A DNA stretch of 64,000 nt from Robiginitalea aurantiaca (lineage in GTDB: Bacteria > Bacteroidota > Bacteroidia > Flavobacteriales > Flavobacteriaceae). The translations under genes and the position numbers were made by a program. Positions 1 to 64,000 of the stretch are shown here, in pieces (within the stretch, counting starts at the first letter, position 1; each line of letters starts with the position of its first letter). The notes under the pieces were generated by a model, which did no database searches, had not been told where the DNA came from, and saw only the letters and a program-made list of their open reading frames with translations. The stretch covers positions 434,001-498,000 of the forward strand of contig NZ_JAUDUY010000001.1 of NCBI RefSeq assembly GCF_030380815.1, written 5' to 3'.

Positions 1-126
1 AATGCAGTCGATGGCCTGATGTACATAAAGATATCCGACCTTCCTGAAAGCACTGTAAAACCTGTGATGGAAGAGTTTCAGTCTGAATTGGAGCGGAAAC
101 TGAATGAGGGAAATTCAAGCTCCTGA
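1..126 (+). CDS. C-terminal end of an unidentified protein (partial)
   Basis: An open frame enters from the left edge and ends at a TGA at 124-126, giving the last 41 residues of a protein. The tail is hydrophilic and charged, with an Asp-Gly-Leu-Met-Tyr-Ile-Lys start and a Glu-rich helix before the stop. Codon use looks like that of the neighbouring chromosomal genes. Too little is present to name a family. It converges on the TM2 gene, with about 20 bases between the two ends. Confidence 0.5.
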   Translation, partial: NAVDGLMYIKISDLPESTVKPVMEEFQSELERKLNEGNSSS

Positions 127-146
127 CCACCCCTGGTTTGCCAAAC

Positions 147-770
147 TTAAAACCAGGGTTTTCTGCCTACCTGATAGGTATTGTAAAAATCCTCGTCAGA
201 TTTTGTGAGATAGATAATGCCTTCTACCAGGCCTACCAGACAGGTAGCCCAAATCAGAAAAACACCGATTCCAACACAACTGAGAACCATCCCTATTATA
301 GAAATGACCAGCATGATAACTCCTTCTTTCTGATAGCCGAGGATAAATTTATGGATACCTGCCCACCCCAGAACAATGGCTAAAACACCTGCCAGTATTT
401 TCTTGTTTTCCCCCTCGGTGACAGATTTAAGACCTTCGTTGAATTCTTCAGCCGTTTTTTTGGCTTCTTCTTTGAAATCACCTGCAGTTTCTTTGGTTTC
501 CTCCCTGAATTCTTTTGCTTTCTCTTTTGCTTTTTCGCCGAATTCCTTGGCTTTCTCTTTCGCTTCTTCCCTCAGTTCCTCAGTCTCCTCGGCAAACTCT
601 TTGGCCTTTTCCTTGGCTTTTTCGGCAATTTTACGGGCTTTTTCTTTTGCTTCTTTACTCAGTTTAGCGGCCTCCTTGCCGGTTTCATCGGCAAATTCAC
701 CTGCTTTTTCCGAGGCTTTGTCAAAGGCGTCCTCTGCCTTGTCGCCCAAATTATTTTTGTCTTCAGCCAT
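147..770 (-). CDS. TM2-domain protein with a long Lys/Glu helical N-terminal region
   Basis: The 207-residue product has two parts. Residues about 10-115 are almost entirely Lys, Glu, Ala and Phe in a repeating pattern of the KAKEKAKEFAEE kind, predicting a long amphipathic helix or coiled coil like that of LEA-type proteins. Residues about 120-195 form a TM2 domain: a Lys-Lys-Ile-Leu-Ala start, a first membrane helix with Gly-Trp-Ala-Gly-Ile-His-Lys-Phe, then a second helix and a short acidic tail. TM2 domains are two-helix membrane modules of unclear function. The helical part may act as a cytoplasmic tether or stress-related element; this is inference. The ATG at 768-770 is the natural start. 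Confidence 0.75.
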   Translation of the reverse strand: MAEDKNNLGDKAEDAFDKASEKAGEFADETGKEAAKLSKEAKEKARKIAEKAKEKAKEFAEETEELREEAKEKAKEFGEKAKEKAKEFREETKETAGDFKEEAKKTAEEFNEGLKSVTEGENKKILAGVLAIVLGWAGIHKFILGYQKEGVIMLVISIIGMVLSCVGIGVFLIWATCLVGLVEGIIYLTKSDEDFYNTYQVGRKPWF

Positions 771-824
771 AGTAGTTTTTCCTTAGTTGCGTATCCCCTA
801 CAAGTTAGAAAAATTAAGCTGTAT

Positions 825-1208
825 TTAAAAGCCCTCCTCTCTGGGCTCCCAGAGTTCTATTTTGTTTCCTTCGGGATCCATAATCCAGCCGAATTTCCCA
901 TAGGAATAGGTCTCCATTTCCCCGATGATTTCGACTCCTTCTTCTTTGAGTACCGCTAAAAGACCCTCCAGGTCGGCCACTCTGAAGTTCATCATAAATT
1001 GCTTCTCACTTGGTTTGAAATAGGGCGTGTCCTCTTTCATCGGACTCCACTCCGTCCGTCCGGGGTTTCCGTCTGCATCCTGCCATAAGAAAGACCAGCC
1101 GTAGTCACCTGCCGGGATACCCAGATGTTTTCGATACCACTCTTTTGTTTTTTTTGGATCAGCGGTCTTAAAAAAGAACCCGCCGAGCCCTGTAACCCTG
1201 TTTTTCAT
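825..1208 (-). CDS. VOC (glyoxalase/bleomycin-resistance) family protein
   Basis: The 127-residue product has the vicinal-oxygen-chelate layout: an N-terminal beta strand ending in Phe-Phe-Phe-Lys-Thr-Ala-Asp-Pro followed by a helix with Trp-Tyr-Arg-Lys-His-Leu-Gly, and a C-terminal module with FGWIMDPEGNKIELWEP. The Glu in IELWEP is a typical metal ligand. Single-domain proteins of this family dimerise and catalyse isomerisation, dioxygenation or resistance reactions. The substrate cannot be read from the sequence. It stands alone as a small cytoplasmic enzyme. Confidence 0.85.
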   Translation of the reverse strand: MKNRVTGLGGFFFKTADPKKTKEWYRKHLGIPAGDYGWSFLWQDADGNPGRTEWSPMKEDTPYFKPSEKQFMMNFRVADLEGLLAVLKEEGVEIIGEMETYSYGKFGWIMDPEGNKIELWEPREEGF

Positions 1209-1258
1209 CTGTTTCGATTTTATATCAGTTCATAATTGCATTTCACTTGCCGACTCCC

Positions 1259-2239
1259 CTATCGCCATTCAACAATAGAAACCCCCAGGCCAATGGTGAA
1301 TTGCCGGTGGTTGTAATCGATGAGGGTTTCGCCATAGCCTTCGAATACTTCCAGACGCCCCCTAAGGTAGCCATCGATTGGAAAAGACCACCCCAACCGA
1401 ATACTTCCCCTGTTATTTGCTCCGGTTCTGAGGGAATGTGTTGCCTCCATGGTAATTAGATTTTTGCCAAACTGATGGGAAACGATCGCCTCCATTCTTC
1501 CGTAGTAATCGGTGATTTTCGGATTTTCGTCATCCGTATCATTCAACCGAATCCATGGTTTGAGGTAAATTTGCCAGTATTCCCGTTCCATACCAAGGTG
1601 AAAGACAATCCGGTTCCAACTTCTGGAAAGCGGGAGGGACCGGCCATTGGATTGATGCGTCAGGGCCAACCCGGCCATTCGGATGTCAAAACCAAGGAAG
1701 GGGATGTTCATGCCATAGTTTAAGATGAGTTCAGGTTCATAGTTTGTTTCCCGAAAAGGGCGGGAGAGATCTGCGTTGTATACCTGCCAGTGCGATTTTT
1801 GGGTATAGGCAGCCCAAATGTCGAGATTGTTGAAAAACAGCCCTCGTACTATTTTCGTTTTAAAACTGATCTGAAATTTCAGTTCAGTTGAATTCAGTGC
1901 AATTGGAGTTTCAACGGAATATTCCGGATTCAGGCTCGTCGGCATTTTATTGACATCTGAGGTCCAGCGACCCAGCAGGATATAGGTAGGTTTATAGGGT
2001 GTGAATCTGAAGTTACCCCTGTAGTTTTCGGAATCGAGTTCCCATCGCTGCGAAAGGTTATGAAACAGGGTGTCCCCGTCGAAAATCGGATGACTTTTTG
2101 ACTGACCGCAGATTGGGGTCACCATAAAAAAGGCGAGAGCAAACCACGTAAACACCCAGAAGAAAGAAAAAGGAATAAAGGTTTCTGAAACTTGGTCTTT
2201 AGGATTTAAAATAGCGTTATCTGCTGATTTTTTCTTCAT
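1259..2239 (-). CDS. pldA: Outer-membrane phospholipase A (OMPLA/PldA family)
   Basis: The 326-residue product starts with a hydrophobic export segment and continues as a strand-rich protein ending in an aromatic-rich C terminus (GVSIVEWR), as expected for a beta barrel. The motif LTHQSNG near residue 195 matches the His-x-Ser-Asn-Gly active site of OMPLA, whose His and Ser hydrolyse glycerophospholipids in the outer membrane. I chose the ATG at 2237-2239. The frame stays open to 2455, but the extra stretch lies inside the DUF1801 gene and would bury the signal sequence. The start overlaps the end of the DUF1801 gene by 23 bases, so the two are probably co-transcribed. Confidence 0.8.
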   Translation of the reverse strand: MKKKSADNAILNPKDQVSETFIPFSFFWVFTWFALAFFMVTPICGQSKSHPIFDGDTLFHNLSQRWELDSENYRGNFRFTPYKPTYILLGRWTSDVNKMPTSLNPEYSVETPIALNSTELKFQISFKTKIVRGLFFNNLDIWAAYTQKSHWQVYNADLSRPFRETNYEPELILNYGMNIPFLGFDIRMAGLALTHQSNGRSLPLSRSWNRIVFHLGMEREYWQIYLKPWIRLNDTDDENPKITDYYGRMEAIVSHQFGKNLITMEATHSLRTGANNRGSIRLGWSFPIDGYLRGRLEVFEGYGETLIDYNHRQFTIGLGVSIVEWR

Positions 2240-2672
2240 AGAGCTGAATCCAATCCGACACACTAATTTTTCTGCAGAGGGCTCCGAGCAATTCATAGGG
2301 AATGTGCTCGGGCTTCTTAAATCGGATACAACTTTTGCCCATATCCAGTTTTGTGGGTACCCGTTCCCTGTAGGCCTCGACAAACCATGCCTTGAGTTCC
2401 GGATCTGCGTAAATCCCGCTGTGATAGAATGCGATGAAATTCTTTTGTGAAGCAATATTCAAAAAAGGAAGGGGGAGTTCCGGATTGCAGTGATACCCCG
2501 CGGGATACTTTGAATGCGGCACAACGTATCCGATCATACCATAACTCATGGTTTCTTCGAAGCCTTCCGGCAGATTGCTGAGAATGCACTTGCGCAGGCG
2601 CCTTATGGGCTCCTGTCGGTCTTCAGGCAAAAGGTCGATATAGGCTTCCGGAGAATCGGCTTCGTACTTCAT
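2217..2672 (-). CDS. DUF1801 domain protein
   Basis: This 151-residue cytoplasmic protein has the DUF1801/YdhG pattern: an N-terminal helix with LPEDRQEPIRRLR, a central ETMSYGMIGY motif, a PLPFLNIASQKNFIAFYHSG strand pair, and a late SCIRFKK motif. The family has a small alpha/beta fold and no established reaction. Its 3' end overlaps the phospholipase start. No signal peptide is present. Confidence 0.8.
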   Translation of the reverse strand: MKYEADSPEAYIDLLPEDRQEPIRRLRKCILSNLPEGFEETMSYGMIGYVVPHSKYPAGYHCNPELPLPFLNIASQKNFIAFYHSGIYADPELKAWFVEAYRERVPTKLDMGKSCIRFKKPEHIPYELLGALCRKISVSDWIQLYEEKISR

Positions 2673-2699
2673 GAAAAAGATGTCCGGACTATTGCTGGA

Positions 2700-3653
2700 C
2701 TATTTTTCAGTAAGATACGGAAAATGTGATTTAATCTTATCAATAATCGTTTGGGCCAGTTTTTCTTTGCTTTCAATGGTCCACCCTGCCACATGGGGGC
2801 TGAGCAGGACATTCGGAGCCTCTAAAAGGTATTGGAAAGCCGATGGCATTTCGGAATCTTTAAACAGGGATTCAAAGGAGGTCTTTTCGTATTCCAGCAC
2901 ATCGAGCCCTGCCCCGAGTATCTTTCCATTTTTCAGGGCGTCTACAAGGTGATCCGTAACCACACAAGTACCGCGTGCGGTATTGAGGAGCCAGAAAGGC
3001 TTATGGAAGGCGTCGATAAATTCTGAATTTACCATGCCTTTAGTCTCCGGCGTTTGAGGAACATGAAGACTCACCACATCGGCCTTTTTACGGAATTCAA
3101 GGATGCCGACCTGCCGGGCATCCTCATTTCCAACGCCGCCCAAAATATCATAACAGATTACTTCCGCCCCAAATCCTCTCAGGCGCCGGGCAAACGCTTT
3201 ACCCATATTTCCGTAGCCCACAATACCTATGGTTTTCCCACCGACTTCAAGGCCTCTGTTGGCTTCCCGTCTCCAGATTCCCTTTCGCACTTCCCTGTCT
3301 GCGGTTGCGAGTTTGTTGAAAAGGGCAAGCAGCATTCCCAGGGTGTGTTCTCCGACGGCATCCCTGTTTCCCTCAGGGGCGGCAGCCAGGAAAATTCCTT
3401 TTTCACGGGCGTAATCAACATCGATATTCTCTAGTCCGGCTCCCACGCGGCCAATGAATTTGAGATTGGTGGCACGATCGAGCAATTCGGAGTCAATGGG
3501 CAGGCGGCTGCGCAGCACAAGACCATCAAACCCTTCGATTTTAGTGAGAATCTCATCTCGGGAACCCGAATAATCCAGGTGGTTTTCAAACCCAAGTTTT
3601 TCGAATTCCGCTATGAGCAACGGGTGGTTTTCGTCCAGGTGGAGTACCTTCAT
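2700..3653 (-). CDS. D-isomer 2-hydroxyacid dehydrogenase (phosphoglycerate dehydrogenase-like)
   Basis: The 317-residue product is a complete NAD-dependent 2-hydroxyacid dehydrogenase. It shows the substrate-domain strand GRVGAGLENID, the nucleotide-binding GIVGYGNMGKAFARR, the catalytic region NTARGTCVVT, and the late LLSPHVAGWT with the catalytic His. The length matches short SerA-type enzymes without the C-terminal ACT domain. 3-phosphoglycerate dehydrogenase is plausible, but other 2-keto acid reductases share these motifs. It lies 41 bases from mgtE and may be transcribed with it. Confidence 0.85.
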   Translation of the reverse strand: MKVLHLDENHPLLIAEFEKLGFENHLDYSGSRDEILTKIEGFDGLVLRSRLPIDSELLDRATNLKFIGRVGAGLENIDVDYAREKGIFLAAAPEGNRDAVGEHTLGMLLALFNKLATADREVRKGIWRREANRGLEVGGKTIGIVGYGNMGKAFARRLRGFGAEVICYDILGGVGNEDARQVGILEFRKKADVVSLHVPQTPETKGMVNSEFIDAFHKPFWLLNTARGTCVVTDHLVDALKNGKILGAGLDVLEYEKTSFESLFKDSEMPSAFQYLLEAPNVLLSPHVAGWTIESKEKLAQTIIDKIKSHFPYLTEK

Positions 3654-3694
3654 GTTTTTAGATATGCGGGTATTGAATTGAACATTTTGTAATA

Positions 3695-5047
3695 TCAGAT
3701 GCCAAGGACCGACTTCGCAATCCAGAAATAAATCAGGATTCCAAAAATATCATTACTGGTCGTGATGAAAGGGCCCGTGGCGATGGCAGGATCTATACCC
3801 CTCTTATGCAAAAAAAGCGGGATAAAGGTGCCGATGATTCCGGCAACAATAATCACTGCAATAAGCGAAATTGATATGGCCAGGGCGGTTGGAAAGTCGC
3901 CTTTCCACGCCCAGGTAAACAGCAAAAGCACCGCTGCGAGGATCAGCCCGTTCAGGGTTGCCAGCAGGAGTTCTTTAATCAGTCTGTCCGAAATACTTCC
4001 TTTGAGATCGTCATTAGCCAGTCCCTGAACGATAATGGCGCTCGACTGGACTCCGACATTCCCCGCCATGGCCGCGATAAGCGGCGTAAAGAAAAAAAGG
4101 ATGGCGTGTTTGCTGATCATCGATTCAAATCCACCCATGATGCCGGCAGCACCTACACCCCCGATCAAGCCCAGAAACAACCAGGGCAAACGGGCACGGG
4201 TCAGATCCCAGATACTGTCGTCCGCTTCCACATCCTGTGAGATACCGGCCGCAAGTTGATAGTCCTTTTCGGCTTCTTCCCGGATCACATCCACAATATC
4301 GTCAATGGTGATCCGACCCACCAACCGACCGATCTCATCCACTACCGGAATGGCCTCGAGGTCGTATTTGGACATTATTTTAGCGACTTCTTCCGGCTTT
4401 TCATTCACGTTTACAGAATCCACTTTGGGGATATAAACGTCGCGGATATGGGCTGTCATCGATGCGGTCAGCAAATCTTTCAGGGACAGGCGCCCTTTGA
4501 GGATTCCTTCATCGTCCACCACATAAATGGAGTGTACCCGGGTTACACTTTCGGCCTGCTGGCGCATCTCTTTGACGCAATTCAGCACATTCCAGTTCTC
4601 ATTGACCTTCACCAGCTCCTTGGCCATAAGGCCTCCGGCAGAATTCTCGTCATACCGAAGCAAATCGACAATGTCGCGTGCGTGTTTCCTGTCGGAGATC
4701 TCAGAGATGACTTCCTGCACAATATCTTTGGGCAATTCCCCCACGATATCGGCTGCATCATCCGTATCCAGTTCCTCCAATTCAACAGCAATTTCCTTGG
4801 AAGAGAGGTTTCCAAGAATGGCTTCCCGTACATCTTCATCCAGTTCGGTAAGCACATCCGAGGTTTGTTCGCTCTCAAGCAATTTGATGAGATACGTAGC
4901 CTGATCCTCGTCTAACTCATTGATCACCTCAGCAATATCTGCATAGTGATAATCAGCCATCATGGTATGCAGGGCAGTATTGTCCTGGTTCTCAATATGC
5001 TGCTCAATGGTCGTGAGTAGCTCTTCGGTAAGCTTAAATGGCGTCAT
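3695..5047 (-). CDS. mgtE: MgtE magnesium transporter
   Basis: The 450-residue product has the three parts of MgtE: an N-terminal superhelical domain (residues about 1-130, with repeated acidic motifs such as [15 protein letters not shown]), a pair of CBS domains (about 140-260), and a C-terminal membrane domain (about 275-450) with the Pro-rich stretch [20 protein letters not shown] that lines the pore. MgtE is a Mg2+-gated channel; the cytosolic domains sense internal Mg2+. Its start overlaps the end of rsmA by 14 bases, indicating co-transcription. Confidence 0.95.
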
Positions 5048-5894
5048 CCGAGATTCGCTTTGACAGGGTGATAAACTCCGGGACGCTTAATTGTTCCGGG
5101 CGTCTGTCAAAGATAGCATCTTCTTTTAGATTCTCTGAGAGATTCAGGCTTTTCAGGCTATTGCGCAGGGTCTTGCGTCTTTGGTTAAAGGCGGATTTGA
5201 CCACGTGGAAGAAGGCTTTTTCACTGCAGGGGAGACGCCAGTCCTCCCGGCGCTTTAGGTAAAGGACCCCGGAGGAAACCGCCGGGGGCGGATCAAAAAC
5301 TTCAGGGGGCACGGAAAAGAGGTATTCAGCTTCGTAAAACGCCTGGACGAGAACAGAGAGGATACCGTAGACTTTGCTGCCCGGACCTGAACAAATGCGC
5401 TCAGCCACTTCTTTTTGAAACATACCGCTGAATTCGGGAATCCGGTCCCGGTATTCCAAAAGGCGGAATACGATCTGCGTTGAGATGTTGTAGGGAAAAT
5501 TTCCGGTTATGACAAAGGGCGCTCCCTGGAAAAGCGATGCCAGTGGCATTTTAAGGAAATCGGCTTCGACCACTTCAAGAAACCGACTCCTGACATCTGA
5601 CGGGAGTTCGGGAATGTACCGTGTCTCCAGGTAGGCCACGGATTCCCGGTCCAGTTCCACGGCAATCAAGTGTATGTCCCTTTTCAGGAGGAAATCGGTC
5701 AGTACGCCCGTACCGGGTCCGATTTCAAGAACATTTGTGGTCTCTGTGAGTTGAAGGGTAGCAGCAATACGCTCGGCAATTGAGACATCTTTAAGGAAAT
5801 GCTGGCCGAGATGCTTTTTCGGCCGAACCTCAGAGCGCTGATGGCCGCCCTTATGGCCTTTGCCCTGCCTCTGTGGGTTCTGTCTATGCTTCAT
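5034..5894 (-). CDS. rsmA: 16S rRNA (adenine-N6,N6) dimethyltransferase RsmA/KsgA
   Basis: The 286-residue product dimethylates two adjacent adenines in helix 45 of 16S rRNA. Motifs include [14 protein letters not shown], the SAM-binding [15 protein letters not shown], and the catalytic NFPYNIS, followed by the RNA-binding C-terminal domain with [12 protein letters not shown]. The start ATG at 5892-5894 overlaps the TGA of the upstream DUF4286 gene as ATGA, which supports this start despite a basic, Gly-rich leader of about 25 residues. Confidence 0.96.
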
Positions 5895-6205
5895 TCGTGT
5901 TCGCTGATAATTTCAAGTTCGGTACGAAAAGCGACAAAGGCCTCTCCAAACCGATCAAATCCATCCTGCCGCATCCTGGCCGCATCTTCCTGGTAGTAGG
6001 CGTCGAGTTTCTCCCGGGTATCTGCCCGGTATTGGACCGCATAGGTAACCCCTCCGGTTTCTTCTTCTACGAGAACCCGGCAGATTCGGGCTTCGGTAAA
6101 TTTACCGGTATCCAGCATGCCTGGAATATGGTCCTGCTTCATCCATTCGAGCCATGCCGCGTGAATGGAAGGATCTACATTGATGGTCACATTATAGATA
6201 TACAT
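5891..6205 (-). CDS. DUF4286 family protein
   Basis: This 104-residue protein starts [22 protein letters not shown] and contains [18 protein letters not shown], the pattern of DUF4286, a small conserved Bacteroidota family with an expected dimeric ferredoxin-like fold. Its function is not established. It sits between the TPR gene and rsmA with a 4-base overlap onto rsmA, a position I know from other Flavobacteriaceae. Confidence 0.85.
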
Positions 6206-6223
6206 TTGTCTGGGCTTAAAATG

Positions 6224-8029
6224 TTAGTTGACCGGATCCCCCCTGAGGATTCTGAATTCCTTCCGCGCCTGGGGGAAATAGTAACTGTCCTGGAAACGGA
6301 AAATGATCTCCCTGTAATGTTCCATAGCCTTCTCCGGTTCATCGAGTTTGATTCGATAGAGTTCGGCCAGGGCAAAATGGGCATCATCAGCGAGGATGTC
6401 CGTACCGAAAAATTCTGTTATTTTGAGGTAACTCAGGCGCGCTCCTGAGAAGTCGTTGGTCTCTTCAAGGAGTTTTCCCTGCATCAGCAGGGCTTCATCT
6501 TCAATGCGCTCACCTTTATGGGATATCAATAGTTCTTCGAGTACTTCCAGGGCCTCCGGTTGTTTTTTCTGATAGGAAAGCAGGTCTGCCCGCGCGTATT
6601 TTCGAAGCGCGGTTTGGGTGGAATCTTCGATGGAATTATCTGAAATAATCAGGCTTAGCTGCATGGCATCATTGGCGATGAGTTGGGAGGTAGAGTTCCG
6701 AAGCACCTTTAACTGGGTTAGAGCCCAATCAAAGTCTCCTTTATAAAAACTTGTCTGGGCGACTTTAAATCGGGCCTGTTGCGCCATGACATCGTTTTTG
6801 AGGCCCTTCTGGACCTGTGTAAACAAGATCAGCGCTTCGTTGAAACGCCGGGTATAGACAAGGATATCCCCAAGGTTTAATTTTACGTACCCTTCTGTGT
6901 ATTCCGATAAGGGTTGTTCCAGGCTTTTTTTCAGGATTTCAATGGCCTCATCGGCCTGATCCATCCGAAAAGCGAGGAAGTTCGCATAACTGATTTGCAG
7001 CTGAATGGAAGCGGCATCGTATCCGTACTGTTCCAGGAGTGACTCGTATGCTCTCCGGGTCCGGTCCAGATTTGGAGAGTCATCCTCCAAAAGGCTTATA
7101 TCGATAAGGTGGAGCTTGGCATTCAATTGTGTGAGCGGATCACCACTTTCACTTTCAATAAACTCAAAGGCATCCCGGGCGGCTTCGAGATCAGAACGAT
7201 CTTCAGCCAGCCTTCCCAAACTGATGATGCGATCCAGATTTCCTCCTTCGCTCCGTCTGTAAATAGCCTTTTCCTGACCCAAAGCACTGCTCAATTGCCC
7301 CTGTTCGATAAATAGCCAGCTGAGCAACTCATTCCAAAGGGGATTTGGATCTTTCTGGGCGCGGGTAAGCAGTGTTTTCCGGAGTAAAAGGTTGTTTTCA
7401 TTCTGTGGATCAGAAGTTACAAAGCTCTGAAGCACTCTTAGAACATTGGGCTTAATGGCTTCCCGTTCGGAGAGCAAATCCATGTATGCCTCATACATCT
7501 TGCCTACCTCTCCCTGTTCTCCGTAAATCCGGGCGATCTGGGTGTTGTAATCGAGCTCCGGATTCAACTCCATCGAGCGTTTATAGGCCCAAAGTGCATT
7601 GTCCAGCAGGGTGTATTGCTGGAATTTAAACCCCAGGACATAGCCGTAGTCCGGATTGGACTCCAGGAGATCTTTGGCTTTTTGGTAGGCTTCCTCCCGC
7701 TTATCGGGAATACCCATGAGGTCGTAAGTGTACCCCATGTCGATATAAACGGTGGGATGGGCAGTCCCCGACCTGATCCGACCTTCCAAAAACGCGATGG
7801 CCTTGTCGTATTGTTCCAGCTGCTGATAACATCGGACCAACTGATCCGCAAAATCGAGTCGACGGGGGTTGCTTTCCACCAACTTTTCATAGAAGACCAC
7901 CGCCTTGTCAAAATCCCCATCGTTGTAGTATTGCTGGGCAAGAAAATCCTGTTGCCCCATTAGGGGGATGCCGAAAAAAAGAAAAATAAGTATCGGAAAG
8001 AGGATTTTCAAAGCAGGGTGTTTCTTCAA
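6224..8029 (-). CDS. Exported tetratricopeptide-repeat protein
   Basis: The 601-residue product begins with a clear signal peptide (MKKHPALKILFPILIFLFFG ending near Met-Gly-Gln-Gln) and then consists of helical TPR-type repeats such as YYNDGDFDKAVVFYEKLVES and HFALAELYRIKLDEPEKAME. TPR arrays serve as protein-binding scaffolds; a periplasmic role is inferred from the signal peptide. It lies 18 bases upstream of the DUF4286 gene and probably heads the operon TPR-DUF4286-rsmA-mgtE. Confidence 0.88.
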   Translation of the reverse strand: MKKHPALKILFPILIFLFFGIPLMGQQDFLAQQYYNDGDFDKAVVFYEKLVESNPRRLDFADQLVRCYQQLEQYDKAIAFLEGRIRSGTAHPTVYIDMGYTYDLMGIPDKREEAYQKAKDLLESNPDYGYVLGFKFQQYTLLDNALWAYKRSMELNPELDYNTQIARIYGEQGEVGKMYEAYMDLLSEREAIKPNVLRVLQSFVTSDPQNENNLLLRKTLLTRAQKDPNPLWNELLSWLFIEQGQLSSALGQEKAIYRRSEGGNLDRIISLGRLAEDRSDLEAARDAFEFIESESGDPLTQLNAKLHLIDISLLEDDSPNLDRTRRAYESLLEQYGYDAASIQLQISYANFLAFRMDQADEAIEILKKSLEQPLSEYTEGYVKLNLGDILVYTRRFNEALILFTQVQKGLKNDVMAQQARFKVAQTSFYKGDFDWALTQLKVLRNSTSQLIANDAMQLSLIISDNSIEDSTQTALRKYARADLLSYQKKQPEALEVLEELLISHKGERIEDEALLMQGKLLEETNDFSGARLSYLKITEFFGTDILADDAHFALAELYRIKLDEPEKAMEHYREIIFRFQDSYYFPQARKEFRILRGDPVN

Positions 8030-8111
8030 AGATACAAACTTGTATCCCTTTCGGACGTTAAGGAAGTCTAAAGCAAATCAGGGGTCAGCGGTTGGACCTT
8101 TGCCTTCCGGT

Positions 8112-9383
8112 TCAGGAAATCTTGTCGAAGCCTGTATAGGGCACGAGCACCTCTGGAATCCTGATCCCTCCGCCTTCCTGATAGTTTTCCAAAAGCCCTG
8201 CTAGGATACGCGGCAGGGCCAGGGCACTCCCATTTAGGGTATGTGCCAACTGTGGTTTATCATTTCCTTCCCGGTAACGCAGCTTGAGACGATTGGCCTG
8301 AAAAGCCTCAAAATTAGAAACGGAACTAACCTCCAGCCACCGTTCCTGGGCGGCGGAATACACCTCAAAATCATAGGTCAGGGCGGAGGTGAAACCCAGG
8401 TCCCCACCGCACAACCGCAGTATGCGATACGGAAGGTTGAGGGACTCTAAAAGCCCCTTAACGTGGGTTACCATACCGTCCAGGGCATCGTAGGAATTCG
8501 CAGGATCTTCCACCCGAACAATTTCCACTTTGTCGAACTGGTGAAGGCGGTTCAGGCCGCGAACATGGGCTCCGTAACTTCCCGCTTCCCTTCTAAAACA
8601 AGGGGTGTAGGCTGTATACCGGATGGGAAGGTCAGCCTTGTCCAGGATTACATCCCTGAAAATATTGGTCACGGGTACCTCTGCCGTCGGGATCAGGTAC
8701 AGATTGTCTTCGGTCACCTGGTACATTTGACCCTCTTTGTCCGGGAGTTGGCCCGTGCCGTATCCGGAAGCCTCATTTACCAAATGGGGAACCTGTAATT
8801 CCTGGTATCCGGCTTTGGTGTTATAGTCCAGAAAATAGGAAATCAGGGCGCGTTGTAACCGGGCGCCTTTTCCTTTGTAAACGGGAAAACCCGCTCCTGT
8901 AATCTTAACGCCGAGTTCAAAATCGATCAAATCGAATTTCCGCGCGAGTTCCCAGTGTGGAAGGGCGTTGGCTTCAAGACCGGGGATATCGCCCCATTGG
9001 TGGATCACTTCATTGTCAGACTCATCCTGTCCTGCGGGAACGAGGTCGTGAGGAATGTTAGGCAACAGGTAAAGGGATTCTTGTAAAGCGTCCGCGGCTG
9101 CCGATAACGCTTCCTGCAGTTCCTTGGACTGAACCTTTAAACGGGATGAAGTTTCTTTGAGCGCATTGGCTTCCTCGGCTTTACCGCTTTTATAAAGCTG
9201 TCCGATTTCCCTGGAGGCTGAATTGGCTTCTGCCAGGGTCTGGTCCAGGTGGGTCTGCAAATTCCGGCGTTCCTGATCCAGATTGAGGATCTTAGACAGG
9301 ATGGGTCGGGCATCCAAACCGCGTTTATCCATGGCTGCGGCAATGGTATCGGCATTATCCCTCAGGGTATATAGTGGAAGCAT
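8112..9383 (-). CDS. serS: Seryl-tRNA synthetase
   Basis: The 423-residue product is a complete class II synthetase that charges tRNA-Ser. Residues about 1-105 form the helical arm that contacts the tRNA long variable arm. Motif 2 is TPCFRREAGSYGAHVRGLNR, followed by the serine-binding region and motif 3 (LAHTLNGSALALPRILAGLL) near the C terminus. The length is normal for bacterial SerRS. It stands as a single gene between the TPR protein and the HTTM protein. Confidence 0.97.
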   Translation of the reverse strand: MLPLYTLRDNADTIAAAMDKRGLDARPILSKILNLDQERRNLQTHLDQTLAEANSASREIGQLYKSGKAEEANALKETSSRLKVQSKELQEALSAAADALQESLYLLPNIPHDLVPAGQDESDNEVIHQWGDIPGLEANALPHWELARKFDLIDFELGVKITGAGFPVYKGKGARLQRALISYFLDYNTKAGYQELQVPHLVNEASGYGTGQLPDKEGQMYQVTEDNLYLIPTAEVPVTNIFRDVILDKADLPIRYTAYTPCFRREAGSYGAHVRGLNRLHQFDKVEIVRVEDPANSYDALDGMVTHVKGLLESLNLPYRILRLCGGDLGFTSALTYDFEVYSAAQERWLEVSSVSNFEAFQANRLKLRYREGNDKPQLAHTLNGSALALPRILAGLLENYQEGGGIRIPEVLVPYTGFDKIS

Positions 9384-9469
9384 AGTAGTGAATTAAACGG
9401 GGTAAAGGTAGGAACAATCTAACAATTGATAAAGCAGAAATGCCTGCTGGTCAGGAGGCCTTAGAGGTC

Positions 9470-10789
9470 CTATTTGGTGTAGGGTGAGGGTAAAATCCAG
9501 GTATGGTGGCGGAAGTGATCCCAGGGCTCAGCTGCCAGGTCCGTTTTCGGGTCGATAAAGGGGGCGGGGTCCCGTCGGTTAACCCTGACGTTGCCCACTA
9601 CATATACGCCTATCTCCGCTCCTTGGGCTGCATAGTGCTTTTTGAGTCGCTGGGCAAACTGCCAGGCGAAGTCGGGATGCGACTGGACTTTCCTCTTTTG
9701 CTTTGGAGTCAGCCATTGGTTGAGCCGGATTAGTTCCCCAGCTCCCGTGGCTTTGTCCACTACCCGGAATTGCATGTTTCCGCTTCGGGATCTCAGCATC
9801 ATCCTCCAGCTCATGCGGTGCCCTTCCTCCGTCCAGAGGACATCCCCGGGAATCACATGGTGCCTAATGGGAAGTAAAAGCTGGAATGTGAAATATACTC
9901 CCATAACCCCTTTAATCCATGGGGCATAGGGGGGAGGGGCATAAGGCAAGAGTACCGGAACAGCCTTATGTTTAAAAAAGATCCGCCTGATGGTTTCGGG
10001 TTCAAAGAAGAAGACACAGAAGGCCAGCGAGAGGTATGGAAAAATTCCAATGTGGAAAATGATCGAATTGAAAAGATGGAAAAAGATCGACGCGAAAAAC
10101 GCAAATTTCCGCGTAGGCTTAAAAAGCAAAAGTGGAATCACGAGAAAATCAAAAAGGATCCCGAATACGCCAATGACCTTATGGATCAAAGGATATTGCA
10201 ACACGGGGCCGATGATAAAAAAGTCCTTACGGGATTCCATGAGTTGGGCAATAATGGTGAAATCAAACCAGTCTGCGTAAAGTTTGGCGATTGCTGCGTA
10301 GGTATAGACGATGAAAAGCTGGAAGATGATAACCCACTTGACCCCCGTATACATCTGGTCCGAGCAGAGGTCCGGGTCTCTTCTGCAATCCAAGCTGTGG
10401 GAGCGGTGAGCGGGGAAGAAACACATCAGTAGGGAGAGCAGAACCAGAAGATAGTAGTGATTGTTGTAGGAGGTTTTCTGCATCAGGTAGGTTCCCGTCC
10501 ATAAGAGGGTAAAAGCGATAATACTGAAGCGATACCGGTATCCCACAGTCACCATAACACCTGTTAACCCCATGAGGATGTAATAAAAGTACATGCCATG
10601 ACCTGGCAGGGGTTGAAGCCACTCAAAGCCGATAAAGGTAAATGTAAAATCAGGCTCGACCAGGGTTCGGTCCACCCACCCGGTCAGGATCGCTCCAAAA
10701 CTCTCGAGGCTGATGAGGATCCCGAAAAAAATCCTGAAAATGATGAGTGGACTATTGTCCATTCGGGAAAAGAGCAATCTGGAAATCAT
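9470..10789 (-). CDS. HTTM-domain membrane protein (vitamin K-dependent carboxylase-like)
   Basis: The 439-residue product has many membrane helices and the HTTM-domain signature, including the loop QKTSYNNHYYL; its Lys sits where the catalytic base of vitamin K-dependent gamma-carboxylases lies. Bacterial homologues are widespread in Bacteroidota, and their substrates are mostly unknown. A soluble C-terminal part (from about residue 300) follows the membrane region. The stop overlaps the ribF start by 4 bases, suggesting co-transcription without an obvious functional link. Confidence 0.85.
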   Translation of the reverse strand: MISRLLFSRMDNSPLIIFRIFFGILISLESFGAILTGWVDRTLVEPDFTFTFIGFEWLQPLPGHGMYFYYILMGLTGVMVTVGYRYRFSIIAFTLLWTGTYLMQKTSYNNHYYLLVLLSLLMCFFPAHRSHSLDCRRDPDLCSDQMYTGVKWVIIFQLFIVYTYAAIAKLYADWFDFTIIAQLMESRKDFFIIGPVLQYPLIHKVIGVFGILFDFLVIPLLLFKPTRKFAFFASIFFHLFNSIIFHIGIFPYLSLAFCVFFFEPETIRRIFFKHKAVPVLLPYAPPPYAPWIKGVMGVYFTFQLLLPIRHHVIPGDVLWTEEGHRMSWRMMLRSRSGNMQFRVVDKATGAGELIRLNQWLTPKQKRKVQSHPDFAWQFAQRLKKHYAAQGAEIGVYVVGNVRVNRRDPAPFIDPKTDLAAEPWDHFRHHTWILPSPYTK

Positions 10790-11715
10790 GATGCCTGGAT
10801 TAGGGCGAGTGCCTGTTTTCGATCCTGCCCTAATTGAAATTTAAGCGCTTCCAGGGAATCAAATTTCACCTCATCCCGTATGCGATGCAGCAGGTCGACT
10901 TGCAGGCTTTGTCCATACAGGTCCTTATCGAAGTCGAACAGATGTACTTCGATATGCTGTTGACTACCATCTACCGTGGGGTTTGTGCCAATATTCATCA
11001 TCCCGTAGTGCGTATTACCCCCAATCAGGGACCTAATCACATATACTCCTGAGGATGGGATTAATTTATAAGGGGCGCTAATGTTCAGATTTGCCGTTGG
11101 AAATCCGAGATCACGACCGAGGCCTTTCCCTTTTTGAACCGTACCAGTTAACATATAGGGATATCCCAAATAGGCCTTTGCCGTATCCAGATCCCCGTCT
11201 TCCAGGGCTCTTCGGATTTTAGTGGAACTCACCGAGACCGCATCGATTTCCTGGGCCGGTATTTCATCGACTTCAAATTCGAAAAGGTTTCCAAAGCTCC
11301 TGAGATCATGGATACTGGCATTCCGGTTTCTCCCGAAGCGATGGTCATAACCGATAATTACTTTTTTAACCTTTAGTTTTTCCACGAGAATCCTGCGCAC
11401 AAAATCCGTTGCAGTCATTCGTGAAAAATCCATGGTAAACGGATGGACCACAAGGACATCCAACCCCAGATCTCTAAGGATCGCGGACTTTTCTTCGATG
11501 GTGTTGAGTAATTTTATGTCGCTGTCCTTTTGCAACACCATCCTGGGATGCGGAAAAAATGTAAGGAGAACCGACTGTAGGCCCATTAACCGACCGTCAG
11601 TGATGACTTTTTCAAGAATTTTCCGATGACCAATATGCACCCCATCAAAGGTTCCAATGGTAACCACGCTTGGGTTTGGATTGTCGTAACGGGTAAGACC
11701 TTGATAGGTTAACAC
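10786..11715 (-). CDS. ribF: Bifunctional riboflavin kinase / FMN adenylyltransferase
   Basis: The 309-residue product makes FMN and FAD from riboflavin. The N-terminal nucleotidyltransferase domain carries VVTIGTFDGVHIGHRKIL. The C-terminal flavokinase domain starts near residue 185 with GTVQKGKGLGRDLGFPTANL, which holds the PTAN motif. Order and length match RibF. It is divergent from the metallopeptidase gene, and its 3' end overlaps the HTTM gene. Confidence 0.96.
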   Translation of the reverse strand: MLTYQGLTRYDNPNPSVVTIGTFDGVHIGHRKILEKVITDGRLMGLQSVLLTFFPHPRMVLQKDSDIKLLNTIEEKSAILRDLGLDVLVVHPFTMDFSRMTATDFVRRILVEKLKVKKVIIGYDHRFGRNRNASIHDLRSFGNLFEFEVDEIPAQEIDAVSVSSTKIRRALEDGDLDTAKAYLGYPYMLTGTVQKGKGLGRDLGFPTANLNISAPYKLIPSSGVYVIRSLIGGNTHYGMMNIGTNPTVDGSQQHIEVHLFDFDKDLYGQSLQVDLLHRIRDEVKFDSLEALKFQLGQDRKQALALIQAS

Positions 11716-11763
11716 AAGTAAAAATAATAAAAAAGCGTATTTTTGGTGGTCAAATGCCGGTTG

Positions 11764-14700
11764 ATGAAGACAAAGTTACGTCTTGTTCTTTCAATTCCCT
11801 TATTTTTTTTCTGCATTACGTCCCTCGCACAGGAGGCCGGTGTTTACTGGGAGCAACGCCAAATGAGTCCAGACCGGGCTACATTGTCCGGACAAGGCAT
11901 AAAAAATGAGGCGGGTCGGGCGTACTCACTACGGGAGTCCATACTCCGGGAGGAGTTGCAGAAATTGCAGTCCCCCAACCAGACATCCGTCGTACTCACA
12001 TTTCCAACAACCAATGGTAAGCCTTTAAAATTCAAAGTTTCTGAGCGATCTGTTATGGCTGAAGCCCTGCAGGAACGATACCCCGGTATTCGCTCGTATA
12101 TCGGTTATGCCCTGGATGGGCAACCTATGCATATCCGCTTTAGCCTTTCTCATAAAGGCTTGCAGGGGATGATTGTAAATACGAAAACCTCCAGCACCCT
12201 GTATTTAGAACCCGATCCCGGCAGACGGGATACCTACCTTTTATTTTCAAGGGAAGAGCTCGAGCCGGCTCTCGATGGATGGAAATGCAAAACAGATTCA
12301 AAAACCTCAAAGAGCTTGCCGGAAGCCAGTGCAGCTAAACTTGTAGATGACCAGTTGTTGAGGACTTATCGGCTCGCCGTGGCGACTACAGGAGAATACG
12401 CAGAATACCATGGAGGAACAGTTGCGGATGCCCTTGCGGCAATCAACGCCACCGTTACCCGCGTCAACGAAGTATTTGAGCGCGATCTGGCCATTGGACT
12501 CGAACTGATTCCAGATACGGATCAGGTCATCTATACAGACCCTAATACCGATCCGTTTGGAGGAAATTTTAGTGCGGAAGTACAGGCCGTACTTACAGAG
12601 CGCATTGGCCCCGAGGGCTACGATATCGGACATCTCTTTCATCAGGGGGCAGAAAACGGAAATGCAGGATTTATAGGGTCGGTCTGCAACGATACAAGAA
12701 AGGGAAGTGCATTTGCGTCTACGCCCAATCCTGAAGGGGATCGGTTTGATCTCGATTTTGTCGCCCACGAGATGGGGCATCAGTTTGGCGCGAATCATAC
12801 CTGGTCTTTCCAGAGTGAGGGAACCGGAGTACAGGCAGAACCCGGGAGCGGGACGACAATTATGGGGTATGCCGGAATCACGCAGCAAAACGACGTACAA
12901 CCTTCAGGCGATGATTATTTTCACTACTACAGCGTGCTGCAGATCAGTCAGTATGTGGTATCTGCAACATGTGCAACAACAACGCCTTTGACCAATACCC
13001 CTCCGGAGATCACCCCCCTTCCTGATTACCATATTCCTTTGGGTACGGCATTTGTGCTGGCGGGTACGGCCACAGATCCGGATGCCGGGGATATCCTCAC
13101 CTATGCCTGGGAACAAATAGATGACGGAGTGGTCAGCAACACGAATTTTGGACCTGAAAATGCAGCCGGATCCAATTTCAGATCCCTCAGGCCCACTGTG
13201 GATTCCCTTCGGTATTTCCCAAGACTCAGCAGGGTCATTACAGGGGACCTCACGCAGACAAATCCGGAGACCGGATCGGCATGGGAAACCGTGGCAACCG
13301 TTGAGCGTGAATTCAATTTTGCCCTGACTGTCCGCGATAATGCAGCCGGCGGTGGCCAGTTAAATTCAGACCTTGTAAAGGTGGTTGTGGAAGAAGAGGC
13401 AGGGCCTTTTCGCGTGCTTTCCCAGGGCACACCTCAATCTTATTCCATGGGTAGTGTGCAGTCGGTAAACTGGGATGTCGCCCAAACGGATGGAGGCCCA
13501 ATCAATTCACAATTGGTCGATATCTACCTTTCCGCAGACGGGGGTCTTAGTTTTCCCATTAAAATTGCAGAACAATTGCCTAATCTGGGATCTGCCAAAG
13601 TACAGATCCCCAGAATTTTCACCCCACTTGGAAGGTTTATGGTGCGGGCATCAGACAATATTTTCTTTGCGGTCAACAGCAGTGATTTTGAATTGAATGA
13701 GCAGCCATTTTTACTTTATTTCGATGGGCTTCAGCAGGAAATTTGCCAGGGTGGGGAGGCAGTTTTTGACTTTGCATACCAAACTTTCGGAGGTTTCAGT
13801 GACCCTGTAGCACTGGAGGTTAGTGGCCTTCCAACTGAGGTTACAGCTGCCCTGTCTATGGACACGGCCCAGGCGGATGGGACTTTAATACAGCTTTCGA
13901 TTACGGATACCGATTTGGCACCCCCCGGGATCTACCCCTTTGAAGTACGGGGTGTGGAGGGGGAAACTTCAATCAGCGTTCCCCTGACCTTGCGTATTTC
14001 GGATCCCGTAATTGGCGAGCCGGTACTCAGTTTCCCGGAGGACGCTGCTTTGGATGTTAACCTGCAACCCGTTTTGCAATGGGAACAGGATCCTCTGATT
14101 TCCGCCTATGATCTCGAACTGGCTACCGAGCCTTCGTTTAGCGATCCTATCGCAGCCATACGGGTATACCGCAACAGGTATCAGCCCGGGCTGCTGGAGG
14201 ACAATACGCAATACTTCTGGCGGATACGTTCGGTTACCGAATGTGGAGAAGGGACATTTTCAGCCCCTTTTAGTTTCACTACGATAACCTCTGAGTGCAG
14301 AATCGCCGATGCACCCAACCTGCCGATAACGATAAGTTCTGTGGGTACACCAACAATTTCGTCTGTCATTGCGATAGCCGATGACCGACCTGTCCTTGGC
14401 GTACGCGTCACCCTGGATATTGAACATTCCTTTGTGTCGGATTTAGTGATCAATCTAACCTCTCCCTCCGGCACTACCGTAAACATTCTATCCAATTCAT
14501 GCGGTGAAGCAAATGATATCTCAGCCATTTTTGACTCTGAAGCCCCACCGTTTATTTGCGGTAACAACCCGGCCATATCCGGTATTGTCCGGCCTCTTGG
14601 TTCTTTCGGCGCCTTTTCAGGGGAGTCCAGTTTTGGGGAGTGGGTGCTCACTATTGAAGATACGGCCCCGGCGGATGGGGGAAGTTTAAACGGTTTCTCC

Positions 14701-15549
14701 CTGGAATTATGTGTGGAAGGCGCCTTGCGACCAGATGCCGACGGCGATGGGGTTTATGACGATGGGGATGATCTTTGCCTTGGAACCCCTGAAGGGGCAG
14801 AAGTGGATGCGAACGGGTGTGAGGTCTTTCGCTTCCCTGATTCACAATTCAACATTACACTATTCAGCGAGGAGTGTATCGGATCCTCAGATGGGCGGAT
14901 CGGTGTTGAAGCCCTTTCAGACTTTGATTACAGTGTGACTGTTAAGGGTAGCGGAACAGATATCAGCGACAGCTTTGTCAGGAATTATGAACTCGGAAAT
15001 CTGGCAGCAGGATCTTATGAGGTCTGCCTAAAAGGTACGGATGGCTCCAATACCTATGAATCGCAGTGTTTTCAAGTCCGTATCGACAGCCCGGATCCGA
15101 TTAGTGTGTTCTCAAATCCGGCGCCAGATTTATCCTCTGTTTCCTTACTCCTTGAAGGGTCGGAATTTTTTGTGGTTACGTTGAATGGGGAGCGACAGGA
15201 GGTTAAAGGCCCCTTGCTGACCCTCAGCCTGAAAACGGGTTTAAACCGTTTAGTTGTGGAAGGTGTTCCGGCGTGTAAAGGCGCATTTGAAGAGACGTAT
15301 TTTCGAACGACGGGTCCATTGATTGCCCCCAACCCTTTTACGGACCAGGTGGAGATTCGTGTACCTCAGGCCGATACTCCTGTGCGTATTCAAGTTTTCA
15401 ATGCCTCGGGAATATTGGTTCGAAACCTGCAATTACCTCCGGAATCGGGCAAGGTGCGTTTGAATCTGGGAGGCCTGCCTACAGGCCTGTACCTTTTTGA
15501 AATACAGCAAGGGGGTTTGATTTTTTCACGTAAAGTATTCAGGAAATGA
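11764..15549 (+). CDS. Secreted reprolysin-like zinc metallopeptidase with P-domain and type IX secretion signal
   Basis: The product of about 1261 residues starts with a signal peptide (MKTKLRLVLSIPLFFFCITS, cleaved after Leu-Ala-Gln). I chose the ATG at 11764; an in-frame TTG at 11743 gives only a weak extension. A propeptide precedes the zincin domain, whose HEMGHQFGANH motif starts at residue 335. Ig/fibronectin-like domains follow, then a proprotein-convertase P-like (Homo B) domain (VRVTLDIEHSFVSDLVINLT), a calcium-binding DADGDGVYDDGDD segment, and a C-terminal type A sorting domain (PNPFTDQVEIRV to the end) for the T9SS. It is probably exported and surface-anchored or released, degrading external protein. 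Confidence 0.93.
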   Translation: MKTKLRLVLSIPLFFFCITSLAQEAGVYWEQRQMSPDRATLSGQGIKNEAGRAYSLRESILREELQKLQSPNQTSVVLTFPTTNGKPLKFKVSERSVMAEALQERYPGIRSYIGYALDGQPMHIRFSLSHKGLQGMIVNTKTSSTLYLEPDPGRRDTYLLFSREELEPALDGWKCKTDSKTSKSLPEASAAKLVDDQLLRTYRLAVATTGEYAEYHGGTVADALAAINATVTRVNEVFERDLAIGLELIPDTDQVIYTDPNTDPFGGNFSAEVQAVLTERIGPEGYDIGHLFHQGAENGNAGFIGSVCNDTRKGSAFASTPNPEGDRFDLDFVAHEMGHQFGANHTWSFQSEGTGVQAEPGSGTTIMGYAGITQQNDVQPSGDDYFHYYSVLQISQYVVSATCATTTPLTNTPPEITPLPDYHIPLGTAFVLAGTATDPDAGDILTYAWEQIDDGVVSNTNFGPENAAGSNFRSLRPTVDSLRYFPRLSRVITGDLTQTNPETGSAWETVATVEREFNFALTVRDNAAGGGQLNSDLVKVVVEEEAGPFRVLSQGTPQSYSMGSVQSVNWDVAQTDGGPINSQLVDIYLSADGGLSFPIKIAEQLPNLGSAKVQIPRIFTPLGRFMVRASDNIFFAVNSSDFELNEQPFLLYFDGLQQEICQGGEAVFDFAYQTFGGFSDPVALEVSGLPTEVTAALSMDTAQADGTLIQLSITDTDLAPPGIYPFEVRGVEGETSISVPLTLRISDPVIGEPVLSFPEDAALDVNLQPVLQWEQDPLISAYDLELATEPSFSDPIAAIRVYRNRYQPGLLEDNTQYFWRIRSVTECGEGTFSAPFSFTTITSECRIADAPNLPITISSVGTPTISSVIAIADDRPVLGVRVTLDIEHSFVSDLVINLTSPSGTTVNILSNSCGEANDISAIFDSEAPPFICGNNPAISGIVRPLGSFGAFSGESSFGEWVLTIEDTAPADGGSLNGFSLELCVEGALRPDADGDGVYDDGDDLCLGTPEGAEVDANGCEVFRFPDSQFNITLFSEECIGSSDGRIGVEALSDFDYSVTVKGSGTDISDSFVRNYELGNLAAGSYEVCLKGTDGSNTYESQCFQVRIDSPDPISVFSNPAPDLSSVSLLLEGSEFFVVTLNGERQEVKGPLLTLSLKTGLNRLVVEGVPACKGAFEETYFRTTGPLIAPNPFTDQVEIRVPQADTPVRIQVFNASGILVRNLQLPPESGKVRLNLGGLPTGLYLFEIQQGGLIFSRKVFRK

Positions 15550-16232
15550 AAAAGTGCCTGCTCATCCTATTCGGGTTGATCGTTTTGGTTGCCTGCAGTA
15601 AAGACGGATCTTCAAATACTACCCCCGGGGCGGTGAAGCTGGTCTTTCCTGAAAATAATTCGCTTTGTGTAACAGGAGTACCCCAGTCGGGAGATCGAAG
15701 TGAGGTCACCTTTACCTGGGAAGCGGCCACCAATGCCAGCCGGTACGAGATTCAGGTCACCCTTCTGGGTTCTGCTACGAGTCAGCGGCGGGTAACGTCA
15801 TCACTGAGTACAAACCTCGTCCTGGAGAAAGGCGCACCCTATTCCTGGCAGGTAAGGGCGATCAATCAGTCCAGCGGGGAAGAAACGGCCAGTAGCCTTT
15901 GGCAGTTTTACAATGCAGGAGCTTCGATCTCCTATCCACCTTTCCCTGCCAGAATACTTCAGCCGGAAGAAGGGAGCTCCCTGTTTTCCGATCAGAATGG
16001 AAATGTACTCCTGGGATGGGAACTCGCGGATCCCGAAAATGACCAGGAGTCCTGTGAGGTATTTCTGGGGACGGATGCCGAGGCGCTGTCTTCCGTGGCT
16101 ACACTGGGCCCGGATTCGGAATCCCTCCTCGTACCGGTAATCAGCGGACAGGTATATTACTGGCAAATCCTGACCCTGGACGCTCAGGGCAATAGTTCAC
16201 TTTCCAGCCTGAATTCTTTCCGGGTGTTGTAG
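15546..16232 (+). CDS. Lipoprotein with fibronectin-type repeats
   Basis: The 228-residue product begins with a lipoprotein signal peptide (MKKCLLILFGLIVLVACSKD; lipobox Val-Ala-Cys). The mature part holds two repeats of fibronectin III type, with WEAATNASRYEIQV and a second copy near WELADPENDQESCEV. Similar Trp/Tyr-rich repeats occur in the preceding metallopeptidase. The ATG overlaps the metallopeptidase TGA by 4 bases, so the two are translationally coupled and may act together at the cell surface. Its end abuts the end of pth. Confidence 0.85.
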   Translation: MKKCLLILFGLIVLVACSKDGSSNTTPGAVKLVFPENNSLCVTGVPQSGDRSEVTFTWEAATNASRYEIQVTLLGSATSQRRVTSSLSTNLVLEKGAPYSWQVRAINQSSGEETASSLWQFYNAGASISYPPFPARILQPEEGSSLFSDQNGNVLLGWELADPENDQESCEVFLGTDAEALSSVATLGPDSESLLVPVISGQVYYWQILTLDAQGNSSLSSLNSFRVL

Positions 16233-16862
16233 TCAGGTGCCGTTAAAGGTGTTCATGGTAATGGCTGTACCGGCGAAGACAAAGGAATGAATGAGTTCTG
16301 TACTCCGTTTCAGCCGCTCAGGCATAGTCTCGAGTTCAGTATCACTCCAGGTTCCCAGCACATAATCCACCTGTCTGCCCCGGTCAAAATCCGAACCAAT
16401 ACCGAAACGGAATCGGCAATAAGAGGTATGGCCCAGCACAGTTTGAATATCCTTTAATCCGTTGTGGCCTCCGTCACTGCCTTTGGTTTTGAGTCTCAGT
16501 GTTCCGAAGGGCAGGTTTAGGTCATCCGTAACAACGAGTAGATTTTCCCGTGGAATCTTTTCCTTCTCCATCCAGTAGCGAACCGCCTTTCCGCTGCGGT
16601 TCATATAGGTGGACGGTTTCAGGCAAATCAGGATGCGCCCTTTCTTCTTGATCCGCGCGACTTCCCCCAGCCGATCGGGTTCAAAATCAACAGAGGCATC
16701 CTGCGCAAGGTGATCCAGGATTTGAAATCCGATATTATGTCGCGTACCGACGTATTCACTACCGATATTACCAAGGCCGGCAATCAGATATTTCTTCATG
16801 GGATCAATCGCTTCGGGTTCAGGCTGCTTTTGGAAAACCCATTTTCTCAACCAGGTATACAC
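16233..16862 (-). CDS. pth: Peptidyl-tRNA hydrolase
   Basis: The 209-residue product releases peptides from stalled peptidyl-tRNA. The core starts [20 protein letters not shown] and contains RHNIGF with the catalytic His, [11 protein letters not shown] with the catalytic Asp, and [13 protein letters not shown] 22-residue leader precedes the usual start. I recall such leaders in flavobacterial homologues, so I kept it, but the Met at 16799 is an equal candidate. It follows rplY, the common order in this phylum. Confidence 0.95.
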
Positions 16863-16888
16863 TATTCACGATTTTGACTAAAATACAA

Positions 16889-16922
16889 AAAGCACCCTCA
16901 CCAGGACAGGTAAGAGTGCTTT
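16889..16922 (-). terminator. Rho-independent terminator after rplY
   Basis: Between rplY and pth lies a hairpin with arms of about 14 bases, AAAGCACYCTYACC paired with its complement, around an 8-base loop. The arms end in A and T runs, so it can work on the minus strand after rplY. Confidence 0.7.
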
Positions 16923-16942
16923 CATAGTTAAGCTTAAACGAA

Positions 16943-17584
16943 CTATTCGTTAGATTCTTCGGCAGGGGCCTCAGCTGCAGTTTCTTCTGCACCTTCTTCT
17001 GCACCTTCTTCGTCTTCGTCTTCATCAACCACAATGGCTGTACGAGCTGATTTAACCTGCACAACGACCGTACCATCCGGGTGGAGGATGGCAAAATCAT
17101 CATTCTTCAGGGATTCAACGGAAATGTTATCTCCGATTTTCAGTTTTGAAATATCCACGTTGAAAAAGTCAGGCAGATTATCAGGCAGGGCACGGATAAC
17201 CAATTTTCTTTTGCGGAATAACAAACGTCCACCGTTTCGCACCCCGGGGGAATTCCCAAGCAGGCGAACAGGTATCTCCATAGTAACTGGTTTATCGTCG
17301 AACAACTGATAGAAATCCACATGCAGGATTCGATCCGTTACCGGATGAAACTGGATATCCTGCATAACGGCCCGTACTTTGGTGCCGTCTTCCATCTTGA
17401 CAATCACCGTATGGGCGCTTGGAGTGTACACCAAATCTTTGAACGACAATTCATCTGCTGAAAAGTGCAATGGTGCTTCCCCTCCGTATATCACGCAAGG
17501 AACCTTTCCAGCATTACGTAAGGCTTTGGTCGATTTCTTGCCCACGCTTTCTCTTTCTGATCCTTTGATTGTAATTGATTTCAT
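16943..17584 (-). CDS. rplY: 50S ribosomal protein L25 (general stress protein Ctc type)
   Basis: The 213-residue product binds 5S rRNA. The N-terminal L25 domain (residues 1 to about 95) carries [13 protein letters not shown] and [20 protein letters not shown]; the C-terminal TL5/Ctc domain follows (to about 180). It ends in a very acidic low-complexity tail rich in Glu, Asp and Ala, common in this phylum. It lies 20 bases downstream of prs and is probably co-transcribed with it. Confidence 0.95.
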
Positions 17585-17604
17585 TATGATGTTTAATTAA
17601 AATT

Positions 17605-18546
17605 CTAAAGTATAAACTTTGAAGATATTGAGGTGTTGTGATGCACCCGGTGCATCACGTCTGCGAATAAATCCGCACAACTCAATACTTTTATTTTTTC
17701 ACTGGTCGTATCTACCGGAATGGAATCCGTGATAATGAGCTGTTCCAGCTTTGAATTTTCGATTTTTTCGATGGCGTTTCCAGAAAGCAGTCCATGGGTC
17801 GTAATGGCCCGAACGCTTAGTGCCCCGCGCTCTATCATCAGGTCAGCTGCCCGGGTAAGGGTTCCTGCGGTATCGACCATATCATCTACCAAAACGACGT
17901 TTTTACCTTCTACCTCCCCAATCAATTCCATATGTGAAATCTGATTGGCTTTTGAGCGTTGTTTGTAACAAATGACGACATCGCTTCTTAATGCCTTGGA
18001 GTAAGCGTATGCCCGCTTTGAACCTCCCATGTCTGGGGAGGCAATAGTCAGGTTGTCTAATTTTAGTTGCTCCACATAGGGTAAAAAGAGGGTTGAACCA
18101 TACAGGTGGTCAACCGGTTTTTCAAAGAAGCCCTGAATCTGGTCTGCATGCAGGTCCATGGTTATAATTCGCGTTGCCCCGGCTGCTTCCAGCATTTTTG
18201 CGACCAACTTACTCGCGATTGGAACTCTGGGTTTGTCTTTTCGATCCTGTCGCGCCCATCCGAAGTAAGGCATAACGGCAGTAATATGACGGGCTGAAGC
18301 CCTTTTTGCAGCATCCAGCATCAAGAGCATTTCCATGAGGTTTTCCGGGCCGGGATGCGTAGAGCCTATGACAAAAATTCGGGCTCCTCGAATGGATTCT
18401 TCATAGGAAGGCTGGAACTCTCCGTCGCTGTAACGGGAGATGATAACTTTACCCAATTCCGCACCATAGGATTTAGCGATGGCTTCTCCCAGGGCCCTGC
18501 TTTGCGTGCAGGCGAATATTTTTGGTTCCGGTACCGTGTAGGACAT
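17605..18546 (-). CDS. prs: Ribose-phosphate pyrophosphokinase
   Basis: The 313-residue product makes PRPP from ribose 5-phosphate and ATP. Motifs include the ATP-binding PYFGWARQDRKDKPRVPIAS, the MDLHADQIQGFF loop and the PRPP-binding VVLVDDMVDTAGTLT. The length is standard. It heads the minus-strand prs-rplY pair and is divergent from the tRNA-Leu gene. Confidence 0.96.
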   Translation of the reverse strand: MSYTVPEPKIFACTQSRALGEAIAKSYGAELGKVIISRYSDGEFQPSYEESIRGARIFVIGSTHPGPENLMEMLLMLDAAKRASARHITAVMPYFGWARQDRKDKPRVPIASKLVAKMLEAAGATRIITMDLHADQIQGFFEKPVDHLYGSTLFLPYVEQLKLDNLTIASPDMGGSKRAYAYSKALRSDVVICYKQRSKANQISHMELIGEVEGKNVVLVDDMVDTAGTLTRAADLMIERGALSVRAITTHGLLSGNAIEKIENSKLEQLIITDSIPVDTTSEKIKVLSCADLFADVMHRVHHNTSISSKFIL

Positions 18547-18643
18547 TGCCTTTAAGTGATGTTAATCGTTCGCGAACTCCCTCATTTCAAAGGAGGTGCA
18601 AATTTAGACAATTATTTGAGTTGCTAAAGCATATTCGGGGGGA

Positions 18644-18679
18644 TTTTGGGTCTGTGAATGAAATTATTTTTTAGTTTTG
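18644..18679 (+). promoter_or_regulatory. Promoter of the tRNA-Leu gene
   Basis: A Bacteroidota -7 element TAGTTTTG (TAnnTTTG) lies at 18672-18679, 12 bases before the tRNA. A TTTTG -33-like element lies at 18644-18648, 23 bases upstream of it, within the known 17-23 spacing for Flavobacterium promoters. Confidence 0.55.
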
Positions 18680-18691
18680 CAAACCCATTAT

Positions 18692-18775
18692 GCCTCGGTG
18701 GCGGAATTGGTAGACGCGCTGGATTCAAAATCCAGTGATAGCAATATCGTGTGGGTTCGATTCCCACCCGAGGTA
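18692..18775 (+). tRNA. tRNA-Leu(CAA)
   Basis: The 84-base gene folds as a class II tRNA. The acceptor arm GCCTCGG pairs with CCGAGGT. The D region is GGCGGAATTGGTAGACGCG, the anticodon stem-loop is CTGGATTCAAAATCCAG with anticodon CAA, a variable arm follows, and the T arm contains GGTTCGATTCC. The discriminator is A and CCA is not encoded. Its 3' end is the integration site of the island and stays intact after insertion. Confidence 0.95.
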
Positions 18776-18776
18776 C
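18761..18776 (+). repeat. attL core (tRNA 3' end)
   Basis: TTCCCACCCGAGGTAC, the end of the T arm, the acceptor strand and one flanking base of tRNA-Leu. The same 16 bases recur at 58916-58931. Confidence 0.9.
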
Positions 18777-18778
18777 TT

Positions 18779-18814
18779 AAAAACCCTCCTAACTATTTGT
18801 TAAGGAGGGTTTTA
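18779..18814 (+). terminator. Element-borne terminator after tRNA-Leu
   Basis: A hairpin with arms AAAACCCTCCTAAC and GTTAAGGAGGGTTTT (one bulged base) around a 5-base loop, directly after attL. As it lies inside the island, the element brings a replacement terminator for the tRNA. Confidence 0.7.
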
Positions 18815-18824
18815 TGTTTTATAT

Positions 18825-18845
18825 AGTACAAGAATAGTACAAAAA
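18825..18845 (+). repeat. Left copy of probable integrase arm-site repeat
   Basis: AGTACAAG-A-ATAGTACAAAAA, itself two AGTACAA units. It matches 20 of 21 bases with the copy at 58784-58804 in the same orientation. It lies 48 bases inside attL. Confidence 0.7.
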
Positions 18846-18883
18846 AAATTTTACTTGTAATGGATAAGGAACAGGGGACTATC

Positions 18884-19198
18884 TCAAATATTGATAATTC
18901 TTTGGCAAAGACTCAGGAATTCTTGCTTATTCAAAACAGTGAGATTCCGCACAATATCCCAATTTGTTCTTCTTCCTTTTTCTCCAGGGGGTTTTCCTGT
19001 TAATTTGGACACATTATTATCAGTTGGGTAGCCTTCTTCGTCGAGCATTGAAGCTATATTCTGAATTTTCATTTTTATTGATGCAACAGATCTTTTTTTC
19101 AGTTTGTGAATATCATGTTCATCAAATTCATTTCTTCCGAGTCGCGCTATATAGGTGCACAAAGTAATTTCATCTTTAGTATACAGGTTTCTCTTCAT
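18884..19198 (-). CDS. Hypothetical protein, possibly DNA-binding
   Basis: I do not recognise this 104-residue product. It is basic and mostly helical. The start MKRNLYTKDEITLCTYIARL followed by KKRSVASIKMKIQNIASML resembles the small helical SANT/HTH-like region found at the N terminus of some nuclease proteins. It is the first gene inside the left end, with its 3' end near attL, and lies 42 bases downstream of the next gene, probably in one transcript. Confidence 0.5.
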   Translation of the reverse strand: MKRNLYTKDEITLCTYIARLGRNEFDEHDIHKLKKRSVASIKMKIQNIASMLDEEGYPTDNNVSKLTGKPPGEKGRRTNWDIVRNLTVLNKQEFLSLCQRIINI

Positions 19199-19240
19199 GC
19201 GTTTTTCTTTTTAATGTTAGAATCAGATTATAAATAATAC

Positions 19241-19924
19241 TTAACCGCCCATCAGAGGATCAATTTCATCAACTTTTTTATTGACCCACTCCAACCAGTT
19301 TCTCTTTTCTAAAGGTGAATTAAATCGTTTTTTAAAGTCGCTAATTCTGACAGCATTTATGTAATTTCTTAGCTGATTAGCCTTATTCCAATTTTCACAT
19401 TCTGAAATTAAATCTTTTAATCGTTTTTCTTCAACCTGTTTTCTGAGTTGTAATTCTTCCTGAGCCTTCTTTGTTGCCTCATATACCTGATTCCTCCTTT
19501 TAATTTCAGCTTTTAATTTTATCTCTTCCTGAACTTTTTTTTCCAGGTATTTTACAATGATGGGTATCTTCTGTTCCAGAGGTTTGTTTTTTGTGTCTTC
19601 CCACTCTTTTGAACGTAAAGTATCTAATTTAAAAATTAATGTACCTGTAGGTACAAGCTCTGAAAATCCCCATTTATTGTCATTTATGCGAACTCTACGA
19701 CATTTCTCCCTTACCCTTACTGGTAATTCAATACCCTCTTTGATAGCTACAGTTCCATAGTACTGTTTATGACCTACTTTAAATCCTGAGAGCATTAAAT
19801 ATTTAATCAGTAGGTCCCAGAATTTCAAAGCTCTTGAAATCTGATACTGTGTTACTTGGAAAACTTCCGTATTTATCATCTTTTTTTTCAAAACGATGAA
19901 TTTAAGGTAAGAATGAAAGAACAT
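19241..19924 (-). CDS. Hypothetical protein with long coiled coil, possibly N-terminally shortened
   Basis: The 227-residue frame may really start at the Met at 19879. It has a helical RALKFWDLLIKYLMLSGFKV segment, a strand-rich middle with KWGFSELVPTGTLIF, then a charged coiled coil (residues about 125-195) and a short C-terminal tail. I recall longer proteins with the same ALKxxDxLIKxL...PTGxLxF...coiled-coil order and an extra N-terminal winged-helix region; that part is absent here. Function unknown. Confidence 0.45.
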   Translation of the reverse strand: MFFHSYLKFIVLKKKMINTEVFQVTQYQISRALKFWDLLIKYLMLSGFKVGHKQYYGTVAIKEGIELPVRVREKCRRVRINDNKWGFSELVPTGTLIFKLDTLRSKEWEDTKNKPLEQKIPIIVKYLEKKVQEEIKLKAEIKRRNQVYEATKKAQEELQLRKQVEEKRLKDLISECENWNKANQLRNYINAVRISDFKKRFNSPLEKRNWLEWVNKKVDEIDPLMGG

Positions 19925-20063
19925 TTAATGGAGTATAGAGAGATTTATATTGATGACTTAAATGGCCCCAAACTAGGAGAGAAATTATTCCAAAAGACAA
20001 TTAAATGTTTCGACTAGAGGATATTTGCAACCACTCTAATTATAATTCGAGGAGCTTGTCTGT

Positions 20064-21752
20064 TTAATCTATAATTTGACTAAAAGATTCTCTTAAGTTT
20101 TCATCATAAACATAAATATAGGTTCCTTTGATACCCCTCAACATCATGGTCTTATAAATATTGATGATATACTCCTTCAAGACCTCAGGGCTCTTTATTC
20201 CTTGTTTCCCTTTTTTGTCATAATACTCTGAAGCATCAATTTCAATTTCATTGGTCTCAGGATTATATTTTATTTCATTCCCGAAAATGATGCCGCAGTA
20301 ATTTAGATCATAACCTTGCGAAGTGTGGATACAGCCAATTTCGTTTATCGCATTTTCGGAATTGATCCAATCGTTGTTGGTAGTATTCCATTTAAATTTC
20401 ATTCCATCGATCTCAATGTCATAAGCACTCTCATTATTCTTTGATTCCCATGGCCAAGAATATCCTGCTAACATTCTGCAAAGACCATATTGCTTTTCCT
20501 TTTCTAGAAGATTTTTATGCATTTCCTTTAATGAAGAGTATATCTTCAATTCGTAGTGCTCACTTTCAAATGGTCCATCTCCATCTTCTAATCGACAATG
20601 TAAAAGATCATCCACGAAATTGATATAATCAGTTCCTCCTTTTACTCTGAGCTGAGAAACCAGAGTGATGTTTTGGTCGTGCCTGGTTTTTAAGTTTTGA
20701 AACCGTTCCTTATCTATGTCAGTTGGCTTTATAGATTGATCTTCATCGTAAAAGAATATCTGGTTTTTGGACTGTTTTAATATCCAATCCAACTCTGTCC
20801 CCTGGTACTTATCAAAGCCAAGCAATTTATTTGCCTGATCAAAGCTGCCATAGCTTGTAAGTCCAATCCTTTGCCTCAAACGGTGTGCTTCATCTACAAG
20901 AAGAATATCATATTCATTTCGGGAAACTTCTGTAGGACCGATGACCATATTTGCAGCAAGCCCTTTTACCCCTCTAAATACTTTTTTAAGGGTATTTCTT
21001 AAAGAGGTCATTGGAACGACTAATGCTGCCTTTGGTTGGGGATATTTCTTTTTAAACTCTATTACTCGGCTTAGTTGTTCTGAGTATATTTCATCGGAAT
21101 CGTCAATATTATGATCTTGGATATCTGTAGTTATTAACTTCATTAAGTACACCGCTAGTACCGTTTTACCAGTTCCTGCACTGCCTTCTATAAAAATGGT
21201 GTTCCTTTCTTTGGCGTTGATTTGGTTCAGTATTTCCAGCAGTGAATTATGCTGGTCTACTGTTAAGCTTTTATATGGGCTATATTTAAAGAAATCAGAG
21301 TTGTCAAGACGATCTATAGGATTTTTGGCAAACTTCTTATAACGAAGCATTTCCCAAACCTCTTTGAATAAATTCCGATAAATAGACTTTTGATAATAAT
21401 TATGATCAACCATACCTGCATTTCCGTTCTGTAGGGTATAGTTCTTATCCGCATCCATGTAGCCAATAAGTAATGACTCAATATCCAGGACAGCTGATTT
21501 ATTAAACTTATCACAACCAATTACAACCACTTCATTTAAGCGCTTTCGATCATTGTTGGATAAATGGTTCTTCATCCTGTTAATGGCGTTCGTAGACTCC
21601 CCTATATATGCCTCACGGCTAGCGTCATTCTTTATGATGTAAACAACGGGCCAGGAATTAGCCATAAAAGGATTCAGGAAAAATTCCTTTGATCCTTTTT
21701 GCGAGAATTTATAAGAATAGATTTCAATGGAACTACTGAAATCATTAATCAT
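20064..21752 (-). CDS. GIY-YIG nuclease fused to DUF2075 (SF1-like) helicase/ATPase
   Basis: The 562-residue product has two parts. Residues about 33-105 form a GIY-YIG-like domain (WPVVYIIKNDASREAYIGES, Arg in NAINRM, and Glu in DIESLL as the metal ligand). From about residue 160 comes a DUF2075 P-loop ATPase: Walker A GSAGTGKT at 190-197, Walker B ILLVDEAHRLRQR, and later motifs including QLRVKGG and CIHTSQGYDLNY. DUF2075 proteins are nuclease-associated helicase-like ATPases, many in defence loci. The start of this gene overlaps the end of the MazG gene by 4 bases, so the two are coupled. The likely role is recognition and cleavage of foreign nucleic acid. Confidence 0.85.
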   Translation of the reverse strand: MINDFSSSIEIYSYKFSQKGSKEFFLNPFMANSWPVVYIIKNDASREAYIGESTNAINRMKNHLSNNDRKRLNEVVVIGCDKFNKSAVLDIESLLIGYMDADKNYTLQNGNAGMVDHNYYQKSIYRNLFKEVWEMLRYKKFAKNPIDRLDNSDFFKYSPYKSLTVDQHNSLLEILNQINAKERNTIFIEGSAGTGKTVLAVYLMKLITTDIQDHNIDDSDEIYSEQLSRVIEFKKKYPQPKAALVVPMTSLRNTLKKVFRGVKGLAANMVIGPTEVSRNEYDILLVDEAHRLRQRIGLTSYGSFDQANKLLGFDKYQGTELDWILKQSKNQIFFYDEDQSIKPTDIDKERFQNLKTRHDQNITLVSQLRVKGGTDYINFVDDLLHCRLEDGDGPFESEHYELKIYSSLKEMHKNLLEKEKQYGLCRMLAGYSWPWESKNNESAYDIEIDGMKFKWNTTNNDWINSENAINEIGCIHTSQGYDLNYCGIIFGNEIKYNPETNEIEIDASEYYDKKGKQGIKSPEVLKEYIINIYKTMMLRGIKGTYIYVYDENLRESFSQIID

Positions 21753-22090
21753 AGATCTGTATACTTTTTTGCCGTGCCTTTTGCTTTTTCTACGGGATAC
21801 TTTTGGGCATTAAGTTTAATCTTATCGAGGACTATTTGAAATGGATCCAGATTGTGTTTGTCGGCAAGTAAAAATGAAAAGGCCAGAACATCTGCCAGTT
21901 CTTCCTTTAGTTTTTCAAGATCTGTTTCTTCTTCGCACTCGCCAATAGTTTTCCAAAGAAAAAGTTCGTTTAATTCAGCCGCCTCTATGGAAATGGCCGA
22001 AGCCAAATTTTTGGTGTCATGAAATTTTTTCCAATCCCGATCATCACGGAATTTCTTCAAAGTTTCTATGACCAGGTGATACTTTTTCAT
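21749..22090 (-). CDS. MazG-like nucleotide pyrophosphohydrolase
   Basis: The 113-residue product has the all-alpha NTP pyrophosphatase pattern: IEAAELNELFLW (ExxE) and LKEELADVLAFSFLLAD (ExxD) supply the Mg2+ ligands. Such enzymes hydrolyse (d)NTPs to monophosphates plus pyrophosphate. It is the upstream partner of the GIY-YIG-DUF2075 gene with a 4-base overlap. Nucleotide depletion or signal removal in a defence context is inference. Confidence 0.85.
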   Translation of the reverse strand: MKKYHLVIETLKKFRDDRDWKKFHDTKNLASAISIEAAELNELFLWKTIGECEEETDLEKLKEELADVLAFSFLLADKHNLDPFQIVLDKIKLNAQKYPVEKAKGTAKKYTDL

Positions 22091-22189
22091 TTCTCGAATC
22101 TATAAAATTAAAGGTATGAAATGAATGCGTATAACATATCTGAAATTGTAAATCTATTGGAGCTGTTGTAAAACTTATACTCGTATTAG

Positions 22190-22555
22190 TTAATAATATC
22201 CCTTTCCGTCAACACAATGCCTTATTCCTCCTCTTGGATTATCCATATCTCCGTTATACCTCGGAATCACATGAAAATGAAAATGCATTACCGTCTGACC
22301 GGCCGCCTTGCCACAATTCATTCCCAAGTTATATCCATCAGGATTAAATTCGGACTCAATTAATGTTTTACATCGGTCAATCATTTTTATCAGTTCGAGT
22401 TTTTCATCCTCTTTTAATTCAAAGTAATCCTGAACTTCCCGATTACTTATAATCAATAAATGTCCTGGTGAAACAGGGAATCCGTCCCTTATTATGAAGA
22501 AATGATTACCTGTAAATACTTTTGTCCTATTATTTAGAGAAGAGAATACACTCAT
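22190..22555 (-). CDS. HIT family protein
   Basis: The 121-residue product is a histidine-triad hydrolase/transferase: the motif QTVMHFHFHVIPRY carries His-x-His-x-His, and GHLLIISNREVQDYFEL is the usual preceding strand and helix. HIT proteins act on nucleotide-phosphoamidate or dinucleotide bonds. Its start overlaps the HNH gene stop by 4 bases (22552-22555), which ties it to that nuclease. Its substrate is unknown. Confidence 0.88.
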   Translation of the reverse strand: MSVFSSLNNRTKVFTGNHFFIIRDGFPVSPGHLLIISNREVQDYFELKEDEKLELIKMIDRCKTLIESEFNPDGYNLGMNCGKAAGQTVMHFHFHVIPRYNGDMDNPRGGIRHCVDGKGYY

Positions 22556-23565
22556 GGATTATTGAGATTGGTTATTAGTCTTTTAAAGAATAAATCATTC
22601 TCTCTATTATATGAAGGGCTGGACTCCCAATAACGATGATTTAGAACTATTTTGGCATTTTCATAATGATTTTTCAAAGATTTATTCCTTGCTTTCTTGT
22701 TTGAACCAAGTGCTCCAGAAATCTTATACTTCCATGGATGATTACTTCCCATGATATTTTCATTTCTCATAATAAGTTTTGCAACGTAATGTGGACCTAC
22801 CAGTGCATCATCTTTATTTAGGTTACAAAGACTATGACTCAGAACAAGATTCCACACCTCATCATGCTGAATAAATTGACGGGGTAAAACATGATCGACA
22901 TGAATATCACTATCTTTAATTTCTTCTCCACAGTAGAAACAACAATTACCCTGATATGCTGAAAGAAAAGGTATATTGTCTGTCAGATTGATTCTTTTGG
23001 AAGATCCCTGTGAAAGATAGATCTCTCTGATATCGTTAGCCAGATCCCAATTCTCATGGCTGAGTTTGAAGGCTCCCTCAAGAAGACTCCATCTTGTTTC
23101 CACCTCATCCATAAGAACCTTTTGCTCCCTTTCATTAATCAGATGGATTTCATCTCTTAAGTATAACTTCTTTCCGAAATCGAAATGATAAAATTTCTCG
23201 TTCAAAAGATTAGCATGTCGCCAGATATTGTGAAATCTTGGTATAACATCATTAAAAGCCTCTTGACCTACTCTTTCAATCGCCTGATATCTGTTTATTT
23301 CGCCTAAATTGTATGAATTGACGATTCTTTCCATAACTGTCCTTCTGGAAGGGTTAGCCTGCTGAGGCAAATTGGAATTGTTAATTCTTTCTAGATAGTT
23401 TTCAAAAAAGGTCTGGCTAAGTTCTATCCAGCTCACTTCCGTTTTATCCTGACTTGTTAATTGAAGTAGGGTCTGGGCCAAGCCCATTTTATAAGTAGCA
23501 TTGTTTAGCCCATAAAGTATAATTGCTTTCCAAACATCAAGTGAAGTTAATCCGCTCCGGGTCAC
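22552..23565 (-). CDS. HNH endonuclease-domain protein
   Basis: The 337-residue product has a helical N-terminal part and a central HNH nuclease module near residues 210-260: CCFYCGEEIKDSDIHVDHVL followed by NLVLSHSLCNLNKDDALVGP, giving Cys pairs, the catalytic His and a late Asn. The C-terminal part is helical and basic. The start follows the 156-residue gene by 9 bases and the end overlaps the HIT gene. A defence nuclease role is inferred from context. Confidence 0.85.
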   Translation of the reverse strand: MTRSGLTSLDVWKAIILYGLNNATYKMGLAQTLLQLTSQDKTEVSWIELSQTFFENYLERINNSNLPQQANPSRRTVMERIVNSYNLGEINRYQAIERVGQEAFNDVIPRFHNIWRHANLLNEKFYHFDFGKKLYLRDEIHLINEREQKVLMDEVETRWSLLEGAFKLSHENWDLANDIREIYLSQGSSKRINLTDNIPFLSAYQGNCCFYCGEEIKDSDIHVDHVLPRQFIQHDEVWNLVLSHSLCNLNKDDALVGPHYVAKLIMRNENIMGSNHPWKYKISGALGSNKKARNKSLKNHYENAKIVLNHRYWESSPSYNRENDLFFKRLITNLNNP

Positions 23566-23574
23566 AATTTAAAA

Positions 23575-24045
23575 TCAGTTTTTTAGATTTATTTGATATT
23601 GAATTCTCTTAGTCTTGATAATATTATTCAGTTCTTCAAGTGACAGAAGTTTGTAGCTTCTGGATTCAGAGTGCAGAGAAACAAAACAAAATAAATATTG
23701 GGATTTTAATTTTCGTGCAAGATTGAATTCATTTTCCGTTGCACCAAAAAAGAAACCTCTGGGATTATTTACCAACCTCTTTTTCGTTGTTTTGAGCTCA
23801 ACTAAGATCACGTCGGCTGGATCATCTAACTGAATAATCTTTTCAAGATTAGTATGTCCTGGTATCAGAACAAGATCAAAGGCCCTTGAATATTTTTTGT
23901 CGATATTCAGTAGATTCATTATTAATTTTCGACTTTCCTTATCAGGATTAATGAAGTTTTGGTCAGATTCCAGAAGAAATTTTATCCCTTCTTTTTCTGA
24001 ATAATTATTTTCAATTGTAATTGTATAAGAGTGACTTCTTGCCAA
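23575..24045 (-). CDS. Putative PD-(D/E)xK-like protein
   Basis: I do not recognise a named family. The 156-residue product contains DPADVILVELKTTKKRLVNN, which has the Asp...Glu-x-Lys spacing of a restriction-like nuclease core, and a later KSQYLFCFVSLHSES strand. It is first in a three-gene minus-strand operon with the HNH and HIT genes. It could be a small restriction-type nuclease subunit or a structural domain that resembles one. Confidence 0.5.
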   Translation of the reverse strand: MARSHSYTITIENNYSEKEGIKFLLESDQNFINPDKESRKLIMNLLNIDKKYSRAFDLVLIPGHTNLEKIIQLDDPADVILVELKTTKKRLVNNPRGFFFGATENEFNLARKLKSQYLFCFVSLHSESRSYKLLSLEELNNIIKTKRIQYQINLKN

Positions 24046-24335
24046 AGGTTTTATTAATTAAAGAAAAAGTAAATATTAAAAATCAAGATTACGCTTGAAC
24101 AGCTGAATTAATTATCATTATTTATGATTAATCTACTTAAAATTTGCCAAAGGAACGATAAAGCAAACCTAGAAATCGGAATATTACTTTGTAAAAACAG
24201 TCATATTTTAAAACATATTTCGTAGATATATTCTAGGCTGAACTCATTTAATCGATTTATTTGAACATATAAGCATAAATATGTGTATAATAAGCATTTA
24301 TTTTCTATATTGCATGCTATATGTAAATAAAAGAA

Positions 24336-24560
24336 ATGTCAAAGGAGAACAGAGATCGTTTCGTGAGAGTTGCAGGCCCCAGAGTAAATAAAGTACTGAA
24401 AGCTCTCGATAGTCTAGAAAAATGCTCTAATACATATAATTATATGTATAGTGAAGAGGATGTGGATAAAATGTATGGGGCTATTAAATCACGGCTTGAA
24501 CTTCTGAAGAAATCTTTTGAAAAGGGTCTGATGAAAAACAATTCAGAATTTAAATTTTAA
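24336..24560 (+). CDS. Small conserved helical protein of the GHKL ATPase operon
   Basis: The 74-residue product is helical and charged (RDRFVRVAGPRVNKVLKALD, then LEKCSNTYNYMYSEEDVDKM). I believe similar small proteins precede defence genes elsewhere, but I cannot name a family. It lies 9 bases upstream of the GHKL ATPase and starts the four-gene operon 24336-28197. A DNA-binding or accessory-subunit role is possible. It diverges from the 156-residue gene across a 290-base A+T-rich region that should hold both promoters. Confidence 0.6.
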   Translation: MSKENRDRFVRVAGPRVNKVLKALDSLEKCSNTYNYMYSEEDVDKMYGAIKSRLELLKKSFEKGLMKNNSEFKF

Positions 24561-24569
24561 ACCAATCTT

Positions 24570-26513
24570 ATGGCACAACCGGAATTTTACTCTTATAAGG
24601 AATTAGATGTTAATTCTGATGAAGGTCCCAGAACAGCTGCAATACTCACTTTTTCAGGTGATGTTCATGATTCTCTAGTAAAGGAATTAACGCAAAATTC
24701 ACTGGATGCGAGGCCAGACAGAAAAGCCAAATTACGTATCAGAGTACGGTCATTCGAAATGGATAAATCTGATTTTCCAAACTTCCATGATTTTGAACAA
24801 AAGCTGAACATGATGGAGGCTTATTGGAACAGTAAGGGAGATCAGTTCAAAAATTTTTTCAAAACGGCTAAAAAACATCTTAAAGGAAAAACTCTAAGTG
24901 TTTTTGCTTTTGAAGACTTTAATACATCCGGATTAGAGGGAGATGACACTGAAGGTACGTTCAAAGCTTGTGTCAATGATGAAAATGTTTCAAAGAAATC
25001 CGGATCAGATTCACTTGGAAATCATGGCATAGGTAAGAATTCTGTATTCGGATATTCTGCTATACAGACAGTCATTTACAGTTCTCTGAATACTAGGAAT
25101 GAGTTTAAGTTTAAAGGAATTAGTAAGCTGGGGCATTATAAAGATGAAACAGGTGTTAAGCGTCAGAACAGAATATATTATGGAAGAAAATCAGGTGATA
25201 ACGTATCCCTGGTTGACAACTATGATGAAATACCTGAGGTGTTTCGCAGAGATGAACCGGGGCTGAGTCAGTTTGTTTTGGCAGCTGAGACAGGTGATGA
25301 CTGGGTTGATAACGTAAAAAGGGCATTCCTGACAAACTACTGGCTACTATTTGAAAAGGACTTACTTGAGGTTCATTTAAATGATTATAAACTTTCTTTC
25401 GAAAATTTTGAAAGGGAAGTAGAAGAGCTGTTTAAAGATGATACCTCTGATGAAAATCCAATTCACTTTATTCGTGCTCACAGATTGGCACAGATACATG
25501 AAACCGAAGAAATTCATAAAATCGGAGAGGTCGAGTACTATTTAATGGAAGCTAATGGTGACGATAATTTACCGAACAGAATAGTTTTTCTAAGAGATGG
25601 AATGAAAATTCAGACAATACCTGTTCGGGGAGGTTTGCCGGTAAGTGTGGCAGGAGTTATGTATTGTAATAATGAAAGAGGTAATGAGATACTTGGGGCC
25701 ATGGAACCACATAAGCATGATCAGTTTCTACCTGATTTGATTGCAAAAAAAGAGGTCAGGAATGTCACTGTATCGGATGGGAAAAAGGTTATTCAGGATT
25801 TAAGGGAATTCAGACTTAGGATTATACGGGAACTTAAATCCAAGTATACACAGGAAGTAACTAATGTTGATTTTATTGATGAGTTATTTGGAAGTCTTTT
25901 CGGAATAAAAACCGGAAGTGGCAGCGGAGAACAAAAAGAAACTGAAAAGGAGAGTTTCAGAAAACATGTTCCGAAATTGGATATTGAGATTAACTTCAAT
26001 TCTTCCACGCGCAACTCCCAGATAAACAACCTTGAAGACGTTGACCAGGGAACTGGTGAAGGCCGTGGCGTCGGAACAGGTGAAGGAGGTGAGGGATCCC
26101 GCTCAGGTAAACGCAAAAAAAGAAGTGAAGGAGGAGGAGCAGGCAGCTCAACTGATAAAACCAATAGAAGACTAAGGCAAATAGTAAAGGTCAGGTCGTT
26201 TGTAGACCATAGTTCTGCTGGGCGTAATCATTATAAATTGGTCGTCCATTCGGGTGAAAATCTGGATTCATTTGATATGCTGATTGGTCAGCACGGTGAC
26301 TCAGGTAAAAAGGATACCCCCATGAGCTCTAAACTGATTTCTGTTAACTCACAAAAGGGTAATCATGATATTGAACCGATTTTTAACAAGAAAAATGAGG
26401 TTAAATCATACCGCATTAAAGGACTAATGGCTACTGATGACAAGCCTCTTGTTTATGATATAGTTATGGAAGAAAATACCAGAAGTGCACTTAATATAAT
26501 TGATTTCGAATGA
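24570..26513 (+). CDS. GHKL (MutL/MORC-like) ATPase
   Basis: The 647-residue product carries the Bergerat ATP-binding fold: N box KELTQNSLDA (Glu39, Asn43, Asp46), an EDFNTSGLEG segment at the place of the G1 box, and the G2 box SLGNHGIGKNSVFGYSA. The middle resembles a transducer domain with SDGKKVIQDLREFRLRI. A Gly/Ser/Arg/Lys-rich linker (about 495-530) leads to a separate C-terminal beta-rich domain. MutL/MORC-type ATPases are known from restriction-modification neighbourhoods, where ATP-driven dimer closure may clamp DNA. The 3' end overlaps the next gene by 4 bases. Confidence 0.85.
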   Translation: MAQPEFYSYKELDVNSDEGPRTAAILTFSGDVHDSLVKELTQNSLDARPDRKAKLRIRVRSFEMDKSDFPNFHDFEQKLNMMEAYWNSKGDQFKNFFKTAKKHLKGKTLSVFAFEDFNTSGLEGDDTEGTFKACVNDENVSKKSGSDSLGNHGIGKNSVFGYSAIQTVIYSSLNTRNEFKFKGISKLGHYKDETGVKRQNRIYYGRKSGDNVSLVDNYDEIPEVFRRDEPGLSQFVLAAETGDDWVDNVKRAFLTNYWLLFEKDLLEVHLNDYKLSFENFEREVEELFKDDTSDENPIHFIRAHRLAQIHETEEIHKIGEVEYYLMEANGDDNLPNRIVFLRDGMKIQTIPVRGGLPVSVAGVMYCNNERGNEILGAMEPHKHDQFLPDLIAKKEVRNVTVSDGKKVIQDLREFRLRIIRELKSKYTQEVTNVDFIDELFGSLFGIKTGSGSGEQKETEKESFRKHVPKLDIEINFNSSTRNSQINNLEDVDQGTGEGRGVGTGEGGEGSRSGKRKKRSEGGGAGSSTDKTNRRLRQIVKVRSFVDHSSAGRNHYKLVVHSGENLDSFDMLIGQHGDSGKKDTPMSSKLISVNSQKGNHDIEPIFNKKNEVKSYRIKGLMATDDKPLVYDIVMEENTRSALNIIDFE

Positions 26514-27376
26514 TAACTGATAAAAATTTTTCCTTACCCTACCCTGCCCTGGGACTACCTGAGGATTTTACAGAAGGACTCTTTGAAGTTCAGCCAAAAG
26601 TATATATTTCAGAAGATGAGCTGCATCTTGTTGAAGAAAGCGTTACCATTACAAATGATTACATCGCAAAGTTGTATGATAATGGAATGGTAACTACGGT
26701 TTATAAAATTGTTTGTCCTTCAACACTTTACAGTCATACAGAATATGACAGAAAGCACATAATACTTCCGGTTAGTAATTTTGCAAATGCTTTAAATATT
26801 GAAGTTTTTCTGGTCGCCCTTACGGATATTAATGAATATACAGATCAGTCTTTTAATCCTGATTATTTCCTTGGAGAGAACCATGGTATATTCAAGGTCA
26901 AGAAAGGAAATATCTTGGGATTCGCGGGTTCACAGCGGATTACACTTAAGGATTCATACATACAGGGAGCTTCAGGTCTTTTCGAATTTGCACGTAGGAA
27001 TGAACCGGATCTTCCGATGTATTTTGATACAGAGGACCAGAAAATAACTGTATACTATCCTTACTCTGAAGGAAACCTGGATATAATAAAAACGTTGTCC
27101 GTAAACAAGAAACTCACATTTCTTAATCTTATCATTCTGCCGGCCCTTACTCAGGCTTTCCAGGTAATGAAATCAGCTTCAGAGGATGACAGGTTTGAAG
27201 AATTGATAGATAGTTATAACTGGGCGGATTTCTTAAATCAGGAATTCCCTGATTTTGCCAACAGGAATTATAGTGCATTTGAATGTGCGCAGCTTTATCT
27301 AAAAAATCTAATAGGGGAAAAAACATCAGATTATCAGTTGCCTATACTTAAGGCCTTCTTTAAAGAGTTAAGTTAA
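26510..27376 (+). CDS. Uncharacterised partner of the GHKL ATPase
   Basis: I do not recognise this 288-residue protein. It has alternating strands and helices (EESVTITNDYIAKLYDNGMV; VYKIVCPSTLYSHTEYDRKH) and a helical C terminus. No catalytic motif is evident. The 4-base overlap with the ATPase and the 5-base gap to the DUF6339-like gene indicate one operon and probably one complex. Confidence 0.7.
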   Translation: MITDKNFSLPYPALGLPEDFTEGLFEVQPKVYISEDELHLVEESVTITNDYIAKLYDNGMVTTVYKIVCPSTLYSHTEYDRKHIILPVSNFANALNIEVFLVALTDINEYTDQSFNPDYFLGENHGIFKVKKGNILGFAGSQRITLKDSYIQGASGLFEFARRNEPDLPMYFDTEDQKITVYYPYSEGNLDIIKTLSVNKKLTFLNLIILPALTQAFQVMKSASEDDRFEELIDSYNWADFLNQEFPDFANRNYSAFECAQLYLKNLIGEKTSDYQLPILKAFFKELS

Positions 27377-27381
27377 TATTT

Positions 27382-28197
27382 ATGAAAATCAAAAAACTTT
27401 CACAAGAATCCTGTGATCAATTGTTCCGCAGGCTAAAAGATGAGTATGACAATGTTAAAGAGGATTATCATAAGCATCCCAGAAATTTTGAATCACTTAT
27501 AAACAGACTTGGATTGGAAAAGATAAAGTCTGGTGAATATTCACTTGATGATGACTTATTTATTCGGGAGGGATTTGAAAGTGACGGATTACGCTTGAAT
27601 CTCAAGACTGACGGGAAGGGTTCTTATGATTTTGAAAATGCCAGAATAATCTACACTGCCTTTGAAGGCCTCACACCATTTGAGGCAAATGATGAACGTC
27701 TCTGGACGCGTATGACACATGAGTTTTGCCATAAATATGTGGTGGACCGATGGATGAAAGATACGACTATAAGTTTTGGAAAAATTAATGACCGGTTTTT
27801 TTATCGTGGAAATTCCCAGGCTATCAGAGCAAGAAATGGTGTTGCACGTTTGTGGTGGATCGCCCACCTTACTGTTCAGAAAGCTGAATCGGATCCGGAC
27901 AGGAAATGGATGCATACAAAGGCCATGTGCGAATCACAAGATTTTATAACTTCCATTTTGGAGCGTACCATGGGAACGTATGAAAATGTTCGGTTCGCAA
28001 TACTTGAAACCTATGCTGAAAACCGTGATTCGTTTGGATATAATACCAGTAAAACAATACAGGTGCTTTTGAGAGATTTAAATAACCTGGGAGGAGTTTC
28101 CTTACTTTCAATGATTCCCAAAGAAGAAATTAAAAAGAATATAGAAAGTCTTCTGAATTCGTATAATGAAAAAGATGTCCTTGTCTCTGAAGGTTAA
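27382..28197 (+). CDS. DUF6339-like protein
   Basis: The 271-residue product shows a pattern I associate with DUF6339: TPFEANDERLWTRMTHEF, then FFYRGNSQAIRARNGVARLW followed by WIAHLT, and a late helix around SQDFITSILERTMG. HEFCH at 113-117 looks like a HExxH zinc site, but it coincides with the family's conserved Leu-Trp-x-x-x-x-His stretch, which is not generally HExxH, so I do not call a protease. It is the last gene of the operon with the GHKL ATPase and stands beside the EcoRII-type system. Confidence 0.6.
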   Translation: MKIKKLSQESCDQLFRRLKDEYDNVKEDYHKHPRNFESLINRLGLEKIKSGEYSLDDDLFIREGFESDGLRLNLKTDGKGSYDFENARIIYTAFEGLTPFEANDERLWTRMTHEFCHKYVVDRWMKDTTISFGKINDRFFYRGNSQAIRARNGVARLWWIAHLTVQKAESDPDRKWMHTKAMCESQDFITSILERTMGTYENVRFAILETYAENRDSFGYNTSKTIQVLLRDLNNLGGVSLLSMIPKEEIKKNIESLLNSYNEKDVLVSEG

Positions 28198-28319
28198 ACT
28201 ACAAATTTTTACTCTTTGGACCTCCCTATTTTCCTGTTTTAATATTAGGTTATAGGTCATGTATAAACATTCTTATTTCTGTCAAAAAATTCAAATAATA
28301 GACGTTTGTAGTGAACCAA

Positions 28320-29492
28320 TTAAACAGATTGAACACCTCGGATTTCGTTTATGAAATCAGATAAGGTTAGTAAATCAGGTCGGTGTTTGACTGGAAAGCT
28401 TTTTTTATATTCCTTAGGGACAACCAATTTCACACCGTATTTTTTCATTTGATCAAGCTGATTTTCGGATATGCCCTGTTGCAGGGTAAATAAATGTTTG
28501 ACCGGAATTCTGTCGGCTTCATTAAGAACCTGACGCCACCTGTCCTTGCATGTGGTCTTGCATGCAAGCATCTTAAGTTTAGAGGTATTAAAATTTATAT
28601 TCTGGTAGGCATCTCCTCCGGGAAATATAAAATCCGGCTTCTCATTGTTTTCAGTAATTACCTGGGTTTCGAATTCCAGATTGGAGACCTTAAATATTTT
28701 CTCTAAGTGATGTTCAAGGGATTTACCGGCGCGGCTCTTTCGTCTGTTCAGGATTGAATTAGCAATAATTACAAGCTCTTCAACAGATGAAAATGGCTTC
28801 TTAATAAGATGAGAATATCTATCGTTTTCTATTAGTTTGAAAAGATCATATTCGGCTTCAAGCCAGTTAATAACAATTCTGTCCGGATTATTCTTAATCT
28901 TATCTCCATTTAACCCAAAAGTATTTACATAGCAATTTCTGGCGGCATCTGCCAGTTCGAAGGTATTAGGAAAATCAACATTTAAATTTCTTATATAATC
29001 TATGAAGCAATTCTCGAGTCCAAACAAATCCGTAAATACTCCTTGTTTTGGAATAATCGCATTGGTCTCATTAGAAGAAATATTAAAAGCCTCAAAAAAA
29101 TTTTCAATTTCCTCATCTGATGAGAGAACAAAGGCCTCATAATAGTCTTCTTCAATCTTAGATAGAATCAGCAAATCTCCAACATTATCTGGCCCAAGAA
29201 AAGGAAATCCCTTGCCAAATCTCGTTATCCTGTATTCATTCCGTGTCTTTACTCCATAGTAAATAAACCTGCTGTCAGTCTCAAATTCATTCTGCCAATT
29301 TATGGTCACAAATCGATCTTTATTGCTCCCTTTCTCTCCTGGTTTATCAAATAAAAGATTCCATGCACCCTTATGTATATGAAATCCATATTGATGGCTG
29401 CCTGTATCCCCAACATCATTTGCTGTAATGAACTTACTGAATGCCAGTTTTGATTTTTGTACAGAATTTATAGCTCGGGTGAGTATTTCCAT
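28320..29492 (-). CDS. EcoRII-type restriction endonuclease
   Basis: The 390-residue product matches type IIE EcoRII in layout. Residues about 8-150 form an EcoRII-N effector-like domain (FITANDVGDTGSHQYGFHIH). The C-terminal nuclease domain starts near 250 with SRAGKSLEHHLEKIF, followed by EKPDFIFPGGDAYQ (catalytic Asp near 287) and LACKTTCKDRWRQ (Lys near 312), then KHLFTLQQGISENQL. EcoRII cuts CCWGG after binding a second site; the exact target here is inferred from the Dcm-like methylase next door. It is on the minus strand, divergent from vsr. Confidence 0.9.
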   Translation of the reverse strand: MEILTRAINSVQKSKLAFSKFITANDVGDTGSHQYGFHIHKGAWNLLFDKPGEKGSNKDRFVTINWQNEFETDSRFIYYGVKTRNEYRITRFGKGFPFLGPDNVGDLLILSKIEEDYYEAFVLSSDEEIENFFEAFNISSNETNAIIPKQGVFTDLFGLENCFIDYIRNLNVDFPNTFELADAARNCYVNTFGLNGDKIKNNPDRIVINWLEAEYDLFKLIENDRYSHLIKKPFSSVEELVIIANSILNRRKSRAGKSLEHHLEKIFKVSNLEFETQVITENNEKPDFIFPGGDAYQNINFNTSKLKMLACKTTCKDRWRQVLNEADRIPVKHLFTLQQGISENQLDQMKKYGVKLVVPKEYKKSFPVKHRPDLLTLSDFINEIRGVQSV

Positions 29493-29573
29493 GAATTTTA
29501 TGCAATGTTGATTTACTCCTAAAATCTACATAATTAATCTTGTATGTTGATTGGATTTACTAATATTTACACT

Positions 29574-30008
29574 ATGGATGTTCACGATAAGTTAACACGT
29601 TCATATAACATGAGCAAAATCGGCTCAAAGGACTCAAAGCCCGAAATGATCGTTCGGAAATTTCTTCATGGCCATGGTTTTCGCTATCGTCTTCATAAAA
29701 AAGAACTTCCGGGAAACCCTGATCTTGTTTTTAAAAAATATAAGACCGTGTTATTCGTTCACGGTTGCTTCTGGCATGCACATCAGGACTGCAAATATTT
29801 TAAACTACCCGATACAAGAAAAGAATGGTGGGAGGTAAAATTACGGTCAAATAAGGAGAGGGATATAAAAAATAAAAAAGCCCTAAGTGATCAGGGCTGG
29901 AGTGTCATTACCGTCTGGGAATGTGAACTTAAACCTGGTTTTCGCGAGGAACGCCTGAATCAATTAATAAGTGAGTTGAAAAGATCAGGCCGTAAATCTG
30001 TGTTCTGA
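29574..30008 (+). CDS. vsr: Very short patch repair endonuclease Vsr
   Basis: From the ATG at 29574 ([20 protein letters not shown]) the product has 144 residues, close to the family norm; an earlier in-frame ATG at 29544 adds ten untypical residues. The active site is seen in LPGNPDLVF (Asp) and [11 protein letters not shown] (His), with [14 protein letters not shown] following. Vsr nicks next to T:G mismatches formed when 5-methylcytosine deaminates, so it protects the genome from the adjacent methylase. Its 3' end overlaps the methylase 3' end by 24 bases on the opposite strand. Confidence 0.95.
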
Positions 30009-31301
30009 ATCTTCTACAATTGGCTCGTTCACCTCAGTCTCACGCATATTTTCTGATGTAATAAGATTATTCTTCATGTGTTCTATAACCCGACCGGCCA
30101 CAGCTTCTACCACAGGAACAGCTACTGAATTACCAAACTGACGATACAGCTGGGTGTCAGACACACCCGTACCTTTTATTTTAAAGTTTTCAGGAAAACC
30201 CATAAGCCTTCTGCACTCTTCCGGGGTAAGTCTTCTTGGGTTCTTTTTGTTGCCCTGAGAAACAAGAATCTCTGATCCGTCTTTATGATAGCGTGCACTA
30301 AGCGTCCTAGTAACCCCATATGGATCTGCCATGCCAAATCCAAAACCGTTTCCTTTCTTCCGATGCTTCTCGGCATATGCCTTCAGGTAACCCCATAGTT
30401 TATCAGACAGGGTATATTTTTTATCCACCACTGGTGACAAGACATCCGAATCAATGAGCTGGACCGGATCACTATCCTGTTCCGGGAATGAAAATTTCAC
30501 ATCCGCGCTGACCGTATTCCTGTCAAAGCCAACAATGAATATTCTTTCCCTGTGCTGAGGCACATAGTATTTGGCATCAAGAATATCCGCTGAAACCTGA
30601 TAATTAAGTTTATCGAGCGTTTCCAATATAACGGCAAATGTTCTGCCTTTATCATGAGACCTCAGGTTTTTTACATTTTCAAGAATAAATGCTTTAGGCC
30701 TCTTTTCCTTAATAATTCTTGCAATATCAAAAAACAAAGTGCCCTGAGTTTCATCCAGGAATCCGTGGTTACGGCCCAAACTATTTTTTTTAGATACTCC
30801 TGCTAAACTGAAAGGTTGACAGGGAAAACCGGCTAGCAGGATTTCATGATCAGGGATTGACTCCTCATCAATTTTAGTAATATCTCCGAAAGGAAGTTCT
30901 CCATAATTGGCCAGATATGTCTTCTTTGAATATCGGTCCCATTCTGATGAAAAAACAGACTTACCGCCATGTTTTTGCATGGCAAGACGAAAACCTCCTA
31001 TTCCTGCAAACAGGTCTATAAAGGTGAAATCTGAATTTTGCCGAGAGGGAAAAGAAGGTTGAAATTTATGGTTTTTCAGATATTCATCTATAATAAGTTT
31101 TATATGATCGGTGTCTAACTCCTCCTTGTACCCAATTTCTTCTGCAACATCGCGAACAAATTCATATGAGTTTTCGCGGTAGATAATTTGAGCTTTATCA
31201 TTCAAATCATTTGTATAGTGGGTGAAAGCAGCAGCACCATCAGCATACTTATCCTTAAGAATATGATCATTGAGTTTCTCAGCTATTTTTAGGATATCCA
31301 T
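29985..31301 (-). CDS. dcm: DNA (cytosine-5-)-methyltransferase, Dcm/M.EcoRII-like
   Basis: From the ATG at 31301 the product has 438 residues (a TTG at 31316 adds five). It has a helical N-terminal extension of about 85 residues, as in Dcm and M.EcoRII. Motif I is [16 protein letters not shown], motif [16 protein letters not shown] with the catalytic Cys, motif [11 protein letters not shown], motif [16 protein letters not shown] and motif [16 protein letters not shown]. Together with the EcoRII-type nuclease and Vsr it forms a complete R-M set, most likely methylating the inner C of CCWGG. Confidence 0.95.
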
Positions 31302-31482
31302 GATAGAGCAGGCCAATTTTTATTCACGACAATATATTAAGAGTTAAAAAATAATATGACTTCAGTAGATTTTTTTGTCATTATTTTACTAACATATAAC
31401 TCATCATGAATTTGTAATTCAGAATTAAAATTTTTAATTAATTCCTATATTAAATGACTTATAATAAAAATTTTAAATCATA

Positions 31483-32220
31483 TTGGAATCAAGTTTTGCT
31501 CTAAAAGACTTAATTAAGGATGTAGTTTCGGAGTTTGCACGGATAAAAAATGAAGATTTTATAATCACCAACTCGGTTCCTGTTCTTTGGTTTGGTAATT
31601 ACAAGAGATATCTTAAGTCTGAAAGAAAAATTGTTACCGTTGCATTAAATCCATCTTTAGCAGAATTCATTCCAACAAGTTATTCCGTGGCTTCTCCGGG
31701 GTATCGCTTTCCTTCGTACCGGGGAACAGTTTCGAGTCTGATTAACTCATATAACGAATATTTCAGGCAAAACCCTTACAAAAAATGGTTCAACCCAAGT
31801 TTTGAAAGAATATTAAACTCATTTAATGCTTCCTTTTATAATGGTGTTAATACTGCATTACACACAGACATTGGTAGTCCCTTTGCAACTGATCCCACGT
31901 GGTCAAAGTTATCCGAGTTAAATCGAAGTAAACTGGAAAGTTTTGGGGTCAGAACATGGCATAAACTTATTCAAATATTAGCTCCGGAGATTGTTCTTTA
32001 CTCAGCTTCCAGCGGTTTTGAAAATAAAATCAAATTTCCAGAGTTAAATTCTTGGGAACAATTGGATTTAAATGGTCGAAAACCTTTGTTGAGAAGTAGT
32101 TTCTCCTTAGGATCTGATAAAGTAACTCATGTTCTGTTCCAGGTGCAGGGAAGAAAGCCATTTGGACAGATGTCAAATGAGGAACGAGATAAGATAAGTA
32201 AATATTTACCAAAACAATGA
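31483..32220 (+). CDS. Possible uracil-DNA-glycosylase-fold protein
   Basis: The 245-residue product starts at TTG; an in-frame stop at 31474 leaves no ATG upstream. It contains KIVTVALNPSLAEF, NTALHTDIGSPFATDPTW and KLIQILAPEIVLYSASSGF. The order of an Asn-Pro-Ser loop after a first strand, a middle His/Asp stretch and an ILxPEIVL strand recalls uracil-DNA-glycosylase superfamily proteins. The similarity is weak, and a different nucleotide-binding fold is possible. It is divergent from dcm and 58 bases before the coiled-coil gene. Confidence 0.5.
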   Translation: MESSFALKDLIKDVVSEFARIKNEDFIITNSVPVLWFGNYKRYLKSERKIVTVALNPSLAEFIPTSYSVASPGYRFPSYRGTVSSLINSYNEYFRQNPYKKWFNPSFERILNSFNASFYNGVNTALHTDIGSPFATDPTWSKLSELNRSKLESFGVRTWHKLIQILAPEIVLYSASSGFENKIKFPELNSWEQLDLNGRKPLLRSSFSLGSDKVTHVLFQVQGRKPFGQMSNEERDKISKYLPKQ

Positions 32221-32278
32221 TTTAGTGACAATACAGTAAAATCAAATTAATTACTATTAATATATTATATGTAGCTCA

Positions 32279-33481
32279 ATGAAACTCTATTATGACATTG
32301 AACGTTATTATCCCTACTTGTGCATAAGTGATGCTTCAGAGGAGGCTTTGAAAGAGGTTGTAAACCGTCTTAGAAGTAATGACCTCGAACCAATTAAATT
32401 CTACACTAATCCCAAGCATCCCGCCTCAGATGGTAATTATTACACAACATTATTCAGACTTCCTTTTGCTGATGAAAAGAAACTTATCAAACCTCCAAAG
32501 GATTTGCTTCGTAAAATTTTCCAGGAATCTGAAAAAGTCAGCCCTCCAGAACCCCAGGAAAAGGAATCGAAAGAAGTAAGTAATGGGTTTAATGATCTTT
32601 TGACTGCGGAGAAAAGATATTTGGAGGAAATAAGGGAAATACTGAATAATCAGAGAAATGTTCTGGAAAAAGACAAAGAATATTTTAAAGAGCAACTTTC
32701 TTCATTAGAAAATTTGATGACCAGAACACAGGAAGAATCAAATAAAATGTTGAAACATTTCTCTACGATAAGCAAGAATTTATCGGTGGATATATCCGGC
32801 CTGATAAATAAGAAAAACTTAAATTATGAAGAGCTGAATGAATTGAATCTGAAACTTTCTGAAAAGGAGAGGGTTATAAATGAAAGTGAAAACTCAATCC
32901 AGCGTCTCCAGGAAGATCTGGAAAAGCAAAAAGAGTATTATAAAGAACGCATTGAAGAAGTAGAAAGAAAATCCCGGGAAGAGCTGACAGAAGCCAAAAG
33001 AGAGTATCAGAAAAATATTCAGATAATTAATGCCAAAAACCTTGATTTACCCGAGTCAACTACTAAATCGACCCCGGATGAGCTAATTAAAGAACTGAAT
33101 TTATATGTTCTTGGTCACAGTTCACTTACCCGTGCCGATATCAGAAAAATATTTCAAAATGTGTTTGAAGAAAAATTAAATGTTCAGCTGCCAAAGAGCA
33201 ATATCCACGTTGCTGCAACGAATTACGAAAAGATTAAAAGTATTCCGGTGCTGAATCATATTAAAGGGAATAAATACGATTATCTAATTTTTGGTCCAAG
33301 ACCACATTCTTCAAAAGGTTGGGATATAAAACAAAGTCCGGTAACAATAAGGAAAAATTTGAAGTTGACGGGAAAATTTATTGTCGAAAACGACAAACCA
33401 CTCAGCAAGAGTTTTTTTGAAAGCAAAGCGAATGATATTTTATCTCAATGGATTGAAGAAAACAAAGAATATTTTGATTAG
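32279..33481 (+). CDS. Coiled-coil protein of unknown function
   Basis: The 400-residue product has an N-terminal globular part (about 1-85, MKLYYDIERYYPYLCISDAS), a long charged coiled coil (about 110-260 with heptads such as EKERVINESENSIQRLQEDL), and a C-terminal globular domain (about 275-400) with NKYDYLIFGPRPHSSKGWD. The end domains suggest a sensor or scaffold joined by a rod. No enzyme motif is seen. It may share a transcript with the preceding gene. Confidence 0.6.
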   Translation: MKLYYDIERYYPYLCISDASEEALKEVVNRLRSNDLEPIKFYTNPKHPASDGNYYTTLFRLPFADEKKLIKPPKDLLRKIFQESEKVSPPEPQEKESKEVSNGFNDLLTAEKRYLEEIREILNNQRNVLEKDKEYFKEQLSSLENLMTRTQEESNKMLKHFSTISKNLSVDISGLINKKNLNYEELNELNLKLSEKERVINESENSIQRLQEDLEKQKEYYKERIEEVERKSREELTEAKREYQKNIQIINAKNLDLPESTTKSTPDELIKELNLYVLGHSSLTRADIRKIFQNVFEEKLNVQLPKSNIHVAATNYEKIKSIPVLNHIKGNKYDYLIFGPRPHSSKGWDIKQSPVTIRKNLKLTGKFIVENDKPLSKSFFESKANDILSQWIEENKEYFD

Positions 33482-33638
33482 AGGGAAAAATATGGATTGG
33501 TACTTTATTTGAGACCAGAAACGGATTTGCATTTAATATGTTTTAATTATTCTGACACGTATTTCTATTTTACCTGATTAGTGTATGAGAACATAGAATA
33601 TTACACTTCAGGGATTTGGGTTTAAAATTATATACATT

Positions 33639-34715
33639 ATGTCAAAGGAAGCTTGGTTTATTAATGAATCTGAATTAGATGATTTTCAGATTCCTATAAT
33701 CCAAAAGAAAATTAATAATTCTTTTGTAGTCAAAGGATGTGCCGGGTCCGGAAAGACTGTCCTGGCTTTATGGAAGGCTCGAGAAATAGAGGATACAGAA
33801 ATAGGAAGTTATTACTTTATAGTCTATACTAAAGCACTCAGACAATTCATTAATGACGGAGTTGATGAGGTTGGTTTAGAGCACAGTCGTGTTGTTCATT
33901 ATTATAAATGGAAACATAATCTTTCCAAGGCCGGAGCAGATTACATAATTATAGATGAAGTTCAGGATTTCAGTAAAGATGAATTACTGGAAATGCAGCG
34001 GGCAGCTAATAAGGCTTTCATTTTGTTTGGTGATTCTGCCCAACAAATTTATTCGGGACTTAAAGATAATTTAATGACAATGGAGCAGGTTGCGTTTCAC
34101 ACTCAACTACCTATGGAGAATTTGGTGCGAAACCATCGTTTGAAAAAAAAGATTGCACGCGTAGCACAGTATTTAAATACTGATGGAGATAACATCGAAA
34201 GCAGATGTACCCAAGAGGGACAAAACAAGCCTTTATTAATCAAAACCGATTCTCAGGATGATCAGCTTGAAAAAATAATGGAAATAATTGATTCGGAAGG
34301 GTATACGGATGTAGGTATTTTGTTTCCTGATAATAAACATGTTAAATATGCAGATAAGTTTTTTAGCAACAAACAGTTTCGAGTTGAATCCAAGTATGAT
34401 ATTTCCTGGCCAGACAATACAAAGTTTAATTTGAATTTTCATAGTGATAATCCTAAGCTAATGACTTATCACAGTGCCAAGGGACTTCAATTTGAAGCAG
34501 TGTTTATACCCTATTGTTCTTCAGATAATATTACATTAAAACAGAAAAAGCCATTGTACGTGGCGATGACAAGAACCTATCAGGATCTTATTGTGCTTTT
34601 TTCAGGATTATTGCCCCCTTTTCTTCAAGAGATTCCAGACAATTTATTTCAAAAAAATGAGGAGCCCATGGGTTATTCTCAGACTCCTGAGGAAGAAGAT
34701 GATTTACCCTTTTAA
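33639..34715 (+). CDS. UvrD-like superfamily I ATPase/helicase, compact
   Basis: The 358-residue product is much shorter than UvrD. Walker A is GCAGSGKTVLALW at residues 33-40, Walker B is DYIIIDEVQDFSKDE, motif III-like ILFGDSAQQIYSGL follows, then VRNHRLKKKIARVA, MTYHSAKGLQFEAVFIP (motif V) and LYVAMTRTYQDLIVLFSG (motif VI). All core helicase motifs are present, but the large 1B/2B insertions are missing. It is followed after 9 bases by the 685-residue gene, so both are probably one system. Confidence 0.88.
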   Translation: MSKEAWFINESELDDFQIPIIQKKINNSFVVKGCAGSGKTVLALWKAREIEDTEIGSYYFIVYTKALRQFINDGVDEVGLEHSRVVHYYKWKHNLSKAGADYIIIDEVQDFSKDELLEMQRAANKAFILFGDSAQQIYSGLKDNLMTMEQVAFHTQLPMENLVRNHRLKKKIARVAQYLNTDGDNIESRCTQEGQNKPLLIKTDSQDDQLEKIMEIIDSEGYTDVGILFPDNKHVKYADKFFSNKQFRVESKYDISWPDNTKFNLNFHSDNPKLMTYHSAKGLQFEAVFIPYCSSDNITLKQKKPLYVAMTRTYQDLIVLFSGLLPPFLQEIPDNLFQKNEEPMGYSQTPEEEDDLPF

Positions 34716-34724
34716 ACTATTGCT

Positions 34725-36782
34725 ATGGAATCTTACTTCTTTATACCAACAAATAGCCTGAATTTTAACAACATTCTGGCTTCCGAATCAATATCACCAA
34801 GAGCCTTTTATGAGAAGCGGGGGTTTGGATTTAAAAGATCAGAGTCGGTTGAGGCAAACCCTTTTCTTAATTCTCTCCTGGCATATTCCAAAATACCCGA
34901 ATTTGAAATATACGGAACTGAGCGTGAAGAATTTCCATTGTATATAGGAATTCCAAAGAAATATATAGAAGAGAATTCAGTTTTTAAATTTGGTGATCTT
35001 GTACTATACAGGATTCCAAAGGTGGTTTACATAAACTGGATTGAATGCTTTTTTGTTGTCAATACCCTCGAAGAGAGGAAAAAGCTTATTGCAGGAACGA
35101 AACGGAGCCTGGAGGTAAAGAACAGTAATGAATATCAAAACAGGATTTATCTTCTTGGAGAAACTCAAATTGACAAAATAAAGTGGAGCGAATCTATCAT
35201 TAATAATATCCAAGATATAAGCACCTTTCCATATGATGAATTAGAACGAGAGAGAAATAATAATAGAATAAAGGGGTTAGTTTATGGTTATGCGGCCGGA
35301 TGGATCAGGGAAACATCTCCAGAATTAATCGAGAGTAAAAATTATTTTCGGGAATTCATAAATACATTTTCAGTTCTCATTAACGAATTCTCTCAATTTA
35401 GTCATGGTAAGATAAATAAATTACCTCATGATTCCGAGAGAAATATACAGCGGGAGATAAATGAACTAAGAGGTCTTCAGCAGAAAATTAAAACACTTCT
35501 TTCCACCATTGAGAACAATAGTTTAGAGAATGAAATCAGTGAATCTTTCAGTTTAAATGATGTAGAAATCCAATTCATAAAGGAACATAGTTATAAGGAA
35601 GGAGGAATCAGCCTTTATCAACTAGTTGAAAATTTTTTAAAGACCAAGCATCCGGAAGTACTCTCTATTAGTGATTTGCTGGACATTTTAAATTCTTTTG
35701 CCACCGAATTTTTAAATCAACCAAGTCAATATAAACTAAACCAGCTAAAAGAACGTCTGAATACCGATAAAACGATGATTCAGAAAAAATTTAATGAAAT
35801 TGAAAATCAGCACGCAAGAGAGAATGTTTATGACGAAATTCCTTTTAAGGCTTCTGATTTTCAAGAAAGTCTGGAATTCAATTTTTCTGATCTAAACAAA
35901 ATTGAAAACGATTACCTGAATGTCATTCTCTGCGAACTAATCCAATATGTGGAAATTTCCAGTTCAGATGAAATATCACAAAATCTAAAGTCAATATTGA
36001 CGAAAATTGGCAAGACTGTTAAAACAATTGAGAATCATGGAGAAGATGACCATCGTTACTTGCAGAATTTGTATAAAGGAATTACAACCGTAGGCTTACC
36101 ATTCAAAATAAGTGAAACGGATAAAATATCACTACAAGCATTAGCGTTTGTCCTTTCCAGGCATTCTGACATTGAGAAACTCCATGATTACATGGTTAAA
36201 AATAAATTTTTCAATTTCCGTTATGCATATATGATTTGGGGGATTTTATACGGATATGCCAATCTTTCAAAAGTGCAGCTGGCCCCAATTGCTGCAAATC
36301 TTGATTTACCGACGACATTAGCAGAGTTTTCAGCATCCCTTTCCGGACAGTCTTCCTTATCATCAGTCAAAATAGATAAATACCTGAACTCTGAGGATGT
36401 TTCTGAGAGACCTCTTAAAACCGTGAACTGGGATTATTCTGATACACCGGGCTCTGAAAAACAAAAAGCTCAAAGTCAAATTTCTTTTAAAGATGCTAAA
36501 GAGGAGATAAAATCAGAAAATAGTTTTGAATCCTTAATTCAATCAGAGTTTCAAGATCATCCAGATTGGTTAGATGTTATTATGGAATCTTATGAAAAAG
36601 CCAGTAATGATAACACGGTAATTTTTGTTGATAACGATACAATAGTAAGTAATTTCCAGAATCATCTATTGAAAGAAAAAAGTAACAAGGCCAGTGAACG
36701 TCTTAAAGGATTTGGAAACAAAAAAATTGAGGCGGCTACAAAAACATTAGAAATCTTCTTATCCAGAAAGACGGACAGTTAG
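34725..36782 (+). CDS. Large uncharacterised partner of the UvrD-like ATPase
   Basis: The 685-residue product is not assigned to a family. Its N terminus (MESYFFIPTNSLNFNNILAS, then ESISPRAFYEKRGFGF) resembles conserved bacterial proteins I recall beside ATPase genes. The middle (about 225-400) is helical with coiled-coil stretches, and the last 60 residues form a charged helical tail. No nuclease motif is plain. The 9-base gap from the helicase gene predicts translational coupling. Confidence 0.7.
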   Translation: MESYFFIPTNSLNFNNILASESISPRAFYEKRGFGFKRSESVEANPFLNSLLAYSKIPEFEIYGTEREEFPLYIGIPKKYIEENSVFKFGDLVLYRIPKVVYINWIECFFVVNTLEERKKLIAGTKRSLEVKNSNEYQNRIYLLGETQIDKIKWSESIINNIQDISTFPYDELERERNNNRIKGLVYGYAAGWIRETSPELIESKNYFREFINTFSVLINEFSQFSHGKINKLPHDSERNIQREINELRGLQQKIKTLLSTIENNSLENEISESFSLNDVEIQFIKEHSYKEGGISLYQLVENFLKTKHPEVLSISDLLDILNSFATEFLNQPSQYKLNQLKERLNTDKTMIQKKFNEIENQHARENVYDEIPFKASDFQESLEFNFSDLNKIENDYLNVILCELIQYVEISSSDEISQNLKSILTKIGKTVKTIENHGEDDHRYLQNLYKGITTVGLPFKISETDKISLQALAFVLSRHSDIEKLHDYMVKNKFFNFRYAYMIWGILYGYANLSKVQLAPIAANLDLPTTLAEFSASLSGQSSLSSVKIDKYLNSEDVSERPLKTVNWDYSDTPGSEKQKAQSQISFKDAKEEIKSENSFESLIQSEFQDHPDWLDVIMESYEKASNDNTVIFVDNDTIVSNFQNHLLKEKSNKASERLKGFGNKKIEAATKTLEIFLSRKTDS

Positions 36783-37184
36783 TTGTTCAAAAAAAGATCT
36801 TAATTTTTTTCTATAACAAATGAGATATAACTTATTTAATTAGTTCAACAATAATTGAACAGTTAAGTCATACAAAATACTTGCTTTAATTTTTCCCGAT
36901 AATATCCGGTATTGTCCGAAGAGGATTATTTGAAGATCTTAAATCCTCTTTATTGCACTTGATTTCTCATTTGATCGAAATAAAATCTCAACATAACGAA
37001 CTGTTTTGACAGAGCTGCAAAAAGTTTGTATTCTAGCGTCATAATTACATCAGGAACGCTTTAGGCGTACCAACCGAGCACAAAAGCCACGGTGGTTCAG
37101 AATGTGGACAGTCAGTCAAAACAAATGATCTCTACACTATTTACATTCTGATCATGATGCATCAAACCTCAAAAAAGATGTGTT
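36783..37184. other. Gene-free stretch with two inverted repeats
   Basis: This 402-base A+T-rich stretch has no credible gene. A perfect inverted repeat GTTCAA-N6-TTGAAC lies at 36843-36860. A second, AAGAGGATT-N14-AATCCTCTT, lies at 36919-36950 and could be a transcript end for the 685-residue gene, although it lacks a T run. A weak hairpin around 37070-37100 precedes the next operon. The stretch separates the helicase pair from the small-gene block. Confidence 0.4.
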
Positions 37185-37448
37185 ATGAAATATCTGTTTA
37201 TTTCTCGTCCAGGCGACCCTGAGAGTTTTAAAGAGTACTTTAAAAAGTTTGAATTACTATCTAACGACTCTTTGTTGGCTCAATATAACAGAGAAGTCCA
37301 GATTGGTATTGTAGGTGTACATGCGCAAGCCTTAAAGCTCCTCGCATTGCGTAAAATATTTCTGAAACGGTTTGGAAAAAGTCCTGTTCTTCTGAAAGAC
37401 GATATGATCAGTCTAACCGGAAAGCATAATGTTTTTCCGGATCCATAA
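37185..37448 (+). CDS. Small mobile-element protein of unknown function
   Basis: The 87-residue product has the pattern MKYLFISRPGDPESFKEYFK, then LLAQYNREVQIGIVGVHAQA and KRFGKSPVLLKDDMISLTGK. I recall similar short proteins in many Bacteroidota mobile elements, without a known role. It begins a plus-strand block of small genes (37185-40402). Confidence 0.65.
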   Translation: MKYLFISRPGDPESFKEYFKKFELLSNDSLLAQYNREVQIGIVGVHAQALKLLALRKIFLKRFGKSPVLLKDDMISLTGKHNVFPDP

Positions 37449-37578
37449 TCAAATAAATGGTCAGCAAAAACCCTGATTACGCCTTTTAAACATTTTATAA
37501 AAAAAGAGTGGGTATTAACTGTGCGGATACTCTGTACCATTACCCAAGATCTTATTTTGAACCTAAAAGTAACTGAAC

Positions 37579-38250
37579 ATGTATTTTAATTCACTGAGCA
37601 AAATAGTATTACAACAATTTATTGATGAAGGGGAAGAAGTCTTGAAGATTGAATACACAGGAGACTTTCTGCAATATTCGGCCCCCATGTGTGCCTGGAT
37701 TTATTTGTACCAAGGCAACTACGCTATAACATCTGAATGGGGCGATCACTGCGGGCCTATTAGCAGTTTGGAAGAAGCCCTGCAATGGAGCCCTTTTGCT
37801 ATGAACATCGACACTTTTGTTCTCACATCAACAATCCTGGATCAGGATGAACTTAATGACATAGAAAATGAGCTTTTACTACGTATGCAGGAAATGGCCC
37901 ATAAATATCCGGACCTGATCCCGGGTATTGACCAAAATAGATTATCGGGACTTCTGTCAGAGGATTACAATAGCCCATTCTATGCGATCTGCTCCGACCT
38001 CAGATCGTTCTTAGAACCGAGGTCCGTTTATGCCGGAGGTCCCCTTGAAAGCATTGTGAGGCACACCCGGGCACAGAATTACCACAAGATCTTGATGACA
38101 TACGGCATTGATACGATTCAAGTGCTCATGGCGTATTTCCTGAAAAAGGAAGCTTATCTCATCTGCCGGGATATAGACCAAACCATTCAGGAGCACAACA
38201 GACTTACGCATAATAATCTGAGTGCTTTTAATGAAAACCTCTTGGCGTAG
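37579..38250 (+). CDS. Hypothetical protein
   Basis: The 223-residue product is unrecognised. It has a mixed N-terminal domain with Cys and Trp residues (YSAPMCAWIYLYQGNYAITS, then EWGDHCGPISSLEEALQWSP) and a helical C-terminal half. The ATG at 37579 is the natural start. Its codon use is somewhat less A+T-rich than that of the defence genes, which suggests a separate origin for this block. Confidence 0.6.
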   Translation: MYFNSLSKIVLQQFIDEGEEVLKIEYTGDFLQYSAPMCAWIYLYQGNYAITSEWGDHCGPISSLEEALQWSPFAMNIDTFVLTSTILDQDELNDIENELLLRMQEMAHKYPDLIPGIDQNRLSGLLSEDYNSPFYAICSDLRSFLEPRSVYAGGPLESIVRHTRAQNYHKILMTYGIDTIQVLMAYFLKKEAYLICRDIDQTIQEHNRLTHNNLSAFNENLLA

Positions 38251-38295
38251 CCGATAAAGAATCAACCCTAATTAATCAGTTAAATATTACTTAAG

Positions 38296-38946
38296 ATGAA
38301 AATACCGAAAACAAACATCATGAAATATCAAAAGACCTTATTAAATGTAGCTGCCCTTTTGTTTTTTTTGACCTGGAATGGCTTTGGTCAGGCTACTTAT
38401 CACGTAGGGAAAACCGAATACTACTATGGCCAATACTATTCAACTACCGGAAAGCCTAAGGTTAAGAGGAGCCAGGCCAATAAACAGGCATTTTTGAAAA
38501 AGCTCGGGTACTCAAAAGCACCGGATGACTATGAAGTGGACCACATTATACCCCTTTCGAAGGGAGGTAGTGATTCCCCTTACAACATGCAGTTGTTACC
38601 GGTTCGCCTGCACCGGCTCAAGACCGCCAGGGAAAGAAGCTCTTATAGCTCCTCAACGTATAGAAGAACCCCGGACAATACGAATTATAATTCGAACTAT
38701 ACGCCTTCTCATGGCTATAGTACTTATAATACAAATACGTATGTTCCTCCGACCCCTTCTTTAGAGATGCCCAGCATAAGGCCGGCTCCGCTGCCGTCGC
38801 TACCCATTGAAACATATAGTCCGGTGTATACACAGCCTTCTTATAAAGTCCCCGGGATATCCTCCGGCAGAACATTATATACAGGATCCAGGGGGGGCAC
38901 TTATTACATCAATTCCAAAGGCAACAAGACATATGTCAGGAACTAA
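38296..38946 (+). CDS. Exported HNH endonuclease-like protein
   Basis: The 216-residue product has a signal peptide (QKTLLNVAALLFFLTWNGFG with Gln-Ala next; the Met at 38320 may be the true start). An HNH module follows: YEVDHIIPLSKGGSDSPYNM, then QLLPVRLHRLKT. The rest is a Ser/Thr/Tyr/Pro-rich region ending in GSRGGTYYINSKGNKTYVRN. An exported DNase on an island could degrade incoming DNA in the periplasm, aid nutrient use or prepare DNA for transfer; none of this is shown. Confidence 0.75.
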   Translation: MKIPKTNIMKYQKTLLNVAALLFFLTWNGFGQATYHVGKTEYYYGQYYSTTGKPKVKRSQANKQAFLKKLGYSKAPDDYEVDHIIPLSKGGSDSPYNMQLLPVRLHRLKTARERSSYSSSTYRRTPDNTNYNSNYTPSHGYSTYNTNTYVPPTPSLEMPSIRPAPLPSLPIETYSPVYTQPSYKVPGISSGRTLYTGSRGGTYYINSKGNKTYVRN

Positions 38947-38987
38947 TAATCATCTCATTTAAAACCGAAATCCAAAATCAAATTAAC

Positions 38988-39455
38988 ATGAAAAACAGAG
39001 TAGTCAAAACCGAAAAAAATATCCTTTCCGATTATTTCACTAAGGAAAGCACCAAAACCTTTCTGCATGAAATGGACATAGCATTAAGATCATTGTCTTA
39101 TGGTGAAGTCCTGAGAGTAGTACTCAATTATAATATCCTGAAACTAGTTGAAGTAAAAGAATTTCTTAGTGCTTATGCGGAGATGTTACGTAGTTGGCAA
39201 AAACCCTACGAGGGAACCATAATTGTCGGGGAAATTATAACCAGAGCCAGTAAATGTATTGCCTGTGTTTATGGAAAGGATATGACCGTTTATGAGTTTC
39301 AATATAAACACTCCAGGGCGAAGGAGCCTTACAATTATATAGTTTATGGCTACAATTTTGGAATGTTATACGACATCCAAGACGGGATTTTAAATGATCT
39401 GAGAATTTGTAACGCTTTTTTGAGCAAATCTGAAATGCAAAATTTAAGCAAATAG
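38988..39455 (+). CDS. Hypothetical protein
   Basis: The 155-residue product is unrecognised. It is helical in the first half (ESTKTFLHEMDIALRSLSYG) and strand-rich with aromatic residues later (EPYNYIVYGYNFGMLYD). It lies 41 bases after the exported HNH gene and 21 bases before the next small gene, in a run of co-oriented mobile-element genes. Confidence 0.55.
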   Translation: MKNRVVKTEKNILSDYFTKESTKTFLHEMDIALRSLSYGEVLRVVLNYNILKLVEVKEFLSAYAEMLRSWQKPYEGTIIVGEIITRASKCIACVYGKDMTVYEFQYKHSRAKEPYNYIVYGYNFGMLYDIQDGILNDLRICNAFLSKSEMQNLSK

Positions 39456-39476
39456 TTAATCAAAAAAATTATACCA

Positions 39477-39707
39477 GTGGATTTAAACGAGATATTCAAA
39501 AGTACAAAGACTACTTTACCTTTAATGTTGTCTGAACTTGTAGAAACCCAATGCTCCATAAAAGCAATGCTTACGGTTATTTTAGCAGAATTAGCAGATA
39601 ATGACCCGGTAAGGGAACAAAGACTAGTAGATGATTGTAATAAATGCAGGGAAAAAGAGCTATTGCGTGTTGTTGCTATATTCGCTTCCTGGGACAACAA
39701 AAACTAA
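39477..39707 (+). CDS. Small hypothetical protein (GTG start)
   Basis: The frame starts at GTG (39477) and encodes 76 residues that are mainly helical (LNEIFKSTKTTLPLMLSELV, then AMLTVILAELADNDPVREQR) with two Cys near VDDCNKCREKE. Nothing is recognised. It ends 10 bases before the next gene. Confidence 0.5.
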   Translation: MDLNEIFKSTKTTLPLMLSELVETQCSIKAMLTVILAELADNDPVREQRLVDDCNKCREKELLRVVAIFASWDNKN

Positions 39708-39717
39708 ACTCAAACAA

Positions 39718-40002
39718 ATGAAAATATATGAAGCAGAAACTTACGCCGACTTTAGGATATTCCTTAAAGCTAATCTCTCTTATCCTATGCCCCCAGATGG
39801 GATAATGGACAGAATCATTATGTATATAGAACGTCACAATTTTTTGCAAACTCTTTATACATATCGTATTGACCCCCTGCAGATTCTGAGGAATACTTTT
39901 TGGAGACAGAGGGTTACAAAAGGTGCCGAGCAGTTTATGCAACTCTGGGAAAGCATAAAAAAGCCACTGGGGAGAGTTTTAATTTATTCCAGGAATGAAT
40001 AG
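39718..40002 (+). CDS. Small hypothetical protein
   Basis: From the ATG at 39718 the product has 94 residues (MKIYEAETYADFRIFLKANL, late WRQRVTKGAEQFMQLWESIK). The frame is open further upstream, but that part lies inside the preceding gene. No family recognised. Its end overlaps the next start by 8 bases. Confidence 0.5.
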   Translation: MKIYEAETYADFRIFLKANLSYPMPPDGIMDRIIMYIERHNFLQTLYTYRIDPLQILRNTFWRQRVTKGAEQFMQLWESIKKPLGRVLIYSRNE

Positions 40003-40186
40003 AATAGATAAGATTCATGTGATAGTAAGTTTAGATGGATGTTCAGGGTTCGGATTTGAAGATTTCTCCGCAGAACTTAATACGAAAATATTGTACCAAG
40101 TACTTATAGAAGTATCAGAGGAATTAAATCATCCCATTCAAGAAAAATGGTATGATATGGCCAAAGGATATTTTGATGATGAATAA
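39995..40186 (+). CDS. Small hypothetical acidic protein
   Basis: The 63-residue product is acidic (LDGCSGFGFEDFSAELNTKI, late EEWYDMAKGYFDDE-like tail). It overlaps the preceding gene by 8 bases, which indicates translational coupling. Function unknown. Confidence 0.45.
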   Translation: MNRIDKIHVIVSLDGCSGFGFEDFSAELNTKILYQVLIEVSEELNHPIQEKWYDMAKGYFDDE

Positions 40187-40261
40187 AAAAGAAGATGTAG
40201 TGTATTTGTTTCCTGGAACATTGATGAGCAGGAATCAATTCAAGTTAAATAAATTTAAGTT

Positions 40262-40402
40262 ATGATGATTAGTCTGTTTATAGTAGAGATGATTTTAGGA
40301 GGAATAATCATTGCAATATGTAATGCTCTTTTTATGATTGTTGCGGGGATTTTATTGAGGCCATTTTTTTGGTTGGATGAAAAAGTAAAAAAAAGAAAGT
40401 AA
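40262..40402 (+). CDS. Small single-pass membrane protein
   Basis: The 46-residue frame starts ATG ATG ATT and encodes one hydrophobic helix (LFIVEMILGGIIIAICNALF, then MIVAGILLR) and a basic Lys/Arg tail. The positive-inside rule predicts a cytoplasmic C terminus. Such tiny membrane proteins are frequent on mobile elements. The call rests only on the frame and hydrophobicity. Confidence 0.4.
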   Translation: MMISLFIVEMILGGIIIAICNALFMIVAGILLRPFFWLDEKVKKRK

Positions 40403-40439
40403 GATAAGAAGTATAAAATTTGAAGATCTGCCAGGTTCA

Positions 40440-40676
40440 ATGGAATTATTCCTTGAAAAATTAGGTTGTCCAGAGGATGAATACAAACATATAAAAGAAA
40501 ACCTACAGCCCAAGGAGCCTGTAGAACCCCTTACAAGGGAAAAAACAGCCGAGTTCCTATAAATTTCTCTGACAACTTTGTGGGATATAGTCCTATTACA
40601 CTCATTTTATATGCTCTACCTCCGCTACACTTATACTGCCATTGCCAGAGCTAAAAAAGACTTAGTCATGTTCTAA
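40440..40676 (+). pseudogene. Broken excisionase-type HTH gene
   Basis: An ATG at 40440 opens 40 codons ending TREKTAEFL, then TAA at 40560-40562. The frame continues ISLTTLWDI to a second stop at 40674-40676. TREKTAEFL-x-ISLTTLWD is the helix-turn-helix of HTH_17/excisionase proteins, with a Lys expected at the stop (AAA to TAA). Downstream of it the wing is no longer recognisable. It is a decayed copy of a regulator like the intact one at 56577-56810. Confidence 0.55.
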
Positions 40677-40755
40677 GGACATCAGATCAAATGAAATATC
40701 AAAAACTAATGCCCGTTTTATAAGTGAGCTAGAACGTCAATTTAATCAGAGTTAG

Positions 40756-41409
40756 ATGAGAGGATTATCAAAATCACAATTACAATTTTTAAAAAAGCAG
40801 GGTATTGAAGTCAGTCAAACATTTGACGCTAAGGGTCTGAAAAAGTCTGAATATAGACCGCGGATGAAAGCTACTGGAAAAATTATAGCCTATAATGTAT
40901 CCCCCTGCAATAAAGCTGGGCATACTTTAAGAACAAGAGCAGGTCATTGCGCCCAATGCAACACGGCTCACATAGCATTTCAAAAGCGTAATGATAAACC
41001 AGGAATTGTTTATATAGCCGGTACCAGAGAAGGTAAACTTGTCAAAGTTGGATATACCAAAGGAGTACATATTCGATCTGAATCCTTGAATAGAACAAAA
41101 TACGGAGGTTTCTCCGATTGGGAAATCCTATATGCAATTAGTTGCGTAAAAGCTGGAGAAATCGAAATAAAAGCAAAATCTAGCTTAAAAGCATTTTCTG
41201 CTAGTATGGTTTATGACCACGATGGAAAAGATCAGAAAACAGATGAAATCTATCGATGTTCCTTCGATTATATCAAGAATAATTTAAGGCAAGTAATCGG
41301 AAATGGAAAATATAAAGTTGATGTCTTAGTTGAGAGAAAAGGTAATAATTATCAATTTCCAACGGCACAAATGAAATCTCGAAGAATTCATAAACTATCT
41401 AAAGGTTAA
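40756..41409 (+). CDS. GIY-YIG-like (T5orf172/Mug113 type) protein
   Basis: The 217-residue product has a central domain KPGIVYIAGTREGKLVKVGY with TKGVHIRSESLN, the pattern of the T5orf172/Mug113 branch of the GIY-YIG superfamily. The Arg in the helix and the Glu in AGEIEIKAKSSL fit the expected catalytic positions. A Cys/His cluster before it (CNKAGHTLRTRAGHCAQCN) may bind zinc. It lies 92 bases before the TM0106-type nuclease and may be linked to it. Confidence 0.65.
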   Translation: MRGLSKSQLQFLKKQGIEVSQTFDAKGLKKSEYRPRMKATGKIIAYNVSPCNKAGHTLRTRAGHCAQCNTAHIAFQKRNDKPGIVYIAGTREGKLVKVGYTKGVHIRSESLNRTKYGGFSDWEILYAISCVKAGEIEIKAKSSLKAFSASMVYDHDGKDQKTDEIYRCSFDYIKNNLRQVIGNGKYKVDVLVERKGNNYQFPTAQMKSRRIHKLSKG

Positions 41410-41501
41410 ACAAAAACGATTAAGCCCCCAAAAAGCAGAATCATATTCAAAGGAATTCTAAATTAATTTATTTAAGCACAAAATTTCACCTAACCGCTAC
41501 T

Positions 41502-44500
41502 ATGAAAATTCGAGAAAATCAAATTTTATACTCTCCTTCAGATCTTGCAAATCATATTAGTTGTAGGCATTTAACCGAGCTTAATAAAAAAGAAGTCAGA
41601 GGTGATATAGATCCGCCTGAGATTTATAATAACCCAAGCTTGACCCGGCTTATTGACAGAGGTATAGCCTTTGAACAAGAATATCTTAACCAACTCAAAT
41701 CACAAGGCCTTAGTGTTATGGAAATTGAGTACGGAGAAATCGATGCTGAGAAGAAAACAATGGACGCCATTGCTAATGGTTATGATATAATTTATCAGGC
41801 TCGATTGAAATCCAAGAAATGGTCAGGTTGGGCAGATTTCTTAATAAAGGTAGAAAAGCCGAGTGATCTAGGGGATTGGTCTTATCAAGTTTGGGATACT
41901 AAACTAGCAACAAATACCAGAGCTAGCACAATTCTTCAGGTAGGTCTTTATACGCAACGGTTGTCAGAGATTCAGGGAATTGATCCGGAATTTATGGGAG
42001 TCATAAAACCCAATGGGGAAGAAATCTTTCGTTATCATGATTTTGCAGCATATATAAGGCTTGTTCAGCAAAGTTTGGAAGGTTCATTGCTGGTCGATTC
42101 TGAGACATATCCCGATCCGGTATCTCATTGCGAAATATGCAAATGGTGGAAGAAATGTAATGCTCAGCGCCGGAACGATGATCATTTAACATTTGTAGCA
42201 GGCATGGGGAAACCCCAAATGGTAGAGTTAGGTAAAAACAATCTAAATACTTTAGCCAAATTAGCTTCAATGCCAAATCCTCTGCCGATTAGCCCTGAAA
42301 ATGGTAGTCTGGCTACATTTAATAAACTTCGTAACCAGGCAAAAATTCAATATGAAAGTCGTGAAAAAGGGTTTAAACCTTTACATGATTTTCTGCCAAT
42401 TGAAGAGGGAAGGGGGTTTTACAATCTTCCTGAACCTAATGAACATGATGTTTATTTGGATTTAGAAGGTGCGCGTATGGTGGAGCCAAACGGATTGGAA
42501 TATTTAATTGGTTATATATACGAAGGAGATTACACCTCCCTTTGGGCAACAAATGAAGAGCAGGAACTTGCCAATTTTGAGAAGTTTATTGATTGGATAC
42601 ATGAGTTAAAAGGAAGTCATCCTAAGATGCATATATACCACTATGCACCTTACGAACCCAGCGCATTTAAGCGCATCATGGGTAAATATGCTTCACGAGA
42701 AAACGAGGTAGATGAGTTACTCAGGTCCAAGTCATTTGTTGATTTGTATAGAATTCTACGTCAATCCCTTATTGCAAGTGTGGAACGTTATTCTTTGAAA
42801 GATCTGGAGAAGTTTTTTGGGTATGAGCGTAAAATGGATCTAAGGAAAGTATCAATTCCCAAAACAAGCTTTGAATATTTATTAGAAATAAAACGAGAAG
42901 GAGAAGCATCGGAATTTGATTTGTGGATAATAGAGCAGTACAACAAAGATGATTGCCATGCTCTAATTGAATTACAAAAGTGGTTGGAGAGCTTAAGAAA
43001 TGAACTAATTGAACAAGGGCTAGAAATTACCCGGCCTGAGCTCGCAGAAGGAATTGCTAGTGACAAAATCACCGAACACCAGGAACGGATTGAGCCCCTT
43101 TTCATTAACCTAATGCAAAACATGCCAATTTCTGAACAGGATCGATCTGCGGTTGAGCAAGGAAGATATATCCTAGCGCATTTTTTAGATTGGTATAGAC
43201 GGGAGGAAAAAGCATTATGGTGGGAATATTTTCGACTTATTGAGCTCGATCCAGAGGAACTGCTGGATGAAAGAAAGGCAATAAGCTTTCTGAGTTATTC
43301 GGGGAAGAGTTATCAGGAGAAACGTAGCCGGGTTGATGTATACACTTTCCCTCCGCAAGAAGTTGACATAAAGGAGGAAGCCATTAAAAATACAGATGGT
43401 GAAAGCGTAGGAACCATACACTCCGTGGATAAGGATAATGGAATATTGGAAATAAAGAAGGGTCCAAAATTTCAGCAGCTGGATCATCCTTCTGGTTTAA
43501 TTCAATTACAAAGGATAAATCCCACAGAGAAAGAGGAAAGTATTATTCGCTTAGCTCAATGGGTCGCGGAGAATTCTATTGATTCCAAGGATCATCAATA
43601 TTTATTGGGGCGTAATTTACTTCTAAGAAATGCTCCCCATATTCATGTTCAAGAATCAAATCAAAATAACATTGACTTCGCCATAGAAATAATCAAAGGC
43701 CTAAATGGGGATTATCTTGCCATTCAAGGGCCGCCTGGTTCGGGGAAAAGCTATACGGGAAGTCATTTGATCCTGGAGTTAGTAAAAAAAGGGAAGAAAA
43801 TAGGTGTAACCGCAATGAGCCACAAGGTAATAACCAATCTTGTGGCTAAGACAAATGAACTGGCAATATCAGAGGATATTCAATTGAATATTATTCAAAA
43901 GGGAGGGTCAGACGATACGGTACCTTGGGCAGTGTCCGATAACAATAATGATATTTCGGAAAATTTAAATGATTATCAGATCATTGCCGGCACTAGCTTT
44001 ATGTGGGCTCGTGAAGAGTTCTATGAAAGTGTTGATTATATGGTTGTTGATGAGGCAGGGCAGTTAGCTTTAATCGATACAATTGCTTTATCGCAATGTG
44101 CTTCTAATATGATTCTTTTAGGAGACCCTAATCAGTTGCAGCAACCTCAACAAGGAGTTCATCCAGCAGGTACTCAAGTAAGCGCCTTGGAGCATATTCT
44201 CGATGGAAATCAAACTATCCAAATGGATCAAGGAATATTTTTAGAAACCACCTGGCGGATGCACCCGGCAATAAATGATATCGTTTCTGAGCTCTTTTAT
44301 CAAAACCGCTTAATTACTGAACCTCATTTAGGAGAACAAAGCTTATCAGGTAATCTAAAATATAAGGTTGGATTGAGTCTTTTGGAGGTAGATCACGAAG
44401 GAAACTCATCCTCATCTTCTGAAGAGGTAAGGCTTATCACAGAATTAGTAAATCAATTGTGTAGCGGATCCATAGGTTATGTTTCTGTAGAGGAAAATGA

Positions 44501-44849
44501 AAAAACAATTTCCAAAGAAGACCTGAAGATTATCAGTCCATACAATGCTCAAGTAAATCTTCTAAAAAAAGAGATTCCTAATGTCGAAATTGGAACGGTG
44601 GATAAATTTCAAGGGCAAGAAGCTCCTATAGTAATTTATTCAGTTGCAAGTTCAAGCCCATTAGAGGCTCCTCGAGGCATGGAATTTCTATATAGCCCAA
44701 ATCGTTTAAATGTTGCGATTTCCCGCGCCAAAGTACTTTTCATAATGGTAGCTAGCCCTAAAATATTTGAAGCTGATTGTAAGAGTCCAAGAGAAATGAA
44801 GTTGGCAAATGCCTATTGCAGATTTCGGGAGATGGCACATATTCTATAG
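41502..44849 (+). CDS. TM0106-type RecB-like nuclease fused to SF1 DNA helicase
   Basis: The 1115-residue product begins with the TM0106-family start LYSPSDLANHISCRHLTELN and a RecB-like nuclease domain ending in a Cys cluster (CEICKWWKKC). An RNase-H-like region follows (DVYLDLEGARMVEPNGLEYL; KDDCHALIELQKW). The C-terminal third is a Dna2/Upf1-type SF1 helicase: Walker A GPPGSGKS at 743-750, Walker B YMVVDEAGQLAL, ILLGDPNQLQQPQ, IGTVDKFQGQEAPIVI and NRLNVAISRAKVL. This makes a multi-activity DNA-processing protein. It is convergent with the Cas4-like gene. Confidence 0.9.
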   Translation: MKIRENQILYSPSDLANHISCRHLTELNKKEVRGDIDPPEIYNNPSLTRLIDRGIAFEQEYLNQLKSQGLSVMEIEYGEIDAEKKTMDAIANGYDIIYQARLKSKKWSGWADFLIKVEKPSDLGDWSYQVWDTKLATNTRASTILQVGLYTQRLSEIQGIDPEFMGVIKPNGEEIFRYHDFAAYIRLVQQSLEGSLLVDSETYPDPVSHCEICKWWKKCNAQRRNDDHLTFVAGMGKPQMVELGKNNLNTLAKLASMPNPLPISPENGSLATFNKLRNQAKIQYESREKGFKPLHDFLPIEEGRGFYNLPEPNEHDVYLDLEGARMVEPNGLEYLIGYIYEGDYTSLWATNEEQELANFEKFIDWIHELKGSHPKMHIYHYAPYEPSAFKRIMGKYASRENEVDELLRSKSFVDLYRILRQSLIASVERYSLKDLEKFFGYERKMDLRKVSIPKTSFEYLLEIKREGEASEFDLWIIEQYNKDDCHALIELQKWLESLRNELIEQGLEITRPELAEGIASDKITEHQERIEPLFINLMQNMPISEQDRSAVEQGRYILAHFLDWYRREEKALWWEYFRLIELDPEELLDERKAISFLSYSGKSYQEKRSRVDVYTFPPQEVDIKEEAIKNTDGESVGTIHSVDKDNGILEIKKGPKFQQLDHPSGLIQLQRINPTEKEESIIRLAQWVAENSIDSKDHQYLLGRNLLLRNAPHIHVQESNQNNIDFAIEIIKGLNGDYLAIQGPPGSGKSYTGSHLILELVKKGKKIGVTAMSHKVITNLVAKTNELAISEDIQLNIIQKGGSDDTVPWAVSDNNNDISENLNDYQIIAGTSFMWAREEFYESVDYMVVDEAGQLALIDTIALSQCASNMILLGDPNQLQQPQQGVHPAGTQVSALEHILDGNQTIQMDQGIFLETTWRMHPAINDIVSELFYQNRLITEPHLGEQSLSGNLKYKVGLSLLEVDHEGNSSSSSEEVRLITELVNQLCSGSIGYVSVEENEKTISKEDLKIISPYNAQVNLLKKEIPNVEIGTVDKFQGQEAPIVIYSVASSSPLEAPRGMEFLYSPNRLNVAISRAKVLFIMVASPKIFEADCKSPREMKLANAYCRFREMAHIL

Positions 44850-44867
44850 AGATAGAATAAATGATTT

Positions 44868-45617
44868 TTATATGAGGGTATCCAGTTTCCGCTGATATTC
44901 ACAATATGCACATTCTTCTGTATACCCTGGAATTTTATCTTGGTTCAACGTGTCATAAATATTACTCAGGGCATCCTGTAACCAGGAATCATCCCCAACA
45001 TAGGGAATCAGGGAGACTTGAAATTCCATGCATTCATCAAAGGCAGATTTATCCCTTATCCCATTACAATAAACAAAATAGCTAGTATTTGAAACCTCAA
45101 ATCCATTTTGGCGGAGCAAAAATTGATAAATTTCAATTTGCCTTTTGTAGCTGAACTGCCAATCCGCATCAAGCGTGATCTCAGCACTTTTACTAGTTGC
45201 CTTGTATTCTACTACAATTAATTCACCCGTCTTGGTATCCTGCCAAATATCATCCACGGCTCCGTGCAAGTGAAAGTTATGATTCATATCAATATAACTA
45301 ACACCTTTAAAGTTCTCACGCCAGTCATCTAATTTTTCGTGCTGAAAAGGAACTGCGTTCAGGCCAAGCCGAATCATATAAGGATGAGGTTCTTGTATAG
45401 CCCTATAGCGATCAAATTCGTTTTTCAGCAAATTGTCCACTGCTGAATTTATGGTGAAAGGTGGCCCTGAAGGTTGCCCAATCTTCAAACGCCGATCCAG
45501 ATAGAAACATCTTGGACACTTTATAAAATTCTCAATCTTAGATCTACTAATTTTATAGGGTCTTTCGTTTCCAATGATATATTTTCCTTGGTAAGGTTTC
45601 AAACTCATATCAGTCAA
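44868..45617 (-). CDS. Cas4-like PD-(D/E)xK nuclease with Fe-S cysteines
   Basis: The 249-residue product has CPRC at 34-37 after an ISRSKIENFIK helix, the nuclease core HGAVDDIWQDTKTGELIVVE followed by YKATSK (Asp...Glu-x-Lys), and a C-terminal Cys pair CAYC at 236-239. This is the Cas4/AddB-type arrangement in which cysteines from both ends hold a 4Fe-4S cluster. There is no CRISPR locus here. It is last in the NADAR operon and overlaps the preceding gene by 8 bases. Confidence 0.85.
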   Translation of the reverse strand: MTDMSLKPYQGKYIIGNERPYKISRSKIENFIKCPRCFYLDRRLKIGQPSGPPFTINSAVDNLLKNEFDRYRAIQEPHPYMIRLGLNAVPFQHEKLDDWRENFKGVSYIDMNHNFHLHGAVDDIWQDTKTGELIVVEYKATSKSAEITLDADWQFSYKRQIEIYQFLLRQNGFEVSNTSYFVYCNGIRDKSAFDECMEFQVSLIPYVGDDSWLQDALSNIYDTLNQDKIPGYTEECAYCEYQRKLDTLI

Positions 45618-46398
45618 ATTTGATGTTTACAAATCTTGGCCAACTTTCGGGGGTTCCAGATCTGAAAAAGTTAAATAAATTACGTTCTAATGTGGATATA
45701 TCTATACCTAATTCATCTGCTGCCAGCTTCATATTTGTCCAATAATGCCTTAAATCTTTGAACCTGTTGGTAGTAAGTGGAACTAGTTTTCGATCCTTTT
45801 TATTTATTGAGAATCTACCCATCACATTTAAGGCCATTATATTGTCATAGATGGGCAGAACCATGTGAGAGCCTCCATAATACTGCCATAGGTTCACATG
45901 TTTTGTGGCGAATGAAATATTAAATTGATCCGTGGCTGAAATGAGCGTTTCAAGACTGTTCATAATACAATCCAATGTTTCCTCTGGATCATTTTCTTCA
46001 GAATCAATGATGATGGAACGTATAAAGTCCCTGTATGCATCCACATTTAAAATTGTGTTTTGAAAGTAAAACTGTCGGGCACTTTTTCCACCCCACAGCT
46101 GAATCAAATGAAAGATTTTTTCCAACTGATCATCTGTCAATGATTCAACATCATTGTTTTGTATTTCTTCTTGAATCAACCGGATTACCTCATTCGGCCC
46201 AAACTGATAACCAACATTTTGTCTTACTTCATCAATGAGAATGGCATAACCATTTGCTTCCATATTAGTCGCCATAGCCTGAACAGAACCATCGCCTCCA
46301 ACAATCAAGGGCAATTCAGTATCCCAATTCAAATCAGGTATTGCAAATTCACCTCTTTTAAGAGAGGAAATCATAGGGTCATTTAATGTATATATCAT
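45610..46398 (-). CDS. Possible OGG-fold (HhH DNA glycosylase-like) protein
   Basis: The 262-residue product contains IQLWGGKSARQFYFQN, SFATKHVNLWQYYGGSHMVL followed by PIYDNIMALN, and LRHYWTNMKLAADELGIDIS. This order (WGG, a Ser-Phe-Ala-Thr-Lys helix, a Pro-x-Tyr-Asp strand turn, then a helix) recalls the 8-oxoguanine-glycosylase-fold proteins found in bacterial islands, where the Lys and Asp are active-site positions. The match is from memory. It overlaps the Cas4-like gene and follows the NADAR gene. Confidence 0.55.
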   Translation of the reverse strand: MIYTLNDPMISSLKRGEFAIPDLNWDTELPLIVGGDGSVQAMATNMEANGYAILIDEVRQNVGYQFGPNEVIRLIQEEIQNNDVESLTDDQLEKIFHLIQLWGGKSARQFYFQNTILNVDAYRDFIRSIIIDSEENDPEETLDCIMNSLETLISATDQFNISFATKHVNLWQYYGGSHMVLPIYDNIMALNVMGRFSINKKDRKLVPLTTNRFKDLRHYWTNMKLAADELGIDISTLERNLFNFFRSGTPESWPRFVNIKFD

Positions 46399-46426
46399 GT
46401 TTTCTTTTTTTATTATTGAACCGGTT

Positions 46427-47023
46427 TTACTCTCTACGCAGCCCTCTAAAACAATCTACCTCTTCAATAGGTTGCCCCAGCAATTTAAAATTTGATATTT
46501 CAAGGGGAGGCACCCTGAGCAATTTTGAAGATCCCTGGTTTTGGAAATAATAAGCTCTTAATCTTATTAGTAATTTACCTAGTACATTATCTCCCACAAC
46601 CAGATTTTCATTCTCCTTAGATCTCACGGTACCCCAAAATCGATCCTTGTGACTAACCTCCACAATAGGCTTGCTTCCCGACCTTCTTAAAAGGGCCCCC
46701 ATTGCAACGGGATGGTGGGCCATCTTAACCCGTAAACACCACCACATGATATCTTCTTTGACTTCTTCAAAATCATTACGGGTATGGGTGTTCCGATACT
46801 TTTTAGATTTCATCTTTGCCGTCATAGGACTCGGATGGCCCATGATCTCTCTCTGAATCTCCGGATAATCTGGGAAGCGGCAGGCTTGATACAAGGCCTC
46901 CGAGGTGTGAAACAGGTGCCCATTGACATTCATAGGGAAGATCTTTCCCTTCATATTGGACAATCCTCCATACTCTGTGTCTGTTTTTTGAAACCAGACT
47001 ACTTCATTTAAATTATACTCCAT
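46427..47023 (-). CDS. NADAR (YbiA-like) domain protein
   Basis: The 198-residue product (from the Met at 47023; the frame allows a start at 47044) has the NADAR pattern: WFQKTDTEYGGLSNM, HTSEALYQACRFPDY, SPMTAKMKSKKYRNTHTRND and DRFWGTVRSKENENLVVGDN. NADAR enzymes hydrolyse N-glycosidic bonds; YbiA acts on riboflavin intermediates and others remove ADP-ribose from guanine in DarT-NADAR systems. No DarT-like toxin is seen here. It starts 4 bases after the stop of the preceding gene. Confidence 0.88.
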   Translation of the reverse strand: MEYNLNEVVWFQKTDTEYGGLSNMKGKIFPMNVNGHLFHTSEALYQACRFPDYPEIQREIMGHPSPMTAKMKSKKYRNTHTRNDFEEVKEDIMWWCLRVKMAHHPVAMGALLRRSGSKPIVEVSHKDRFWGTVRSKENENLVVGDNVLGKLLIRLRAYYFQNQGSSKLLRVPPLEISNFKLLGQPIEEVDCFRGLRRE

Positions 47024-47027
47024 ACAA

Positions 47028-47714
47028 TTACCAATAATCTTCATCCTTTAATTCTTCTTTAAACTTCTTATAATCAAATATCCAGGAAGCATCCTCTTTA
47101 TAATAACGAGTTTCCTCCAGAATATTTTGAATGAGCATCTTCAAACTACTGGCTATAACTACCGCCATCCAGGATTGACTTTTCTGAATTCTCAGGAGAT
47201 GTATGGCACCCACTACCGTTTCTTCATACCCATTCGGAAGAATATCATACTCTTTATACTGATCCCAATCTTCTGTGGATTCCACATATTCCAAAAACTT
47301 ATCATATCCAACAGTACCTTCTACCACACTTCTATTTAAATCAAATTCCCTTCGAATAAAATTGGCCACACACAAATCCCAAAAAATACTTCGCATAGCA
47401 ATACCTCCTAAAACACCTAAGCACAATTCTTTATACCCATGAATCAACGTTCTCACCTTCTTCTCCCAATATGGAATATCCATATTAAATATCTCCTCAA
47501 CTGCTCCCCCATCAACCATAAAAATCCCGGTAGAACGAAGAATCAAATAATCACTATATTTTTTTCCTTCTTTTAATACACCATCGATATAATTAGACTT
47601 CAAATACCTATCAAACAAATTCCCATTCTCATCAATCCCCCTCATCTTCTTAATCACCAATTCATGAATAGAATCTTGATACTCATACTTATTAAACTCT
47701 AAACTATTTCTCAT
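47028..47714 (-). CDS. Unknown protein of the NADAR operon
   Basis: I place the start at the ATG at 47714 (228 residues, MRNSLEFNKYEYQDSIHELV). A longer start at 47759 would lie inside a promoter module shared with two neighbouring genes. The product is mostly helical with VVGAIHLLRIQKSQSWMAVV and a C-terminal FKEELKDEDYW. No family recognised. Tight linkage suggests a partner or target of the NADAR enzyme. Confidence 0.65.
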   Translation of the reverse strand: MRNSLEFNKYEYQDSIHELVIKKMRGIDENGNLFDRYLKSNYIDGVLKEGKKYSDYLILRSTGIFMVDGGAVEEIFNMDIPYWEKKVRTLIHGYKELCLGVLGGIAMRSIFWDLCVANFIRREFDLNRSVVEGTVGYDKFLEYVESTEDWDQYKEYDILPNGYEETVVGAIHLLRIQKSQSWMAVVIASSLKMLIQNILEETRYYKEDASWIFDYKKFKEELKDEDYW

Positions 47715-47734
47715 ATAAGTGGATTTTAGTCTTG

Positions 47735-47763
47735 CAAACCTACGGGCGAGGTTAGACATTAAA
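47735..47763 (-). promoter_or_regulatory. Promoter/operator copy 3 (NADAR operon, internal)
   Basis: On the minus strand: TTTA at the -33 position, a 17-base spacer containing GTCTAAC, then TAGGTTTG (TAnnTTTG) at 47735-47742. It lies 20 bases before the ATG at 47714. It matches 22 of 27 bases with copy 2 from the -7 region into the spacer. Confidence 0.65.
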
Positions 47764-47827
47764 TGTCCACCTGAAATTCGATTTCAGAGAAAGGCTATTC
47801 TAAAGTTTAAGAGTAAGGGCTTAGTGG

Positions 47828-48334
47828 TTAATGCAGGCCTTCAATAAAAGGATAGTTGATCTGCAGAAAGGGATTTTGGGCGATTGTAACACCTTCAGCT
47901 TCTGTTAAGATCTTCCCTGTCAGGGGAATCCCATTGCTGTAATTTACCACACCATACGCGTTTTCTGAAAGTTCCATAATGGTCCCTTTTGGGATCGATA
48001 TAGGCGTATGGGGATGGTTTTCTGTATCGACGTCTTTGATGATCCTGAACCGTTCCGGGAAATCCTGGTAGATGGTTATTTGGTAACCATCAATTTCAAT
48101 CCAGAGTTGAAAGTGTACCCGTAGGAGGTATACTATTTGCTCAAAGTCTGTACTTTCTACTTCAAAACGGAGTGATTCATTATTGGGAGATAGCGTAGAA
48201 AAGTACTTATCATATAAATCATTGATGCGGGCATCAGAGATGGAAAAGGGGTTTTTTCGTTTTCGAGTGAAGCCCTTTCTCAGATCTTTAGGCTTAGAGA
48301 TTTCAGTAAGAAAAAAGGTGAATGGGAATTGCAT
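47828..48334 (-). CDS. Unknown protein of the WYL-controlled operon
   Basis: The 168-residue product is unrecognised. It is beta-rich in the second half (FRIIKDVDTENHPHTPISIP; NGIPLTGKILTEAEGVTIAQ). A TACATTTG box (TAnnTTTG) ends 2 bases before the ATG, so it may have its own near-leaderless start. Confidence 0.5.
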   Translation of the reverse strand: MQFPFTFFLTEISKPKDLRKGFTRKRKNPFSISDARINDLYDKYFSTLSPNNESLRFEVESTDFEQIVYLLRVHFQLWIEIDGYQITIYQDFPERFRIIKDVDTENHPHTPISIPKGTIMELSENAYGVVNYSNGIPLTGKILTEAEGVTIAQNPFLQINYPFIEGLH

Positions 48335-48381
48335 TACAAATGTATTTGGATGGTACAGGAAAGCCTACTGTTTTGGTTGTT

Positions 48382-48921
48382 CTACACATTCCAATTAAGT
48401 AAGTCAAGAGGCAATCTGTTAGAAATTTCGTTCCAATCGAAATCATTTATGAGGCTTTTCTGTCTCCACTTATATAAATCTGATAGACCGCTGTAACTGG
48501 ACGCTAATGCAAGTTTCAACAACAATTTAGATGTTGCTTCTTCAGGTAGCCCCTGAAATAAATGATCCATAATATCTTGAGGGAGGTTTATGTTGTTCCC
48601 TCCAACCAGATAATGTAAATGGTTCTCTGCCTGTGCTGCTTCATTTCTATTGTCAAAAACAATTATATATCTACTAAAAGGTCCACCACCGTAAAGATGA
48701 TAAAGCCTAACAAGCATTGATTTAAAATTATGTAGCGTGGTATTATTCGAGTTATCAAAAATTATTCTTGCTCTGTTTCGCTTTCCAAGTCCTAAAACGA
48801 TCGGAGTATCATCCAACACAAGAATGTATACCATGTAATTGTTTTCAGGAATTTCATCCAAACTATTGGGTGAGATAATTTGTCCGGGATAAAAATTTTC
48901 TAAGGTTTGTTCTAATGGCAT
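48382..48921 (-). CDS. Possible GIY-YIG-fold protein
   Basis: The 179-residue product has NYMVYILVLDDTPIVLGLGK followed by RNRARIIFD, then YIIVFDNRNEAAQAENHLHY. A tyrosine strand, a VLGxGKxxRAR loop with Arg, and a helix with Glu in AENHLH are what a divergent GIY-YIG nuclease would show. The canonical GIY and YIG triplets are not exact, so this is a tentative fold call. The C-terminal third is helical. Confidence 0.45.
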   Translation of the reverse strand: MPLEQTLENFYPGQIISPNSLDEIPENNYMVYILVLDDTPIVLGLGKRNRARIIFDNSNNTTLHNFKSMLVRLYHLYGGGPFSRYIIVFDNRNEAAQAENHLHYLVGGNNINLPQDIMDHLFQGLPEEATSKLLLKLALASSYSGLSDLYKWRQKSLINDFDWNEISNRLPLDLLNWNV

Positions 48922-48982
48922 CGTATTTAGTCTTTAATTACTTTGTCAAGTTTCTTATTAAACGTTGAGGGATTAAATAACA

Positions 48983-49507
48983 TTAAATCACCCATTCCAC
49001 ATTTTCATTGCTGAAATGTTCATGTAATGCTTCATCTTCAAATACCATCAGAAATCTCCATTCATGAAAGATATTCTTAGCCCATTCAAAAACAATAAAC
49101 CCTCCTTTAAGAATCAATTCATTTTTATTCAAGAGTAGATTTCGAGTATTCATAGAATAGATATCATTACCAGATTGCACAACTAACTCTTCTCCATCAA
49201 ACGGGCCGTTGATGTAATATGAAATACCATCTTGCACCGGAAAATTGGGATAGAAAAAATCGAATGAAACAACTAAGCCTTTCTGGGTATTTTTCAGTTT
49301 TATAGTCACTTCATACCGCTGCTTAGTAAAGACTTGGTACTGAATATATTCTTCTCCATAATCCTCATCAACGAATACTCCTTGTGGGAGGTCTACAACT
49401 TTATCTAAAGGTCCCTCCGTTGTAGATTTATATTCCAGAAACATTTTCCCAGTGATTTCCATACACTCTTTTTTATAGATAGTGGTTTTCAATAAATCCC
49501 TTGACAA
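48983..49507 (-). CDS. Unknown beta-rich protein
   Basis: The frame gives 174 residues, or 159 from the Met at 49462 (MEITGKMFLEYKSTTEGPLD). It is strand-rich with RYEVTIKLKNTQKGLVVSFD and a C-terminal FEWAKNIFHEWRFLMVFEDE. No family recognised. Its start overlaps the end of the small membrane-protein gene by 35 bases. Confidence 0.5.
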   Translation of the reverse strand: MSRDLLKTTIYKKECMEITGKMFLEYKSTTEGPLDKVVDLPQGVFVDEDYGEEYIQYQVFTKQRYEVTIKLKNTQKGLVVSFDFFYPNFPVQDGISYYINGPFDGEELVVQSGNDIYSMNTRNLLLNKNELILKGGFIVFEWAKNIFHEWRFLMVFEDEALHEHFSNENVEWVI

Positions 49508-49667
49508 AAGTCACCACGAGAATGGGCCAGAGTACAACTGTGGTAATTTTTGTGGTGAGACACCACTCAGCCTCTTCTACCTCTAAAATATCATCTAACC
49601 GAAATATTACTTTCAGCCATAACATTCCAAGACTTATATAAAGAACAATCCCAAGCATAATTTCCAT
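49473..49667 (-). CDS. Small membrane protein
   Basis: From the ATG at 49667 the product has 64 residues with two hydrophobic segments (MLGIVLYISLGMLWLKVIF and TTVVLWPILVVTFVKGFI) around a short acidic loop. A TTG at 49694 would lengthen it by nine residues. It could anchor or regulate the neighbouring proteins at the membrane, or act as a small effector; neither is shown. Confidence 0.45.
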   Translation of the reverse strand: MEIMLGIVLYISLGMLWLKVIFRLDDILEVEEAEWCLTTKITTVVLWPILVVTFVKGFIENHYL

Positions 49668-49738
49668 AATAACCTGTTTTAAATTTTGTTCCAATCATAT
49701 GATAAGGCAGTACATAAGCGCATAATCATAGTTTGATA

Positions 49739-50194
49739 TCATTCATTTATTAAGTATTCGATCACAGCCTCCCATCCGGAGTACTTATCACTCCCGAAAT
49801 GAATCCACTCACCCGTAAACTCTTGAGCCCCGTTAAATCTTCGATCATCAATTAGATAATCTCCAATGAGCAACTGTTTATGATGGGATAGAATCAAACG
49901 TTTTCGAATCTTTTTGGTTTCAAAATGCTTGTCTATCCATAATCTCTTGTGCATCCATGCCTCTGGGTTGTCCCAGGGGGCGGTAGAAAGAAAATACACA
50001 TCAAAGTGATCCGTATCTAATAATGTATTCACAGCTTCAATAGCCCCATCAATGGGAGGAAGATTTTCATAGAGCCCCGGAAGCCTATCAGGCCTTCCTA
50101 TAAATGGGGTCTGTCCTGATAGTGGGTGACTCTCCTTACCTTTTTCAAAATCAGCAATAACTCCATCCAAATCGATGTAAATAATTTTAGCCAT
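49739..50194 (-). CDS. HAD-type 5'(3')-deoxyribonucleotidase-like protein
   Basis: From the ATG at 50194 the product has 151 residues. It starts MAKIIYIDLDGVIADFEKGK, which holds the HAD nucleophile Asp-x-Asp, then YENLPPIDGAIEAVNTLL, DVYFLSTAPW (Ser/Thr motif), and KRLILSHHKQLLIGDYLIDD with the late Lys and Asp. This is the NT5C-type nucleotidase pattern, dephosphorylating (deoxy)nucleoside monophosphates. An in-frame TTG at 50218 falls within the -7 promoter element and is rejected. A degenerate paralogue lies immediately upstream. Confidence 0.85.
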   Translation of the reverse strand: MAKIIYIDLDGVIADFEKGKESHPLSGQTPFIGRPDRLPGLYENLPPIDGAIEAVNTLLDTDHFDVYFLSTAPWDNPEAWMHKRLWIDKHFETKKIRKRLILSHHKQLLIGDYLIDDRRFNGAQEFTGEWIHFGSDKYSGWEAVIEYLINE

Positions 50195-50215
50195 ATTATT
50201 CGTTTTTGTGCGTTG

Positions 50216-50244
50216 CAAACATAATCGCCAGGTTAGACAACAAG
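50216..50244 (-). promoter_or_regulatory. Promoter/operator copy 2 (before HAD nucleotidase)
   Basis: On the minus strand: CTTG, 17-base spacer with GTCTAAC, then TATGTTTG (TAnnTTTG) at 50216-50223, 21 bases before the ATG at 50194. The upstream edge also forms a perfect inverted repeat TTAGACA-N5-TGTCTAA (50233-50251), a plausible operator. Confidence 0.7.
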
Positions 50245-50265
50245 TGTCTAATAAAATGAAATTTC

Positions 50266-50724
50266 TTAAACTTGATCTTTGATTAAATGTAGCAACACCT
50301 CATCCCATGTAGGAAATTTGGAATCCACTCCGATTGCAATCCACTGTCCCATAAATTTAATGGATCCATTCATCCAGCTATCATCGATCAGGTAATCGCC
50401 AATAAGCAATTGCTTTTCGTGACAAAGGATCAACCTTTTTTCAATATCCTGTTTATCGAACAACCTTTCTGCCCAAAATTTTCGATCGCCCCAGGCAACA
50501 TCATCTGGCCAGTATGGCGTCGAAATAAAATACACATCAAACTGAGGTATCTTTAGTAAGGAGTGGACCGCCTCCAGTCCTCCACTGACAGGTGGTACTA
50601 TATCATATACACTTATATCGTTTTTGGTAGGTTGCATTTGCAGACACTCACAAACCTGTAACATCAATTTATGCTCTATCTCAGCAATAATTCTATCAAT
50701 GCTTACATAAACAATCTTCTTCAT
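50266..50724 (-). CDS. Degenerate HAD nucleotidase paralogue
   Basis: The 152-residue product aligns along its length with the HAD protein downstream (VYFISTPYW, then KRLILCHEKQLLIGDYLIDD) but starts MKKIVYVSIDRIIAEIE where the paralogue has IDLDGVIADFE. The nucleophile Asp is Ser, the Gly is Arg and a later Asp is Glu. Phosphatase activity is therefore unlikely. It may be a regulatory or sensor subunit, possibly in a heterodimer. It is the first gene of the operon, divergent from the WYL regulator. Confidence 0.8.
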   Translation of the reverse strand: MKKIVYVSIDRIIAEIEHKLMLQVCECLQMQPTKNDISVYDIVPPVSGGLEAVHSLLKIPQFDVYFISTPYWPDDVAWGDRKFWAERLFDKQDIEKRLILCHEKQLLIGDYLIDDSWMNGSIKFMGQWIAIGVDSKFPTWDEVLLHLIKDQV

Positions 50725-50749
50725 GGTTTTTCGTTGTAGAATACAGGTA

Positions 50750-50778
50750 CAAATCTAGACTGCACCTTGGACAACAAA
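50750..50778 (-). promoter_or_regulatory. Promoter/operator copy 1 (head of NADAR operon)
   Basis: On the minus strand: TTTG, 17-base spacer starting TTGTCCAAGG, then TAGATTTG (TAnnTTTG) at 50750-50757, 25 bases before the ATG at 50724. It lies in the 71-base region shared with the WYL regulator gene. Confidence 0.7.
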
Positions 50779-50795
50779 ACGACTAACTCCTTTTT

Positions 50796-51758
50796 ATGAG
50801 AAACCCGAATGTTGAGCTTCTTTTATTCCTGAAAAATCGCCTGGCCTTAAAAGCGCACACAAAGCAGGAACTTGTAGAGCTCTGGCAGGACCGTAATGAT
50901 TCTGGAATAGATGAAAAAACAGTTGACAGGAATGTGGAATTCATGGAAAGGCTAGGTTATGAAGTCATGCGTGGTTTTGACAATAGAAAGCGCATCTATC
51001 GAATCATAGATGATTATGAAAATGAGATCCTGGAAAAAATAGAGAATCACCTTCGGATCTCGGAAACGCCAGAATTAGCCAATTCTGAAATTGTGGCTAG
51101 TGCCCCTGTCCAAAGAGGAATTCAATGGGTTCCATTACTTCTCGAGAGTATTAATAATTGCAGAACAATTGAGTTCGAGCATCATCCCTATACATCTGAT
51201 CCATCAAAAAAGGAAGTCTGTCCAGTTATACTAAAGGAATATCAGGGAAAATGGCACCTGCACGGTTATGACATCCATCGAAAAAAATACAGAACCTATG
51301 GTATAGATCGTATTAGAGATCTTAAGCAACTTGATAAATATGACTGGAATTTGCTTCCCGATTTAGAAAAGGAAATTTCATTTTTTAAAAGTCGCCTTGG
51401 GGCAGCTATGCCATTGCCCGGATATTTTAAGAAAGGAGACATACAACCAGAAATTATCCAACTCAGGGTTTCAGATTTCTATCTTAATTATCTCAAGTCA
51501 AAACCCATGCATTCCTCTCAGGAAATTATAGAGGACGATGTAATCCATCTGAAGAAACTGGATACTAAAGAAGCAATGGGCTTTACTTTAGTAAAATACT
51601 ATTTGGTGCCAAATTATGATCTGGTAAAGTTCATAATGTCACAACTCGGAGATGTAACTATTGAGAACCCTGGAAAATTAAAGAAATACGTCAATGATAA
51701 ATTCCATAATCTGATTACACACATATCTGGCAAGCATACATATACTAAAATGGATTAA
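50796..51758 (+). CDS. WYL-domain transcriptional regulator
   Basis: The 320-residue product has an N-terminal winged HTH (about 1-75, with KQELVELWQDRNDSGIDEKT and VDRNVEFMERLGYEV) and a WYL domain (about 115-200) with RTIEFEHHPYT and KWHLHGYDIHRKKYRTYGID. WYL regulators bind nucleic-acid ligands and commonly repress defence operons until infection. It is divergent from the ten-gene operon, and three similar promoter modules lie there, so it is the likely controller. Confidence 0.88.
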   Translation: MRNPNVELLLFLKNRLALKAHTKQELVELWQDRNDSGIDEKTVDRNVEFMERLGYEVMRGFDNRKRIYRIIDDYENEILEKIENHLRISETPELANSEIVASAPVQRGIQWVPLLLESINNCRTIEFEHHPYTSDPSKKEVCPVILKEYQGKWHLHGYDIHRKKYRTYGIDRIRDLKQLDKYDWNLLPDLEKEISFFKSRLGAAMPLPGYFKKGDIQPEIIQLRVSDFYLNYLKSKPMHSSQEIIEDDVIHLKKLDTKEAMGFTLVKYYLVPNYDLVKFIMSQLGDVTIENPGKLKKYVNDKFHNLITHISGKHTYTKMD

Positions 51759-51773
51759 GGTAAAATCGAGATT

Positions 51774-52478
51774 ATGAATAATATCGCAAGACTAACCAAA
51801 CAAGGAATCTTAAATCAGCCTGTTCCCATTGCTGAATTGTTAGATGGCTCTCTATACTATCCAGCTTCGGCTTTTGATGGAGGTGTTGTCAAACATTTTT
51901 CAAAGAAGATAAATAGTTTCATTTATTGTGATTATGCAACTGGTAAGGCGGCCTTATTGGAGGAATTAAATAAGGGTTTCAAAGGATATGAGCTTTTGGC
52001 CAGTCGGGATTTAAGGATGTCTGAGCTCATTCCATCGGGATGGCAAATGGAACTTCCCCCGGGATTTGATATGAGTGATTATTACCGGCATAAATCTGTT
52101 ATCAAAGACCCGTTTGCTCATTGGGCAGTATATGAAAGATTGCCTGAATATGATGAGGACCATGGCGCAAAGCAATTTAGTATAATTTATATTGGTGGAG
52201 AGGGGGTGGCTACATCTCAGGCACTATATTGGACAAACAACAAACACCCTAAAGCCCTGGCTATCATTCAACCCGGGACAGGATTTGGGTTCAACTGGAC
52301 TGACTTTAGGGAAGGAGACGGACCATTGGCCTGGGTTGTACTTCAAAATAAATCTGGCATTCCGGAATTCATTGTCTCCGACTATTTTGAGCCTGGTTGG
52401 GAGGAATATGCTTATATGCTTAAATATGATTCCAGACGTGATGTGGCAATCTATGAGAGAAAAAAATTGGATAATTAG
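51774..52478 (+). CDS. Hypothetical protein after the WYL regulator
   Basis: The 234-residue product is unrecognised. It is mixed alpha/beta with many aromatics (IPSGWQMELPPGFDMSDYYR; GTGFGFNWTDFREGDGPLAW). It follows the WYL gene by 15 bases and is probably co-transcribed. A sensor or ligand-handling role with the regulator is possible. Confidence 0.6.
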   Translation: MNNIARLTKQGILNQPVPIAELLDGSLYYPASAFDGGVVKHFSKKINSFIYCDYATGKAALLEELNKGFKGYELLASRDLRMSELIPSGWQMELPPGFDMSDYYRHKSVIKDPFAHWAVYERLPEYDEDHGAKQFSIIYIGGEGVATSQALYWTNNKHPKALAIIQPGTGFGFNWTDFREGDGPLAWVVLQNKSGIPEFIVSDYFEPGWEEYAYMLKYDSRRDVAIYERKKLDN

Positions 52479-52902
52479 TAATACTAATGAAGAATTATGG
52501 CTTCTCTTTTGGGTTACTTTTAATGAAATCAGTAATTATTGCTAATGCTTTTAACCAGGGGTAGGGCCGGTTGCTCTTGAAAAAGATGGTTTTTAGAAAT
52601 TTTTTGATTCTATGAAAAACCAACCTGGAATTATCATAAAGCAATTGAATAACAATAGAAAAACTATGGACGCAGGGCCAGGATTTTCTAATTGAAATCG
52701 TTGAAACATAATCTTTATTATGTCAAATAAAAACATAACTGATTGATAATCAAACTCCTTGGAATTAGCAGTTGTTTGAGATTACACTATTTGTGTTAAA
52801 ATCCGTAATACGCTGCGAATAATGCAACAAGATTTAATGAAATTCGATGGTACAGGCTAATAAATTTACGGGTGCACTCCAGACAATTTGAACAATTTAG
52901 AG
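52479..52902. other. Gene-free stretch
   Basis: These 424 bases lie between two gene ends. I see no frame with good coding character, no tRNA-like fold and no strong terminator. It may be decayed sequence marking the join between cargo and the element core. Confidence 0.4.
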
Positions 52903-53727
52903 TTATGAAGAATGACCAAAAGACTTCTGATCCTCCAATTTATCCACTTCAATATCAATAGCTTCAATTAAGGTCCTAACCTTTTCAATAATCACCAGGT
53001 AGCTTCCGGCTTTTAATTGCCTGAACTCAACTGCATTCTGTAAACCGAGAAGCAACTCTCGATCTCGTCGCATTTCATCCAACTTGACCAATTTTATCTC
53101 ATGTATCATGATACTATCCGGAGGGAAATCCAATTCATTAATAACTGGGGGGGTTATATTAATTGCAGAATCTGAAAGGTCAATATATTGTTGAATAAGC
53201 GGTGTAAGGAACTCAAAACTCCTCGCAGAACTATTATCTCTGCCCATTGCTACTATTTTCCTAAAATCCAATTGGTAAAGATTTGTAATATCGCGCCTTA
53301 ATTTGTCATTGGTCAGTGTTTTTAAACCAACAGAATTTAGGGCTTCAAAACCCGAAACTCCCGGAAAGAATTGATGATCCTTATCGATCTTAGGGTAGAA
53401 CTGTATTCTAGTTGAACTTATTGGATGTTCAGATTTTCCGCTTTTTAGGTAATCTATAAGATCAATGGTTACCATCATACCAACTAGGTGACTGTTCATC
53501 CCCAACTCCAATTCCTTTAAGGATAATTGTAAATCCTGCCTTATTTCTTTGTAGACTTCAATTTCGTCAATTCTTGATTGTCGAGCTTCATTCCAGTTAT
53601 CCAATTCAATGGCAATCAGAATACCTATGATTACAATGAGAATCTCCACAATGGCATATAAAAGGTATTTGGTGAATCTATTTTCAGTCAAAAGACCTTG
53701 ACGAATTTTATGCATGAAGTGGAACAT
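52903..53727 (-). CDS. DUF6090 family membrane protein (island copy)
   Basis: The 274-residue product has the DUF6090 layout: a short cytoplasmic start KIRQGLLTENRFTKYLLYAI, one membrane helix (VEILIVIIGILIAIEL), the DNWNEARQ junction and a long helical outer domain. The function of the family is not established. Four relatives lie to the right of the island at 61125-64000. Its N terminus is more divergent than theirs, so it is not a recent copy. Confidence 0.85.
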   Translation of the reverse strand: MFHFMHKIRQGLLTENRFTKYLLYAIVEILIVIIGILIAIELDNWNEARQSRIDEIEVYKEIRQDLQLSLKELELGMNSHLVGMMVTIDLIDYLKSGKSEHPISSTRIQFYPKIDKDHQFFPGVSGFEALNSVGLKTLTNDKLRRDITNLYQLDFRKIVAMGRDNSSARSFEFLTPLIQQYIDLSDSAINITPPVINELDFPPDSIMIHEIKLVKLDEMRRDRELLLGLQNAVEFRQLKAGSYLVIIEKVRTLIEAIDIEVDKLEDQKSFGHSS

Positions 53728-53976
53728 AACTATTGAATTGACCTTTCAAGGTAAGATAGTGCCAATTCAAATATTATGATATTTATCACCTAAGCCGTTG
53801 TTTCAATGCAAGATGAGAGGTCGCTATGAAAGCATTCACCTTGGTCGAAAATTTAAGGAACCCTCTTTTTTTTGTTCCTTTAATTTCGGATTCCGTAAAG
53901 GGTAAGTCAGAAAAAACTTTGGGCCAATTTTGGAGTTGCTACACTTTTGGAAGGGTATATTCTAAATATATATTTT

Positions 53977-55035
53977 TCAAACATCTTCTAAAGATTCTCT
54001 AATTTCTCTTCCGTTAGGGTCTGTGAGATCAAATGCTGAAATTAAATTCAAGATATTAGGGTTTTTAGCAGCCAATTTCCACACGTCACTTTCTGTTTTT
54101 GTAGGTATAAGTTTTATGCTCTCCTCGTTATTTTTTTCAACTTCTTTGAAAGATACAGTTGGTCTAGATTTATCAGTTTTTATTACCTCATCTAAATAAA
54201 CATCTGCCAAATCAGTTCCTTTTGGGTAGTAGTGTTGATCCTCCAACCATTTACTCACTTTAATATTAAATCCTTTAGAATTGAGCTCTGATGCTATATC
54301 AACCCAGACATGATACTCACCCTTGTCAGGGAATGCGACAATATCCCAGTCTTTGATGGATTTAAGCATTTTATATTTAAAACCCTGTTTACTCCCGGTT
54401 GCCAGCCATAAATAATCAGGTTTGAATACGCTCATTATACAAGCTGTTTTCTCTCCTTCTACTAAAGCAATTCTATCGGCTTTGGTTTCATTAACTAAAT
54501 GAAGGCCAAACAAACATTGTTCAAGGTTAAAATCATGCAACTCTAAAAGGCTACGAATACTGGTGATATATGCTCTTCCTTCATTGGTCTTTTTACGTTT
54601 TCCAGATACGTGATCATAAAGCATGACTTTACCATGCCTCACATGATTATAATTATCTATTTGCCAAAAAATGTTGGCCCCATCCCACTTGTCAATTGTA
54701 CCCAAGCAGTACATCTGTATTAGATTGCTTACCTGGTCTACAGAAAAGACAGTTTTTAAGAATTGAATGAAGTTATTCTTCTTAAAGTTTCGGCCATACT
54801 TGGATATTAATTCACGGTCGTGATAATCAATATGTCTAGGTTTTGCAAATACTATTTCTTTGGGTTTAGAATAGGAGGTGTTTTGGTTAGGCAAGAAAGT
54901 TTCTCCACATGAAAAGCAATATCCTTTGTTATCATATCCAAAATAAGGTGAAAACTTTCCATCTCGATTATGCTTACCACAAGGACAAAACTTAACTCTC
55001 TTTCTATTTCGATCGAATTTTAGTTCGGGATACAT
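53977..55035 (-). CDS. Primase-like zinc-ribbon/Toprim protein (DUF6371)
   Basis: From the ATG at 55035 the product has 352 residues. An N-terminal zinc finger (FCPCGKHNRDGKF, then GYCFSCGETFLP) is followed by a Toprim-like core (ALVEGEKTACIMSVFKPDYL; WDIVAFPDKGEYHVW). This is the DUF6371 pattern, a primase-related family on Bacteroidota elements. It pairs with the upstream DUF3987 ATPase. Replication of the excised element is the likely role. Confidence 0.8.
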   Translation of the reverse strand: MYPELKFDRNRKRVKFCPCGKHNRDGKFSPYFGYDNKGYCFSCGETFLPNQNTSYSKPKEIVFAKPRHIDYHDRELISKYGRNFKKNNFIQFLKTVFSVDQVSNLIQMYCLGTIDKWDGANIFWQIDNYNHVRHGKVMLYDHVSGKRKKTNEGRAYITSIRSLLELHDFNLEQCLFGLHLVNETKADRIALVEGEKTACIMSVFKPDYLWLATGSKQGFKYKMLKSIKDWDIVAFPDKGEYHVWVDIASELNSKGFNIKVSKWLEDQHYYPKGTDLADVYLDEVIKTDKSRPTVSFKEVEKNNEESIKLIPTKTESDVWKLAAKNPNILNLISAFDLTDPNGREIRESLEDV

Positions 55036-55229
55036 TTTTTGAGTTTTAATGTTTGTAATCCTGACAATCCTGACAAACACCCAATAGTCCAACGGTCTTG
55101 AAGAAAATTAAACGATTATAACTCATGAAAAAATTGACAAATGTTACATTCCTCATGAAAAAAAATGAGCTCATAAAATATTGTCTCTTAACGCTTTGAT
55201 TTCTTTTTGTCATAATTATCACTCTTGCG

Positions 55230-56546
55230 TTAGGTCTTTATCTTTTTTTGATATTCGCCCTGATTAAGCTCAAGCTTTGTATTTCGATTGAAGAATAATT
55301 CATCCTTCTTCAGAAACCTATCAGCTGAGCTTATTGAAAAACCATTTGACTCAAAAAGCTCTAGGACGTCCGACCTCTTAAAGTTTTGAGGAAGTTTTTC
55401 ATATATGTCTAATTGTTTCCTTGTAAGACCTTCAAGAGGATTTAGGGTCATAATACGATCATGGACTTTCAAAGTATTATGTCTAAAATATTCAACCAAC
55501 TGTATAGCCTTTTCAAGGCTGTTTTGACTAAGAATTTCGGGGTCTTTGCATTCATTAGCACAGCTCATTACTTCTATTATTAAAGCAAGTCTCCATAAAT
55601 ATGTTTCAAGCTTGGACTGGATGGCTCTCTCAATGTGATCATTAAAAGCTTCCTTGGCCTTGGTATGTTGCCAGTCTGTAAAGACTTTAATAGTCTCAGA
55701 ATTTACATGGACAACACTCTTTGTAAATGTCATTATATTGTCAATAAGCCTAAAATAGTTCTCCACATGCTCGGATGCGATATCATTTCCTGTAAATAAG
55801 ATGGGCTTGAGATTATCCGGATATACAAATAGAAACCTGTCCAAAAAGCCATCAACCCTTCTGTTATTTCCAACAAAAGACTTAAGTATTTCAGGTTGCA
55901 TACCGCCTAGAATATTAACATTAGTCTCTTCTATTCGAATAGGCTCTTTAGTTACACGGTCTACGGTTAGTTCAGAACCATTAAACATATCTAAATACAT
56001 TTGTTGATCACCACCTTTTTTGTATCTATCGAAGGAATTGATCCATCGCATAAGCTCATCCTGAAAAATCAGGATACCCTTATCATTGTATTGTAAAGCC
56101 TCCGCCAGCTTTTCAGGTGTAAAGTCCTTGAGGATAAATTTTGAATAATAAGGTTTCCTTTTGCTTTTGTCCTTTTCTTGCTTTTCATATTCCTTAAGTT
56201 CGGCTTGGTATTCTCGAAATGACTTGCTATCCATTTTTTCAATTGGTTTTTTAGCAAATTGTAATGGATGACTTTTACCTGTGCCAGGTCTTCCGATAAT
56301 TGATAGCCATAGAATTGGTTTCGCATAATAACTGCCATTAAAGATTGATAGGGTATTGCCAGTGGCAGTAGCAACCACGGATAAGATTCCTGCACTCAAA
56401 AAGTCAGGGTTAAAGCCAACCGTTTTACTGGCATTTTCAATTAATGCTTGTATTTCATCAGGAAAAATATTTGTTGGAAATCCAGATATAATTCCACTCA
56501 TTTCCTTATCTATTGATTTGCTTAGTTCAGACAACCCCATTATCAA
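55230..56546 (-). CDS. DUF3987 P-loop ATPase (replication module)
   Basis: The 438-residue product has Walker A IIGRPGTGKSHPL near residue 85, a Walker B-like ILIFQDELMRWINSF, and NILGGMQPEILKSFVGNNRR followed by a FLDRFLFVYPD sensor region. DUF3987 proteins resemble replicative helicase or primase-associated ATPases and are typical of integrative elements. The gene lies 30 bases after the HTH gene and before the primase-like gene. Confidence 0.85.
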   Translation of the reverse strand: MIMGLSELSKSIDKEMSGIISGFPTNIFPDEIQALIENASKTVGFNPDFLSAGILSVVATATGNTLSIFNGSYYAKPILWLSIIGRPGTGKSHPLQFAKKPIEKMDSKSFREYQAELKEYEKQEKDKSKRKPYYSKFILKDFTPEKLAEALQYNDKGILIFQDELMRWINSFDRYKKGGDQQMYLDMFNGSELTVDRVTKEPIRIEETNVNILGGMQPEILKSFVGNNRRVDGFLDRFLFVYPDNLKPILFTGNDIASEHVENYFRLIDNIMTFTKSVVHVNSETIKVFTDWQHTKAKEAFNDHIERAIQSKLETYLWRLALIIEVMSCANECKDPEILSQNSLEKAIQLVEYFRHNTLKVHDRIMTLNPLEGLTRKQLDIYEKLPQNFKRSDVLELFESNGFSISSADRFLKKDELFFNRNTKLELNQGEYQKKIKT

Positions 56547-56576
56547 AATCTTTGTCAGATATTTCTGATTGATTCT

Positions 56577-56810
56577 TTATTCATTTTCGAAGGACCAGTT
56601 AGCCGCAATAGATTGTATTTCCTCTTTGGATTTGGCCTCTCTTTTGCCTTGGAGTAGGTAAGCTTCCAAGTCCTCTTTTCGGAAGAAGATATTCTTTCCA
56701 TTAGGCTTGTAATGGTCGATCCTTCTATAATGGACTAGTTTGTAAATATGACTTTTACTAAATCCGGTAAATGAAGCTGCTTCATCTACCGTTAAAATTT
56801 CTTTTTCCAT
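56577..56810 (-). CDS. Excisionase-type helix-turn-helix protein
   Basis: The 77-residue product is a HTH_17/MerR-like DNA-binding protein: LTVDEAASFTGFSKSHIYKL followed by YKPNGKNIFFRKEDLEAYL. Such proteins act as excisionases or as regulators of the replication module. It heads the HTH-DUF3987-DUF6371 operon. The 159 bases upstream hold CGGATCCG and TCCGGA palindromes that could be binding sites. Confidence 0.88.
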   Translation of the reverse strand: MEKEILTVDEAASFTGFSKSHIYKLVHYRRIDHYKPNGKNIFFRKEDLEAYLLQGKREAKSKEEIQSIAANWSFENE

Positions 56811-56969
56811 CCTGTTTTCAATTTTGTTTTCGGATCCGGATTAGATTCACATTCCGGATAAGAAAGGTTAGGACGAAATAAGAAAGAAAGAGAAGAGGAA
56901 AGAAATCGGGGGATTACAACAGAAAGATAATCAGAAACATACACTAAAATGAGTGTATGAAAAGGGGTG

Positions 56970-57704
56970 TTAAAGACCCAAAAAGGAGCTCACCTCGTTG
57001 TTTGTTTTTGTAATGTTTTTGAAATACTTCTTGTAGGCATCACTTAATGCCGTTTTATTATTGAAGTAGAGGAGGCTAAGGAATTGTTTATACTGAAATG
57101 CTTTTGCTTTACTACCATTAATTTTTTCTTGAAAAAAGCCGTTGTTTATAAGGTGATGAAGGTAATGGATCAGATACTTCTTACTTTTATTATCTCTGTT
57201 CCAACGATCACGAAACTTTCGATCTAGGTCAATAAATTTTTTCTGCTTGTCTTCCCAAATGTATTTGTCCAACAAGTATTTATCGTAGCCACCTGCATTC
57301 AATGTTGTTCTGGCTAATTTCTCCTCGATAGATTCAATTATATCCTTTGTCTTTGAGATAAGCTCATTATATTCTATGTCATTAAAATTTGGATTCTTTA
57401 AATCCCCAAAACAAATATTCAATATATCATCTCGTTGATTTTTTGGAAATACGTTTTTATGTTCATAATATTTCATCTGTATTCTTAATAAGAGAAGGCT
57501 GAAATTGAAATCTTGATGGATTACAAAGGGGTTAGGTTTGATCATTTGTAGAAAATCCAATTGCATTTCATACCTGCTTCTTAGAAGGATTAAATAATCG
57601 CGCTCCGTTTTATTCGGTTGTGATACACTAAATCGATCAAGATCGTTGAAGTAGTTGTCTACTAAATTGCTCAGATCAAGATAAGCTTCCCCAAGTATGC
57701 TCAT
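56970..57704 (-). CDS. Unknown helical protein next to integrase
   Basis: The 244-residue product is charged, helical and Lys-rich (RFSVSQPNKTERDYLILLRS; YKKYFKNITKTNNEVSSFLG at the end). Position and composition recall RteC-type regulators of Bacteroidota conjugative elements, but I cannot confirm this from motifs. It follows the integrase by 5 bases and is probably co-transcribed. Confidence 0.55.
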   Translation of the reverse strand: MSILGEAYLDLSNLVDNYFNDLDRFSVSQPNKTERDYLILLRSRYEMQLDFLQMIKPNPFVIHQDFNFSLLLLRIQMKYYEHKNVFPKNQRDDILNICFGDLKNPNFNDIEYNELISKTKDIIESIEEKLARTTLNAGGYDKYLLDKYIWEDKQKKFIDLDRKFRDRWNRDNKSKKYLIHYLHHLINNGFFQEKINGSKAKAFQYKQFLSLLYFNNKTALSDAYKKYFKNITKTNNEVSSFLGL

Positions 57705-57709
57705 AGTTA

Positions 57710-58756
57710 TTAATTGAGATTTGCAGTAATGCTATCTTTTTGCTTGTCGGTGTAATTCAAATACTTGACTGTTAGGCGAGTATTACTATGGCCTAATGCA
57801 TCTGCCACAGTCTTAAGGTTTGCGCCATTATTAAGCAATCGAATGGCGAAGGTATGCCTCGCACAATAAAAGGTAATGTTTTTATCGATTTCAGCCTTTT
57901 TCATCCAGCTGATGAGGTTTTTTTTGATTGCCGTTTCACTTAAAAACTTACCATTACGTCTTAAATCAAAAACCAGTCCCTGTGATGGTTTTCCAGCCAA
58001 TTCGAGTGCAGAAGGTGACAACTTAATATTTATGGCTTTCTCTGATTTCTCCCTGAATAAGCGGAGCCTTCCATTTTTTATTTTTTCCCAGGAAAGATTT
58101 TTGATTTCAGCATAACCGAGTCCAGTGTAGCATGAGAAAAGAAAAGCCCTTTTTACAATCTCGTTTCCACAAGGCGTATTCTTAAGGGTCTCAATTTCTG
58201 ATTCGGTTAGAATTTCTTTCGTTAAAGTGTCATTACTCTTTTTCTTTTCCCACCGAATATTTCTGAAGATAGAATCATCCAGATAGTGTTCCCGAGAAGC
58301 CCTTCTTAGTATTTTCTTAATCCTATTCCAGTAGTTGTACGGTGTTTCTCCCGACAAACCTGCATCGTGAAGAAGGAAGTGTTTATAGCCTTCCATTTGC
58401 CTTTCTGTTAACCCACTTAGTTTCTGATTGCGGTTTCCAATGAATTCTTTGAATTTATTAATAGTCCCGGCAATTATTCTTTTGTCAGCCTTTTTGTATT
58501 CTTCCAAATATTTGTCCAAGTACTTGTACAAAAAGATCTTCTTTCTGTGTTTGGGCCTAAAATTAGTCCCCTGAGATTCAATTTCCAGTTCCCTTTGTGC
58601 CTTGATGGTTTGGGCTAACCTTCTCTTTTGAATCTTGTCATCATTTTGATCCACTGTGAATAACCATTCATACGAATGCTCTCCATTATTCACTATGTGC
58701 AAAAAATATCTCTTTCTGCCATTGGCAAGCTTTCGCTCCTTCAGATATACGGCCAT
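57710..58756 (-). CDS. int: Tyrosine recombinase (integrase) of the island
   Basis: The 348-residue product has an N-terminal arm-binding domain, a SAM-like core-binding domain (about 90-170) and a C-terminal catalytic domain. Visible catalytic elements are CARHTFAIRLLNNGANLKTV (His and Arg), DALGHSNTRLTVKYLNY (second His and Tyr nucleophile) and a Lys strand. The usual Arg I position reads CYTGLGYAEIKNL, with Gly in place of Arg, as in CTnDOT-type integrases that lack Arg I. It lies 160 bases from attR. Confidence 0.92.
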   Translation of the reverse strand: MAVYLKERKLANGRKRYFLHIVNNGEHSYEWLFTVDQNDDKIQKRRLAQTIKAQRELEIESQGTNFRPKHRKKIFLYKYLDKYLEEYKKADKRIIAGTINKFKEFIGNRNQKLSGLTERQMEGYKHFLLHDAGLSGETPYNYWNRIKKILRRASREHYLDDSIFRNIRWEKKKSNDTLTKEILTESEIETLKNTPCGNEIVKRAFLFSCYTGLGYAEIKNLSWEKIKNGRLRLFREKSEKAINIKLSPSALELAGKPSQGLVFDLRRNGKFLSETAIKKNLISWMKKAEIDKNITFYCARHTFAIRLLNNGANLKTVADALGHSNTRLTVKYLNYTDKQKDSITANLN

Positions 58757-58783
58757 TTATGTGATAAATTAGGATTGAATTCC

Positions 58784-58804
58784 AGTACAAGCATAGTACA
58801 AAAA
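58784..58804 (+). repeat. Right copy of probable integrase arm-site repeat
   Basis: AGTACAAG-C-ATAGTACAAAAA, 20 of 21 bases identical to 18825-18845, with a further inverted TTTGTACTA at 58806-58814. It lies between the integrase start and attR. Confidence 0.7.
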
Positions 58805-58915
58805 CTTTGTACTAAAATAGGAAAATATAAGATAGAATAAGAATCATAAAACAGTTAAATAACTAAAAAACAAACTGTTAACTTTCTTTTGTTTTCTTAT
58901 TTTATCATAGTTGTG

Positions 58916-58931
58916 TTCCCACCCGAGGTAC
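58916..58931 (+). repeat. attR core
   Basis: TTCCCACCCGAGGTAC, identical to the 3' end of tRNA-Leu at 18761-18776. The bases to the left differ from the tRNA, as expected for the element-derived side. Confidence 0.9.
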
Positions 58932-58936
58932 ACTAT

Positions 58937-58972
58937 AAAGCCCTTAACATGCTAATTGTTAGGGGTTTTTAT
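58937..58972 (+). terminator. Terminator beyond attR, probably the original tRNA-Leu terminator
   Basis: Arms AAAGCCCTTAACA and TGTTAGGGGTTTT pair fully, counting two G-U pairs, around a 7-base loop, followed by T-rich sequence. In the empty site it would lie just after the tRNA. Confidence 0.65.
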
Positions 58973-59224
58973 TTTAGTGAGTGACCGCTGAGTGACCACG
59001 ACCTTGATAATTCCCTCCTAAAATTCTGAACCCAGAATGGTAGATTCGGCCAGAGTGCTTTTCTAAGGAGGTATCAAGCCATTTTACGTTTATCCCCCTA
59101 TTTTCAGTACCTAAGAGTATAATCAATTAGACCATATGATATGAAATAAATAATCGGCTAAAATCCATTTTAAACACTCCTAAGGTTTTATTGTTTTTAG
59201 AATAGATTAATCAATTTATTTCAA

Positions 59225-59476
59225 ATGAGTACAAGACACGGAGGACATAGAAAAGGTGCTGGAAGAAAGCCCAAAGCAGAGGAGCAGGAACTTATTGAAA
59301 AGCTAACCCCACTTGAGCCGACAGCCTTTGAAGCGCTAAAGGAAGGTTTGGAGGACGGTAAGCCTTGGGCAGTGCGCTTATACTTTAATTACCGATAGGG
59401 TAAACCCAAAGAGAATAAGGAGATCCAGGTGGAGCAGGACATCCAACCGATATTTAATATCATCCAGGGCGATTAA
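59225..59476 (+). pseudogene. Phage terminase-associated small protein, broken by a stop
   Basis: The frame MSTRHGGHRKGAGRKPKAEE, then LEPTAFEALKEGLEDG and VRLYFNYR reaches TAG at 59396-59398. It continues GKPKENKEIQ to a TAA at 59474-59476. The pattern HGGxRxGAGRKPK...ALKxGLEDG...YFNYxxGKPxE is a phage terminase small-subunit-like family I know from Bacteroidota prophages, where the stop position is normally Tyr or a similar residue. It is a remnant of an older phage or element at this locus. Confidence 0.7.
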
Positions 59477-59506
59477 AATACCATACGGATTTTGATTTTA
59501 TCAGAC

Positions 59507-59674
59507 TTAAGAATTAAGACCAAAGCCCCCATCACCCACATTGTTTCTAACGAAACCATCTAAAATTGCTAATGCAAGAACTGGAACACCTATTAAAGCA
59601 ATAGTAGCCCATGTAGAAGGCGATTTATTATTGTTTACAAGAATGTTAATGAAGGAAATGTCTACAATTTCCTT
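59507..59674 (-). other. Open frame without a normal start, downstream of the 116-residue gene
   Basis: The frame encodes about 55 residues with one hydrophobic helix (WATIALIGVPVLALAILDGF) and a Gly/Asn tail ending FGLNS. No ATG, GTG or TTG is available; only ATT. A -1 shift at AAA in the end of the upstream gene would join the two. It could be the lost C terminus of that gene or a real small membrane protein. Confidence 0.25.
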
Positions 59675-60012
59675 CTAAAGAAGAATACAGGGCCATCAGT
59701 ACTTCCGGTACCTTGATAAGACGAACTTGTAGTTACCGCCTGGACAAAATCAAATCTATGATGCGCCATGAAATTGATAACAGCTGCAAGTGATTTCTTT
59801 TTGTCTAAAATTTCAGAATACTCCTCTCCAAGTTTTATTTGTTCAGGTGTTTCTCCTAAGTCCACTGTCACTCTGTAGCCATTCGCAAAATCTCTTTCCT
59901 CGGCATAAACAACAGCATATTCATATTCTTGGTCCTGAGCCAATATTTCGTTAGAAAACGTAGCCATCAATACCAGCAGTAGTATTTCTAATGATTTCCT
60001 AAGTTTAAACAT
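59662..60012 (-). CDS. Small exported protein
   Basis: The 116-residue product has a signal peptide (LEILLLVLMATFSNEILAQD) and a mixed domain with LDKKKSLAAVINFMAHHRFD and a final GPVFFFRRKL. The two-layer pattern is like short DUF4177-type domains, but I cannot confirm it. The -1 frame continues beyond its stop with a membrane segment. Confidence 0.55.
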   Translation of the reverse strand: MFKLRKSLEILLLVLMATFSNEILAQDQEYEYAVVYAEERDFANGYRVTVDLGETPEQIKLGEEYSEILDKKKSLAAVINFMAHHRFDFVQAVTTSSSYQGTGSTDGPVFFFRRKL

Positions 60013-60035
60013 CTTATTTAGATCTATAATAGGGC

Positions 60036-60431
60036 TTAGTTTATCTCATACGATGCTGATGCACCAGTAACGTTTGCTTTTAAGGCAAAGGGTTCATTAT
60101 TCTTTGAAACATAAATTTTAATCGTGGGGGTCCCACCTTGATAATAGCCTATCCCTACTGAACAATTGAACCCCTTATCCACAGGCCCGAATGTTTCATT
60201 CCAACTTCTTGTTTGATAACCACTATTATAATAGCCGCCATCTGGGGTGGTGGCTGACCAATTACTAAAACGGCCATAGATGCCACTACCAGATATGGTA
60301 TATTTAACATAGTAACTATCGCTCACTATTGGTTCATCAACCTCCATTTCCTCTTTAGAACAGGAAGAAAGAGTAAAAATCGTTAATATGGAAATTAATC
60401 CTATTGCAAAAAATCTATATACATTATTCAT
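60036..60431 (-). CDS. Small lipoprotein
   Basis: From the ATG at 60431 the product has 131 residues with a lipoprotein signal (MNNVYRFFAIGLISILTIFT, lipobox Leu-Ser-Ser-Cys-Ser). The mature part is strand-rich with YYVKYTISGSGIYGRFSNWS and a repeated Tyr/Gly pattern. Function unknown. It lies 23 bases upstream of the 116-residue exported-protein gene. Confidence 0.65.
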   Translation of the reverse strand: MNNVYRFFAIGLISILTIFTLSSCSKEEMEVDEPIVSDSYYVKYTISGSGIYGRFSNWSATTPDGGYYNSGYQTRSWNETFGPVDKGFNCSVGIGYYQGGTPTIKIYVSKNNEPFALKANVTGASASYEIN

Positions 60432-60467
60432 CAGCGACTTTTTAAATTCAAAATTTATCAGCGACAA

Positions 60468-60801
60468 AAATATTATTACCAGTAATTAGGAAATGTGACA
60501 AAAATCATGTTTAACATCATTTAACGTCCTGTAACATAATTATATACGTTTAAACGAAGGCTTTTTCGGATTACAGGGGATAACACCATTTTGTGTGAAA
60601 ATGTATTACAATAGACATAAAACCGATAACTCCGTTCAACAGATACAGTATGGATGAAGCTGTTGGATATTTATGAAATGAAATTGCAGTCTTCAGCCAT
60701 TCCTTTGAAGTATTTGATTGTTTTCATAGACTTCCCCCGTTGAGGTGTCGGGGTTGTCTTTTTAAGGCCTTTTCCTAAAGTATGTGATAATAATGAGGAG
60801 G
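60468..60801. other. Gene-free stretch with one hairpin
   Basis: These 334 bases hold no convincing gene. A hairpin with arms GACTTCCCCCG and CGGGGTTGTC lies at 60729-60758, followed on the plus strand by five Ts. It could stop transcription from either side. Confidence 0.4.
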
Positions 60802-61128
60802 TCATTCTCGAACACCCCGTCTCCAGTCCCAAGGAGGAATAGGCTTACTATCCTGCCAAAGACCAACCTTATTTGCTCTAGCTTCATCTTCCAGAGCTTG
60901 TAATTTCTCATCCTTTGAATACCTTCTGAAATGCCATGCTAATCCAGCCTTTAGAAGCTCTTCGTTAAGGCATTTATCATCATAGTACACCCAACCAATA
61001 GAACGGCCATATCTGTCCTTAGAATCCACTACAACACTTACCTGACGGCTGAATATGGCATCGGATATAAACTTGGTGGCTACGGCTGAGAAAGGCTGTT
61101 TACGCTGAGGACAATCAATGCTGGCTAG
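60802..61128 (-). pseudogene. 5'-truncated staphylococcal-nuclease-like gene
   Basis: The frame reads LASIDCPQRKQPFSAVATKF, then VSVVVDSKDRYGRSIGWVYY, LNEELLKAGLAWHFRRYSKD and NKVGLWQDSKPIPPWDWRR. These are the second part of a thermonuclease (SNase) domain, with the Asp-Arg-Tyr-Gly-Arg and Gly-Leu-Ala-Trp motifs. The signal peptide and first strands are missing, and no start codon precedes the conserved part. The break lies at the stop codon of the DUF6090 gene at 61125, so a rearrangement joined the two. Confidence 0.75.
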
Positions 61129-61838
61129 TTGATCGTCCCTAATTCTCTATCTATCTCTTCAATGATATTCGCAATATATCTGGAATCATCGTTAACATTG
61201 CGGTTGTAGTGTACATTCCTCTCTAGCCAATGTCTTAATTCATTTAATGTTGATGGCTGCTTAAAGAATAGAATTCTATTCATAGAATCTAAGGCCCGTG
61301 ACTTTACCATGTTATAGCGGAATTGATCATTGAACATATCCAATCGATCTCCATGTGATATTAGAGCTACATACAGTCGGTCATAGATTATCTGTATCCC
61401 CTTTAACAATTCATTGTTTCGAATGATGTTTGAATTACCGTTGTTAATGATTGATTGGTAGGTACCATTTTGTGGAAAAAAAGTATTCCTGGGCCGAATA
61501 CAGCGACTATAAAACAAAGAATCCATATAGTGTAAGTCTAGATCTTCTAATTGAGTCACAGAATCGAATCGACCAATAGTCCGCAGTAAGTCGAGATGTG
61601 ACTCATTTACCCTGCCCTGAATTTGTTCAATATCATTTGAAAGGTCATCTCTTAGTCCGATTAAAAGGTTGCTTTCAAGTTCACGATCTTTTCTAAGTTC
61701 ATTCCACCTGTCGACCTGCAACGCAATCAAAATTCCAATCACCACCAGCAAGATCTCCCCAACCGCATACAGCAGGTATTTGCTGAACTTATTGTCAGTG
61801 AGAAGTCGTTGTCGTATTTGGCGGAAGAAGCGGAGCAT
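61125..61838 (-). CDS. DUF6090 family membrane protein, copy 1
   Basis: The 237-residue product starts MLRFFRQIRQRLLTDNKFSK, has one membrane helix (YLLYAVGEILLVVIGILIAL), QVDRWNE, and a long helical outer domain. It is one of four tandem relatives. It follows the next upstream copy by 21 bases, and its stop abuts a truncated nuclease gene. The family's function is unknown. Confidence 0.85.
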   Translation of the reverse strand: MLRFFRQIRQRLLTDNKFSKYLLYAVGEILLVVIGILIALQVDRWNELRKDRELESNLLIGLRDDLSNDIEQIQGRVNESHLDLLRTIGRFDSVTQLEDLDLHYMDSLFYSRCIRPRNTFFPQNGTYQSIINNGNSNIIRNNELLKGIQIIYDRLYVALISHGDRLDMFNDQFRYNMVKSRALDSMNRILFFKQPSTLNELRHWLERNVHYNRNVNDDSRYIANIIEEIDRELGTIN

Positions 61839-61859
61839 AGGTTGGTTAGTTGTTCAATG

Positions 61860-62864
61860 TTACTCATCCACTTTCTGCAAATCAAAACTATTGAACATTA
61901 AGAAGTGTTTATTACCATCTTTTATTATACTACCATAGAGAAGATCGTCACTCAATATTTTGTAGGGGGGTAGCCAAAAGACTTCGTGTCTGCCAGAGTT
62001 AATATTATCCTTATAATAAAGTCGTTTATCATCATCAAAAAAAGATATAATGGTTTCAGGCTCCCCAACTACCTTCCAGTCACCAATTAGAATTTTTGAA
62101 ACTTCTTGGTTGAACACAAAGCTATCGTCGTAGCCTGAATTATCGAGTGCTTTAGCTATATTTTTGAAGCACTCTATCGCTTTTTGCCTATATCGGATAG
62201 TCCAATTTAACTGATTATATATTGCGATATCCCGATAATCCATAACTTCATTTTTGTACCTAAAATCATTGAGCATAAATTCAATGCGACTTTTTTGGCT
62301 ATCTGGACTATTACTGGAATGCCAAGCATAATATTGACTTCTTATACGGGTGGTCTCCGCTAATAAGTCCTGTAATACTTGGTTCTGATCTTCGACGATC
62401 CTATAATACCTATTATACAATTCACTTAGTTCCCCTAGTAAATCCTTATAACTGTCAGGAACAATATCTAAATTCTGGTTCAATACAAGATAAGTATCCT
62501 TTCTTGGAGTGAAGCTTGTGAGAGTTCTAGAAGCATTGTATAAATGAGGGATTTTATTTGCCTCATAATCATCCATTGTTAATTGATTAGTTAGCACTAA
62601 AAAAATAGTAGAATCCCTTAAGGCATAATATTTCATCAGGTCAGTACTACTATTGATGTCTAAGATTAGCTCGTCCATGATGTCTGATAGAATAGTCGTG
62701 ATTTTTTCATCATTTTTTCTTTCTTCATTCCAATTATCCACCTGCAAAGCAATCAAAATCCCAATTACCACCAACAGGATCTCCCCAATGGCATAGAGCA
62801 GGTACTTACTGAACTTGTTATCAGTAATTAGTCTTTGGCGTATTTGGCGGAAGAAGCGGATCAT
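61860..62864 (-). CDS. DUF6090 family membrane protein, copy 2 with extra C-terminal domain
   Basis: The 334-residue product has the same N terminus (MIRFFRQIRQRLITDNKFSK) and helical region, but carries about 90 further residues. These include SKILIGDWKVVGEPETIISF, a strand-rich segment like a small lipocalin-type or DUF domain that is absent from the other copies. The gap to the upstream copy is 1 base, so they are co-transcribed. Confidence 0.85.
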   Translation of the reverse strand: MIRFFRQIRQRLITDNKFSKYLLYAIGEILLVVIGILIALQVDNWNEERKNDEKITTILSDIMDELILDINSSTDLMKYYALRDSTIFLVLTNQLTMDDYEANKIPHLYNASRTLTSFTPRKDTYLVLNQNLDIVPDSYKDLLGELSELYNRYYRIVEDQNQVLQDLLAETTRIRSQYYAWHSSNSPDSQKSRIEFMLNDFRYKNEVMDYRDIAIYNQLNWTIRYRQKAIECFKNIAKALDNSGYDDSFVFNQEVSKILIGDWKVVGEPETIISFFDDDKRLYYKDNINSGRHEVFWLPPYKILSDDLLYGSIIKDGNKHFLMFNSFDLQKVDE

Positions 62865-62865
62865 G

Positions 62866-63573
62866 TCAATAGTGTTCTAGTTCTTCCCCGATCATTGAAA
62901 CCAGGTCATGTATTTCATCAAGAGCACGGAGGTACACCTGCTCTTTCTCATTGATTACCCGTAGTGATAATGCAAACTGATTTTGAAGCCTAGGGTTGTA
63001 CAACCTGTTCTCGTCGATTATTTCTTTGGATGAAATATTAACGACACTGGATATTTCCGGGATCATCTGCATAATGGCATCGTAATGGATCGTTTCCATC
63101 CGGTTGACGTACAGATAGGTTTCTTCCAACCTGCGAAGACGTTTTTTGATCTCCTCGTTCTTCAGCAGCTTAACATCCCCACTGTTTACCATAGTTTCAT
63201 AAATGTTGCCCTTTCGGTCAAAATCAGAGTAATCTACGAGCTTTTCGGTTATTATACAGAGGCTGTCCCGGCCACTTCGGTTATTTTCCCCGATTAGTGT
63301 TATGGCATAGTGGAACTGCGACTTGTTCTTGTTATTGTAGGCGATTTGTCCTTCGATATTCTGACGGTCTTCGAGCAGTTGCTGAATGATATTCTGATAA
63401 AAGGTCTTCGCCTCTTTTTCCTGCATACGGTTGTCATTCCAGGTATTGATCTGCAAGGCAATCAGGATCCCAATCACCACCAACAAAATCTCCCCAACTG
63501 CATAAAGCAGGTATTTACTGAACTTATTGTCAGTAAGGAGGCGATGTCGTATTTGGCGGAAGAAGCGGAGCAT
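62866..63573 (-). CDS. DUF6090 family membrane protein, copy 3
   Basis: The 235-residue product starts MLRFFRQIRHRLLTDNKFSK with the same membrane helix and INTWNDNRMQEKEAK, then a helical outer domain of its own sequence. It directly abuts the upstream copy at 63574. Confidence 0.85.
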   Translation of the reverse strand: MLRFFRQIRHRLLTDNKFSKYLLYAVGEILLVVIGILIALQINTWNDNRMQEKEAKTFYQNIIQQLLEDRQNIEGQIAYNNKNKSQFHYAITLIGENNRSGRDSLCIITEKLVDYSDFDRKGNIYETMVNSGDVKLLKNEEIKKRLRRLEETYLYVNRMETIHYDAIMQMIPEISSVVNISSKEIIDENRLYNPRLQNQFALSLRVINEKEQVYLRALDEIHDLVSMIGEELEHY

Positions 63574-64000
63574 TTATTCGAGTTTGTTAGTTTGGAGTTC
63601 TTCTTCAATATGATCTATAAGGTCTTTAATAGCGGAATGGGTCATCTTTGCATAGTCAATATGGTCTTCTCTGATATTAATCAGGATGCTGAGGAAATTC
63701 ATAAATTCCTCATTTGTTCGAAGGCGTTCAAAATCATTTGGCCTTGCGATATCAGAGTCAATACTCCTCCGAACATTACCAACCATGATTCTTTGGGTGG
63801 TATTCTGGCTAAAAGACCATTCCCAAAGGCCTGTATCGTCCAAAAGTGATTGTATATTAAAATTATGGACTTCGATGATCTGTTGTTTAAGACTGTCGTT
63901 TGCGATAATATCTATTCCTTTTGTTTTGAGGGTCTCATAGGTTGTTGTGGAAAACAGGGGTATACTCCACACATCTAAGTTGCCGAAAGCCGAATCCAGT
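63574..64000 (-). CDS. DUF6090-type protein, C-terminal part (runs off the window)
   Basis: The frame is open to the right edge (reading Leu-Asp-Ser-Ala-Phe-Gly-Asn-Leu-Asp before an internal GTG at 63972). The visible 141 residues are the helical outer domain of a DUF6090-like protein (YETLKTKGIDIIANDSLKQQ; HIEEELQTNKLE at the end). The membrane part lies outside the window. Confidence 0.7.
   Translation of the reverse strand, partial: LDSAFGNLDVWSIPLFSTTTYETLKTKGIDIIANDSLKQQIIEVHNFNIQSLLDDTGLWEWSFSQNTTQRIMVGNVRRSIDSDIARPNDFERLRTNEEFMNFLSILINIREDHIDYAKMTHSAIKDLIDHIEEELQTNKLE

Follow-up and report, generated by a model that had tools for sequence, protein, structure and literature searches.

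A WYL-associated gene cassette with a DS-32-related NADAR protein in a tRNA-Leu-flanked island of Robiginitalea aurantiaca

Do ten closely packed genes behind a WYL-domain regulator make up one defence system, or are they separate items of cargo? We looked into this question in a 64,000-nucleotide stretch of the Robiginitalea aurantiaca genome (here called the window), where an earlier, sequence-only reading had described ten minus-strand genes facing a divergent regulator and had proposed that the set was a single undescribed system. The arrangement itself is real: the ORF list places ten minus-strand ORFs at 44868-50724, facing the WYL gene (50796..51758, plus strand) and its follower, which encodes a 234-aa protein without a family match (51774..52478, plus strand), and the regulator call was confirmed by Pfam (PF13280, 42.7 bits versus a gathering score of 21.8). 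All ten ORFs are co-oriented, with neighbors spaced −35 to +68 bp. After two HAD-type genes nearest to the regulator come a 73-aa peptide (49473..49694), read earlier from its sequence as a putative two-helix membrane peptide; a 174-aa protein whose family is not firm (48983..49507; best match PDC-M64B, 13.5 bits, E = 0.01); a 179-aa protein (48382..48921); and a 168-aa protein with no family match (47828..48334). The suggestion that the 179-aa protein belongs to the GIY-YIG family was not borne out by family searches, and neither it nor the 168-aa protein had homologues in the plasmid collection.

The gap between the WYL gene and the cassette contains a consensus for a Bacteroidota-type promoter, TTTG-N17-TAGATTTG (50750..50778, minus strand), which is directed into the cassette; no other such consensus occurs in the region. 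A candidate operator, TTGTA-N9-TACAA (50734..50752, strandless), was spotted by eye and overlaps the −7 element. No terminator-like site was found within 44868-50724. With just one promoter ahead of it and no terminator-like site inside it, the cassette fits a single transcription unit, and the ten genes are probably cotranscribed. The WYL protein probably represses the cassette promoter; the WYL control proposed earlier is supported as probable by the promoter consensus and the absence of a terminator-like site within the cassette.

The cassette lies in a 40.2-kb island whose ends are marked by copies of a 16-bp sequence from the 3′ end of tRNA-Leu. The left attachment repeat, TTCCCACCCGAGGTAC (18761..18776, plus strand), is identical to the tRNA-Leu 3′ end; the right copy is at 58916..58931 (plus strand), and a tyrosine integrase (57710..58756, minus strand; Phage_integrase, 76.8 bits) is located at the far end of the island. 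The GC content is 0.360 inside the island, 0.487 to the left of it, and 0.381 past the right repeat; because it is still low there, only the repeat and the integrase define the right boundary. Other island cargo includes an EcoRII-type REase, a Vsr protein, a DNA methylase, and PDC-M33ABC, and this neighboring cargo bears out the defence setting.

The NADAR protein (46427..47044, minus strand) was called correctly from the sequence (80.4 bits versus the PF08719 gathering score of 35.1), and it offers a link to a named system. DS-32 is an anti-phage pair modelled in NCBIfam as DS32_1 and DS32_2 (PRTase-like plus NADAR). Among DS-32-type NADARs, the cassette protein clusters with that of locus L026 (support, 0.922). 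In 8 of 14 NADAR ORFs (13 loci examined), a PRTase-CE-like gene lies directly upstream, and these eight paired NADARs are the eight closest to the cassette NADAR among the relatives examined; three of the eight partners pass the NF053875 cut-off, and five were assigned by BLAST similarity to those three. The cassette resembles DS-32 in its NADAR group, in a match spanning the whole NF053876 (DS32_2) model, and in having the NADAR as the second gene of a tight pair, but the match falls under the curated cut-off (213.5 bits versus 240), and the PRTase-CE position is occupied by an unrelated 243-aa protein (47028..47759, minus strand). A six-frame search of the window with a profile of the eight partners found no PRTase-CE, and a search of the organism's own genome gave nothing above noise (PF24390, best E = 0.07, on another contig). 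We also rejected the idea that the 243-aa protein is a decayed PRTase-CE, as the eight-partner profile scores it no higher than unrelated window proteins. The cassette NADAR is best read, from its sequence relationships, as a partner-swapped DS-32 relative. With respect to a match with an already named system, one part of the set, the NADAR, sits beside a named pair. To our knowledge, the main text of DefensePredictor states no mechanism for a PRTase-NADAR pair; a NADAR with a different natural partner would help to separate the role of the NADAR from that of the partner.

The 243-aa protein, counted from the first start codon (228 residues in the sequence-only reading), had no family match and no homologues in 299 family and 147 phylum genomes (its own included), plasmids, phages, or viral contigs; its single-sequence AlphaFold model was unusable (pLDDT, 32.7). 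Its gene adjoins and overlaps the NADAR gene, and NADARs work as antitoxins (PMC11125620). Both points suit a toxin-antitoxin pair comparable to DarT1-NADAR and YarT-YbiA, in which the 243-aa protein, as a putative toxin, would modify guanine nucleic acid or nucleotides, the NADAR would reverse the modification, and the other genes would be independent cargo. The cassette shares with those pairs a NADAR-family protein adjoining an uncharacterized protein but differs from them in having no detected ADP-ribosyltransferase. Family searches gave no such match for the 243-aa protein, and no ADP-ribosyltransferase family was found among the ten cassette proteins (five re-searched at E ≤ 10), where a highly divergent one is possible; the remark that no DarT partner is visible agrees with this. 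Moreover, the 243-aa gene precedes the NADAR gene, whereas the YarT gene is downstream of YbiA (PMC11125620). We consider a toxin-antitoxin pair unlikely.

OGG-like motifs had been reported in the 262-aa protein (45610..46398, minus strand). A three-member OGG profile ranked this protein first of the 13 window proteins given, where it beat 1,000 shuffles and its K166 and D185 aligned with the catalytic Lys and Asp of PF21790 members, with a score of only 9.0 bits. A comparison with OGG by hhalign gave a probability of 5 percent (E = 0.0078, single comparison) for the 262-aa protein and at most 0.6 percent for six other window proteins. When the 262-aa protein was aligned pairwise with a single OGG member, the register was wrong, 9 of 1,000 shuffles reached the score of 50, and the WYL protein outscored the 262-aa protein (54 versus 50); the three-member profile performed better. 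The 262-aa protein had no PF21790 match at E ≤ 10 and no match to a curated family, including the uracil-DNA-glycosylase superfamily; the PF21790 search of its own genome returned a single weak match, located on another contig. No homologues were found in 296 phylum genomes (its own included), plasmids, phages, or viral contigs or, with exact short patterns only, in the genome contig collection, and the single-sequence AlphaFold model was unusable (pLDDT, 37.0). The profile ranking and the Lys/Asp pair in register are a weak but specific signal that points to a possible OGG-like fold.

The last gene of the cassette encodes a PD-(D/E)XK nuclease with a CxxC...CxxC pattern (44868..45617, minus strand; Pfam, 55 bits versus a cut-off of 22), described earlier as Cas4-like with four cysteines. 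These cysteines are present in 81/81 aligned sequences (the window and 80 relatives), most of the relatives coming from scans that needed either of two motifs, and the first CxxC is part of one of these motifs. The protein shares its superfamily and its cysteine pairs with Cas4 and related nucleases, but it scores 34.5 bits against TIGR00372 (Cas4), short of the cut-off of 65, it belongs to a separate, widespread family, and its island has no direct repeat of at least 20 bases within 120 bp. We rejected the Cas4/CRISPR reading on the basis of the score, the missing repeat array, and the scatter of the family. Neighbors of the nuclease family are indeed scattered, with the largest cluster, an ABC ATPase, in 8 of 88 loci. 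The nuclease was at first taken as a marker of WYL cassettes that carry UDG-like genes (loci L046 and L047, by eye), a notion abandoned after a larger survey. As a counterpoint, a few nuclease relatives do have WYL-type regulators nearby (by eye in L046 and L050; as weak phmmer matches in L051 and L073).

None of 114 loci, each fetched for a NADAR or nuclease relative, held two or more of the nuclease, the NADAR, and the OGG-like protein. The conserved partner of the NADAR group is PRTase-CE, and the nuclease lacks recurrent neighbors, which is the scattered outcome that the sequence-only reading had set against its own proposal. Since the searches retrieved no relatives of either the 262-aa or the 243-aa protein, the set is not established as one system. 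The defence setting, the NADAR, probable WYL control, and a possible OGG-like fold are retained from the earlier interpretation, and the single undescribed system is not. One integrated system would have the NADAR strip ribosyl or ADP-ribosyl groups from phage-DNA guanine, the OGG-like protein excise the base, the nuclease cut the abasic site, and the WYL protein switch the set on. The overlapping or closely spaced genes behind one promoter consensus are consistent with it, as are the ability of NADARs to act on ADP-ribosylated guanosine of both DNA and RNA (PMC11833690, PMC11125620) and the trim-then-excise precedent of Brig3-BapA (PMC13160076); given that no locus held two of the three enzymes, we regard it as quite improbable. 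The scattered nuclease homologues and the lack of a recurrent gene set among the loci examined argue instead for mere accumulation, in which unrelated single genes would have piled up in the integrated island without a common function. That ten genes share one orientation and lie no more than 68 bp apart, behind one promoter consensus and with no internal terminator-like site, argues against this account, which we also rate as having little likelihood.

We hold, at roughly even confidence, that the cassette is defence cargo under WYL control, carried by a 40-kb island integrated at tRNA-Leu, and no single established system. This explanation draws on the island ends, the integrase, the defence cargo, the NADAR grouping, the missing PRTase-CE, the lone promoter consensus, the absence of terminator-like sites, and the OGG ranking; counted against it are the missed DS32_2 cut-off, the low OGG scores (9.0 bits; hhalign, 5 percent), the scattered nuclease family, the lack of relatives for the 243-aa and 262-aa proteins in the collections searched, and the low GC content past the right repeat. 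We infer the substrates of all cassette proteins, and any joint action, as follows. A single repressible promoter would drive the ten genes, and the 243-aa protein and the NADAR would form a DS-32-like pair with a swapped partner. Most likely, the 243-aa protein would make or recognize an adduct of a nucleobase or nucleotide. The NADAR would be the half of the pair that trims or works like an antitoxin, stripping the ribosyl group off this adduct. The OGG-like protein may excise modified guanine from DNA, and the nuclease may degrade DNA at the lesion left behind.

Base-excision immunity has so far been reported against modified 5hmC (Brig1, Brig3) and modified thymine (Brig2) (PMC13160076). 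Like Brig3-BapA and Brig1, the cassette pairs a candidate DNA glycosylase with a possible trimmer of base decorations in a defence island; it differs in that the OGG-like protein is not of the uracil-DNA-glycosylase superfamily, the NADAR is not BapA, and an extra nuclease is present. Sequence-guided restriction glycosylases are another type of base-excision immunity (PMC10273834): they restrict via base excision and leave an abasic site, as the cassette may do, but they are guided by a recognition sequence plus methylation. It is very doubtful that the cassette trims, excises, and cuts guanine in invading DNA under WYL control, by means of a partner-swapped DS-32-type NADAR, an OGG-fold glycosylase, and a cysteine-cluster nuclease; if true, the cassette would parallel Brig3-BapA for guanine while using unrelated enzymes. 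Base-excision immunity would reach decorated guanine via an unrelated glycosylase fold if the OGG-like protein and the NADAR act together.

The HAD phosphatase (49739..50218, minus strand) would act on nucleotides. Its identification as a HAD nucleotidase was upheld (NT5C family, 46.5 bits versus a Pfam cut-off of 24.8), with the DLDG motif preserved. The adjacent gene (50266..50724, minus strand) had been called its degenerate twin, and accordingly the product aligns with the intact HAD protein over nearly its full length, carries SIDR where DLDG is expected, and scores 18.8 bits, under the same cut-off.

The cassette consists of ten open reading frames on the minus strand (44868-50724), spaced by -35 to +68 bp and facing a plus-strand WYL gene (50796-51758), beyond which lies a plus-strand gene for a 234-aa protein (51774-52478); the genome holding the window comprises 3.46 Mb in 52 contigs. 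The sequence-only reading had described ten minus-strand genes with a divergent WYL regulator, and this arrangement is real. Pfam backs the assignments of NADAR, PD-(D/E)XK nuclease, NT5C HAD and WYL, and the degenerate HAD twin aligns with the first HAD protein nearly end to end, with SIDR where the first has DLDG. No support emerged for assigning the 179-aa protein to GIY-YIG.

The last 16 bases of a tRNA-Leu gene (18692-18776) recur at 58916-58931, just past a tyrosine integrase gene (57710-58756), and about 0.001 exact 16-mers would be expected by chance between the two compared stretches (computed with equal base frequencies). GC content was 0.487 on the left side of the repeats, 0.360 in the DNA they enclose and 0.381 between the right copy and the end of the window, so composition marks the left end of the island and not its right end; the GC content of the cassette was 0.373. 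The terminal repeats, the integrase and the GC pattern thus place the cassette as cargo inside an integrated island of 40,171 bp (18761-58931, tRNA-Leu) with 16-bp direct repeats. The island also carries the PADLOC candidate system PDC-M33 (24570-28197; matches to all three genes, A, B and C, in order) and an EcoRII-type restriction endonuclease, a Vsr nuclease and a DNA methylase together (28320-31316). The cassette thus sits in a defence island.

The NADAR protein matched the whole NCBIfam model DS32_2, the NADAR half of the anti-phage pair DS-32, at 213.5 bits, below the cut-off of 240. It matched 28 plasmid records, and in all of the best three, which were inspected (50, 45 and 40 percent identity), the NADAR gene directly follows a phosphoribosyltransferase-like gene passing the cut-off of the partner model DS32_1; a Pfam scan of one of these three partners returned PRTase-CE. 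In the phylum, 14 of 395 genomes had a NADAR match, its own genome included. We compared 14 loci, namely, the three plasmids and 11 of the 13 other phylum genomes (the two weakest were omitted); L039 had no NADAR ORF by BLAST, and the remaining 13 loci contain 14. A PRTase-CE-like gene lies directly upstream of 8 of these 14 ORFs, in the eight highest-scoring loci (L026 to L033; gaps of -49 to +16, measured from first start codons), and is missing there from six (two in L034 and those of L035, L036, L037, a 109-aa fragment, and L038), a count that leaves out plasmid matches 4 to 9, some of them with scores similar to that of L033 or higher than that of L034. The window NADAR groups with L026 (0.922), among the PRTase-CE-bearing loci. 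The position of PRTase-CE upstream of it is occupied by a 243-aa protein with no similarity to PRTase-CE and no relative in the collections searched, and a search for PRTase-CE elsewhere in its own genome gave nothing above noise. Because the match is below the cut-off, PRTase-CE is absent and the 243-aa protein stands in its place, the window NADAR is classed, by sequence, as DS-32-like with a changed partner and not as DS-32. The locus is more specific than the sequence-only reading could show, since one part of it belongs beside a named pair.

We infer that NCBIfam DS32 originates from the DefensePredictor paper, whose available text has DS numbers reaching at least 41, refers to proteins with a NADAR domain and, in the legend of its validated-systems figure, spells out PRTase; the string DS-32 is absent from the main text (PMC13092281). 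Among the papers listed by literature searches pairing NADAR with OGG, WYL, DNA glycosylase, nuclease or PRTase, no title concerned the window's gene set. At two of the loci (L031 and L032), the DS-32-like pairs are followed by a DUF262-like gene and by an OLD-nuclease/UvrD-like pair (named by eye), likely again a defence setting.

The 262-aa protein, read earlier as OGG-like, matched none of the curated models. A profile built from three members of PF21790, an OGG-fold family (1 of 148 genomes and then 3 of 217, including that one), placed it at the top of the 13 window proteins supplied (9.0 bits, E value = 7e-4 in that set; next, 2.8) and first among six-frame window stretches of at least 120 residues (8.6; next, 2.7), and it outscored all 1000 of its own shuffles (best, 5.8). 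Its W, G, S, T, K and D residues line up with those of the members, and the spacing of K166 and D185 is 19, compared with 18, 19 and 18 in the three; the human OGG1 pair is K249 and D268 (available text of PMC13160076). However, hhalign with an OGG profile gave 5 percent, and a pairwise test with an OGG member failed. The profile ranking and the Lys/Asp pair give modest support to a predicted OGG-like fold that retains the catalytic pair. Of the three members, two (L161, 1459-2091; L165, 1483-2079) lie directly downstream of apparent type I restriction specificity subunit genes (by eye).

The nuclease family is large: genome contigs gave at least 527 relatives, of which the best 80 were retained. 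The commonest neighbour family within 5 kb occurred at 8 of 88 loci, and tblastn and profile searches found no other window protein near the relatives, apart from two loci with weak matches to WYL; WYL-type genes were seen by eye near two further relatives. Of 86 core ORFs, 6 were excluded because they were in the wrong frame or matched weakly; after that, the four cysteines and the DD...(D/E)xK site were kept in all 81 aligned sequences (window plus 80 relatives), a conservation that is partly selection because the scans themselves used motif patterns. At the (D/E)xK site, the window nuclease has E, whereas all 80 relatives have D. Judged from these relatives, the nuclease belongs to a scattered family and is no marker of the cassette.

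On both strands of 44701-52600, TTTG-N16-22-TAnnTTTG, which we take to be the Bacteroidota promoter consensus, has a sole match (50778-50750), reading into the cassette (0.365 expected from base shuffles). An imperfect palindrome, TTGTA-N9-TACAA, overlaps the promoter's -7 end (by eye) and is a candidate operator. No terminator-like sites were found inside 44868-50724 (wider region, 4 versus 5.4 expected), and E. coli-type promoter matches were at chance level (31 versus 26.6 expected, SD 5.1). These data fit what would be one WYL-controlled transcription unit. That the cassette is one integrated system is unlikely.

In the available text of the respective papers, NADARs take ADP-ribose off guanosine in DNA and RNA and are antitoxins of DarT1 and YarT (PMC11833690, PMC11125620); the Brig3-BapA defence pair works in two steps, a decorated base being trimmed by one enzyme before a glycosylase excises it (PMC13160076). 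ADP-ribosyl glycohydrolase genes lie near Brig1 and Brig3 (PMC11078745, PMC13160076), a role for that near Brig3 being discarded by the authors (PMC13160076). By analogy, the succession of 243-aa protein, NADAR, OGG-like protein and nuclease genes in the window could represent a guanine version of the Brig3-BapA scheme; equally, a toxin-antitoxin pair could adjoin a glycosylase-nuclease pair here. The most specific form of the integrated system, in which guanine is trimmed and excised and the product cut, is more doubtful still. We favour, at about an even chance, defence cargo in which a partner-swapped NADAR unit is accompanied by a glycosylase-nuclease pair that acts independently or cooperates with it.

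A gene at 41502-44849 converges on the cassette, from which 18 bp separate it; it encodes an 1115-aa protein with RNase H-like and helicase domains and a partial match to Mokosh MkoA. A 562-aa protein (20064-21752) matches PDC-S14 over a short N-terminal stretch and Nhi in its later part. Just outside the island, three tandem proteins (61125-63573) have a common hydrophobic N-terminus, to which the start of 52903-53727, inside the island, is similar (both by eye).
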